Counted from the stretch's first letter, positions 1 through 42,152 are shown. The stretch is 42,152 bases of DNA from Verrucomicrobiota bacterium (GCA_034440155.1 JAWXBN010000084.1:1-42152), one strand, 5' to 3'. Translations and numbers: made by a program. The notes: generated by a model not told the origin, from the sequence alone.

Positions 1-251
1 CGTCGCTCCAGTCGCCCTTCGGGCTCCTTGCGCTCCTCAGCATCTTGTGGTACGCCTCTGGACAACCAAGGGTGTCATGTCTAATTCTACCCCCTCTTCG
101 GTGTCATTTATTTTTGAGGCGACACGCATGCTACCAAGTTTTGAAGATAATGATAAAATCTTTTACACGTAGAATATAATACTCAAAAAGGATAGAGAAA
201 TGAATGTTTTTAAAGTCAAAACAAGATAAAAATGGTTAAAACCGTCTGTAG
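1..251. other. Non-coding left edge, possible mobile-element or repeat remnant
   Basis: No gene is evident here. The first ~110 bases are GC-rich, with repeated GCTCC words and a short hairpin (GCCC-TTC-GGGC, 14-24). The octamer GGTGTCAT occurs twice, near 71 and 101. Composition then switches abruptly to AT-rich DNA. This could be the end of an insertion element or intergenic repeat cut by the window edge, but no transposase fragment is recognisable. A perfect TATAAT hexamer lies at 175-180 without a good -35 at the right distance. Confidence 0.25.
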
Positions 252-271
252 ATTGTGAAAAAATTCACAAT
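252..271 (+). promoter_or_regulatory. CRP/FNR-family-type operator upstream of coxB
   Basis: Perfect inverted repeat ATTGTGAA-AAAA-TTCACAAT. The core TGTGA-N6-TCACA equals the classical CRP consensus. The inner 18 bases recur exactly upstream of actA. Its centre is about 52 bases before the preferred coxB ATG. A TTGACT -35-like hexamer follows at 278-283. The binding protein is inferred; no CRP-family gene lies in this window. Confidence 0.7.
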
Positions 272-313
272 GTGTCCTTGACTTTTACTTCCCGAAAATT
301 AACGATTAACAAG

Positions 314-1159
314 ATGATTTCTAGACGTTGGATTATTCTCTTTATATCAGGCTTCATAGCAGCCATTACCTTGACTTCAGGCGATTTGATGGCCGCAGCA
401 AGAACAGACAACCTCTGGTGGTTGCCGCCAGTCATTACAACCAGAGGTCAAGAAGCGGATAAAATCTTTTATTTCATCTTTTGGCTGACTACAGTTGTTT
501 TTATAGTTACACAAATCTTGTTAATTTATTATTGTGTAAAATACCGTTACAGAAAGGGAAAAAAGGCTGTCTATAGCCACGGGAATAATAAATTCGAAAT
601 TATTTGGACAATTACCCCGACACTTATTTTCTTTGGTTTATTCTTTTGGAGTAATCATGTTTGGAAAGAATTCCATGAAACCCCGCCTGCCGATGCGATT
701 ACCATTGAGGTAACAGCGGAACAATATGGTTTTAATATGCGTTATCCCGGGCCTGACGGTATACTCGGTAAGGCTGAAGATTCGTCAATGTCTAAAGATA
801 ATAAATTGGGCCTTGATGCCAATGATCCAGCAGGTAAGGATGACTTTACTACCTACAATGATATGACGATCCCCGTGGGGAAACCAATACATCTTCTTAT
901 CCGTTCTCGGGATGTCATTCATGCTTTTTATGTTCCTGTTTTCCGTCTTTATCAGGACATGGTCCCTGGTAGGACGATTAACTGGGTTTGGTTTGTTACT
1001 ACCGAAGTGGGCAACCATGAATTGGCTTGCAACCAGCTGTGCGGGAAAGGCCACTATAATATGAAGGCCAAAATTTCAATTGTTACAGAGGATGAATACA
1101 AGAAATGGCTTCAGGGATTTTTACCAGAACCGCAACCGGTAGTCATGATCAAACAGTAA
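314..1159 (+). CDS. coxB: Cytochrome c oxidase subunit II (CuA subunit)
   Basis: Subunit II of an aa3-type oxidase; it accepts electrons from cytochrome c at a binuclear CuA centre on the outer face of the membrane. The preferred ATG at 314 gives 281 residues with a cleavable signal (hydrophobic stretch then LMAAA), two membrane segments (about residues 50-75 and 95-115) and a cupredoxin domain. CuA ligands are visible: H203 in the VIHAF segment and C239-x3-C243-x3-H247-x2-M250. No haem c domain is fused. An insertion rich in D, G and K (about residues 146-180) lies between cupredoxin strands. A GTG at 272 would extend the protein by 14 residues but abuts the palindrome at 252-271. No Shine-Dalgarno precedes 314. 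First gene of the operon. Confidence 0.93.
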   Translation: MISRRWIILFISGFIAAITLTSGDLMAAARTDNLWWLPPVITTRGQEADKIFYFIFWLTTVVFIVTQILLIYYCVKYRYRKGKKAVYSHGNNKFEIIWTITPTLIFFGLFFWSNHVWKEFHETPPADAITIEVTAEQYGFNMRYPGPDGILGKAEDSSMSKDNKLGLDANDPAGKDDFTTYNDMTIPVGKPIHLLIRSRDVIHAFYVPVFRLYQDMVPGRTINWVWFVTTEVGNHELACNQLCGKGHYNMKAKISIVTEDEYKKWLQGFLPEPQPVVMIKQ

Positions 1160-1173
1160 AACGAGGCATTTTT

Positions 1174-2964
1174 ATGAGCAGTATCGCGACAACAGAATCA
1201 CATACACCACAGCCCGATGCATCCCATGGAGAGCATAAATTAGGTTTTTTTAGGACTTATATCTTCTCAACTGATCATAAGATGATCGGTTTACAATATC
1301 TTTTTACTAGCCTGTTCTTTCTTTTGATTGGCGGATTTCTAGCCTTACTTGTTCGTTGGCAGATTGGTTTTCCAAATACTCCACTCCCGATACTTGGACA
1401 ATTCCTACGAGAACCTTATGTGATAGATGCGATTATACAGCCAGCGTTTTACAACATGCTTTTTACCATGCATGCCACAATTATGGTATTTTTGGTTATT
1501 ATGCCCCTTTTGATTGGTGCATTCGGTAATTTCCTTATACCACTCCACATTGGAGCAAAAGACATGGCTTTTCCTGTTTTAAACGGGGTTTCTTATTGGC
1601 TGTATTTTGTCTCTGGAGCCATCATGCTTTCTAGTTTTTTTGTGACGGGTGGCTCGGCAAATTCTGGTTGGACAGCCTATGCCCCCCTCAGTGCTGTCGC
1701 TACATATAACCTCACACAACAGGGGCAAAGCCTGTGGATTTTAGGGATATTTGTGAACGGTTTGGCCTCTATTGCTGGCGCGATCAATTATATAACGACC
1801 ATCCTCTTGATGAGGGCACCAGGCCTGGGGCTTTTTAAAATGTCTTTGACTGTTTGGTCGCTTTTTGTCACCTCCGTCCTGCTTCTCTTAGCAGTCCCAG
1901 TCCTATCAGCAGCTGGATGCATGCTTTATTTTGATTTGAATTATGGAACGAGTTTTTTCCTTCCCCAAGGAGGAGGGGATCCACTCCTGTGGCAGCATCT
2001 TTTTTGGTTCTTCGGGCATCCCGAGGTTTACATTATGATTTTACCTGCGATGGGTATTGTTTCAGACGTTTTAGCAGCATTCGCAAGGAAACCGATATTT
2101 GGTTATAAGGCCATGGTCTATGCAATGGTTTTAATCGGTTTATTAGGGTTTATTGTCTGGGGTCACCATATGTTCGTCAGTGGTATGTCGCTTGTGTTAT
2201 CAGAATGGTTTGCTGCCTCGACTATGTTGATTGCCGTTCCTTCTGCAATTAAAGTCTTTAATTGGCTCGGGACCATCTGGGGGGGGAATATACGCTTTAA
2301 TACGCCTATGCTTTTTGCTTTGGGTTTTGTATCAATGTTTATTATCGGTGGCTTGAGTGGTATCTTTTTGGCATCTACCCCTGTAGATCTATTTGTACAC
2401 CACACCTATTTTGTTGTTGCCCATTTTCATTATGTTCTTTTTGGGGGATCCATGTTTGCAATGTATTCTGGAGTTTATTTTTGGTATCCGAAAATGTTTG
2501 GAAAAATGTTTGATGAAACTTTAGGCAAGATTCATTTCTGGCTGACTTTAATTTTCTTCAATCTTACTTTTTTCCCAATGCATAACCTCGGTTTGGGGGG
2601 GATGATGCGTCGTATTGCTGATCCAACTGTCTACGAACACCTGCGCAATTTGCAGCCAATTAATCAATTTGTTACCTTGGCGGCAATGGGACTAGGGCTT
2701 GTTCAGTTGATTTTCTTCTATAATTTTTTCCGCAGCCTACTTAAAGGTAAACCTGCTGAGCCGAATCCATGGCAAGCAACCACGCTTGAATGGACCCTTT
2801 CCCACCCAATCGGTCACGGTAATTTTCAAAAAATCCCTACCGTTTATCATGGCCCATACGAATATAGTGTGCCTGGATTAGAAAAGGATTTCCTCCCGCA
2901 GGATCAGAAACTTGACGAGGAAGAGACAGTGAAAATGACAAAGGCTCTTGCTGCTGCCCACTAG
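1174..2964 (+). CDS. coxA: Cytochrome c oxidase subunit I (haem a / a3-CuB)
   Basis: Catalytic subunit that reduces oxygen to water and pumps protons. The ATG at 1174, preceded by ACGAGG, gives 596 residues; an upstream in-frame start at 1105 would overlap coxB. About 12 membrane helices. Haem and CuB ligands are present: His in the HATIMVF helix, HPEVY (CuB His cross-linked to Tyr, with the A1-type Glu), the HH pair in VWGHHMF, and the two His of HHTYFVVAHFHY for haems a3 and a. The D-channel Asp (GAKDMAF) and K-channel Lys (SAIKVF) are kept, so this is an A1-type oxidase. It begins 14 bases after coxB. Confidence 0.96.
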   Translation: MSSIATTESHTPQPDASHGEHKLGFFRTYIFSTDHKMIGLQYLFTSLFFLLIGGFLALLVRWQIGFPNTPLPILGQFLREPYVIDAIIQPAFYNMLFTMHATIMVFLVIMPLLIGAFGNFLIPLHIGAKDMAFPVLNGVSYWLYFVSGAIMLSSFFVTGGSANSGWTAYAPLSAVATYNLTQQGQSLWILGIFVNGLASIAGAINYITTILLMRAPGLGLFKMSLTVWSLFVTSVLLLLAVPVLSAAGCMLYFDLNYGTSFFLPQGGGDPLLWQHLFWFFGHPEVYIMILPAMGIVSDVLAAFARKPIFGYKAMVYAMVLIGLLGFIVWGHHMFVSGMSLVLSEWFAASTMLIAVPSAIKVFNWLGTIWGGNIRFNTPMLFALGFVSMFIIGGLSGIFLASTPVDLFVHHTYFVVAHFHYVLFGGSMFAMYSGVYFWYPKMFGKMFDETLGKIHFWLTLIFFNLTFFPMHNLGLGGMMRRIADPTVYEHLRNLQPINQFVTLAAMGLGLVQLIFFYNFFRSLLKGKPAEPNPWQATTLEWTLSHPIGHGNFQKIPTVYHGPYEYSVPGLEKDFLPQDQKLDEEETVKMTKALAAAH

Positions 2965-2988
2965 TGTGAGAGCAATATCTGGGATTGT

Positions 2989-4107
2989 ATGAATCAAGAC
3001 ATGAATGAAAGTGCTTATTTTTATGGTATGTCCCGCAGATTACTTCATCTGTACGCTTTCTTTTGTGTTTTTGCCACTTTGATCCTGATTTGTATAGGTG
3101 GCATAGTGACAAGTACCGGTTCTGGTTTGGCAGTACCCGATTGGCCTACAAGTTACGGATATAATATGTTTCTTTTTCCTTTCTCTCGGTGGTTTGGGGA
3201 TCGTGCGATTTTTTATGAACATACTCACCGTGTGGTAGCCAGTGGTGTTGGTTTTTTAATGATTGGGTTATGTGTTTGGTTGTGGTTCAGCCCGGAACGT
3301 AAAGAGCGTACTTGGCTTTGCTGGTGGGGGACGGTTGCTTTGATCTTGGTGATTATCCAAGGTATTTTGGGTGGTTTGAGGGTGACTGAGCTCAATAATT
3401 ACCTCGGTCTTGTTCATGGTTTTGTCGCTCAAGTTTTTCTTGTTTTAACTGCGGCAATTACCTTGTGTCTTTCGAAGACGTGGATGGAATGGGAAAAGAT
3501 GGATATTCTTAATCGGTTTTCAAAAGGGATTATGAAAAATCCTACCCTTTTAAAATTTGGAGTGATTCTTACAATCGTGGTTTTCATTCAACTCATCATC
3601 GGTGCTTCAATGAGGCACCAACATAATGGATTGGCGATTCCTGATTTTCCGCTTGCCTATGGGAAGCTTTGGCCAAAGACAGATTTGGCCACAATGGGAA
3701 GCATTAATGAGAATCGCTTGTTAAAAAATATGATGCCTGTAAGTAAAGTCCAAATATATCTTCATATGACACATAGGATTACTGCTTGTCTCATTGTGTT
3801 TGCCACCATGATCTATGCCATCAAAATAATCAAAGCTGTGCCGAGGAATTCCTTTGCATGGTTTGTCTCCCTTATCTTGGTATTGTCAGTCCTTGTGCAA
3901 TTTGCGCTTGGCGTATGGACTGTTATTTCAGATAAAGCTGCTGACATCGCCACGGCACATGTTCTTTTAGGGGCAATCCTGCTGTTAGAGGTTTCTTTAA
4001 CGACCATTCTCCTTTTCCGTTTATCCGGTGGCGCGATAAACCAGATGGATTCTGGGGTTTCTGAAAGTTTGGATATAAAACTCAATCCAACAGGGCAAAA
4101 CGCATGA
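2989..4107 (+). CDS. ctaA: Haem A synthase (COX15/CtaA family)
   Basis: Membrane monooxygenase that oxidises the C8 methyl of haem O to the formyl group of haem A, supplying cofactor to CoxA. The 372 residues hold about eight membrane segments in the two-fold family arrangement. Conserved His and Glu residues are in place: EHTHRVVASG, LVHGF, MRHQHNGLAIPDFPLAYG, HMTHRITA and TAHVLLG. It starts 24 bases after coxA, and its TGA overlaps the ctaB ATG (ATGA), implying translational coupling. Its presence supports assigning the upstream oxidase as aa3-type. Confidence 0.93.
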   Translation: MNQDMNESAYFYGMSRRLLHLYAFFCVFATLILICIGGIVTSTGSGLAVPDWPTSYGYNMFLFPFSRWFGDRAIFYEHTHRVVASGVGFLMIGLCVWLWFSPERKERTWLCWWGTVALILVIIQGILGGLRVTELNNYLGLVHGFVAQVFLVLTAAITLCLSKTWMEWEKMDILNRFSKGIMKNPTLLKFGVILTIVVFIQLIIGASMRHQHNGLAIPDFPLAYGKLWPKTDLATMGSINENRLLKNMMPVSKVQIYLHMTHRITACLIVFATMIYAIKIIKAVPRNSFAWFVSLILVLSVLVQFALGVWTVISDKAADIATAHVLLGAILLLEVSLTTILLFRLSGGAINQMDSGVSESLDIKLNPTGQNA

Positions 4108-5003
4108 AGGCCCAAACAATCGAATCAATCCCCTTCTTTTCCCCCATTAAAGTGTGGGTGAAGGAATGGAGTGAAATATGTAAGGCACGGTTGACCCTTT
4201 TGGTTTTAATGACCACATGGGCTGGTTTTTATTTGGGGGCTCGTAACCAAGTGGATTTAGGGATACTGCTCTGTACTATGGTAGGGACAGCTTTGGTGGC
4301 TGCCGGGGCGAGTGCCTTTAATCAATTCATTGAGCGTAACATTGATTCAAGAATGAAGAGAACACTCGACCGCCCTTTGCCGGCTGGGAGATTAAACCCT
4401 GACGAGGTGCTACTTTTTGCTTTGGTTACCTCGATTGCAGGAATGCTTGTCTTAGGATTTGCAGTCAATCATTTGGCTGCGGCATTTTCCGCGCTGACTT
4501 TGGCACTTTATGTTTTTGTTTATACACCGATGAAAAAGTATTCCTCATTGAATACCTTGGTGGGGGCTGTTCCAGGGGCACTCCCGCCTGTCATCGGATG
4601 GACTGCGGCTAGCGGGACACTTTCTGCTGAGGCATGGTATCTTTTTGCAATCCTTTTCCTCTGGCAAATGCCTCATTTTTTAGCGATTGCATGGCTTTAT
4701 AAAGATGACTATGAGCGTGGAGGGCTTAAAATGTTGGCTAATGAGGATCAAGATGGTCTGGCGACCTCACGACAGTCATTTGCTTATGCGATTGCATTAT
4801 TACCTGTGAGTCTGCTTCCCTCAATGTATCTAATGGTCAGGGCATGGTATTTCCCCGGGGCTTTTATTCTGGGACTTATTTATGCTTGGATGGCTTTTCA
4901 GTTTATGAGGAAACCTGATAATGTACGGGCAAAGAAACTTTTTATTGCATCCATAATCTACCTGCCCTTGCTTTTGGCATGGTTAGTATTGAATAAATTT
5001 TAA
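4104..5003 (+). CDS. ctaB: Protohaem IX farnesyltransferase (haem O synthase)
   Basis: UbiA-superfamily membrane prenyltransferase that adds a farnesyl chain to haem B to make haem O, the substrate of CtaA. The 299 residues contain the first Asp-rich motif (NQFIERNIDSRMKRTLDRPLP) and the second loop motif (YKDDYERGGLKML) on the substrate side, with about nine membrane helices. Length is normal for CtaB/CyoE. It overlaps ctaA by four bases. The typical N-terminal segment with KARLTLLVL is present. Confidence 0.95.
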   Translation: MKAQTIESIPFFSPIKVWVKEWSEICKARLTLLVLMTTWAGFYLGARNQVDLGILLCTMVGTALVAAGASAFNQFIERNIDSRMKRTLDRPLPAGRLNPDEVLLFALVTSIAGMLVLGFAVNHLAAAFSALTLALYVFVYTPMKKYSSLNTLVGAVPGALPPVIGWTAASGTLSAEAWYLFAILFLWQMPHFLAIAWLYKDDYERGGLKMLANEDQDGLATSRQSFAYAIALLPVSLLPSMYLMVRAWYFPGAFILGLIYAWMAFQFMRKPDNVRAKKLFIASIIYLPLLLAWLVLNKF

Positions 5004-5018
5004 TGGAAAAAGTAATTT

Positions 5019-5138
5019 ATGAATTTAAAAGAAAATACACTCAAAAAGAGGAAGAGGAATATGGCCATCGGGATGCTAATATTCATGATTATTCTGTTTG
5101 TATTAAGTATTTTGTTTGTCAGTAACAAACCCTATTGA
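5019..5138 (+). CDS. 39-residue single-pass membrane peptide in the cox operon
   Basis: A short reading frame, ATG at 5019 to TGA at 5138, lies between ctaB and coxC. It encodes a Lys/Arg-rich N-terminus (KKRKRN) followed by one strongly hydrophobic helix (about residues 16-34) and a short SNKPY tail, so a cytoplasmic N-terminus is predicted. GGAAAAAG stands 7-14 bases upstream as a plausible ribosome-binding site. Small membrane proteins occur at this place in many cox operons and help oxidase assembly; that role is only inferred. Its stop lies just ahead of, and partly within, the coxC ribosome-binding site. Confidence 0.55.
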   Translation: MNLKENTLKKRKRNMAIGMLIFMIILFVLSILFVSNKPY

Positions 5139-5148
5139 GGAAATACCT

Positions 5149-5820
5149 ATGACCCCGGCAACATTATCGGTTGATGAAATTGAATTTGAACTTAAGGCGG
5201 AAAAAACCCGCGCACGCTTCGGTATGATCCTTTTTCTTGCTTCAGAGGCGATGCTTTTTGCGGGGTTGATCGGAGCATATATTGTGCTGCGATGGACAGC
5301 CCCTGTATGGCCCGCTGTCGGTGAATACTCCTATATGTTTCACATGCCTCCCACCATGATTAATATCATTATGGCGATCAACACGATGATCTTGATAGGA
5401 AGCAGTTTTACGTTTCATTTTGCCGAGGTGGCGATCAAATCCGGTAAGAGTCCCGCGAAGTGGTTGTTTGTGACCATCCTGATGGGAAGTGTATTTCTTT
5501 GTGGGCAAGCCTATGAGTGGAACTACCTGATTCACCATAAGCATGTTGTTTTCCAAGATGGGGTTTATGGTGCGACATTTTTTGCGTTGACTGGGTTTCA
5601 TGGTGTCCACGTGATTGTCGGTGTGCTTTTGCTCATTTGGACATTTATCGGAGTATCGCGCGGGAAGTTCACACAGGAGCGGCATTTATTTTTTGATAAC
5701 GCAGGATTATATTGGCACTTTGTTGATATTGTGTGGGTAGGCTTATTTAGCTTACTTTATTTTGATTTGGTTGGCCATATTCTGATGCCTATTGGTAAAG
5801 TGCTTTGGGGTCTATTCTAA
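5149..5820 (+). CDS. coxC: Cytochrome c oxidase subunit III
   Basis: Core membrane subunit of the aa3 oxidase without redox centres; it stabilises subunit I and aids proton uptake. I chose the ATG at 5149 (TGAGG at 5136-5140, eight bases upstream), giving 223 residues. A TTG at 5116 would overlap the small upstream peptide. Five to seven membrane helices are visible. Family hallmarks include the LASEAMLFAGLIGAY segment, ATFFALTGFHGVHVIVG and the C-terminal GLYWHFVDIVWVGLFSLLYF. Last structural oxidase gene of the operon, convergent with the DUF983 gene. Confidence 0.93.
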   Translation: MTPATLSVDEIEFELKAEKTRARFGMILFLASEAMLFAGLIGAYIVLRWTAPVWPAVGEYSYMFHMPPTMINIIMAINTMILIGSSFTFHFAEVAIKSGKSPAKWLFVTILMGSVFLCGQAYEWNYLIHHKHVVFQDGVYGATFFALTGFHGVHVIVGVLLLIWTFIGVSRGKFTQERHLFFDNAGLYWHFVDIVWVGLFSLLYFDLVGHILMPIGKVLWGLF

Positions 5821-5838
5821 GCACCGAGCTATATGGAT

Positions 5839-6270
5839 TTAGTGTTTGGAGTCCTGATCGAAAAAACGGTCTAAAGCAATAAAAAGTGATTTAACATGAC
5901 GCGCAATGAGGAAGCAGAAGATCATTGAAATGAAACAAATGATAGCCAGTTCCCAGATCCAGTAGATGTCGGGTTTGATAATTACAACAATAATAACATA
6001 TAGAATAAGACCGAATATCGAACCGAACCCGTAGATCCCACCCCATGTCGCCAAAAGAAAATAGCCTGGTTCGCGCTCATATGCATACCCGCATTTTGGA
6101 CAACCATCAAGAGGTTGAAACCAATTAAAAAGAGTGCGAGTTTTTCTGATTTCAGGAAATATGGGGTAAGAACCACAAAGGGGACACTTTAAGGAAAGAG
6201 CTCGTTTTAGGTGCGTTCGGGCTTTTTTGAATGAATAGTCTGGCTTATTTGGGTTAATCTCGTTTGACAT
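5839..6270 (-). CDS. DUF983 zinc-ribbon membrane protein
   Basis: 143 residues: an N-terminal zinc-ribbon-like domain with two cysteine pairs (CPLCG near residue 34 and CPKCG near residue 58), then two hydrophobic segments (about 72-95 and 105-125) and a short basic tail. This is the DUF983 pattern; members often sit in oxidase loci, and a role in oxidase maturation is suspected but unproven. It is read opposite to the cox operon, ends 18 bases from coxC, and starts 33 bases from the divergent ABC ATPase gene. Confidence 0.75.
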   Translation of the reverse strand: MSNEINPNKPDYSFKKARTHLKRALSLKCPLCGSYPIFPEIRKTRTLFNWFQPLDGCPKCGYAYEREPGYFLLATWGGIYGFGSIFGLILYVIIVVIIKPDIYWIWELAIICFISMIFCFLIARHVKSLFIALDRFFDQDSKH

Positions 6271-6303
6271 GGAATTTGGTAAATTGGAAACAGTGATAAT
6301 TAT

Positions 6304-7248
6304 ATGATGAATGAAGTCAGCATGATTTTAGAGGTTCGTCAATTATCCTTTGCATACGGGTCGAGGAAGGCACTCAATGAAGTGTCTTTTTCCGTTCGTG
6401 CAGGGGAGGTATTGGCTATTCTCGGACCAAATGGAAGTGGAAAATCAACACTTTTTAAACTTTTATCTACCCTCGTTCCTGTTCAAGACGGGGAGATTAT
6501 CTGTAAAGGGATAAATTTTAATTCTGGAGTGGCAAAGGTGAGGTCCCTTTTGGGGGTTGTCTTTCAATCCCCAGGACTCGACAAAAAACTTACTGTCAAA
6601 GAAAATCTCCGTTGCCAAGCTGCCCTTTATGGAATGCCGACTTCCAAAGCCAATGATCAAATTGATTTTTGGCTCAAACGACTCAGGGTGGAGGACCGAT
6701 CGAACGACTTTGTGGAAAGTCTTTCAGGCGGGTTAGCCCGGCGTGTGGAAATGGCCAAAGCCCTCTTACACAGACCTGAAATCCTGATTTTAGATGAGCC
6801 CAGTACAGGTCTTGATCCGCGTTCACGGTCTGAGCTGTGGGAATGCCTTTTCCAACTCTGCGAAGAAGAAGGAGTGACTATTCTGGTGACCACCCATTTA
6901 ATGGATGAAGCGCAGAAATCTAGCCGGGTACTTATTCTGGATGAAGGGCGGATTGTGGCATGTGATTCACCCATTGAGTTAATGAAAAAATTCCCACATG
7001 AGATTCTCACATTAAAAACACCACGACCTGATGACATTGCAAATTATTTATCCGGGCAATTTTCCCTTAAATCAAAAGTTAGCCATTCTGGACTGAGGGT
7101 AGAGATCAGCAATGGCAGCGGGGGAGATATTGTGGCTGCTGTGAGCCGGGAATTTGGCGGAACAATTGAAACGATGACATTGTCGCAATCAGGGCTGGAA
7201 GACGCATTTTTTGCACTGACCGGGAAAAACTTTGGAGAGGAAAAATAA
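6304..7248 (+). CDS. ABC transporter ATP-binding protein (CcmA/NodI/DrrA type)
   Basis: Cytoplasmic ATPase of an ABC-2-type exporter. All motifs are present: Walker A GPNGSGKST, Q-loop VVFQSPG, signature LSGGLARRVEMA, Walker B LILDEPSTGLDP and switch His TTHLMDEA. A C-terminal extension of about 90 residues follows the nucleotide-binding domain, as in multidrug and Nod-factor exporters. 314 residues; ATGs at 6304, 6307 and 6322 are all possible. It is followed two bases later by its permease. Lying between oxidase structural genes and SCO/DUF420, it may serve oxidase copper or haem delivery; the substrate cannot be read from sequence. Confidence 0.88.
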   Translation: MMNEVSMILEVRQLSFAYGSRKALNEVSFSVRAGEVLAILGPNGSGKSTLFKLLSTLVPVQDGEIICKGINFNSGVAKVRSLLGVVFQSPGLDKKLTVKENLRCQAALYGMPTSKANDQIDFWLKRLRVEDRSNDFVESLSGGLARRVEMAKALLHRPEILILDEPSTGLDPRSRSELWECLFQLCEEEGVTILVTTHLMDEAQKSSRVLILDEGRIVACDSPIELMKKFPHEILTLKTPRPDDIANYLSGQFSLKSKVSHSGLRVEISNGSGGDIVAAVSREFGGTIETMTLSQSGLEDAFFALTGKNFGEEK

Positions 7249-7250
7249 AT

Positions 7251-8042
7251 ATGGGAGATTTGTTAATCATAAGACCGTGTTTGGCTCTCCTGACGAGGGA
7301 GATGGTGCGATTTGTCCGGCAAAGGAACCGGGTAATTGGGGCGCTTTTGACACCGATTATATTTTGGATTTTGATCGGGGCTGGAGTGGGGAATTCCTTC
7401 CGCCCAGGTGGTAGTGAGGCGGTGGGGAATTATCTTGGCTATTTCTTTCCCGGTACACTCGTATTGATTGTCCTTTTTACAGCGATTTTTTCGACTATAT
7501 CCATTATTGAAGACAGGCGTGAGGGATTTTTACAAGGAGTACTTGTTTCACCGGTACATCCTTTGGCGATTGTAGGGGGGAAGGTTTTGGGTGGTGCATT
7601 ATTGGCCTTAATCCAAGCCCTACTTTTTTGTGTATTTGCTCCTATGGTCGGAATTAGTGTCAGTCCTGCGCAATTCATTTTATTGATCGGTTTGCTTTTT
7701 CTCATAGGGATCGGATTGACCGCACTTGGTTATGTGATTGCCTGGCCATTGGATTCTGCAATGGGATTTCATGCGATTATGAATCTTTTCTTAATCCCGT
7801 TATGGTTTCTTTCAGGAGCCCTTTTTCCTCCAGAGGGATCGGTTCCTTGGATAGGGTTTTTAGTAAAAATAAACCCTCTTTATTATGCGTTAGCCACCGT
7901 GCGGTGGGTACTTTTTGATCCGGTGAAATCGGGTGTGGTTTTACCTGGATTCGGTCTGTCTTTGACAGTAACAATAATCTCTTGCATTGTGCTACTTGCT
8001 ATCAGCGTATGGATGACATTAAAAATAAACCGAAAAGCGTAA
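7251..8042 (+). CDS. ABC-2 type permease, partner of the upstream ATPase
   Basis: 263 residues with six hydrophobic segments and the ABC-2 architecture: a cytoplasmic N-terminus with an amphipathic RQRNRVIGALLTPIIFWIL segment, the EDRREGFLQGVLVSPV coupling-helix region, and the C-terminal GALFPPEG...NPLYYALATVRW loop that marks the NodJ/DrrB group. It starts two bases after the ATPase gene and its 3' end overlaps the SCO gene by about 34 bases, so the three are probably co-transcribed. The cargo is unknown. Confidence 0.87.
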   Translation: MGDLLIIRPCLALLTREMVRFVRQRNRVIGALLTPIIFWILIGAGVGNSFRPGGSEAVGNYLGYFFPGTLVLIVLFTAIFSTISIIEDRREGFLQGVLVSPVHPLAIVGGKVLGGALLALIQALLFCVFAPMVGISVSPAQFILLIGLLFLIGIGLTALGYVIAWPLDSAMGFHAIMNLFLIPLWFLSGALFPPEGSVPWIGFLVKINPLYYALATVRWVLFDPVKSGVVLPGFGLSLTVTIISCIVLLAISVWMTLKINRKA

Positions 8043-8689
8043 GGCCTCCGAATCCTTATTTTCAGGCCATCATTTGGACTGTGCTGATTTTTTTCGTTGT
8101 GGGTGTTTTGACATTTTCAGTTTATCGCTATTGGCGTTCCATTTACCTGACATCAAAGGGTAATCTGCCTGCCCTCAGGACGATTGAACCATTTTCATTT
8201 ACAGAAAGAAGTGGGAAGACGATCACCAATAGGGATCTCCAGGGGAAAGTCTGGGTGGCAAATTTTATTTTTACAGAATGTCCCGGGATTTGCCAGAATA
8301 TGTCAGGACAATTTGCACAGCTACAAAAAATCCTTCGTAAAACAAAAGAGGTAAGGTTAGTGAGTTTCAGTATCGATCCTCACACTGATACACCGGAAGT
8401 ACTCACCACATATGCAGAGAGATTTCAGGCGGATCCGGATAGGTGGTTATTTTTGACAGGTGATTTAAAAAAGATTCACCAGTTAGCTGTTAAAAGTTTT
8501 TTATTGCCTATTGATGAGAATCCTCCAGAGGCAGTCCCTGCTAATGGCAAGTATCTTCATAGTTCTCGATTTGTTCTTGTAGATAGTCATGGGATGATTA
8601 GGGGTTATTATGATGGTTCTGAACCTGAAGCATTGCAGAAGTTGACTCTGGATATAGGATTCATCATGAGGGAAGGAGGGTCGAACTAA
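8009..8689 (+). CDS. SCO1/SenC/PrrC-type copper chaperone
   Basis: Membrane-anchored thioredoxin-fold protein that delivers copper to, or reduces, the CuA cysteines of CoxB. One N-terminal membrane helix (about residues 18-40) is followed by the SCO domain. The copper-binding CPGIC pair lies at C91 and C95, and the conserved ligand His at 184 in the KYLHSSRFVLVD segment; DPHTDTPEVL is the family loop. ATG 8009 gives 226 residues; a TTG at 7982 is a weaker start. It overlaps the permease gene and lies two bases before the DUF420 gene, which fits a CuA assembly module. Confidence 0.92.
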   Translation: MDDIKNKPKSVRPPNPYFQAIIWTVLIFFVVGVLTFSVYRYWRSIYLTSKGNLPALRTIEPFSFTERSGKTITNRDLQGKVWVANFIFTECPGICQNMSGQFAQLQKILRKTKEVRLVSFSIDPHTDTPEVLTTYAERFQADPDRWLFLTGDLKKIHQLAVKSFLLPIDENPPEAVPANGKYLHSSRFVLVDSHGMIRGYYDGSEPEALQKLTLDIGFIMREGGSN

Positions 8690-8691
8690 CA

Positions 8692-9126
8692 ATGGACCTG
8701 TCCGTCTTTCCTACGATCAATGCTTCCTTGAATGCAATAACCGCAATATTGCTTTGTGCGGGTTATATCTGTATCAAAAGGGGTAATAAAACCGCCCATG
8801 GAATCATGATGGGATCAGCCTTTTGTGTTTCTACCGTTTTTCTGGCTTGTTATCTTTATTATCATTATATGAAGGCTGGTCAGGTAACACGTTATCCATT
8901 GGAGGACTGGTCAAAATCGGTTTATTTAATCATTTTAACGAGTCACAGCATTTTGGCAGTAGTGGTTTTACCATTTATTTTTTCATTACTTTGGTTCGTC
9001 TATACTAAAAAATGGGAGAAACATAAAAAAATTGCTCGTTGGGTCTGGCCAGTTTGGATGTATATTTCTATTACAGGAGTCGTCATTTACTGGATGCTTT
9101 ACCACTATTCCGGTGCTGTCCGTTAA
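8692..9126 (+). CDS. DUF420 membrane protein (CtaM/YozB-like)
   Basis: 144 residues with four membrane helices and the DUF420 pattern: PTINASLNAITAILL at the start, conserved His residues in the second to fourth helices (YYHYMKAG, TSHSILAV, EKHKKIARWVWPVWMYISITG) and a C-terminal VIYWMLYH. Family members of the YozB/CtaM type are needed for functional aa3 oxidase in Firmicutes. Spaced two bases from the SCO gene. An assembly role for the coxBAC oxidase is inferred from family and neighbourhood. Confidence 0.8.
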   Translation: MDLSVFPTINASLNAITAILLCAGYICIKRGNKTAHGIMMGSAFCVSTVFLACYLYYHYMKAGQVTRYPLEDWSKSVYLIILTSHSILAVVVLPFIFSLLWFVYTKKWEKHKKIARWVWPVWMYISITGVVIYWMLYHYSGAVR

Positions 9127-9168
9127 AATCGCCTTGTTTCAATAATATTTAAGAGTTAATCTATAGAC

Positions 9169-9450
9169 ATGGTAAATAAGATTATCATTCTGGTTTTTGC
9201 GTCATTAATGGCATTTGCTCTTAATGGGGTAGAAGCTTGCCCGGGATGCAAATACACTAGCCAGACTAATAATAAGAATATTGAGAATGTGCAAAAAGGA
9301 TTTTCTTATAGTGTTATTTTCATGCTGCTATTTCCTATGGGACTGATCGCAGGGGTAGGACGGTATTCCTATCATACTATAAGAAAAGTTGAAGCCGAGC
9401 GGGACGACGTATTAAAAAGAAAAAGTAAGTCCGTCAGTTCCAAAGCTTGA
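9169..9450 (+). CDS. Small exported CPGCK membrane protein, cox-associated
   Basis: 93 residues: a signal peptide or first membrane helix (about 1-22, ending GVEA), directly followed by a CPGCK pair of cysteines, a second helix (about 45-66) and a charged C-terminal tail. No named family is recognised with certainty. The cysteine pair just outside the membrane suggests thiol or copper chemistry, and the position after SCO and DUF420 fits an oxidase assembly factor. Both points are inference. It is the last gene before the convergence point. Confidence 0.6.
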   Translation: MVNKIIILVFASLMAFALNGVEACPGCKYTSQTNNKNIENVQKGFSYSVIFMLLFPMGLIAGVGRYSYHTIRKVEAERDDVLKRKSKSVSSKA

Positions 9451-9452
9451 GT

Positions 9453-9474
9453 AAAAAGCACACAGATGCTTTTG
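9453..9474. terminator. Bidirectional terminator between the two oxidase loci
   Basis: Inverted repeat AAAAGCA (9454-9460), loop CACAGA, TGCTTTT (9467-9473), flanked by A and T runs, between convergent genes ending at 9450 and 9499. The stem has few GC pairs, so strength is uncertain. Confidence 0.5.
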
Positions 9475-9498
9475 TTGAGCCATTAAAAAAATCTTGAA

Positions 9499-10236
9499 TT
9501 ATTTTGCTGGAGTGGGTGATGGTGCAGGAGTTGATGTTGCTATATCTTGATAATCCTTGCCAGCAACCTGAGAGAGCTCAGGCCATGTCCATGGTTGTTT
9601 GCGATCCTTGACAAGTTCCCGTTCTGCGGCTACTGCTTCTTTCGAAATCGGCCCCGAATTATTACCCCACTCTTGACGGATATAGGTCAGTATATATGAA
9701 ATTTGCTGATCAGTAAGTTGATCTTTCCAAGATGCCATATTCCCATTGTAGGTATTTCCTTTGACCACTATTGGTCCATTCAAACCATGCAGTAAAATAC
9801 GAATCAAACGGTTTTGGGGACCGTTAACCTGATCGGTACCAGCTAATGGAGGATATTGTCCAGCTACACCTTGTCCAGTGACCTGATGGCAGGTAGCGCA
9901 ATTTGCGGTAAAGAGCCTTTTTCCTGAGGCGATGGGATCGATTTGTTTAGGGCCAGTGGATTTGACAGGGCCGAATACTACTTGTCGCTCGTTAAAAACA
10001 TTTGATTGGAACCCACCATTATATTTCCCTAAGTAAAGACCACCTGCAAAGATAGCTAATCCACAGAGGGCAACAATCCAAAGGGGGATTGGCTCGAGCC
10101 CTTCCTCCGGATCATTATTTTCACGCATAGCCGCTTGATGGAGTTCCTCAATTGAATACTTTTCCTCAGCTTCCGCCTGTGCGGCTGCTTTGAGTTTTTC
10201 TTCATGGTCGTTATGTTTGAGTTCTTCAGGTGTCAT
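9499..10236 (-). CDS. ccoP: CcoP-like membrane-anchored monohaem cytochrome c
   Basis: 245 residues: a long charged cytoplasmic N-terminus (about 48 residues, Glu/Lys/Ala-rich), one membrane helix (about 51-69), then a cytochrome c domain with one CATCH haem site (near residue 125) and a likely axial Met in GNMASW. The tail is Pro/Thr/Ala-rich. Standard cbb3 CcoP has two haems, so this is a one-haem version or a distinct oxidase-associated cytochrome. It follows ccoO by 18 bases and is the last gene of the ACIII-oxidase operon. It probably passes electrons from ACIII or soluble cytochrome c to the CcoNO core. Confidence 0.75.
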   Translation of the reverse strand: MTPEELKHNDHEEKLKAAAQAEAEEKYSIEELHQAAMRENNDPEEGLEPIPLWIVALCGLAIFAGGLYLGKYNGGFQSNVFNERQVVFGPVKSTGPKQIDPIASGKRLFTANCATCHQVTGQGVAGQYPPLAGTDQVNGPQNRLIRILLHGLNGPIVVKGNTYNGNMASWKDQLTDQQISYILTYIRQEWGNNSGPISKEAVAAERELVKDRKQPWTWPELSQVAGKDYQDIATSTPAPSPTPAK

Positions 10237-10254
10237 ACGGCTTTTTAATCAGTG

Positions 10255-10872
10255 TTATTCGACAGGTGCCTCGGGCAAAGGATAATTCATCTTTAAAGAT
10301 AAGAGATATTCGACAAGTGCGATGGCTTGAGGGGTAGGGACGATTTCATATCCAGCAGGAGGTGCATAAGCTCCTTCTATCTGAATTGCATCAACTGATG
10401 ACTTTCCATCGAGAATTGGCCTCTTCTGGAAAAGGAATGCAAAAGGTGGCATGGTTGATCCAGGGGTTGTAATTTGCGGATTATACAAGTGTTTATAGTG
10501 CCATTGCTTATCACGTAAGCGAACTCCTGTATTTGCCAGATCTGGGCCGGTGCGCATGGTTCCTAATGATATTGTCTTAAAATTAATATAATCACGGGCG
10601 ACTGTCTGACGGTTACCCCATCCACGTTCAATATCTGATCCTGTCTGGGCTGGTCGGATTTGTTGACTATGGCAATAAACACAACCGTTAGCCACATAGA
10701 CAAGCTCTCCCTGTTGTGCAAGACCATTTAATGGGTGGGGAAGTACTTCGCCATCATCATTGACATAGGGCTGTAGTTTGCCGAATTGGACAAATGGAGA
10801 AATAACCAACCCTAACCATGAAAATAAAAAGGTGCAAAATAGCCCTATAAAGACGAGTGGAATACGATTCAT
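10255..10872 (-). CDS. ccoO: cbb3-type oxidase subunit II (CcoO/FixO-like monohaem cytochrome c)
   Basis: 205 residues with an N-terminal membrane anchor (about 5-25) and one haem site, CVYCHSQQIRP, near residue 64; this CxYCHSQQxRP form is typical of CcoO. The RGWGNRQTVARDY and LGTMRTGPDLANTG segments are also family features, and an axial Met is available in STMPPF. Its ATG overlaps the ccoN stop by four bases. It moves electrons towards the binuclear centre in CcoN. Confidence 0.87.
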   Translation of the reverse strand: MNRIPLVFIGLFCTFLFSWLGLVISPFVQFGKLQPYVNDDGEVLPHPLNGLAQQGELVYVANGCVYCHSQQIRPAQTGSDIERGWGNRQTVARDYINFKTISLGTMRTGPDLANTGVRLRDKQWHYKHLYNPQITTPGSTMPPFAFLFQKRPILDGKSSVDAIQIEGAYAPPAGYEIVPTPQAIALVEYLLSLKMNYPLPEAPVE

Positions 10873-12368
10873 AACTTCTCGCCTCCATTCTCGACTTCAT
10901 TCAAGAGAGTGGGACCTGATTGTTTTGATCCGACTTTGAGTATCATCATGATAAAGAGAACACCGAAGACGATGTGACCAATGGCAATCATTATCCCAGA
11001 AATACTGCGAAAAATGAGGAATGGTTGCATAAGGCTTACAATAGCCATGAATGGTATTTTTGCATCATAGAGGGCAAGTCCTTGAATCAGTCCTCCTACA
11101 GTCAATGAGCCCACCATCAAGCCGCTCCCAAGGGCTGTGCACCAGAAATGGACTTTGATCATTGTAGACGATGGCCATTCCCAATTTACCAACCGAGGTA
11201 CGATGTAATACATGGAGCCAAACATCATCATCGTATAAAACATATATAATCCGAGGTGAGCATGACCCACGGTATACTGAGTAAAGTGTGTGATTTTATT
11301 CAAATCGCGGAAAGCCATGGTGATTCCTTGGAGGCTCGAGGCAGTATACATCATCGCTCCGAAGACTACGAAGCGAAGGGCAGGACTAGATTTGAGGAGT
11401 TCAAAATAGCCTTTCATCGTCATATGATGGTTAATGGCAGTGCTTATCACAGGAATAATCATCATCCAGCTGGCGACAATACTTGCCGTCACCATCCATA
11501 CGGGAATCGGTCCACCAATCAAATGGTGCATTCCATTCCAGCTATAAAATAAGGCTAAAGTCCAAAAGCCAATAATCGAAAGATAATAACTATGTACAGG
11601 GCGTCCAATAATCTTTGGGATGAAGTAGTACGCGCTGGCTAATCCAATCGGAGTAAAGAATAGACCAAGGGCATTATGGGCATACCACCAGTTTACCGCG
11701 GCTTGGACTGTTCCCTGGACGGGCTCCATAATCAACATGACTTGAGCTGTTCCATAGAGCCATGGGAACCAGAAGAATCCCGCAAAAAGATACCAAATGG
11801 AAACATAAAGATGCGCACATTTGCGCTTAAAGAGCATGAGGACACCCCAAATAGAGATCAGGGCAAATGAAAGGAAAATCAGAGGTGTAGAATAGGCGGG
11901 GGCCTCAAGCCATTCTATTGAGCGGCTGTCGCCGGAGAGTATTCCATATATTCCTACAGCTATTCCTATATTCCAAAAGACGGCCGCAATAATAGGAAGA
12001 ATGGGATTAACTAGTTTTGCACGGCAGAGCCTGGAGAAAAGCCAGATGCCCGTTCCAATACCGGCTGTTGCTCCCCACCCATAAGCAACGGCATTCAAGT
12101 GTGCGGACCGCACTAAACCAAATGTTAAAAATGAATAATCCCCTAAAAATGAGGGTGTATGGAGTTTAATAGAGGCAATGATGGCCATGAGGGTGCCAAA
12201 TAGAAGCCAAAATATGGCTGAGCTGTAGTAGATAAGTACGGGTATGCGCGTGGACTTATCAATCTCAGCACGTTCAATTTTATCGTCTGTGAGATGGATA
12301 GTTGAAGCTCCACCTGTATGGACTTCCGATGGTGCACTTGCTGATAAGAGTTTAAACCTGTTTTTCAT
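10869..12368 (-). CDS. ccoN: cbb3-type cytochrome c oxidase subunit I
   Basis: Catalytic haem-copper subunit of a C-type oxidase, 499 residues, about 12 helices. Recognisable ligands are: RSAHLNAVAYGWG (haem b His), WWYAHNALGLFFTP (CuB His and nearby residues), GMHHLIGGPIPVW (His pair), and TVGHAHLGLY (high- and low-spin haem His). The extramembrane N-terminus of about 40 residues is longer than in many CcoN proteins. Five bases separate it from the CcoS-like gene upstream, and it overlaps ccoO. C-type oxidases usually have high oxygen affinity, so this enzyme probably complements the aa3 oxidase at low oxygen. Confidence 0.92.
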   Translation of the reverse strand: MKNRFKLLSASAPSEVHTGGASTIHLTDDKIERAEIDKSTRIPVLIYYSSAIFWLLFGTLMAIIASIKLHTPSFLGDYSFLTFGLVRSAHLNAVAYGWGATAGIGTGIWLFSRLCRAKLVNPILPIIAAVFWNIGIAVGIYGILSGDSRSIEWLEAPAYSTPLIFLSFALISIWGVLMLFKRKCAHLYVSIWYLFAGFFWFPWLYGTAQVMLIMEPVQGTVQAAVNWWYAHNALGLFFTPIGLASAYYFIPKIIGRPVHSYYLSIIGFWTLALFYSWNGMHHLIGGPIPVWMVTASIVASWMMIIPVISTAINHHMTMKGYFELLKSSPALRFVVFGAMMYTASSLQGITMAFRDLNKITHFTQYTVGHAHLGLYMFYTMMMFGSMYYIVPRLVNWEWPSSTMIKVHFWCTALGSGLMVGSLTVGGLIQGLALYDAKIPFMAIVSLMQPFLIFRSISGIMIAIGHIVFGVLFIMMILKVGSKQSGPTLLNEVENGGEKL

Positions 12369-12373
12369 GGCAT

Positions 12374-12628
12374 TTATTTCTTTTTCTTAACCGGAAATTG
12401 ATCTGTTACTGTCCCGATCGGTTCATCCTTGGCAAAGATCTCTTCTGATTGTCTTTGGAAATTTTCAAAGTGCCCTTTTTTTGCCGCCCAATAAAATGCC
12501 CACAATGCTGATGCCCCGAAAAATAGCATGCCGCCAATAATCACGATAAAAAAAGGGTTTACATCGTTAATGGACGTTGGCCACTCAACTTGTTTCAAGG
12601 ATGTTGCTATGATGGTGATAAAGCTCAT
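12374..12628 (-). CDS. ccoS: Small membrane protein resembling CcoS/FixS
   Basis: 84 residues with one hydrophobic helix (about 26-50) followed by FYWAAKKGHFENFQRQSEEIFAKDE. This resembles the CcoS/FixS pattern (aromatic-rich helix, GxF/GQF, short acidic segment), which helps insert cofactors into cbb3 oxidases. The N-terminus is longer than in typical CcoS and the tail ends in five lysines, so it could instead be a small oxidase subunit in the CcoQ position. It lies directly upstream of ccoN and two bases after an unknown gene. Confidence 0.6.
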   Translation of the reverse strand: MSFITIIATSLKQVEWPTSINDVNPFFIVIIGGMLFFGASALWAFYWAAKKGHFENFQRQSEEIFAKDEPIGTVTDQFPVKKKK

Positions 12629-12630
12629 AT

Positions 12631-13029
12631 TTATTTTTTCAGGTATTCCGGTACGATTAATGTAGGAACAGCATTCGTGGCTGAATCAGCAATTTGAATC
12701 TGCTTCTTTGATAACTCTTCGACGGTTAAATTCATGGCATTATCAATACCGACTAATGCGGCTTTGTCTGTTTCCACTAATTTATCGAGTCTATTGAGGC
12801 GTTGTTCCTCGATAATGGTATCGTAGCTCTTTGTTGCAAAAAATGATTGTAGTTTTTTGATTAATCCAGAGTTCTCTGTGATTTCCCCCGAAGGAGCAGA
12901 ATTGTGATAATTCCTGATAATAACAGTGATTGTGGGCATTAATAACATTCCAATGAGAATCCCCAAAATAACCCCGACTACAGGGATCCATTTGGCTTTC
13001 AAAAGTTCTTTTACAGTGGTGAAAAACAT
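12631..13029 (-). CDS. Unknown single-pass membrane protein between ACIII and cbb3 genes
   Basis: 132 residues that I do not recognise. One membrane helix (about 13-38) near the N-terminus is followed by an extramembrane region rich in charged residues and predicted helix (about 55-120), with no cysteines or haem sites. It starts eight bases after actF and ends two bases before the CcoS-like gene, so it is fully inside the operon. By position it could be an accessory ACIII subunit, a linker between ACIII and the oxidase, or an assembly factor; none of these can be decided from sequence. Confidence 0.6.
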   Translation of the reverse strand: MFFTTVKELLKAKWIPVVGVILGILIGMLLMPTITVIIRNYHNSAPSGEITENSGLIKKLQSFFATKSYDTIIEEQRLNRLDKLVETDKAALVGIDNAMNLTVEELSKKQIQIADSATNAVPTLIVPEYLKK

Positions 13030-13037
13030 AATTTTAT

Positions 13038-14249
13038 CTAGTTTTTAACAGTTACCGACTCCTTCAAGCGGGGATCAAATAAAGGAAATATATTATACTT
13101 TCCTAATGACCTAAGAAATCCTGCTGACAAAATTCCAAAAACCGCAACAATTGATAGAATATCGAGGATACTTGGCATGATACGATTGCCGCGGAATTCC
13201 GGCATGATAATCCAATAAATCTCCAAGATAAACATCAGGATAACCCATCCTGAAATCAAACAGAGGTACTGAGGCTTTTTCTTGATCCATTGGGTTAAAA
13301 GTAACACAAAGGGCACAGCAAATTTACACGGCGCAAAAAGGATTACTGCATACCACCACCAGCCTCCGGAGGAACGATTACGGAAAAAAATGGTTTCTTC
13401 AGGGATATTTGCATACCAGATCAGCATGTACTGGCTGAATGCGATATAAGCCCAGAATACGGTAAATGCAAAAAGCAATTTACCCATCAGGTGGTAATGC
13501 TCATCGCTGATAACTTCCTTCATATAACCCATCGAACGTAAACCTGTAATAATTAAGATCAACAAGGCCATGGAGGCCCCTGCAGAGCTGGCAAAAACGT
13601 AAACACCCCACATGGTGGAATACCAATGGAAGTTTAATCCCATCAACCAATCAAAAGACCAGAAAGTCATTGTCAGTGCGAAAAGAGGGACGGCCAAATA
13701 GGAAATATGACGGAGCTTCAAGGATAAACGGTCATCACCGGTTTTATCCTGTTTCGTCGAAAGTCTTTTAAAGAGGAATGCCAATGTTCCAATCGCAACA
13801 AAATAAAAAACGGCACGCGTCCAGAAAAATGGTTCATTGAGAAAGCCATGTTTCCAGTGGAGTAAGTGGTCATCATGACTATTGAGGTTCATCCATTTAT
13901 ATATATTTGGTGCCAAAAACGCCATAGGCACGAGGAAGAGTAAACCCATGATAAAAATATTCCCTGCAATCAATTCGGGGATACGGCGGATAGAGATGCC
14001 CCAACCAGAATTTGTGACGTGTTGTAAAAGCACCCAAAAGAACGAACCAAAACATAAAAGAGTACCGATACTACATGCAAATAACCATGAAACAGAAATT
14101 TCTTTCCAAGTAAACATGCCGATAGCCGTGGAACCAAATGCTACGACTAAACAGGCAACGCCTATAATCATGCAGACAACCATTGGCAAAAAGTAATCTG
14201 CCAATTGAACCTTTTCGGGCTGTGGTTGATGGTAATGTGCGTCACTCAT
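13038..14249 (-). CDS. actF: Alternative complex III subunit ActF
   Basis: Integral membrane subunit of ACIII (quinol:cytochrome c oxidoreductase), 403 residues with about ten helices and a short cytoplasmic His-rich N-terminus. It resembles ActC in general fold and belongs to the ActF family: segments such as WVLLQHVTNSGWGISIRRIPE and the FYFVAIGTLAFLFKRLS region, plus FSQYMLIWYANIPEET, are characteristic. It carries no redox cofactor; it may add to a proton path. It is separated by three bases from actE and eight from the next gene. Confidence 0.88.
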   Translation of the reverse strand: MSDAHYHQPQPEKVQLADYFLPMVVCMIIGVACLVVAFGSTAIGMFTWKEISVSWLFACSIGTLLCFGSFFWVLLQHVTNSGWGISIRRIPELIAGNIFIMGLLFLVPMAFLAPNIYKWMNLNSHDDHLLHWKHGFLNEPFFWTRAVFYFVAIGTLAFLFKRLSTKQDKTGDDRLSLKLRHISYLAVPLFALTMTFWSFDWLMGLNFHWYSTMWGVYVFASSAGASMALLILIITGLRSMGYMKEVISDEHYHLMGKLLFAFTVFWAYIAFSQYMLIWYANIPEETIFFRNRSSGGWWWYAVILFAPCKFAVPFVLLLTQWIKKKPQYLCLISGWVILMFILEIYWIIMPEFRGNRIMPSILDILSIVAVFGILSAGFLRSLGKYNIFPLFDPRLKESVTVKN

Positions 14250-14252
14250 AAA

Positions 14253-14873
14253 TTACTTTGCCTGTCCTGTAACCGGAGCTGCCGGTGTGACATTTGTTTG
14301 TTCCATCATTTTCTGTTGTTTTTGCAGAGCTCTGACGTAGGCAATAATCAGCCAGCGGTCTTCCACGCTAATGTGCGGATAAGCACCCATATTTCCGATG
14401 CCATGGGCGATTGTATTATAGATTTGTCCGTCAGACATCTGTACGAGACGGTCATCATTCAAGTTTGCGATGCCTACAAGTCCGTATTGACTCGTGATTC
14501 CTTTACCGTTGCCAGAAGCCCCATGACAGACAGCGCAATTAATCTGATAACGTTCTTGACCACGTTTTAATTTTTCCAAAGTAACTTTTACCGGAATGCC
14601 CGTTCCCCAATTCTTACCCATTTTTCCAGTTGTTTCATAGTTTATTATAGCAGCAGGCACATGAGGGACAGTTCCGCTAACCGCAGGACGATTAGCATAT
14701 CCATCAGCATAAAATTCACTGGTTGTTTGCCCTTTGATCTTTAGCTGTCGATCCATATCCGGAAAGATTTCGATCGGCTCTTTAGTCGTTATTTGGCCAC
14801 GATAGCCCGCAATGATGACCACCGTTAATACGGACAACACAAAAGCAAAAAAGAAATAGCGTAAAAATTTCAT
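14253..14873 (-). CDS. actE: Alternative complex III monohaem cytochrome c subunit ActE
   Basis: 206 residues: an N-terminal membrane anchor (about 6-24) and a c-type cytochrome domain with one CAVCHG haem site (about residue 115) and an axial Met candidate near GIGNMGAYPH. In ACIII, ActE receives electrons from the pentahaem ActA side and passes them to an acceptor. The ATG at 14873 overlaps the actD TGA (ATGA), which decides the start; a TTG nine bases upstream is less likely. Confidence 0.9.
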   Translation of the reverse strand: MKFLRYFFFAFVLSVLTVVIIAGYRGQITTKEPIEIFPDMDRQLKIKGQTTSEFYADGYANRPAVSGTVPHVPAAIINYETTGKMGKNWGTGIPVKVTLEKLKRGQERYQINCAVCHGASGNGKGITSQYGLVGIANLNDDRLVQMSDGQIYNTIAHGIGNMGAYPHISVEDRWLIIAYVRALQKQQKMMEQTNVTPAAPVTGQAK

Positions 14874-15424
14874 GATTCCCAATAGATAGGTGTGATATTT
14901 GTCCCGCCCAAGTCCTCGAGCAATTTGCTGGTGGCATTGATAGAGAAATTCCTATCGCGGGCTTCAATGACGAGGAAAAAACCATCATCATTGGCTTTTT
15001 GATTGAATAGATCCCAGTTGAAAACCGGATGGTTCCAGCGGGGAAGGAGGTTGAGGCCGAAAAGAGCAATCATTGTCGCGAATGCGGTCAAAAGGATTGT
15101 GATCTCAAAAATGATTGGAAAAAAGGCGGGAAGACTGAAATAAGGTTTTCCGCCGGTAATAAGAGGATACTCGATAACGGAAGGATACACCACGAGTGTG
15201 AGTGCGACTAATAGACCGGTGATTCCGCCTACGAGAGAAAACGAGGACAGATAGGAGTGTCCTAGTCCCATGGCCTTTTCCATCCCGTGAATAGGGAAAG
15301 GGGAAAATGTATCCCAACGTTTAAATCCTGTGTCACGTACCTTTTCAGCAGCATGATAAAGTTCAGCCGAGCTGGAGAACTCCGCCCCGAAAGCATATAA
15401 ACTCTTTTCTTTATCCAGAGTCAT
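14870..15424 (-). CDS. actD: Alternative complex III subunit ActD (DUF3341)
   Basis: 184 residues with two membrane helices (about 65-90 and 105-130) and a soluble C-terminal domain; the KVRDTGFKRWDTFSPFPIHGMEKAMG segment identifies the DUF3341/ActD family. ATG 15424 is preceded by a strong AAAGGAG that lies in the last codons of actC, and only one base separates the two genes; an upstream in-frame start at 15502 would overlap actC by 77 bases. It has a structural role in ACIII. Confidence 0.9.
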   Translation of the reverse strand: MTLDKEKSLYAFGAEFSSSAELYHAAEKVRDTGFKRWDTFSPFPIHGMEKAMGLGHSYLSSFSLVGGITGLLVALTLVVYPSVIEYPLITGGKPYFSLPAFFPIIFEITILLTAFATMIALFGLNLLPRWNHPVFNWDLFNQKANDDGFFLVIEARDRNFSINATSKLLEDLGGTNITPIYWES

Positions 15425-15425
15425 A

Positions 15426-16928
15426 TTAGTGTTTCTCCTTTCCAGGGGGGTGATAATGCGGGTCTGCCTCTGGCAGGACACCTTTGACCTCTTGTATCGC
15501 AATCATCGGTAGGAAACGAATAAAAAGCAAGAAGAGGGCCAGAAAGATACCGAATGTCCCCACGAACGTCATAACATCAACCCATGTGGGTTTGAAATAA
15601 TCCCAAGAGGATGGCAGAAAGTCACGGCTCAAGGAGGTGACAATGATGACAAAACGCTCAAACCACATTCCTGCATTAATCATCATGACCACAGTAAAGA
15701 TGACCCAGAGATTTGTCCGGCAATATTTGAACCAGAAAAGCTGGGGTGAAAGGACATTGAATGACATCATCAGCCAGTAGGCCCACCAGTAGGGAGCCGG
15801 GTTATGTCCGAGTCCAGCAAGATTCTGGGCCCATTCAAAGGGTAGGATTTCAAAAACTTTAAAGAATGGAGCCGCAATACGGCTGTGGAGGAACGTATAC
15901 CATTCAAAGGGGTTTGCTGAATACCAAGCAATAAAAAACTCCATAATATAGGCGTAACCAACAATGGTTCCCGTCAGAAGGATGATTTTACACATGTTAT
16001 CGATGTGTTTCTGGGTGATCATATCCTGTAACCCATAGATCGCACGAAAAGGAAGCATGATGGTTAAAACCATGGCGAAACCACCAAAGATAGCCCCGGC
16101 AACAAAATAAGGAGGAAATATCGTTGTATGCCAGCCCGGGATGACCGAGGTCGCAAAGTCGAAGGAAACAATGGAGTGTACCGAAAGAACAAGCGGGGTC
16201 GAGATGCCAGCTAGAATTAAATAAGCTTTCTCGTAATGCCACCATTGCCGATTAGAACCCCTCCAGCCGACAGCTAAAATCCCGTACGCAACCTTTTTAA
16301 TTTTTGTCTTTGCACGGTCACGAAGCAAGGCAAGGTCGGGAATCAATCCTGTATACCAGAATAACAGTGATACGGTGAAATAAGTAGATACGGCAAACAC
16401 ATCCCAGAGAAGGGGACTACGGAAATTTGGCCAGATGGCATTTGCGTTGGGAATTGGTGCCAGAAACCATGCCATCCAGACACGCCCCACGTGGAATGCA
16501 GGGAATATGCCCGCGCAGATGACAGCAAAAATCGTCATGGCCTCTGCGGCCCGATTAATGGATGTACGCCATTTTTGACGGGTCAGGTACAGAATGGCTG
16601 AGATCAGGGTTCCAGCATGTCCGATACCGATCCAGAAAACGAAATTCGTAATGTCCCAAGCCCAAGCAACCGGATGATTTAATCCCCAGACACCGACACC
16701 CGTGGAAACTTGGTATGCAATCAGAATCGGAGTGGCCGTGCCTAAAATGGCGCAGATGACAAACGAAATCCACCACCAGAGCGGTGTTTTTCCTTCCACA
16801 ATACCGCAGACCTTATTTGAGACCCAGGAGTAGGTGCGATGATTGGTCACCAAGGGCTCGCGATCCATGACTCCTGTGGAAGGCATGGGTGAGGCGACTG
16901 TCTGATGAATTGTTGAGTCTGTGGCCAT
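15426..16928 (-). CDS. actC: Alternative complex III NrfD-like quinol-binding subunit ActC
   Basis: 500 residues, NrfD/PsrC family, about ten membrane helices. Together with the Fe-S part of ActB it forms the quinol-oxidising site on the outer side of the membrane. Typical segments are [38 protein letters not shown] and [38 protein letters not shown]. The long extramembrane N-terminus (about 50 residues) and the length match ACIII ActC rather than short NrfD. Five bases separate it from actB. Confidence 0.93.
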
Positions 16929-16933
16929 TGGAA

Positions 16934-19900
16934 TTAATGTGATTTTGATTGCCCATGTGCGGGTGACGCCGCTTCATGTTTTTGCTCTCCGGCAGGCAAC
17001 TCGGGATTTAATGTATGGTCGTCATGATCTGAATCATTTTTTTCGATACTGATGAGACCCACTTTGGCTGCATCCGGCATTTTTGGATTTGGATTACGCA
17101 GACGCATCATATGGGATGTGCGAGGACGGGTATTCAAATAACTCAAGAGCGCATAACTCCTCGGATCTTTCAAATTGCGCGAAACATTACTTGATTCATC
17201 ATTCATATCACCAAATGTAATTGCTTCGGCAGGGCAAACCTGTTGGCAGGCGGATTTGAGTGATCCGTCCGGTATGATTGCCGGACTGGAATCCTTCGCC
17301 TTGATTAATTGGTCAATCTTGGCTTCTTCAATCCTCTGGACACAGTATGTGCATTTTTCCATGACACCACGCATACGCACTGTGACATTCGGATTCTGCT
17401 GGAATTTATAGAGCTCGGTATCTTGTTCGCTCTTGGTAGCCATGGGTCCAAGATAAAGCTGGTGATCTTGGATCGGGCGCTTGTTGTAATCAAAGAAATT
17501 AAACCGGCGGACTTTATACGGACAGTTATTGGCGCAATAACGTGTGCCGATACAGCGGTTGTATGCCATTACATTTAATCCATCCTCACTGTGGACGGTG
17601 GCATTGACAGGGCAAACAACTTCGCAAGGTGCATTCTCACAGTGTAAACAGGCGACGGGCTGCATGACCATTTCAGGGTTCTCGATGTCATTCTGCTCTT
17701 CGGAGCCTTGAGGTCCGGCGAAATAACGGTCGATCCTGATCCAGTGCATTTCACGGCCATTCTTGACCTGTTCAGCCCCTACGATCGGGATATTGTTTTC
17801 CGCCTGACAAGCGATCATACAGGCATTACAACCCACGCAGGAATTCAAATCGATTGTCATTGCCCATTGTTGCTTGGCTGTGAGGGGAGGGCTCTGGTAA
17901 ATGGAAATATTAGGAGGAACATGGGCATCTACCCCCATCTTTTTTGCTGAGAGGGGATCTTCTTTGAATCCTTCAATGGTATTTTCACGGAATAAGGCAC
18001 GTCCTTCCATGGCCCAATGTTGTTGGGTAATGGCGTGGCCAAAAACTCCTCCCATTTTTTGAATGGCGGGTTGTAAAATGATACTTGCCGCATTTGTAGT
18101 GCGCAGTGGGTAAACATCAAACCCGACTTGGTGGGACTCGACCCCGCCTACGCGTCCTGCGAGTTTGCGTCCGTATCCCAGGAAGAGGGAAATGGAATTA
18201 TCCGCATGCCCGGGAGCGATTTGAATGGGGATTTGGACATCGTTACCGCCGACCGAAATCCTGAGGAATTCACCATAATCAATTCCTTTTTTTGTATAAC
18301 TTTTGAGGCCGAGTGCCTTGGCGGTATTTGCACTGACCAATGCGGCATTGCCCCAAGTGATTTTTGTAATGGGATCGGGGAGTTCCTGGAGCCATCCGTT
18401 ATTTGCCCATGAACCGTCTTCGACACTATAATCAGCTTCAATAACCAGTTCAAGGTCTTGGGAACCGAGGGCGACAAATGAAACACCCGGTTTCGCTAGA
18501 GATTGATTGATGGCATTTAATTGGGCACTTGATCCGCTTGTCTTTGCAGTACTATTTTCGAGAAAGCCGCTGTGGATAAAACGGTTCCAAGCTGTTTCAA
18601 AGTCGGAGGGTTTGGCAATTTGTTTAAATGTTTCTTTGACGGCATCGGGGGCGACGAGTCCCGGTAGTCCCAAGAGCCTCTCGACCAATTGAATCTGCGA
18701 TAACCCATCAAAGAGAGGGAGGATCAGGGGCTGGATATTCAGATAAGTGCCGTCTTCGGCTAATGCGTCACCCCAAGATTCAAGATAAGTTGCAGCAGGA
18801 ATGTGTAGCTTAGAAAGTTTTGAAGTTTCATTAAAATCAAAACTCAAATGAATGGTTTCGGCGACTTGCCTTTGCAAATTGCTCCAACCGAGATCGGCGG
18901 GAGCGTTATAAACAGGATTGCCGCCCAGGATCAGGAGGGATTGAATAGAGTTTGATTTAATCGCATTGGCCAAGTCAACAATACTTGAATAAGAAGGAGT
19001 CTCATTTTTTCGGGTAACCAAAGTTTTCCCAAGGGCACCAAGTGCGCTATTGATCGCAGCAACCATTAAATGGGTTTCGACGGGTTGGTTAGGGCCGGCT
19101 ACGACGAGGGATTGTCCCTTGTGGTTGATCAGGTCAGCGGCTAACTCTTGGATCCATTTTTGTTTAAAATCATCGGGTTGAGCAAATTGCGCGAACTGAT
19201 CACAATTTGCTCCGACATTGAGACCTTGCTTGGTTAATTCAGTCGCTAATAATGCTGTAAAAGCGGGAATTTGGCTGGAAGGTAAACGAAGGCGGTGATC
19301 AGCCATTCCACCTGCGAGGGTATAACGGTGCTCGACAGCGTAAAGCCGGCTCATGGAATCCTCAGGACTAGTGATACGTCGGCTCTTAGAATAACGGGAT
19401 ACGCTTGTCGGTGTGCCATCCACAAAACCTAAGAAATCAAAATCTAATGAAACAATGATCTTGGCATTGTCATAAAGGGGCACAGAAGATTGATTTGCCC
19501 CATAGGCGATTGCGTCAGCTTTTTCCTTGTTCCGCCCAAATGTGACGGGGTCATAGCTGTAGATTATTGCTTTTGGCCAAAGTGAAGCAAGTTGCGCGAT
19601 CAGCCGGGCACGAGTCGGACTATTGGATTCATCTAAGAGAATGGCGAGACCATTGCCTTGGGAGAACCTTTTTTTGAAGTCTTCGAGAAAAATATTAAAT
19701 GCATCTTCAGTAATGACTTTTCCATCGAGAACAAACCCTTTGGAACGGTCAGGATCGTAAACACTCAGTACGGACGCTTGTGCGATTTGGTCAGTGGAAC
19801 CGTTTAATCCGGGGAAAGTGTAATTTCCTTCGGCTTTTGTCGGTCTCCCGTCATAAGTAGTGACGAGAAGGGGAAGGGCTCCGTTACGGCGTGGAATTGA

Positions 19901-20200
19901 TGTCGCATACGACAGGGGTTTGCCGGGGATCTGAAATTCGGGGGTTTTCGTAAACGGAATTATTTCTGTCCTAGGCCGGCGGCATCCGCTTAGACCGATT
20001 CCTGCCAAAGCTACGGAAGCACCCATGAGCTTAATAAAATTTCGACGGGAAACATCGTCTCCTGTAAACTCCGCTGCGCCTTGGGGAAATTCGCGTGAAA
20101 GCCATTCCTTAAATTCATCGGTGTGCGAATACTCGTCAAGGCTACGCCAGTAGCGCTTGCCGACAGGTGCTTCAGGTGGATGTGTAATTATTTTCTTCAT
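16934..20200 (-). CDS. actB: Alternative complex III Fe-S/molybdopterin-like subunit ActB
   Basis: 1088 residues. An N-terminal Tat motif ([10 protein letters not shown], Arg 52-53) is followed by a lipobox-like LSGC (C73), so export as a folded, lipid-anchored protein is likely. A large molybdopterin-oxidoreductase-like domain (about 80-720) is followed by a ferredoxin-like domain with four cysteine clusters: CVGCNAC (788), CLHC...C (851), [11 protein letters not shown] (883) and CTYC...CQQVC (950-989). In characterised ACIII the first domain binds no molybdenum and the second carries three 4Fe-4S and one 3Fe-4S cluster. The ATG at 20200 overlaps the actA stop (ATGA). The His-rich tail (about 1055-1088) is variable. 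Confidence 0.94.
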
Positions 20201-20850
20201 CGGTGACAACCTTGACAATTAACCGGAGGACTTACCTGCCAGTCATGAACCAATTTTTTGCCCATCACCAGTTGATCTTCCCGGGAGGGGGCTTTCCAGT
20301 CGAGATTAGTGACCTCTGCGACAGGACGGATAAACTCTTGAGGTGCTCGGTGACAGTCCAAACAGAATGACATGGATAGGGGTTTGGCATGGTAAACGAC
20401 TTCCATTTTGTTGACATTTCCGTGACAGTGTACGCAACTAACCCCACGGTTAACATGCGCGGCATGGTTAAAATAAACATAATCCGGGGTCTTATGAATC
20501 CACACCCATGGGATTGGTTCACCTGTTCTCCAGCTCTCTCGGACAGCCTCAAGTTTTGGACTGTCTTTTTTGATCTGCGTATGGCAATTCATGCAGGTTT
20601 GAGTCGTCGGAACATTCGAATGCGCCGCTTTCTCGACGTAAGTGTGGCAGTAACGGCAGTCCATCCGCAATTGATTCACATGGAGCGCGTGGCTAAAGGG
20701 TACAGGTTGAACAGGTTGGTACCCGACCCGTGTGTATTTCGGGGTGAAATAATACCAGACGCCGACCGTAACGGCAGCCCCGATGAGCCCCAAAACAACC
20801 AGTATTTGTAGGGGTAAAATGTTAGTCCAACGTGGAAATAAATTAGCCAT
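20197..20850 (-). CDS. actA: Alternative complex III pentahaem cytochrome c subunit ActA
   Basis: 217 residues: an N-terminal membrane anchor (about 12-34), then five CxxCH haem sites (CRYCH, CMNCH, CVHCH, CLDCH and CQGCH at the C-terminus), with extra His residues as distal ligands. This matches ActA, which links the ActB Fe-S clusters to the ActE haem. First gene of the 11-gene operon, with a CRP-type palindrome 50-76 bases upstream. No clear Shine-Dalgarno precedes the ATG. Confidence 0.94.
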   Translation of the reverse strand: MANLFPRWTNILPLQILVVLGLIGAAVTVGVWYYFTPKYTRVGYQPVQPVPFSHALHVNQLRMDCRYCHTYVEKAAHSNVPTTQTCMNCHTQIKKDSPKLEAVRESWRTGEPIPWVWIHKTPDYVYFNHAAHVNRGVSCVHCHGNVNKMEVVYHAKPLSMSFCLDCHRAPQEFIRPVAEVTNLDWKAPSREDQLVMGKKLVHDWQVSPPVNCQGCHR

Positions 20851-20870
20851 GTTCTTAGTTATCGGATGAA

Positions 20871-20899
20871 GATATAATTAGTCTTATTAGACTGTGCAA
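20871..20899 (-). promoter_or_regulatory. Candidate sigma70-type promoter of the act-cco operon
   Basis: On the minus strand, TTGCAC (20899-20894), a 17-base spacer and TATATC (20876-20871) lie between the CRP-type palindrome and the actA ATG. The predicted transcription start is near 20864, with the palindrome centred about 50 bases upstream of it. Confidence 0.45.
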
Positions 20900-20900
20900 G

Positions 20901-20926
20901 AAGTTTGTGAATTTTTTCACAAACTT
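20901..20926 (-). promoter_or_regulatory. CRP/FNR-family-type operator upstream of actA
   Basis: Perfect inverted repeat with 11-base arms (AAGTTTGTGAA, spacer of four, TTCACAAACTT). Read on the transcribed strand, its inner 18 bases TTGTGAAAAAATTCACAA are identical, including the spacer, to the site before coxB. The core is TGTGA-N6-TCACA. Its centre is 63 bases from the actA ATG. Confidence 0.72.
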
Positions 20927-21038
20927 TATTCATGTCTTCAAAATCCTGTTTATTTGTTTGAAATAGAACTAAATGAGAATCAGTCTTAATAAATGATAAA
21001 ATAAGCTATTTGAAGTAGAAAAACCGTTTTTTTCTGCG

Positions 21039-21067
21039 TTGACGGGACTAGGGACACCCATTACTCT
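21039..21067 (+). promoter_or_regulatory. Candidate promoter of the ferritin-like gene
   Basis: TTGACG (21039-21044), a 17-base spacer and TACTCT (21062-21067). The expected start of transcription coincides with the ATG at 21074, suggesting a leaderless or very short-leader mRNA; no Shine-Dalgarno is visible. Confidence 0.45.
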
Positions 21068-21073
21068 CCCGCC

Positions 21074-21544
21074 ATGGCTACAAAATCAAAATCTTCTTTA
21101 AATACAGATATTATCCGCGAACTTTGTGTCGCTTATTCCATGGAATTAGAAACGGTTCAGAACTATATTGCTAATTCAATTGATTTGGACGGGATCCGCT
21201 CTGATGTGATCAAAAAGGCATTGGCTGCTGATATTACGACTGAAATCGCTCATGCCCAATTATTAGGAAGTCGGATTAAAACAATTGGTGGACGTGTTCC
21301 TGGTTCTTTGGCACTCGTGCGTAGTCAAAGCTTTTTACAACCACCGAAAAAGAACACGGATATTATCTACGTTATTAAAGGTGTTATTAAAGCCGAAGAA
21401 AATGCGATCGCCCAATATAATAAAATCATCAAAATGTGTGATGGGCGTGATTATGTGACTCAAGATATTTGTATTCAGACACTTGGAAGCGAAGAGGAAC
21501 ACCGTCGTGAGTTCATGGGATTCCTTTGTGAATATAATTCTTAA
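21074..21544 (+). CDS. Ferritin-like di-iron protein
   Basis: 156 residues, four-helix-bundle composition. Metal-ligand motifs characteristic of the ferritin-like superfamily appear once per helix: YSMELETVQNY (Glu), EIAHAQ (ExxH), AEENAIAQYNKI (Glu) and EEEHRREF (ExxH). This is closer to rubrerythrin- or bacterioferritin-like proteins than to classical ferritin; no rubredoxin domain is attached. It probably stores iron or detoxifies peroxide in the cytoplasm. It is a single gene followed by a good terminator. Confidence 0.75.
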   Translation: MATKSKSSLNTDIIRELCVAYSMELETVQNYIANSIDLDGIRSDVIKKALAADITTEIAHAQLLGSRIKTIGGRVPGSLALVRSQSFLQPPKKNTDIIYVIKGVIKAEENAIAQYNKIIKMCDGRDYVTQDICIQTLGSEEEHRREFMGFLCEYNS

Positions 21545-21566
21545 TCATAAGCCATTCTCTAGAAAT

Positions 21567-21598
21567 CCCTTGCGAGTAATCCTCCCAAGGGTTTTTTT
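21567..21598 (+). terminator. Rho-independent terminator of the ferritin-like gene
   Basis: CCCTTG (21567-21572) and CAAGGG (21586-21591) form a stem with a 13-base loop, followed directly by seven T (21592-21598). Confidence 0.7.
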
Positions 21599-21679
21599 AA
21601 TACTTGCCGTTTAACGAATTTATCACACCGCTTGTCGAAAAAATATTTCCTTTACAAATATTACTGCTTTATTTGAATC

Positions 21680-21964
21680 ATGAAATCAATTCGACTCCTA
21701 GGTCAGGTGCTTAATGTCAATGTATTTCCTTTGACTGCAATTATATTATTTTCTCTCTTTGGCATGTCCGCTTTTGCCATTCAAATAAATGATTCAATTC
21801 CTCTTTCCTTGATACCAGCTTCTATTGCTGAAATAACATTCCCCTCTTTAGGGGGCATACTCCTGAATTGTGATTTCAGGAGTATTTTCTTGATCCTTTT
21901 AGGAACGGTATGCGGGATATACGGTGCTTCTCTCTCCCGAAAGAAAAAACATTTTGTCCATTAA
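21680..21964 (+). CDS. Small exported protein with a hydrophobic helix and basic tail (PEP-CTERM-like, degenerate)
   Basis: 94 residues: a signal-peptide-like N-terminus (about 1-33, ending FGMSAFA), a short polar stretch, then a second hydrophobic helix (about 70-84) ending in SRKKKHFVH. The helix plus basic tail resembles an exosortase sorting tail, but the expected Pro-Glu-Pro is missing (SLIPASIAE and ITFPSLGG instead). Its last 22 codons overlap the opposing pseudogene. A strong hairpin with four T lies inside the frame (21857-21888). It may be a small surface protein, a remnant of a larger one, or a chance frame. Confidence 0.35.
   Translation: MKSIRLLGQVLNVNVFPLTAIILFSLFGMSAFAIQINDSIPLSLIPASIAEITFPSLGGILLNCDFRSIFLILLGTVCGIYGASLSRKKKHFVH
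21857..21888 (+). terminator. Strong intrinsic-terminator-like hairpin inside a reading frame
   Basis: Perfect 11-base inverted repeat ATACTCCTGAA (21857-21867) and TTCAGGAGTAT (21875-21885), seven-base loop, followed by TTT. It would end transcripts entering from the left, before the 21680 frame is complete, or it protects the convergent junction. Confidence 0.5.
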
Positions 21965-23170
21965 TGTGACTTTGTTTTTTTTCTTACGACTCATTTTTAA
22001 ACCGATAGCACTCATTAATAATCCGATTCCTAACATAAGATAAGAAGAGGGTTCAGGAACGGCTGTCAGAGTGGCACTCCAAGACTGGGTTTGACCAAGC
22101 GGATTAATACCGCTTCCTGTCATCCAGAGATGGTTTGCAGAAACTCCGCTCACAGAGGTAATTGTCCAACCGGCAAATTCGATGCCAAGATTCCATTGGG
22201 TGGCAAGAAAAGTAGCGGCATCCATGAGGCCTAGGGCCTGACTCCAGACCAAACCCCGTTGACCGGCGGCTGTTGTTCCATAGCCGACCACCAATGATCC
22301 ATCGGCAGAAATATCAAAAGCAGTGGCATGAACCGCTCCTCCGGCGAAATCGCCCAAGCTAGTGAAGCTGGTTCCATTCCATATAACAGCCACCTGCCCT
22401 TCGGCACTTGTTCCTCATCCCACTGTTAAAGTCCCGTCGGCACTTGTCCGGTAGGCGATACTTGTAGAGGTACCAGCGTCCACATCCCAGAGACTTTGCA
22501 TGCCTGTGCCTTGGGTCCAACGGTAGGCTTCGTTAAAGTCATTATGTCCCACGACAACCGTACCATCATAGTTTGCTCCATAGGCATAACTTAAAACATG
22601 GGATCCGATCACTCCCAGATATTGTACATTTCTGGGGTTAAAAATGGCTGCACGGACATCGGGAGAAAATTCGCCATTAGGTCCGGGGGGCTCACCAAAT
22701 CCAACGACCACCTGTCCATTTCAGAGACTCCAGATGCTGCACTTGCGAATTTGTCACCGAGAATGTCACCTAATCCTTGCCATCCCTCTGAAGAGATCCA
22801 CTTGAGTGCTTCAGAGTCTCCCGGTAGGCGAAATCCGCCAGGATCCGGATATGTATTAGAGGATCCCCCTCCAGAAATCGTGTTACCATCATCGGAGATT
22901 CCTGAGGCCCCCGAATAGTTGATCGGCGCATAATGACCGGAGGGCATATAACCGAGGGAAGTTTTGCCGGATTGAGGAGTCCATAGCCAACCAGTACCAT
23001 AACCTGATGTGCCGCCTTGCATATCAGTGCCTACGGTGTAGCCATTATCATTTACGTCGCTTGAACCGTAGAGGTAATCGTGGTTGGGTAGTAATTCAAT
23101 ACTGTAAAAACCGGCTTTGAGAGGCAGGCAGGCAGATATGAACAGGCAAGTTCCTGTAAAATAAGATGTA
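21899..23170 (-). pseudogene. Decayed HAF-repeat protein with PEP-CTERM sorting tail
   Basis: Read from about 23170 leftwards, one protein can be pieced together: a signal-like core (TCLFISACLPLKAGF) without a usable start codon, then repeated G-S-x-D/N-G-x-x-V-V-G-type (HAF) motifs (SGISDDGNTISGG, SGVSE..GQVVVGFG, ANYDGTVVVGH, SADGTLTVG, SADGSLVVGYG), and a C-terminal VPEPSSYLMLGIGLL...SRKKK tail. Lesions: no ATG, GTG or TTG after the lacI stop at 23173, a one-base loss in an A run at 22719-22721 (minus GAAATGG where GAAAATGG would keep frame), and an in-frame TGA at 22415-22417. A 24-residue extension follows the normal basic end. It was probably a surface-sorted protein and is now non-functional, unless the lesions are sequencing errors. 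Confidence 0.75.
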
Positions 23171-23172
23171 GT

Positions 23173-24231
23173 TTACGCGCCAGCCCACCCCTTGATAATG
23201 AGCCGACCCATAATTTTTGGATTCAGATTTTTGACACTTTCCCGGATGATTAATCGGGGTTCGACAGTGACCTCATCTGCCCGGTAGGAAGAAGTCTCCA
23301 CAAATTTTTTCAGCAAGACAACAGCACTGGATCCAAGGGCTTCGAGATTAAGGGAGACGGTTGTCAGCGGGGGGCTTGAAAAAGATGTTTCATAGATCCC
23401 ATCGGCAGAGATAATCGAAATGTCTTCCGGGATTTTAACGCCGATTTCGAGGGCTGTTTTCAGGATGCCCAGAGCCACCGTATCATTCCAGGCAAATATT
23501 GCAGTTGGGCGGTTAGTGGAAGCATAAAGTTTTTTCAAGATCATTTCACACTGATCCCAATAATTTTCTTTGGGAAAAAAACATATCCAATCCTGATCTA
23601 AAAGCATGCTTTTTTCACGAAAGAATAATTCAAAATAGCCGAATCTTTTTCGTCCTTGGTGACTCTGTTCCCCTATAAAGGCGATTTTTCTATGCCCCAT
23701 TTCATGTAGATAGGACATGGCTAAATCAACAATCATTTTTTGATCGGTATTAACCTGTGAAATGAATGGCATCCGGGTCAATATTGACACGAGAGGGAGA
23801 CTTGTCAGATGGGAAACTTGAAGGTGATGAAGTGTTTTTGAATCGAAAAAAATAATCCCATCCACTGATGGAAAATTCCCTTTTAGGGAATCAGACTGGA
23901 TATCAAATGGAATGAATTCCACCTTACTGCGGGATATTTCAGAAATAATGCCATTGATGATTTGGGAATAGAATGAATTCCTGTTTTGTCTTTCGACTTT
24001 GTCAGGGAGGCTGATGCCAAACCTTAAAGTGCTCGGCAGCCCGTTCTCTTTTTTGATCTTCCCACACGGAGAAATGGGGCTGTATTCCAAGAGCTTGGCC
24101 ATCTCCAATATTCTTTCTCTGGTATCCTTGGAGAGCGAACCTTTACCTTTTAACGCCATTGAGACTGACGATTGGGAAACCCCGGCCAATCTTGCAATGC
24201 GCAATTGTGTGCTTTCTTCTTTCTCGAACAT
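23173..24231 (-). CDS. LacI-family transcriptional regulator (downstream paralogue)
   Basis: 352 residues from the ATG at 24231, chosen because it aligns with the neighbouring paralogue just ahead of the helix-turn-helix (STQLRIARLAGVSQSSVSMALKGKGSLSKDTRERILEMAKLLEY). A periplasmic-binding-protein-like sensor domain follows, with family segments AIFAWNDTVALGI, VPEDISIISADGI and LTTVSLNLEALGSSAV. Upstream in-frame starts at 24291 and 24420 exist, but the latter overlaps the other lacI gene. It presumably senses a sugar or related ligand and represses catabolic genes; the target is unknown. The next frame downstream is the HAF pseudogene. Confidence 0.85.
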   Translation of the reverse strand: MFEKEESTQLRIARLAGVSQSSVSMALKGKGSLSKDTRERILEMAKLLEYSPISPCGKIKKENGLPSTLRFGISLPDKVERQNRNSFYSQIINGIISEISRSKVEFIPFDIQSDSLKGNFPSVDGIIFFDSKTLHHLQVSHLTSLPLVSILTRMPFISQVNTDQKMIVDLAMSYLHEMGHRKIAFIGEQSHQGRKRFGYFELFFREKSMLLDQDWICFFPKENYWDQCEMILKKLYASTNRPTAIFAWNDTVALGILKTALEIGVKIPEDISIISADGIYETSFSSPPLTTVSLNLEALGSSAVVLLKKFVETSSYRADEVTVEPRLIIRESVKNLNPKIMGRLIIKGWAGA

Positions 24232-24293
24232 TGTCTCATCATATATCGTGAATCGCTGCTCCTCCGGTGAATCATCCAGCGGGGAGATCATGC

Positions 24294-24307
24294 GTCTAGT
24301 CCTAGAC
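24294..24307. promoter_or_regulatory. Palindrome between the two lacI genes
   Basis: GTCTAG-TC-CTAGAC, a perfect inverted repeat with 6-base arms in the 83-base gap between the tandem regulators. A possible operator, but it is short and could be chance. Confidence 0.3.
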
Positions 24308-24314
24308 AAGTCTA

Positions 24315-25421
24315 TTATGATTCTGTGACGGGGAAAAGTCTTTCTTGTGCAATTTTTAAAAATGATTTGGTCGGAGGAGATAATAACTTGACTGAATTCC
24401 TCGTAATTAATGATGGACACACTTCATCATGTTCTTGTGAATAATACTCTTTGACCGCAAAACGGATAATCATCCGTGCCGCCCTCCTACCTAGTTCTTC
24501 AAGATTCATACAGACGGTTGTTAATCGGGGCGTGCAGCACTCTGATTCATTGATATTATCAAAAGAAAGAATGGAAACATCCTCGGGCACTTTGACTCCT
24601 AGCTGGATCGCACCCTCGTAAATCCCCAAGGCCATCATGTCATTGTAAGCCACAATAGCAGTGGGGCGGCGTTTTTCTTCCCCCCAGAGTTTTTGGAAAG
24701 AGAGTTTGCCCCCTTTGAAACAATCATAATTATATGACATGCACACCAAGTTTTCATCAAATTGTGCATTGATTGCGCGGAAGCCTTTTTGAAAATACTG
24801 ATAACGGTTTTCAGCGGTTCGCCCGTTCAATAATCCGATGTAACCGATTTTTTTGTGATTATTTTTCGAGAGGTGTTCTAATACCAAACCCATCGCTTTT
24901 TTCTCATCTACAGTGACGGAAGCCAAATGAGGGTACTGGTGCATTACGGATACGATGGGGACACTCAAGGGAGAATTCAGGGTGGAGTCTCCTTCTGACT
25001 CGATGGGTAAAAGGATGACTCCGTTGCAATTTAGAGCACGGGAAAAATCGAAAAGATTTTTTTTGCATGTATTTAACGGGACGATTCCCACCCGGCTTGA
25101 TGAACATTCCTCGATGATCCCATGGAGGATCTTTGCATAAAATGAGTTTTGGAAAAGGCTATCACCATCTTCATTAATCCAATTGATGGCGATATTATGA
25201 CTGCATGTCCTCATGTCGCGGATACTATTTATTTTCGTGGTAGTAGCTGACTGGTAATAATTCAGCAGCCGCGCAACCTCTAAAATCCGGGTTCGGGTTT
25301 CTTCGGAGATGGTGCCTGTTCCACTCAAAGCCATAGAAACGGCAGTCTGTGAGACTCCCGCCAGTTTTGACACTCGATACTGTGTGCTTTCAAAACGCAG
25401 GTTGGTTTTGGTGGCTGGCAT
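24315..25421 (-). CDS. LacI-family transcriptional regulator (upstream paralogue)
   Basis: 368 residues with the N-terminal LacI helix-turn-helix and hinge (STQYRVSKLAGVSQTAVSMALSGTGTISEETRTRILEVARLLNY, about residues 12-55), then a two-lobed sensor domain (about 75-340) with AIVAYNDMMALGIYEG, VPEDVSILSFDNI and RLTTVCMNLEELGRRAARM. It is clearly paralogous to the next gene, which suggests a local duplication. A TATATA box at 25428-25433 places transcription start close to the ATG, and a long palindrome at 25499-25525 could be its operator. Confidence 0.88.
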   Translation of the reverse strand: MPATKTNLRFESTQYRVSKLAGVSQTAVSMALSGTGTISEETRTRILEVARLLNYYQSATTTKINSIRDMRTCSHNIAINWINEDGDSLFQNSFYAKILHGIIEECSSSRVGIVPLNTCKKNLFDFSRALNCNGVILLPIESEGDSTLNSPLSVPIVSVMHQYPHLASVTVDEKKAMGLVLEHLSKNNHKKIGYIGLLNGRTAENRYQYFQKGFRAINAQFDENLVCMSYNYDCFKGGKLSFQKLWGEEKRRPTAIVAYNDMMALGIYEGAIQLGVKVPEDVSILSFDNINESECCTPRLTTVCMNLEELGRRAARMIIRFAVKEYYSQEHDEVCPSLITRNSVKLLSPPTKSFLKIAQERLFPVTES

Positions 25422-25712
25422 ACCAAATATATAAAGGTAAATTAGCCTCTTCAGAAGATTATTTTTGGCAATATTATAATTATACCAGAAATTAAATCAT
25501 AATATGTTTATTATAAACATGTTATAGATAATTATTTTAAGGCATATTTGAAGTCCTAAATCTTTAGAGGATTGATCATAGATAAGTTTTTATTGTACAG
25601 GTGCCATACGAAATAAAACAGATAGATAAAAGAGTAATCAAATTACAGTTATTATCATGATTACATAATTGGTTATTTTATCTTTTTAAATATAACAAAC
25701 AGGAGAAAAGTT
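25422..25712. other. AT-rich divergent intergenic region with a candidate operator
   Basis: 291 bases between the lacI gene (-) and the receiver gene (+), very AT-rich. The main structure is an inverted repeat at 25504-25520 (ATGTTTA-TTA-TAAACAT) that extends with one mismatch to ATAA...TTAT at 25499-25525. It may serve as operator for one of the adjacent LacI proteins. AGGAGA lies just ahead of the ATG at 25713. No small gene or RNA was recognised. Confidence 0.4.
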
Positions 25713-26114
25713 ATGAATACTAATCAAAATATGAGTATTGTGGTGGTCGATGATGACAAATGTATCCGTTCGCTCTTAGTAGATGCCTTGGGAATTTTGG
25801 GATATGAAGTGGTCGACACGGGTTGTGATGGTGTGGAGGCTGTGGAACTCTATTCAAAACATCAACCGGACTTACTTATTTGTGACGGACAAATGCCCCG
25901 TATGAATGGGATTGATGCTGCCCGATGTATACTTAACAAGAACCCAGAAGCTAAAGTCTTGTTTGTTTCCGGCACATTGACCGAAGATGACCTTTTGCCT
26001 GATGAAAAGGCCCATTTCAGGGTATTATCGAAGCCATTCCATATTGCAGACCTCAAGACGGAGCTCGAGATATTTCAATTCAGAATTTCCCTCCTTGAAC
26101 ACGTGCGGCGGTAA
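25713..26114 (+). CDS. Stand-alone response-regulator receiver domain (CheY-like)
   Basis: 133 residues, a single receiver domain with no output domain. The acidic pocket DDD (13-15), phospho-acceptor D58 in LLICDGQMPRMNG, S86 in LFVSGT and K107 in LSKPF are all in place, so phosphorylation should be possible. A strong AGGAG precedes the ATG. No kinase gene is nearby, so its partner is unknown; the LacI genes are divergent. Confidence 0.9.
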   Translation: MNTNQNMSIVVVDDDKCIRSLLVDALGILGYEVVDTGCDGVEAVELYSKHQPDLLICDGQMPRMNGIDAARCILNKNPEAKVLFVSGTLTEDDLLPDEKAHFRVLSKPFHIADLKTELEIFQFRISLLEHVRR

Positions 26115-26180
26115 GAAAAATAAGTTTATCCCGTAGTCTCATTTTCTGCACGTTGATTATTTTTGCCCTGGTATATTGCC

Positions 26181-26879
26181 TCACTGGACCGAGTCAATAA
26201 AATCGAAGAAGGCTTTTTTGTCTGTCAAATCCTTGAATAAGGCCGAGGGATTGTGCGGAGCAAGTTGCTCCATGGAGAATGTCCCCGTGGCCACAGCGAT
26301 GGTTTGGGCACCGATGGTCTTTCCACACTCGATATCGTGAGGGGTGTCGCCGATAATAAAAATATGGTGGGAAGGGAAGTCGTATTGGAATTTCTCTTTG
26401 GCCCGTCTGTGGGCGTGGGGCCCGAGTTCATTCCGGATGGGTGAATCATCGGCGAAGGCCCCGAATTCAAAATAATGGTGGATATTATAATGGGAGAGTT
26501 TGATTTTTGCCCCGCTTTGCAAATTGCCTGTGAGCAAGCCTTGGGCAAGCTCGGGGCGGCGGGTGACTTCATCGAGGATATCGACGATTCCACCAAAAAC
26601 ATTACCTGTGCGTGAAGCAAGTTGCTTCGGCAGCTCTTCGAGATAAGCCTCGAGGAACCGGCGGATATTCTCGGCATCTACTTCTTTGCCAAACCGCTGC
26701 AAAAGCGCGCTGGTAATATACCTATCGGTGCGGCCTCCGATATCAGGGTCCCCATCTTTGGGCTGGAAATTGACATTGAATTCACGATTGAGGGCATTCG
26801 CCAAGGCATTCACCCCAGCTCCACCGGTGGTCAGGAGGGTTCCATCAATATCCCATAAAAGCAATTTGCGTGCACTCAT
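26181..26879 (-). CDS. HAD-superfamily hydrolase (phosphoglycolate-phosphatase-like)
   Basis: 232 residues from the ATG at 26879, which directly precedes the first HAD motif LLLWDIDGTLL (nucleophile and acid-base Asp). Other motifs are LLTGN (Thr), a Lys in QSGAKIKLSHY, and GDTPHDIECGKTIG (metal-binding Asp). A helical cap lies between motifs. Upstream in-frame starts at 26915 and 26930 give up to 17 more Ser-rich residues. It belongs to the Gph-like class; the exact substrate cannot be told. It is divergent from the MscS gene. Confidence 0.82.
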   Translation of the reverse strand: MSARKLLLWDIDGTLLTTGGAGVNALANALNREFNVNFQPKDGDPDIGGRTDRYITSALLQRFGKEVDAENIRRFLEAYLEELPKQLASRTGNVFGGIVDILDEVTRRPELAQGLLTGNLQSGAKIKLSHYNIHHYFEFGAFADDSPIRNELGPHAHRRAKEKFQYDFPSHHIFIIGDTPHDIECGKTIGAQTIAVATGTFSMEQLAPHNPSALFKDLTDKKAFFDFIDSVQ

Positions 26880-26958
26880 GGAAGAGAATGAAGCAGAGTT
26901 TTTCCGTGTTGTCATTTGATTTCTTTTCATCAGGATTTTTACAGTTATATTGCCGGAT

Positions 26959-29283
26959 ATGATTCCAGTATTTCACCGGACCAGATGCAGGAGATGTGTC
27001 CTACTCTTGCTTGTTTTATTGCCTTTTTTGATTCGCACCTCCGGGCAGTGCCAAGAGGTGAAATCCGGCGGGTCAGCAAGGCCATCAGCGGCACAGATTG
27101 TCACGCAAGATCAAATTGATGATTTTGGTAAAAAGATAAATGAAGCAAAGTCAGAGCTTGAATCCGTGCAGGCGGGTATGGAGTCGGCTGCAGGCGATGT
27201 CCCCGGGATCACCCTTGCCGATAAGCAAAAAAAAGTATCATTAATGATCCGACGCTTGAGTACGATGGAACAGCTCTATGATACTTCAAAGGGTTATCTG
27301 GAACTCCAACAATCAGCCGCAGAACTTCAAAATACGATTAATTCCTGGTCCGGTTTTCCCGGGAAACCTCCCTATAATCTGGAAATATCCGACGGGATCA
27401 GGCGTACTATTTATCTTTTAGACCAAGAAATAGAGAATAAGGAATTCCGGCAGTCCATGCAGAGGACCCAACTCCAGAATGCAAAATCAACTCGGGAAAA
27501 GGCCCAACAGGAACTTCGGAAAATCAATGACCAACTCGAAAGCGCGAAAGATTCGGCGGAACAGGCAAAACTACGTTGGCAAAGGCAATTGGGGCAACTT
27601 GAAATCCAAGTGGCCGAGGAGGCCATTGTCGCTTCGGAGCTCATGATCAGGATTAATGATGAGGCATTGGCGGTGAACCGCCAGAATGTGGCATTTCAAA
27701 AGAATAAACTCTACTCCGTCCTGCCCCAGACCGTATTTACAGGGGATGAGCTTGAGGCAAAGCTTAAAGAGCTGGAGCAGGTTAGTCTGTCTGATGAAAA
27801 GAAACTTTTAGAAGTCGAAAAAAGGGATCATAAAGTCGAGCAAGTCATCCAAGGAATCCGGGATTCATTTTCAAAGGATAAAACGGCGGGAAAACGGGCG
27901 CGGAATGACGTTTTGGAGAAAGACCTGGAGATGGCCTTATTCCTTCAGAAAAATTTACGGGGTCAGATTGAAGAGTTGAGGATCCTGACTTTAGGAAATT
28001 CTGCTACAGGTTATTATTTTAAAGAACGTTTCCGTCTCATGGCCGCCACTGACCTCAATGACCTTTTGGAGGCCCGTACCCAGATTCAAAAGGGATTGGT
28101 CCGGCTGGATGGGTACCTTTTGTATTTTGAGAATAGTCTGAGGCCATTACGTGAGCAGATACAGGAAGTGGAGTATAATATGGCCACTGCTACACCACGG
28201 GGTAAAAAAGCGCTTGAAGAAATCTTGGATGTCCAACAACAGAGGGTAAAGCTTTTGGATAGGGGAGTCATGGAAGGTCAAGTCCTCCAACGCATGGCGC
28301 AGAGTATTCTTGACGACATAGCCTCAAAGACCACCAAAAAACCTGTAGAAGACCGGATGTTACAGGTTTTTAAACAGGTACCAAAAGTACTCGGAGATAT
28401 TTGGCATTACGAGGTTTTCGCCGTGGAGGATGCCATCATTATTGACGGGCAAACATTCCGGGAAAAACGGGCGGTTTCCATCGGCAAGATATTGATTGCC
28501 CTGGTTATGCTTTTTGTGGGGATATGGTCCGGACGTCACGTGATCCGTTTTTCCGACAGGATTGCCGTGGAGAAATTCAAAATACGCCCGCAATGGGCTC
28601 TGCTTTGGTCTCGGATTCTTTATACATTGTTAGTCGTCTTAATCCTGATCAGTGCTCTGGCTTTAGTTAAAATCCCCCTGACGGCATTTGCTTTTGCGGG
28701 AGGTGCTTTGGCTATCGGTGTCGGTTTTGGAGCCCAGAACCTCATTAATAACTTTATCAGCAGTTTTATCCTGATGGCTGAACAACCCATTAAGGTCGGG
28801 GATATGGTCGAGGTCGAGGGGGCGAGAGGACGGGTGACTCAGATTGGAGCCCGTTGTGTCCAGATCCGCCGTTTCGACGGAATCGAGATTTTGATACCGA
28901 ATAGTACATTTTTGGAGAAAAGCGTCGTGAATTTAACGCTTTCGGACGATGTGAACCGTTATATGATTGTTGTCGGGGTGGCTTACGGTTCCCCGACCAG
29001 ACACGTGGACAATTTGCTTAAACAAGTGGCGATGAGTCATCCGGAAGTCCTCAAAATTCCGGCTCCAGGGGTTGTTTTTGAGGATTTCGGGGATAGCACA
29101 TTGCAGTTCAAGCTTTTATTTTGGATTCAGGGGACTTCCGACCTGAATTTGATTTCCAGTGAATTAAGACACCGGATTGCCGAAACCTTCCAAAAAGAAA
29201 ATATTGTCATGGCTTTCCCTCAGAGGGATATCCACCTGGATGTCACAAAGCCTGTACAGGTTTTTTTAGGCAAGGAAGCCTGA
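26959..29283 (+). CDS. Large MscS-family mechanosensitive channel with coiled-coil periplasmic domain
   Basis: 774 residues from the ATG at 26959 (a TTG at 26950 is also open). A signal-like segment (about 10-26) leads to a long Gln/Glu/Lys-rich coiled-coil region (about 55-470), then three membrane helices (about 515-620) and the MscS pore and beta domain: FAFAGGALAIGVGFGAQNLINNFISS, LMAEQPIKVGDMVEV, RRFDGIEILIPNS. This is the MscK/MscM layout, shorter than E. coli MscK. It probably protects against osmotic downshock. A TTATAT box lies just upstream. Confidence 0.85.
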   Translation: MIPVFHRTRCRRCVLLLLVLLPFLIRTSGQCQEVKSGGSARPSAAQIVTQDQIDDFGKKINEAKSELESVQAGMESAAGDVPGITLADKQKKVSLMIRRLSTMEQLYDTSKGYLELQQSAAELQNTINSWSGFPGKPPYNLEISDGIRRTIYLLDQEIENKEFRQSMQRTQLQNAKSTREKAQQELRKINDQLESAKDSAEQAKLRWQRQLGQLEIQVAEEAIVASELMIRINDEALAVNRQNVAFQKNKLYSVLPQTVFTGDELEAKLKELEQVSLSDEKKLLEVEKRDHKVEQVIQGIRDSFSKDKTAGKRARNDVLEKDLEMALFLQKNLRGQIEELRILTLGNSATGYYFKERFRLMAATDLNDLLEARTQIQKGLVRLDGYLLYFENSLRPLREQIQEVEYNMATATPRGKKALEEILDVQQQRVKLLDRGVMEGQVLQRMAQSILDDIASKTTKKPVEDRMLQVFKQVPKVLGDIWHYEVFAVEDAIIIDGQTFREKRAVSIGKILIALVMLFVGIWSGRHVIRFSDRIAVEKFKIRPQWALLWSRILYTLLVVLILISALALVKIPLTAFAFAGGALAIGVGFGAQNLINNFISSFILMAEQPIKVGDMVEVEGARGRVTQIGARCVQIRRFDGIEILIPNSTFLEKSVVNLTLSDDVNRYMIVVGVAYGSPTRHVDNLLKQVAMSHPEVLKIPAPGVVFEDFGDSTLQFKLLFWIQGTSDLNLISSELRHRIAETFQKENIVMAFPQRDIHLDVTKPVQVFLGKEA

Positions 29284-29440
29284 AGTTTTTCTTGGAGTGA
29301 GAATCGGTTTTGTATAGGAAATTTGCTTGCGTCAGGAAAAGTTTTTCTGCAAAACCTCATTCCACATGTTGTCATTGGGAAATTGGGGCTTTTGCTAAAG
29401 CGGTTGCCCAGTGCAATTTGTGATTGATATAACGGAACTT
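29284..29440. other. Intergenic region before nuoJ
   Basis: 157 bases between the MscS gene and the nuoJ ATG. No convincing promoter or terminator seen; a GTG at 29411 is in frame with nuoJ but is not preferred. Confidence 0.3.
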
Positions 29441-29941
29441 ATGGAATTTACCCTTTTCGTGGTTTTCAGCTTTGTAATGCTTATGTGCGGGTTACTGGTG
29501 GTTGTTAACCGGAATCCCGTGGCCAGCGCCTTGTGTTTGGCGATGTGTTTTGGCATGGTGGCCGGGCTGTTTCTTTTGTTAGAAGCTTTTTTCCTGTCTG
29601 TCGTTCAAATCCTGGTTTATGCCGGTGCGGTCATGGTTCTCTTCCTTTTTATCGTTATGCTTTTGGATTTAAAGGTGGAAAAGCGCCGTAAAATCAAACT
29701 CCAAGGGATTTTTGCCGGGGTGATCGTTACAGTCTTTTTCTTTATTTTATGCCAGCAATTTGCCCCATTGGTGGATAATGCACCGATGCCCCACCTGACA
29801 CAAAGGGTCAATGATGTCAAAAGCCTTGGTCATCTCCTTTACTCTGAGTATATGCTTCCGTTTTTAATCGTCGGCTTGATATTATTAGTCGCCACCGTAG
29901 GCGTCGTCCATGTGAGCCGCAAGGAGGTCAAAATCAAATGA
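29441..29941 (+). CDS. nuoJ: NADH-quinone oxidoreductase subunit J
   Basis: Membrane-arm subunit of complex I, 166 residues from the ATG at 29441 (GGA seven to nine bases upstream), five helices. Family signature: NPVASALCLAMCFGMVAGLFLLLEAFFLSVVQILVYAGAVMVLFLFIVMLLDL. Overlaps nuoK by four bases (ATGA). First of five contiguous nuo genes; nuoA-I are not in the window. Confidence 0.9.
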   Translation: MEFTLFVVFSFVMLMCGLLVVVNRNPVASALCLAMCFGMVAGLFLLLEAFFLSVVQILVYAGAVMVLFLFIVMLLDLKVEKRRKIKLQGIFAGVIVTVFFFILCQQFAPLVDNAPMPHLTQRVNDVKSLGHLLYSEYMLPFLIVGLILLVATVGVVHVSRKEVKIK

Positions 29942-30243
29942 CTGTGACAATCGGACATTATCTTTTAGTGAGCGGTCTCCTGTTTACCATAGGGCTGCTC
30001 GGAGTTATTTTGAGGAGGAATATCCTCGTCATATATATGTGTCTGGAAATCATGCTCTCCGCAGCCGCCTTGGCTTTTGTGGCTTTTGCAAAATTTAATG
30101 ATGTGCTGGACGGCCAGATAATGGTTTTTTTCCTGATCACCGTAGCCGCTGCTGAGGTAGCCTTGGGACTGGCGATTATTGTCGCCTATTACAGGCTCAA
30201 GCAGACAACGCATATCGAAGACATGAACTCAATGAAGTTTTAG
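29938..30243 (+). CDS. nuoK: NADH-quinone oxidoreductase subunit K
   Basis: 101 residues, three helices. The proton-path Glu residues are in CLEIMLSAAALAFVAF and the AAAEVALGLAIIVAYYRL helix. ATG overlaps the nuoJ stop; two bases separate it from nuoL. Confidence 0.93.
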   Translation: MTVTIGHYLLVSGLLFTIGLLGVILRRNILVIYMCLEIMLSAAALAFVAFAKFNDVLDGQIMVFFLITVAAAEVALGLAIIVAYYRLKQTTHIEDMNSMKF

Positions 30244-30245
30244 AG

Positions 30246-32078
30246 ATGACTATGAATTTTAACCCCGTATGGCTTATTTTATTCCTTCCGCTGGTCAGCG
30301 CGGCAGTGATCGCCTGTTTTACAATCAAATGTTCTTCATTAAGCAGTTTAATATCGACATCCTCGGCCGGTATTTGTGCGCTTCTTTCGATCATTCTGGC
30401 CTTTGGAGGGTTGACTCCGCCCGCCCCGTTTCACTGGATGACCATTGGGGGGCTTAATGTCACAATCGGGTTCTGGTATAATCACCTCAGCCAGCTCATG
30501 CTGCTGGTTGTCACTGTAGTCGGGTTCCTTGTCCATTTTTATTCCTTGGGATATATGAAAGGTGATGAAGGTAAATCCCGTTATTTTGCCGGACTGTCTT
30601 TATTCATGTTCTCCATGACGGGTATCGTTTTTGCGGATAACTTGATCATGATGTTCATGTTCTGGGAGTTGGTCGGGGTGAGCTCCTATGTCCTCATCGG
30701 ACATTGGTTCTTTAAACATGAAGCCGCTGATGCCGCAAAAAAAGCGTTTTTAACGAATAAAATCGGTGATTTCGGATTTATCATGGGAATCATCCTCATT
30801 TATGTCACGACAGGAACTGTATCTTTGACTGAACTTCAAAGCCAGACCGGGCAATTGGGTGTCGCGGTGGATTTGGCGGTTATCCTTCTTTTCTGTGGTG
30901 CGGTCGGTAAATCCGCACAAGTCCCGCTCCATGTCTGGTTACCCGATGCTATGGAAGGCCCCACACCTGTGTCGGCACTCATGCATGCGGCTACTATGGT
31001 GGCTGCTGGTGTTTATATGCTCAGCCGTATTTTCTTTGTACTTACCTTGTCACAAACGGGTTTGGAAGTCATTGCATGGGTCGGTGGCATCACTTGTTGT
31101 ATGGCTGGCTTTATCGCGATTCAGCAAAATGATATTAAGAAGATTTTAGCTTATTCGACACTGTCGCAAGTCGGGTATATGGTCATGGCGGTAGGATTAA
31201 CCAGCCCGGATGCCGGAATGTTCCACCTCACCACCCATGCTTGTTTCAAGGCATTACTCTTCCTAGGGGCAGGTTCGGTGATTATTGCCATGCATCATGA
31301 GCAGGATATATGGAAAATGGGCGGTCTATTCAAAAAGTTGCCGGTTACCGCCGTTACTTTCGCCATCGGGGGATTAGCTCTGGCGGGATTCCCACTGACA
31401 AGTGGATTTTTTAGTAAGGATTTAATTCTGACAGTGGCTTTTGAACATAATAAGGCCCTTTGGTTTATCGGGACTTTCACTGCGTTCCTCACAGCATTTT
31501 ATGTGATGCGTCTCTATATGGTTGCCTTTATTAATAAACCGTCAGGAGATAATAAAGCCGCTGTGGAACACGCGCAGGAATCTCCTTGGGTCATGACAAT
31601 GCCATTGGTGATATTGGCGATTGCGGCTATTGCCGTCGGTTATGTCGGAGTACCCCATTATTTAGGTATGGGAGGAGAAACCCATGCTTCAAAGATTGTT
31701 GAAATCGCTTCGTCCATTTGTGTTTTTTGCGGGTTGGCACTGGGATGGTTCCTTTACAAGGATAAATCGAGGGATCCACTCAATATTACGGTTTTAAAGA
31801 AGAAGTTTTATTGGGATGAATTCTATGAATTCTTGGTGGAGGGTATCCAGCAGAATTTTGCCCGGTTACTGGCCTTTATCGACCGCTGGTTTATCGACGG
31901 GCTCTTTGTCTCCGGATCAGGAATTGTCACTAATGTCTTCGGACGGGCAACAGCCCTCCTGCAAACCGGCAATTTACAGACTTACACGATTACACTAGTA
32001 TTCGGCTTGATTGTACTCCTGCTACTTATGTTTGGATTGGCACCTTTAATGAATTTAATGTCGGGAGTTCAACCGTGA
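30246..32078 (+). CDS. nuoL: NADH-quinone oxidoreductase subunit L (antiporter-like)
   Basis: 610 residues, about 16 helices, including the C-terminal lateral helix region. Proton-channel residues are recognisable: the Glu in MFMFWELVGVSSYVLIG, Lys in GKSAQVPLHVWLPDAMEGPTPVSALMHAATMV, and the His/Lys of LTTHACFKALLFLGAGSVI. It pumps protons at the distal part of the membrane arm. The stop overlaps the GTG start of nuoM. Confidence 0.95.
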   Translation: MTMNFNPVWLILFLPLVSAAVIACFTIKCSSLSSLISTSSAGICALLSIILAFGGLTPPAPFHWMTIGGLNVTIGFWYNHLSQLMLLVVTVVGFLVHFYSLGYMKGDEGKSRYFAGLSLFMFSMTGIVFADNLIMMFMFWELVGVSSYVLIGHWFFKHEAADAAKKAFLTNKIGDFGFIMGIILIYVTTGTVSLTELQSQTGQLGVAVDLAVILLFCGAVGKSAQVPLHVWLPDAMEGPTPVSALMHAATMVAAGVYMLSRIFFVLTLSQTGLEVIAWVGGITCCMAGFIAIQQNDIKKILAYSTLSQVGYMVMAVGLTSPDAGMFHLTTHACFKALLFLGAGSVIIAMHHEQDIWKMGGLFKKLPVTAVTFAIGGLALAGFPLTSGFFSKDLILTVAFEHNKALWFIGTFTAFLTAFYVMRLYMVAFINKPSGDNKAAVEHAQESPWVMTMPLVILAIAAIAVGYVGVPHYLGMGGETHASKIVEIASSICVFCGLALGWFLYKDKSRDPLNITVLKKKFYWDEFYEFLVEGIQQNFARLLAFIDRWFIDGLFVSGSGIVTNVFGRATALLQTGNLQTYTITLVFGLIVLLLLMFGLAPLMNLMSGVQP

Positions 32079-33571
32079 GCATTTTAACGATATTACTCTT
32101 TATTCCCTTGATTGCCGTGGGTACAATTGTTCTTTTCCGAGCAGACAAAAATGCTCCTTACCGTATTTCCTTGATGGCATCTATCATGTTGTTGCTCGGG
32201 GTTCTTTACCTTTTTGTTGCTTATCCGAAGGCCCCGGCATTTGACGGGTTTAAGTTCCGCCAAGTCACCCCTTGGGTGGATCAGATGGGATTAAGTTATA
32301 GTGTGGGAGTCGATGGGATTAATCTGGTGATGTTGTTGTTGACGGCCATTGTCGCCGTGGCTGCCATCGGGGTTTCCTCTGGCATCAAAGACCGCGCGAA
32401 GGAATATTTTATTTGTATTAACTTCATTATTACGGGTGCGATCGGTGCTTTTATTTCATTGGATTTATTCTTCCTCTATATTTTCCACGAGTTTGCCTTG
32501 ATCCCCACATTTATACTCATCGGGTTATGGGGACAATCGATTGACCGTGAAAAAGTGGCCATGAAGCTGACCATCTACCTATCATTAGGAAGTCTGATTC
32601 TTTTGGCGGGGGTTCTAGCCTTCTTTTTCGCCCTTCCGGAAGGACAACAAACCTTCGACCTGATTAAAATCCGTAGTTTGCTTTATGACCCCGGCTACAT
32701 CAGTGCGAATGTACAAACATATATCTATCCGTTAATGTTGATTGGTTTTGGTATTTTAATTTCTCTGTTCCCGTTCCATTCATGGGCACCTCAAGGTTAT
32801 GCCGGGGCCCCGGCCGCTGCGGCCATGCTCCATGCCGGAGTGCTCAAGAAATTCGGGCTTTACGGTTTGATCCGTGTTGCTGAACCTCTGCTTCCTGCGG
32901 GTGCCCAAGGATGGTCGGTTGTTCTTGGTGTTCTTCTTTGCGCAAATATATTTTATGTAGGTTACGTCGCCGTGGCCGAACGCAATTTGCGTATGATGCT
33001 GGGTTTTTCGAGTGTGTCCCATATGGGTTACATCTTCTTAGGGATATTAGCTGGAAATACTTTAGGGATTAGCGGAGCGGTGCTTTATATTTTTGGCCAC
33101 GGATTAACAGCAGCCATTGGTTTCGGATTAGCCGGGTATATTCACGCTCAGATTGGGCACACAGAGATGAATCATCTGGGGGGATTAATGAAGAAAATGC
33201 CCTTTGTGGCGGTGATATTTATGATGGCTGCCTTGGCTTCGGTAGGGGTTCCCGGATTTGCAAATTTTGCTGGTGAGATCCTGATTTTCTTTGGGGCATG
33301 GAGTGCGGGTTGGGTCTGGTTTACGGTGATTGCACTCTGGGGGGTCATTATCTCCTCCATCTATATGATGCGCGCGATCAAAAATATATTTTACGGGAAT
33401 CTCTCCGCCAAACATGAGCATGTCAAAGATCTTACCGGGACACAAAGGTGGCCTTACCTGCTATTGACTGCTAGCCTTTTAATTGTCGGATTTGCGCCCC
33501 AGCTTTTACTCCAGTATGTCGGGCCGAGTGTTGATTATTGGTTTAAATTTGCCGAGGTGATGCCGAAATGA
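32075..33571 (+). CDS. nuoM: NADH-quinone oxidoreductase subunit M (antiporter-like)
   Basis: 498 residues, about 14 helices, GTG start overlapping the nuoL TGA. Key Glu in IFHEFALIPTFILIGLWG. The broken-helix motif reads FHSWAPQGYAGAPAAAAML, with Gln-Gly-Tyr where many NuoM proteins have Asp-Ala-His; this version occurs in several non-proteobacterial phyla. The Lys in LHAGVLKKFGLYG is kept. The stop overlaps nuoN by four bases. Confidence 0.94.
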   Translation: MSILTILLFIPLIAVGTIVLFRADKNAPYRISLMASIMLLLGVLYLFVAYPKAPAFDGFKFRQVTPWVDQMGLSYSVGVDGINLVMLLLTAIVAVAAIGVSSGIKDRAKEYFICINFIITGAIGAFISLDLFFLYIFHEFALIPTFILIGLWGQSIDREKVAMKLTIYLSLGSLILLAGVLAFFFALPEGQQTFDLIKIRSLLYDPGYISANVQTYIYPLMLIGFGILISLFPFHSWAPQGYAGAPAAAAMLHAGVLKKFGLYGLIRVAEPLLPAGAQGWSVVLGVLLCANIFYVGYVAVAERNLRMMLGFSSVSHMGYIFLGILAGNTLGISGAVLYIFGHGLTAAIGFGLAGYIHAQIGHTEMNHLGGLMKKMPFVAVIFMMAALASVGVPGFANFAGEILIFFGAWSAGWVWFTVIALWGVIISSIYMMRAIKNIFYGNLSAKHEHVKDLTGTQRWPYLLLTASLLIVGFAPQLLLQYVGPSVDYWFKFAEVMPK

Positions 33572-35007
33572 TTTTTCTACCAGCATATTCAATCGAAATA
33601 GGACTCATTCTTTGGGGGGTGGTGATCCTTATGTGGGATGCGTTTAATCCAAAAGCAGACAGGGGGATTGTCACAGGACTGAGCGTATTGGTTCTATTGT
33701 GGTTAACCGGATTATCCTTTTTTGGAGATTTCGAGATACCTTCTGCATTTTTTAATGAACTCTACATCCATGACGGATTCAGTGCGATCACCAAACCTTT
33801 AATCCTGATTTCTTCTTTATTCACAGTAGTCTTGATTTATGAATATCGTTCGCAAATTCCGCTGGGATTTGCAGAGCTGATTTTTTTAGTCATGATGGCG
33901 ACGACAGGAATGATGATTCTTTGTTCGGTGAATGAATTCATGACGCTTTTTGTTTCTTTGGAACTGGTCACGATCTCATTTTATGTGATGGTCAGTTTCT
34001 TGCGTAAGAGTCCACGATCCTTGGAGGCTGGGATTAAGTTTCTCGTGATTAGTGCGTTGACCAGTGCATTTTTGCTGATGGGGATCGCCTATTATTTTGG
34101 AATTCTCGGAACGACGTCGCTGATCAATGCATTGCCTGCTGAGGGATTTGCGATTATGGCACTGGTTTTTATCATTACAGGCCTTGGTTTCAAGGTGGCA
34201 TTAGTGCCATTCCATATTTGGGTGCCTGACACATACCAAGGGGCCCCTACGCCCATTACCGCCTTTTTGGCTACGGCCTCAAAGGTCGTTGGTTATGTCG
34301 CCCTCATGAGGGTGCTTTTTCTCGCGTTTGCGACCCCCTCGATGGTCGGACTATGGTCCACGGTGTTGGCGGCTGTTGCTGGTGTGACCATGCTCTTTGG
34401 TAATCTCGCAGCCCTGCCGCAAACCAATATCAAGCGTATCCTTGCTTATTCGAGTATCGGACATACGGGATTTGTCTTGCTCGGGCTCTCGACAGTGAAT
34501 GGTTTTGGCCTGACGGCAGTCGTTTATTACCTTTTTGCCTATGTCATTGCCACTATCCTATGTTTTCTGGTTTTGATTATTGTTTCCAATACGAGCCATT
34601 CTGAAAATATTATTGAATTTTCCGGTCTGGCCAAAAGAAGCCCTGGACTGGCTTTTGCCATGACGATTGGTTTGGTTTCATTGGCTGGTATTCCCCCATT
34701 GGCTGGATTTTTCGGTAAGTTCTTGGTATTCAGTGCCGCGATTTATAACGCCCCAGCCTATCCAGGATTCTGGATTTTGGTCGCTGTCGGGATTATTTCC
34801 ACGTTGATTGGCCTTTATTATTATCTCGGCATTGTGAAAATGATGTATTTCGGCAAGGTAGAAGACGATCGTGCCCTCCATTATTCCACTTTAGCAAAGT
34901 TCACCATGATTGTTTTAATTGTCGCGGTTTTTGCCCTCGGGATATGCCAGAATACACTCACGACTTGGATTACGAATTCATTGGGTAATTTTGGTTCGGG
35001 TTACTGA
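33568..35007 (+). CDS. nuoN: NADH-quinone oxidoreductase subunit N (antiporter-like)
   Basis: 479 residues, about 14 helices. Family motifs include FVSLELVTISFYVMVSF (channel Glu), KVALVPFHIWVPDTYQGAPTPITAFLATASKVVG and IKRILAYSSIGHTGFVLLGL. Last gene of the nuoJKLMN set; 39 bases separate it from the Fe-S carrier gene, which has its own promoter-like sequence. Confidence 0.94.
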   Translation: MIFLPAYSIEIGLILWGVVILMWDAFNPKADRGIVTGLSVLVLLWLTGLSFFGDFEIPSAFFNELYIHDGFSAITKPLILISSLFTVVLIYEYRSQIPLGFAELIFLVMMATTGMMILCSVNEFMTLFVSLELVTISFYVMVSFLRKSPRSLEAGIKFLVISALTSAFLLMGIAYYFGILGTTSLINALPAEGFAIMALVFIITGLGFKVALVPFHIWVPDTYQGAPTPITAFLATASKVVGYVALMRVLFLAFATPSMVGLWSTVLAAVAGVTMLFGNLAALPQTNIKRILAYSSIGHTGFVLLGLSTVNGFGLTAVVYYLFAYVIATILCFLVLIIVSNTSHSENIIEFSGLAKRSPGLAFAMTIGLVSLAGIPPLAGFFGKFLVFSAAIYNAPAYPGFWILVAVGIISTLIGLYYYLGIVKMMYFGKVEDDRALHYSTLAKFTMIVLIVAVFALGICQNTLTTWITNSLGNFGSGY

Positions 35008-35010
35008 CCC

Positions 35011-35039
35011 TTGACGGATGAGCTGCCCTAGCTTATTTT
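35011..35039 (+). promoter_or_regulatory. Candidate promoter of the IscA-like gene
   Basis: TTGACG (35011-35016), a 17-base spacer and TATTTT (35034-35039). Predicted transcription start falls on or one base before the ATG at 35047, as at the ferritin-like gene. Confidence 0.5.
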
Positions 35040-35046
35040 TGGAACT

Positions 35047-35454
35047 ATGTCATACACGCAAATCGCTCCTACTCTCCACTCGATCCCCCTTTATGATGGA
35101 GTCCAATACAAAGAGGGTAATGAGAAGTTTTTCCAAGTCACCGATAAAGCGGCAAAGCGATTGACTGGTATCCTCGACAAACAGGGTAAATCGGACAAGG
35201 GAGCCATGCGAATCGCTGTTGTTGGTGGTGGTTGCTCGGGACTGAGCTATAAGATGGATATCGTTGATGCCCCTCGGAATAAGGATATCCTTGTTTGTTC
35301 CCGCGCGGTGCGAGTGGTTGTAGATCCTAAAAGCGCTCTTTTTGTTACCGGTGGGCAGCTCGACTACAGCGATGACCTCCAGCAAGGCGGATTCAAGGTC
35401 ATTAATCCCAACGCATCCTCCACGTGTTCCTGTGGCGAATCGTTTGCTGTTTAA
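35047..35454 (+). CDS. HesB/IscA/ErpA-type iron-sulfur carrier protein
   Basis: 135 residues, single HesB-like domain (about 28-133) with a 27-residue N-terminal extension. Cluster-binding cysteines are at C63 (GGGCSGLSY), C127 and C129 (TCSCGESF). A-type carriers receive Fe-S clusters from a scaffold and pass them to apo-enzymes; complex I upstream is an obvious heavy user, but that link is inference. It ends four bases from the convergent metal ATPase gene. Confidence 0.9.
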   Translation: MSYTQIAPTLHSIPLYDGVQYKEGNEKFFQVTDKAAKRLTGILDKQGKSDKGAMRIAVVGGGCSGLSYKMDIVDAPRNKDILVCSRAVRVVVDPKSALFVTGGQLDYSDDLQQGGFKVINPNASSTCSCGESFAV

Positions 35455-35458
35455 ATTC

Positions 35459-37705
35459 CTATTCCTTTTTCAGGAAAAGCAGTCTCAAGCTATTAATACA
35501 AACAAGAACTGTACTACCTTCGTGTGCAATGACGCCGAGGGTGAGGGGGACAAATCCTCCCATGGCTGCACAAACCATCACCAAGACTGTCCCGAGGGAA
35601 ATAACCAGGTTTTGTTTGATGATTTTGCGGGCTTCACGGCTCAGTGAAAAGGCGTTAAGGATATTATCGATCCTGTCTTTCATCAGGATGATTTCGCTTT
35701 GTTCAAGGGCGGCATCACTCCCCCGGGCTCCCATCGCGATAGAAACGTAAGCGGCCGCTAAGCAAGGAGCGTCATTGACCCCATCGCCGACCATGGCGAC
35801 ACGTTTACCTGAACGTGTCAGGTCTGCGATGATCTTTACCTTGTCCTCAGGGTGTAGTCCAAATTTAATTTGTTCGGGGGAGAGTCCAACCGATTCACCC
35901 ACGCATAGGGCGGCCTCTTGGCGGTCGCCTGTGAGCATGAGAGAATTGATTCCCAATGATTTGATTTTCGCGAGGACTTCTTTTGTTTCCTTGCGGACCT
36001 CGTCTTTAAGCATGATGCAGCCGATCAGTTTATCATAGATCAACCATACTTCAGTCATTCCGGGTTGGGGCTGTGGGATAGTCCCGATGGACTTTGCAAG
36101 AGGTCCTTTTTCGAGTAATTCACGTCGCCCGAGGATAATCTGGCTTTCTCCCATTTTGGCTTTTAATCCTTTGCCCGTGAGGGATTGGAATGAATCAATT
36201 TGTTTCAGGGGGAGTTTGTTTTCGAGGGCGTATTGCACAATCGCATGGGCGATGGGGTGTTTCGACTGGCTCTCAAGGGCATAGGCGAGTTCGGCAATCT
36301 CGCGTTCACGGGAGGGAGGGTAACTATCGATAGAAACTACCTGCATATTACCCGTGGTCATGGTTCCTGTCTTGTCCAAGGCCAAAGTATCGACCTCAGC
36401 GAGTTTTTCCACGGCGGCACCACCACGGAAGAGAATGCCGTTTTTTGCACCCCAAGCGATGGCAGCTAAGATCGCAGAAGGAATGGAAAGGACAAGGGCG
36501 CAGGGACTGGCAACGACAAGTAATGTCATGGCCCGGTAAAAGGAAGAATATTTCCCGTCCACATTATCAAAAGGAGAAATCCCGAATCCCAGCCACCAGA
36601 TAAAAAACATCAATGTCGTCAAGCCGAGGACAAACCAAGTGTAACCCGTGCCAAATTTGTCGGTAAACCTTTGGGAAGGGGCTTTGAGTTTTTGGGCTTG
36701 TTGGATCAGGGTGATAATTTTCTGGAGAGCACTTTGGTTTGCCGGACGGAGCACCTTGGCATCGACAGAGCCCCAGGTATTAATGGTCCCGCTGAAAATA
36801 GTGTCCCCAGGATTTTTATTCACCGGCACGGATTCCCCGGTGAGGGTGGATTCATCCGTAGCCGTTTTCCCGTCAATAATCAGGGCGTCGACGGCCACGA
36901 GGTCACCGGGTTTGACACGGAGGATTTGGTCCGTGGTGACTTCTTCGACCGGAACATCATTTTCTTTGCCATCAGCCCCGATGATCGTGGCGCGTTTGGG
37001 AGTAGTCTTAAAGAGGGCGCTGATTTCTTTTTTGGTCCGGTGGAGGGCAAAGGTTTCCAGTGCTCCAGAAAGGCTGAAAAGGAAAAGGAGCAGGGCTCCT
37101 TCGGTTAAGGCATCAATGGCAGCCGCACCGAGGGCGACGGCTAACATCAGGAAATGGATGTCGAGCTTGCGTTTTTTGAGATTTTCAAAAGTTTCAATGG
37201 CCGGGTCCCATCCACCAGCAATAATGGCCAGTATATAAAATACGTTATGAAGCCATGGGTGCCAATTCATATGCTCCGATGTCCACCCGAGAATAATCCC
37301 CAGTCCGCATACGGCAGCAAATGCCGCTTGCACACGCCAATCTTCTTCCTCCTCTTCCTCGGTTGCATTTGTCAAGGGCTCAAGATTGAAATCCTTCCAT
37401 TTCCAATCATCAGACACTGATTTGTGCTGGTTTTTCTCGAGGAGAATCTGGTGGGGCAATTTGCGGATGGAAATGTCATCTTCCGCTTTTACCGTGTCAT
37501 TTTGCGCAAGTTGCGCGCCCAGCTCATGCTCGAGGATCCTGAGTGTCTCCTTGAGCGCGCGTTGGAGGGCTTCCTGATCGACATTACCGAGGAAAGCGAG
37601 GGAGACTTTGTTTTTTTCAGGGTCGTAGAGGATGGCTTCAATGTCATTCTGGGTTCCCAAAAACCGGGAAAGATGCTCGACTTGACGATCGGGGGAATCA
37701 CTCAT
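35459..37705 (-). CDS. P1B-type (P1B-4-like) heavy-metal-transporting ATPase
   Basis: 748 residues. A short HMA-like N-terminal domain (about 15-65) lacks the CxxC metal site and is followed by an acidic Glu run (116-121). Motifs: TGES (289-292), SPCAL in the metal-binding helix (400-404), phosphorylated Asp 444 in DKTGTMT, the HP dipeptide in SKHPIAHA, MVGDGVNDAP (638-647) and HEGST (728-732) in helix six. SPC plus HEGx is the mark of P1B-4 pumps (CoaT, CtpD, PfeT; Co, Fe(II) or Zn export), not the CPC of CopA or ZntA. The adjacent convergent Fe-S carrier makes Fe(II) or Co attractive, but selectivity is not proven by sequence. Confidence 0.85.
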   Translation of the reverse strand: MSDSPDRQVEHLSRFLGTQNDIEAILYDPEKNKVSLAFLGNVDQEALQRALKETLRILEHELGAQLAQNDTVKAEDDISIRKLPHQILLEKNQHKSVSDDWKWKDFNLEPLTNATEEEEEEDWRVQAAFAAVCGLGIILGWTSEHMNWHPWLHNVFYILAIIAGGWDPAIETFENLKKRKLDIHFLMLAVALGAAAIDALTEGALLLFLFSLSGALETFALHRTKKEISALFKTTPKRATIIGADGKENDVPVEEVTTDQILRVKPGDLVAVDALIIDGKTATDESTLTGESVPVNKNPGDTIFSGTINTWGSVDAKVLRPANQSALQKIITLIQQAQKLKAPSQRFTDKFGTGYTWFVLGLTTLMFFIWWLGFGISPFDNVDGKYSSFYRAMTLLVVASPCALVLSIPSAILAAIAWGAKNGILFRGGAAVEKLAEVDTLALDKTGTMTTGNMQVVSIDSYPPSREREIAELAYALESQSKHPIAHAIVQYALENKLPLKQIDSFQSLTGKGLKAKMGESQIILGRRELLEKGPLAKSIGTIPQPQPGMTEVWLIYDKLIGCIMLKDEVRKETKEVLAKIKSLGINSLMLTGDRQEAALCVGESVGLSPEQIKFGLHPEDKVKIIADLTRSGKRVAMVGDGVNDAPCLAAAYVSIAMGARGSDAALEQSEIILMKDRIDNILNAFSLSREARKIIKQNLVISLGTVLVMVCAAMGGFVPLTLGVIAHEGSTVLVCINSLRLLFLKKE

Positions 37706-38102
37706 GGGGTAGTCGTATATGACGAAAAATGGACGGCAGAGCTAGCACGAAAAAGTATTTTCATACCAGATAACAACCTATTCGGGGGCGATAGTGTCCC
37801 CAATGCTATTGAGTCTCTACACCTTTATGGCCTGGACATTCACGAGTGTCCTCTCCTGTATCATTTTATCAAAAAGGGTCTTCGGCATTTTAAGTGGGAA
37901 ACCATAATATGGGCGGAGATCCTATACGAGGAACAGTCGAGGAATTAAGGGGTAAATATATTTCTATTGGAAGAATTCAGGAAAAGACTTGGCGTGAAGG
38001 AGACCAGGTAAACACTCCGTAGAGTGAAGTAATCGGGTATAACCAGTTATTGGGGGTTATGATAATTTAGGTTGTTTTAAGAGTAAAAAGTATAGGCATT
38101 AA
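37706..38102. other. Gene-poor stretch between the metal ATPase and the vapC remnant
   Basis: 397 bases without a convincing gene. Small open frames exist: 37803-37907 (34 residues, hydrophobic) and 37909-38022 (37 residues, charged); neither has a good ribosome-binding site or a recognised family. A short hairpin CACTC-CGTA-GAGTG lies at 38013-38026. No antitoxin partner for the truncated vapC is recognisable, so this looks like decayed accessory DNA. Confidence 0.4.
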
Positions 38103-38354
38103 TGTACGGCATTTATCGGGCTTTTCGACATTCTCGACTTTGATGTGGAAAGTGCAGTCATATACGGAAAAATCCGGCTGTTGCTCGGAAAAAAAGGTCA
38201 TCCCATCGGGCCTTATGACATGCAAATTGCTTCAGTTGCCCTTACACACGGATTGATTTTAGTGACCGATAATGTGAATGAATCCAAACGGGTGGGCGAA
38301 TTAAAAGTTGAGAATTCGATACGTAATCCATCATCACTTTTAAAACCGGTATGA
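38103..38354 (+). pseudogene. vapC: 5'-truncated VapC-type PIN-domain toxin
   Basis: The readable frame gives about 83 residues resembling only the C-terminal half of VapC: LFDILDFDVESAVIYGKIR, KKGHPIGPYDMQIASVALTHGLILVTDNVNE and RVGELKVEN. The third-acid and later-acid regions (GPYD, DN) are present, but the N-terminal part with the first catalytic Asp is absent, and a TAA immediately precedes the fragment. No vapB is seen upstream. Probably an inactivated toxin-antitoxin locus. Confidence 0.7.
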
Positions 38355-38395
38355 GATAGGGGTGACTTCATCCCCTCCCTTGCAGTACTATCCCA

Positions 38396-39991
38396 TTATA
38401 CCTTTACGACTTGGACATTCAGGATGTCTTTGTCCTGGCGGATTTCTGCAAGTGCCTCCGCGGTGGGTTCGCTATCCAGATTGAGTACCGTCAGGGCATG
38501 TCCGCCCTGTTTGATGCGGGACAGACTCATGTTGGCGATATTGACTTTATGTTTGCCCATGATCGTGCCGAGCCAACCGACGACGCCAGGGCGGTCGGTA
38601 TTTTCCATGAAGAAGAGGATGCCTTCCGGGGTGACTTCGACATTTTTTCCGTTTACGGAAACAAGGCGAGGTTCATGCGCGAAAAGGGTTCCGCAGACAG
38701 AGATTTCTCTTTCGGCACTTTTTACGCTGATTTTGACCATTTCTGTGTAATTGACATCCTCGGAATTTTTCATGGTCTCGATTTTGATGCCGAGATGCTC
38801 AGCCAAGCTTAAAGCATTGACTTGGTTCACATCGTTATCCCCGGCACTTTCGAGGAAACTTTTCACAATCGTGCGGGCAATCGGCCGGATGTCCTCATCA
38901 TAGACTTTTCCCCAGAAAGTGATCTGGAGGGAATCAACCCGTTTGGGAGCAAGTTGCGCGAGGATTTTGGCGAGTTTATCAGCGAGATTCAGGTGTGGCC
39001 CGAGGATGGCGAGTGTTTTGGCATCCACGCTCGGGGCATTAACTGCGTTACGAACGGTCCCTGTGGTCAGGTAGTCGAAAATTTGTTCAGCCACTTCGAT
39101 CCCGACACTTTCCTGGGCTTCAGCGGTGGAAGCACCGAGGTGTGGGGTCAGGACGACATTGGGCAATTTGCGGAGGGGCAGGTCTTCCGCAGGCGGCTCT
39201 TTTTCATAAACGTCGAGGGCGGCTCCCGCGACTTGTCCATTTTGAAGGGCCTCGTAAAGGTCGGTTTCATTAATCAATCCGCCTCGGGCGCATTTGACTA
39301 GGCGAACCCCGGTTTTACAGAGCTTAAGGGTTTGAGAGTTGAGCAGGTTTTTTGTTTCTGCTGTCAACGGGGTATGGACCGTAATGTAGTCGGCGTGGGG
39401 CAAAAGGTCATTCACCTTATCGATCAGCTCGACTTGCATTTGTTTGGCGCGGCTCAAGGAAAGGAACGGGTCAAAGGCGACGACACGCATGCCGAATGCG
39501 ATTGCGCGACGTGCGACCTCGCTGCCGATACGGCCCATACCGATAATCCCGAGGGTTTTACCGTAGAGTTCGGTCCCTTCAAAAGATTTGCGGTCCCATT
39601 TTCCCGCGACCATGCTGGCATGGGCTTGGGGGATTTTACGGGTGAGGGCCATCATCATGGTGAAAGTCAGCTCGGCCGTGGCGATGGTATTTCCACCGGG
39701 GGTATTCATGACGATGATTCCGCGCGAGGTGGCGGACTCAGTGTCGACATTGTCCACACCGACTCCGGCGCGTCCGACGACTTTGAGTTTTTTTGCAGCG
39801 GCGATCACCTTGGCATTCACCTTGGTCTGACTTCGGACGATTAAAGCATCGTAATCCCCGATAATCTGGAGGAGTTCCTCTTCCTTGAGGCCGGGTTTTT
39901 TATCGACGGAGATGACTCCGTCACGAATCAGGATTTCTACCCCGCGATCGGCGAGGCCGTCCGTAATCAATGCTTTGAATTTCGCTGCCAT
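38396..39991 (-). CDS. serA: D-3-phosphoglycerate dehydrogenase
   Basis: First enzyme of serine synthesis; it oxidises 3-phosphoglycerate with NAD. ATG 39991 (GGGG seven to ten bases upstream) gives 531 residues; an upstream start at 40030 adds 13 atypical residues. Substrate domain and Rossmann domain with GIIGMGRIGSEVARR, catalytic Arg in CARGGLINE, Glu in EKEPP and His in LTPHLGASTAEAQ. An intervening domain (about 320-445) and a C-terminal ACT domain (about 455-531, VEVTPEGILFFMENTDRPGVVG) make this the long, B. subtilis-like form, possibly serine-sensitive. Confidence 0.93.
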   Translation of the reverse strand: MAAKFKALITDGLADRGVEILIRDGVISVDKKPGLKEEELLQIIGDYDALIVRSQTKVNAKVIAAAKKLKVVGRAGVGVDNVDTESATSRGIIVMNTPGGNTIATAELTFTMMMALTRKIPQAHASMVAGKWDRKSFEGTELYGKTLGIIGMGRIGSEVARRAIAFGMRVVAFDPFLSLSRAKQMQVELIDKVNDLLPHADYITVHTPLTAETKNLLNSQTLKLCKTGVRLVKCARGGLINETDLYEALQNGQVAGAALDVYEKEPPAEDLPLRKLPNVVLTPHLGASTAEAQESVGIEVAEQIFDYLTTGTVRNAVNAPSVDAKTLAILGPHLNLADKLAKILAQLAPKRVDSLQITFWGKVYDEDIRPIARTIVKSFLESAGDNDVNQVNALSLAEHLGIKIETMKNSEDVNYTEMVKISVKSAEREISVCGTLFAHEPRLVSVNGKNVEVTPEGILFFMENTDRPGVVGWLGTIMGKHKVNIANMSLSRIKQGGHALTVLNLDSEPTAEALAEIRQDKDILNVQVVKV

Positions 39992-40114
39992 AAGACCCCA
40001 AAACCTATTCGATTGCGGGGTTATCGTCAACGGTTTTGAGGGAGAGTCTTTGTTTGAAAAAGACTTTTTTCATGAGTTTTTTGCATTTTGACTTGAATCA
40101 GCTAGACTACCTCC

Positions 40115-40765
40115 ATGAAAGAACTCTTGAAAACGCCTGTTTTTACATTTGTCGCCTCCTATCTGGCCTTCGGGCTTTTGGGGTTGTTAGAGGGGATTAA
40201 TGAAAAAGCAATCTACTGGGTTTACCCCCTGAAAACGGTTTTGGTCGGGGCATTGATCCTTTTTGTCTGGAAGAGACTTGAACTGGCAAAGCCGCGCCAT
40301 TTGCTCCTTTCGGTCGGTGTGGGGATATTCGTCCTGCTGATTTGGATTCTCCCTTATGACCTTATAGTCAAAGAGTCGGCACGCCAAGGCGGATATAATC
40401 CTTTTGCGCAATTTGCTGGGCATACCGCTTGGGTTTTAATTGCTTTCCGGATTCTGGGGGCATCTTTAATCGTGCCAGTCATGGAAGAGGCTTTTATCCG
40501 GGGATTCCTCCAGCGGTTCTTGGTGGCAAATGAATTTGAGAAAGTCCCCCAAGGAACTTACACACACCTTTCCTTCTGGGTGACAACCGCGTTTTTTTCC
40601 ATTGCCCATTGGGGTGAATGGATGGTGGCGATCCCGACAGGGGTTATTTTTGGAGCTTGGTATTGTTACACCCGGAGCCTGTCGAGTGTGATGGTCGCCC
40701 ACGGGGTGACGAATTTCCTTTTGGGAGTGTACGTGGTGGCCACGCAAAAATGGTATTTTTGGTAG
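40115..40765 (+). CDS. CPBP intramembrane protease, CAAX-protease-related (exosortase-associated type)
   Basis: 216 residues, seven or eight membrane helices. Glutamic-protease motifs of the CPBP/Rce1 family are present: MEEAFIRGFLQRFL (EExxxR), FFSIAHWGEW (FxxxH) and VMVAHGVTNFLLG (HxxxN). The FEKVPQGTYTHLSF segment and the C-terminal ATQKWYFW end match the CAAX-prenyl-protease-related proteins found in genomes with exosortase/PEP-CTERM systems. This agrees with the PEP-CTERM pseudogene in the same window. Divergent from serA. Confidence 0.82.
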   Translation: MKELLKTPVFTFVASYLAFGLLGLLEGINEKAIYWVYPLKTVLVGALILFVWKRLELAKPRHLLLSVGVGIFVLLIWILPYDLIVKESARQGGYNPFAQFAGHTAWVLIAFRILGASLIVPVMEEAFIRGFLQRFLVANEFEKVPQGTYTHLSFWVTTAFFSIAHWGEWMVAIPTGVIFGAWYCYTRSLSSVMVAHGVTNFLLGVYVVATQKWYFW

Positions 40766-40795
40766 TCTTCTACTAGGATTGTTACAATTAGGTGA

Positions 40796-40824
40796 TTGCA
40801 TAAATACAAAATATTGCATTATCT
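40796..40824 (+). promoter_or_regulatory. Candidate promoter of the fucose-isomerase-like gene
   Basis: TTGCAT (40796-40801), 17-base spacer, TTATCT (40819-40824). The leader would be about 32 bases and carries AAGAG seven to eleven bases before the ATG at 40863. Confidence 0.35.
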
Positions 40825-40862
40825 TCAAACGCATTAACCACTTTTAACCTTAAGAGAAAATT

Positions 40863-42152
40863 ATGGCAAAAACCCTAAAAAAAACTGTCTATTTGGTCGC
40901 TAATGGCGATCTCCGTACCACTGCAAATGCCAAATGCTGGCCAGAACAGGAAAAGATGGAGAAAATCGTAACCAAAGCCATCGAGGCCCAGGGTTACACT
41001 GTCAAACGGGCCCATTCATACAATCGCGAGCTCGGGCATGGATTCATTGACAGCCAGAAGATGGGGATGAAAGTTTTTGAAGGAATTCCCCAAGACGCGC
41101 CGCTGATCATCGCTGAATGTGTCTGGCAATACAGCCATCATTTGCTTGCCGGCCTTTCCACCCACAAAGGCCCGATCCTGACACTGGCTAATTGGAGCGG
41201 TATCTGGCCTGGGCTGGTCGGTATGCTTAATCTTAATGGTTCGCTTACAAAAGCAGGAGTCAAGTATAGTTCCCTCTGGAGTGAGAATTTCGATGATGAA
41301 TTTTTCCAAAAAGGGCTCTCTAACTGGTTAAAGAACGGGGAGATCAAACACAAAATCACCCATGTCCGTAAACTCAAAGACCTTAAAGTCTCTGGTGCGA
41401 TCCAAAAAACAGCAGAACGCCTCGCCGATGAGCTGCGCCGCAAGAAACAAATCATGGGTGTCTTTGATGAAGGCTGTATGGGCATGTATAATGCCATCGT
41501 TCCCGATGAATTGCTCCACGAGACCGGCATTTTTAAGGAACGCCTCAGCCAGTCTTCCCTTTACGCTAAAATGCTCGCCATCTCTGACGATGAGGCCCGT
41601 GGCGTTTATCAATGGCTTCTTGATAAGGGCATGAAATTTAATATCGGCCAAGATGAAGAAAATGAGTTAACCGAGAATCAAATCCTACAACAGTGTAAAA
41701 TGTATGTTGCGGCGGTTCGGATTGCTGAGGAATTCGGTTGTTCGGCAATCGGTATCCAGTATCAGCAGGGGTTAAAAGACCTCACTCCCGCTTCTGACCT
41801 TGTCGAAGGGATGCTGAATTGTTCCGACCGCCCTCCGGTTAAGTCTGAAAAAACAGGCAAAGTGATCCTGCCCGGTGAAGCCCTTACTCATTTTAATGAA
41901 GTCGATGAATGTGCCGGTATGGACGGGATGATTACCAAAATCTGTTGGAATGAACTGGGATACCAACCGGACAATACCCTGCACGACCTCCGTTGGGGCC
42001 GCCAATATAAGGATGACAAACTCGACGCCTATGTCTGGGTCTTCCTGATTTCTGGGGCCGCACCGGCTTCCCACTTTATCGGTGGTTACAAGGGAGCCTC
42101 GAGTGAACGCCAGCCCGCGATGTATTTCCGCCTCGGTGGTGGGACCATGAAG
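40863..42152 (+). CDS. L-fucose/L-arabinose isomerase-family protein, 3' end outside the window
   Basis: Open from the ATG at 40863 to the last base (430 codons, no stop), so the C-terminus is missing. The sequence resembles proteins annotated as fucose isomerase in Verrucomicrobia and Planctomycetes: KTVYLVANGDLR at the start, LIIAECVWQYSHHLLAG, GPILTLANWSG and GVFDEGCMGMYNAIVPDELLHETG. The Glu and Asp in the last segment and the later FGCSAIGIQYQQGLKD segment are likely metal-site or substrate elements by analogy with FucI. It would convert aldose to ketose in sugar breakdown; the true substrate is uncertain. Confidence 0.7.
   Translation, partial: MAKTLKKTVYLVANGDLRTTANAKCWPEQEKMEKIVTKAIEAQGYTVKRAHSYNRELGHGFIDSQKMGMKVFEGIPQDAPLIIAECVWQYSHHLLAGLSTHKGPILTLANWSGIWPGLVGMLNLNGSLTKAGVKYSSLWSENFDDEFFQKGLSNWLKNGEIKHKITHVRKLKDLKVSGAIQKTAERLADELRRKKQIMGVFDEGCMGMYNAIVPDELLHETGIFKERLSQSSLYAKMLAISDDEARGVYQWLLDKGMKFNIGQDEENELTENQILQQCKMYVAAVRIAEEFGCSAIGIQYQQGLKDLTPASDLVEGMLNCSDRPPVKSEKTGKVILPGEALTHFNEVDECAGMDGMITKICWNELGYQPDNTLHDLRWGRQYKDDKLDAYVWVFLISGAAPASHFIGGYKGASSERQPAMYFRLGGGTMK

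Follow-up and report, generated by a model that had tools for sequence, protein, structure and literature searches.

ABC exporters are already known to act in the maturation of respiratory enzymes (CydDC, CcmAB and NosDFY), and to our knowledge none of them serves a heme-copper oxidase. Each half of CydDC combines transmembrane and ATPase domains in one polypeptide, and NosDFY assembles the copper site of nitrous oxide reductase. Heme A insertion and CuB loading usually involve Surf1, Cox11 and CtaG, and how heme A reaches subunit I, or how CuB is loaded without Cox11 and Surf1, are open questions in oxidase biogenesis. CydDC is described as a heterodimeric ABC transporter of heme that serves cytochrome bd (PMC10374445) and CcmAB(CD) as a heme translocase for c-type cytochromes (PMC11868835). 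In S. aureus the DUF420 protein CtaM is reported to be required for aa3 (PMC4958251); in B. subtilis both aa3 and caa3 require it, and hemes a and a3 form without it (PMC9145763). The main texts of these two studies mention no ABC partner. Likewise, the freely accessible literature, searched mostly by term, yielded no ABC exporter in the gene set described below or serving a heme-copper oxidase, and an unnamed ABC transporter symbol appears, without comment in the section concerned, in a drawing of alphaproteobacterial COX operons (PMC4013037). The original prediction of an undescribed oxidase-maturation module is supported in part: within this literature it stands for the exporter, but not for the DUF420 (CtaM) and SCO components, which were already known.

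The window analysed here is a whole stretch of 42,152 nucleotides from a Verrucomicrobiota bacterium (GCA_034440155.1, JAWXBN010000084.1:1-42152), in which an aa3 oxidase cassette occupies positions 272-9450, on the plus strand with a single exception. It opens with coxB (subunit II, 272-1159; TIGR02866 above cut-off), carrying the complete CuA motif CNQLCGKGHYNM, and coxA (subunit I, 1174-2964; TIGR02891, E 2e-196, 653 bits for a cut-off of 671), followed by the heme A synthase gene ctaA (2989-4107; PF02628), the heme O synthase gene ctaB (4104-5003), assigned from sequence and synteny rather than by family search and with homologues directly upstream of the ABC ATPase gene in many loci, and coxC (subunit III, 5116-5820; PF00510). 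Downstream stand an ABC ATPase gene, abcA (6304-7248; PF00005), with all ATPase motifs (Walker A GPNGSGKS, LSGG, ILILDEP, TTH), and an ABC-2 permease gene, abcP (7251-8042; PF01061, ABC2_membrane), whose product bears a W39/E87/E91/W165/S169/H174/W185 signature and a predicted type V exporter fold. The next gene, sco (8009-8689; PF02630, 94.7 bits), encodes an SCO1/SenC copper chaperone whose features (the domain, CxxxC as CPGIC at 91, and the distal histidine copper ligand in YLH at 182) are those of the family; it overlaps abcP by 34 bp. DUF420 (8692-9126; PF04238, 127.7 bits for a gathering cut-off of 30.5) starts 2 bp past sco, the overlap and spacing being as predicted, and encodes a four-TM protein of the CtaM family of aa3 assembly factors. 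A 93-residue protein (9169-9450) closes the cassette and combines a signal peptide-like segment, a CPGC pair (CPxCK motif) and one TM helix; it matches no Pfam or NCBIfam family. The six genes that had been proposed as the module (DUF983, ATPase, permease, SCO, DUF420 and CPGCK) were all recovered, with two corrections. The ABC pair does lie between coxC and sco, but after coxC rather than inside coxBAC, and the DUF983-like gene (5839-6270), whose product has two CPxCG motifs, is on the minus strand, divergent from the ABC pair, and scores just under the Pfam gathering cut-off (PF06170, 22.5 bits against 22.6).

By the features tested, the ABC pair is not a member of CydDC, CcmAB or NosDFY. 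It would resemble CydDC, whose substrate is heme, as an ABC exporter dedicated to the maturation of a terminal oxidase, but ABC_tran and ABC2_membrane are here in separate ORFs, and CydDC serves cytochrome bd. With CcmAB it shares a separate ATPase and a multi-TM permease tied to the maturation of a respiratory heme protein; AbcA, however, reaches 122 bits where the CcmA equivalog cut-off is 195, and the cassette contains neither CcmC nor CcmD. The comparison with NosFY made in the original prediction stands for the fold class and for a general "works like" analogy, as each consists of a type V permease with an ATPase and is associated with a copper respiratory enzyme, but none of the genes at 272-9450 is NosD or NosL, and the window pair is linked to an oxidase rather than to nos genes. 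The predicted AbcP model (mean pLDDT 85) retrieved type V exporters with Foldseek, including KpsM (TM 0.69/0.70), ABCG, the ceramide exporter ABCH-9C and TarG, with NosY (7qba_D) in 45th position (TM 0.57). The best NCBIfam sequence matches were the DrrAB, NodIJ and PQQ-alcohol dehydrogenase ABC systems (TIGR01188/01247, TIGR03864/03861), all under their curated cut-offs (drrA 223/312, drrB 156/223, TIGR03864 242/302, TIGR03861 104/241; NodI models 161-174 against 424-549) and all from gene contexts that differ from that of the window. CtaM of S. aureus and B. subtilis is the family to which the window DUF420 belongs, here as one part of a larger cassette.

Orthologues of the ABC pair recur in about ten phyla within a common arrangement, (ctaA)-ctaB-abcA-abcP-(sco)-DUF420. 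Within the same class, a permease orthologue was found in 17/57 genomes (that of the window plus 16 at about 50-59% identity), with abcA orthologues upstream of the permease in the relatives too, and the order abcA-abcP-sco-DUF420 was retained in 17/17 wherever the contig reached far enough. All 17 also encode heme A synthase, and the pair occurs in none of the 21 CtaA-negative genomes (Fisher 7e-5, phylogeny ignored). When named genomes were scanned, 80 loci were recovered; by their record titles, which can be loose for MAGs, they belong to Verrucomicrobiota, Planctomycetota, Acidobacteriota, Omnitrophota, Latescibacterota, Ignavibacteriota, Bacteroidota, Sumerlaeota, Poribacteria and Myxococcota. 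Among the 69 loci with enough downstream flank, 51 carry sco or DUF420 within 3 kb of the permease, and many of the loci have ctaA-ctaB just upstream of the pair. To offset the bias of such a scan towards sequences closely related to the query, we also drew two even samples, of 119 Planctomycetota and 119 Acidobacteriota genomes. In the former, sco and/or DUF420 follow 25/29 orthologues with usable flank, and CtaA is present in 31/33 genomes that bear an orthologue at E <= 1e-39 (p 5e-6); in the latter, DUF420 lies within 2 kb of 13/15 strong orthologues, usually with no sco between, and seven weaker permease paralogues are all unlinked to DUF420 and form an outgroup on the tree. The original prediction would have failed if most copies of the pair in relatives had stood apart from oxidase genes; the opposite was observed, as in these 25/29 Planctomycetota loci. 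A chance neighbourhood in the window genome can accordingly be set aside as wholly improbable: the DUF983-like gene, marginal and unconserved, is all that speaks for it, and it is already refuted by the recurrence of the ABC-sco-DUF420 set in class relatives, named-genome loci, Planctomycetota and Acidobacteriota. The ABC pair, SCO, DUF420 and the CPGCK protein are thereby supported as a recurring oxidase-linked set. DUF983 was dropped from it, as neither sequence searching nor motif scanning recovered it from any of the loci other than the window.

On the permease tree, 116 clade members are linked and 24 unlinked, with a minimum of seven changes between the two states. The unlinked permeases belong mostly to one Chthoniobacterales branch, where the pair stands beside unrelated genes; in some of these relocated loci (which include L085, L101 and L144) the neighbours are apparent cytidylate kinase and acyltransferase genes. 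DUF420 is still present in 14/15 checked genomes with an unlinked pair, in several of them within a coxC-sco-CxxC-DUF420 cluster. Outside this branch, W165, S169, H174 and W185 are invariant in 126/126 clade members and W39 in 124/124, and the outgroup of unlinked paralogues has mostly S/C, D, Q, F and L at these five positions, the clade residues being rare or absent there. From predicted helix order, secondary structure and the usual topology, rather than a solved structure, W165, S169 and H174 would lie near the cytoplasmic end of helices four and five, with W39 and W185 closer to the outside. The clade alignment contains no cysteine among the conserved residues. The Chthoniobacterales branch retains the signature residues despite its relocation, which argues that the function of the pair may be unchanged there. 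These data bear on a further explanation, in which the pair would export a lipid, a glycolipid or a toxic compound, would not be specific to the oxidase, and would lie near cox genes through shared regulation. The closest solved relatives do move lipids or glycolipids (the ceramide exporter, KpsM), and the Chthoniobacterales branch carries the pair elsewhere. We nevertheless regard this explanation as improbable: linkage was retained over about ten phyla, between proteins about 50% identical and in rearranged oxidase clusters, the pair is nearly confined to CtaA-positive genomes, and the clade-specific residues persist even in the relocated branch.

The pair is nonetheless optional and cannot be a universal aa3 factor, because the permease is absent from 19/36 CtaA-positive class relatives and some cassettes lack the pair, such as the ctaB-sco-DUF420 arrangements of L153, L165 and L167. 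Searches that matched control genomes detected neither Surf1 nor Cox11 in any of the 57 class genomes, 36 of which encode heme A synthase. Caa3_CtaG was found in 9/57, only two of which have the ABC pair, and all three factors are absent from the window genome. As the proteins that ordinarily insert heme A and load CuB are absent, the genes of the cassette are left as candidates; relatives devoid of the ABC pair equally lack Surf1 and Cox11, so that this absence alone does not point to the pair. An anti-correlation between the ABC pair and Caa3_CtaG was also considered and rejected as not significant (2/17 vs 7/19, p 0.13).

As a member of CtaM, a known family of aa3 assembly factors, the DUF420 protein of the window probably acts in aa3 assembly, and DUF420 is associated with ctaA/ctaB and aa3 genes both in the window and in other loci. 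H36, H85 and H111 are invariant in 140/140 DUF420 sequences. When a subunit III profile built without DUF420 was run against all ORFs of the loci, DUF420 was essentially the sole other family retrieved, with a best E of 2e-7 and about 80 sequences at E <0.01, against three CtaA matches at E <10 and a best reversed decoy at 0.07. The reciprocal DUF420 search was weaker yet concordant, with coxC as the next family (four at E <0.01). Profile-profile comparison aligned 127 columns of DUF420 and COX3 (probability 87 percent, E 4e-6; 0.1-0.25 percent for the CtaA and permease controls), with H85 and W122 of DUF420 facing a conserved H and W of subunit III, and the predicted DUF420 model (pLDDT 94) matched mostly subunit III chains, at a TM of about 0.70 and a weak E of 0.02-0.1. 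By profile and predicted fold, DUF420/CtaM thus resembles the last helices of subunit III, as a distant relative would, a likeness of which we found no earlier mention in the literature that we examined. If so, the mechanism of CtaM could take a concrete form, that of a stand-in at the subunit III site. DUF420 has otherwise been suggested to be half of CtaA (PMC8239418) and this has been disputed (PMC12808453); comparison of its profile with the CtaA of the window gave 0.1 percent, against 87 percent for COX3, and we rejected this assignment.

The CPGCK protein also proved to belong to a real, small and unnamed oxidase-cluster family. A profile begun with nine members and widened once yielded 42 copies in the 0.86 Mb that belongs to oxidase clusters but no copy in 1.34 Mb lying beyond them, a confinement that holds within the loci rather than genome-wide, as these were collected around the permease or DUF420. 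The protein is present in 29/35 loci having coxA, coxB and coxC, its gene being located downstream of DUF420, between this gene and sco, or between coxC and coxB/ctaA. Members (e.g. L119:6443-6787, L097:5238-5525 and L202:8653-8931) come from several phyla and share a signal peptide-like segment, a CPxCK or CAVCFG motif and one TM, adding an unannotated gene to oxidase clusters.

The presence of the ABC pair in a cassette for heme A synthesis and copper insertion, across about ten phyla, suggests an export step in the building of the oxidase. From this genomic evidence, we infer a transport function for the oxidase and the accompanying roles of CtaM and the CPxCK protein, and we estimate at roughly 60% the probability that AbcA/AbcP is a maturation exporter dedicated to heme-A (aa3) oxidases. 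Heme O and heme A would come from CtaB and CtaA; as an ATP-driven exporter of type V (ABC-2), AbcA/P would carry a maturation substrate across the membrane, from the cytoplasmic to the outer side; SCO would load copper; CtaM, as a subunit III relative, would be a late-acting chaperone of subunit I; and the small CPxCK protein may handle thiols or copper at the outer face. Such a pair, found with heme A, SCO and CtaM genes in Verrucomicrobiota, Planctomycetota, Acidobacteriota and others, would provide named and deletable candidates for these steps.

Two substrates have to be weighed, and heme and copper are not distinguishable from sequence. Our tentative preference goes to heme O or heme A, i.e. 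a farnesylated heme, because ctaA-ctaB-ABC-DUF420 persists in Acidobacteriota without sco between abcP and DUF420, because ctaA, ctaB and DUF420 are the most constant neighbours and sco is variable, because amphipathic lipids are the main cargo of type V exporters, and because the Trp and His residues of the signature would suit a porphyrin. The proximity of CtaM alone does not argue for heme, as hemes a and a3 form in B. subtilis lacking it (PMC9145763). Alternatively, the pair could serve copper, by exporting the metal or a copper ligand, or through a NosFY-like hand-over among SCO, CtaM and the CPxCK protein for CuA/CuB. The gene immediately after the permease is sco in the window and in most relatives; NosY appeared among the structures matched by AbcP; Cox11 is missing in 57/57 relatives and CtaG in most; cysteine pairs occur in SCO and the CPxCK protein; and CtaM has been suggested to export copper and thereby supply Sco (PMC13344008). 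We still consider copper, the chief competitor of heme, rather unlikely, since the cassette has no NosD-like partner, most Acidobacteriota orthologues lack sco between abcP and DUF420, the conserved residues of the permease offer no cysteine, and NosY ranked so low among the matches. In its fullest form, the heme reading becomes slightly more speculative: AbcA/P would receive heme O/A from CtaB at the cytoplasmic face and flip it across to CtaA or subunit I, in bacteria devoid of Surf1 and Cox11 and together with a subunit III-derived CtaM and the new CPxCK protein.

Directly adjoining the aa3 cassette in opposite orientation, the minus strand of the window (9499-20850) carries two gene sets, one for a cbb3-like oxidase, with a FixS-like gene, and one resembling alternative complex III; an unassigned gene of 132 residues (12631-13029) separates the two. 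Further along, a P-type metal ATPase (35459-37705, minus strand) is probably not a CopA-type copper pump, because it has an SPC instead of a CPC motif.
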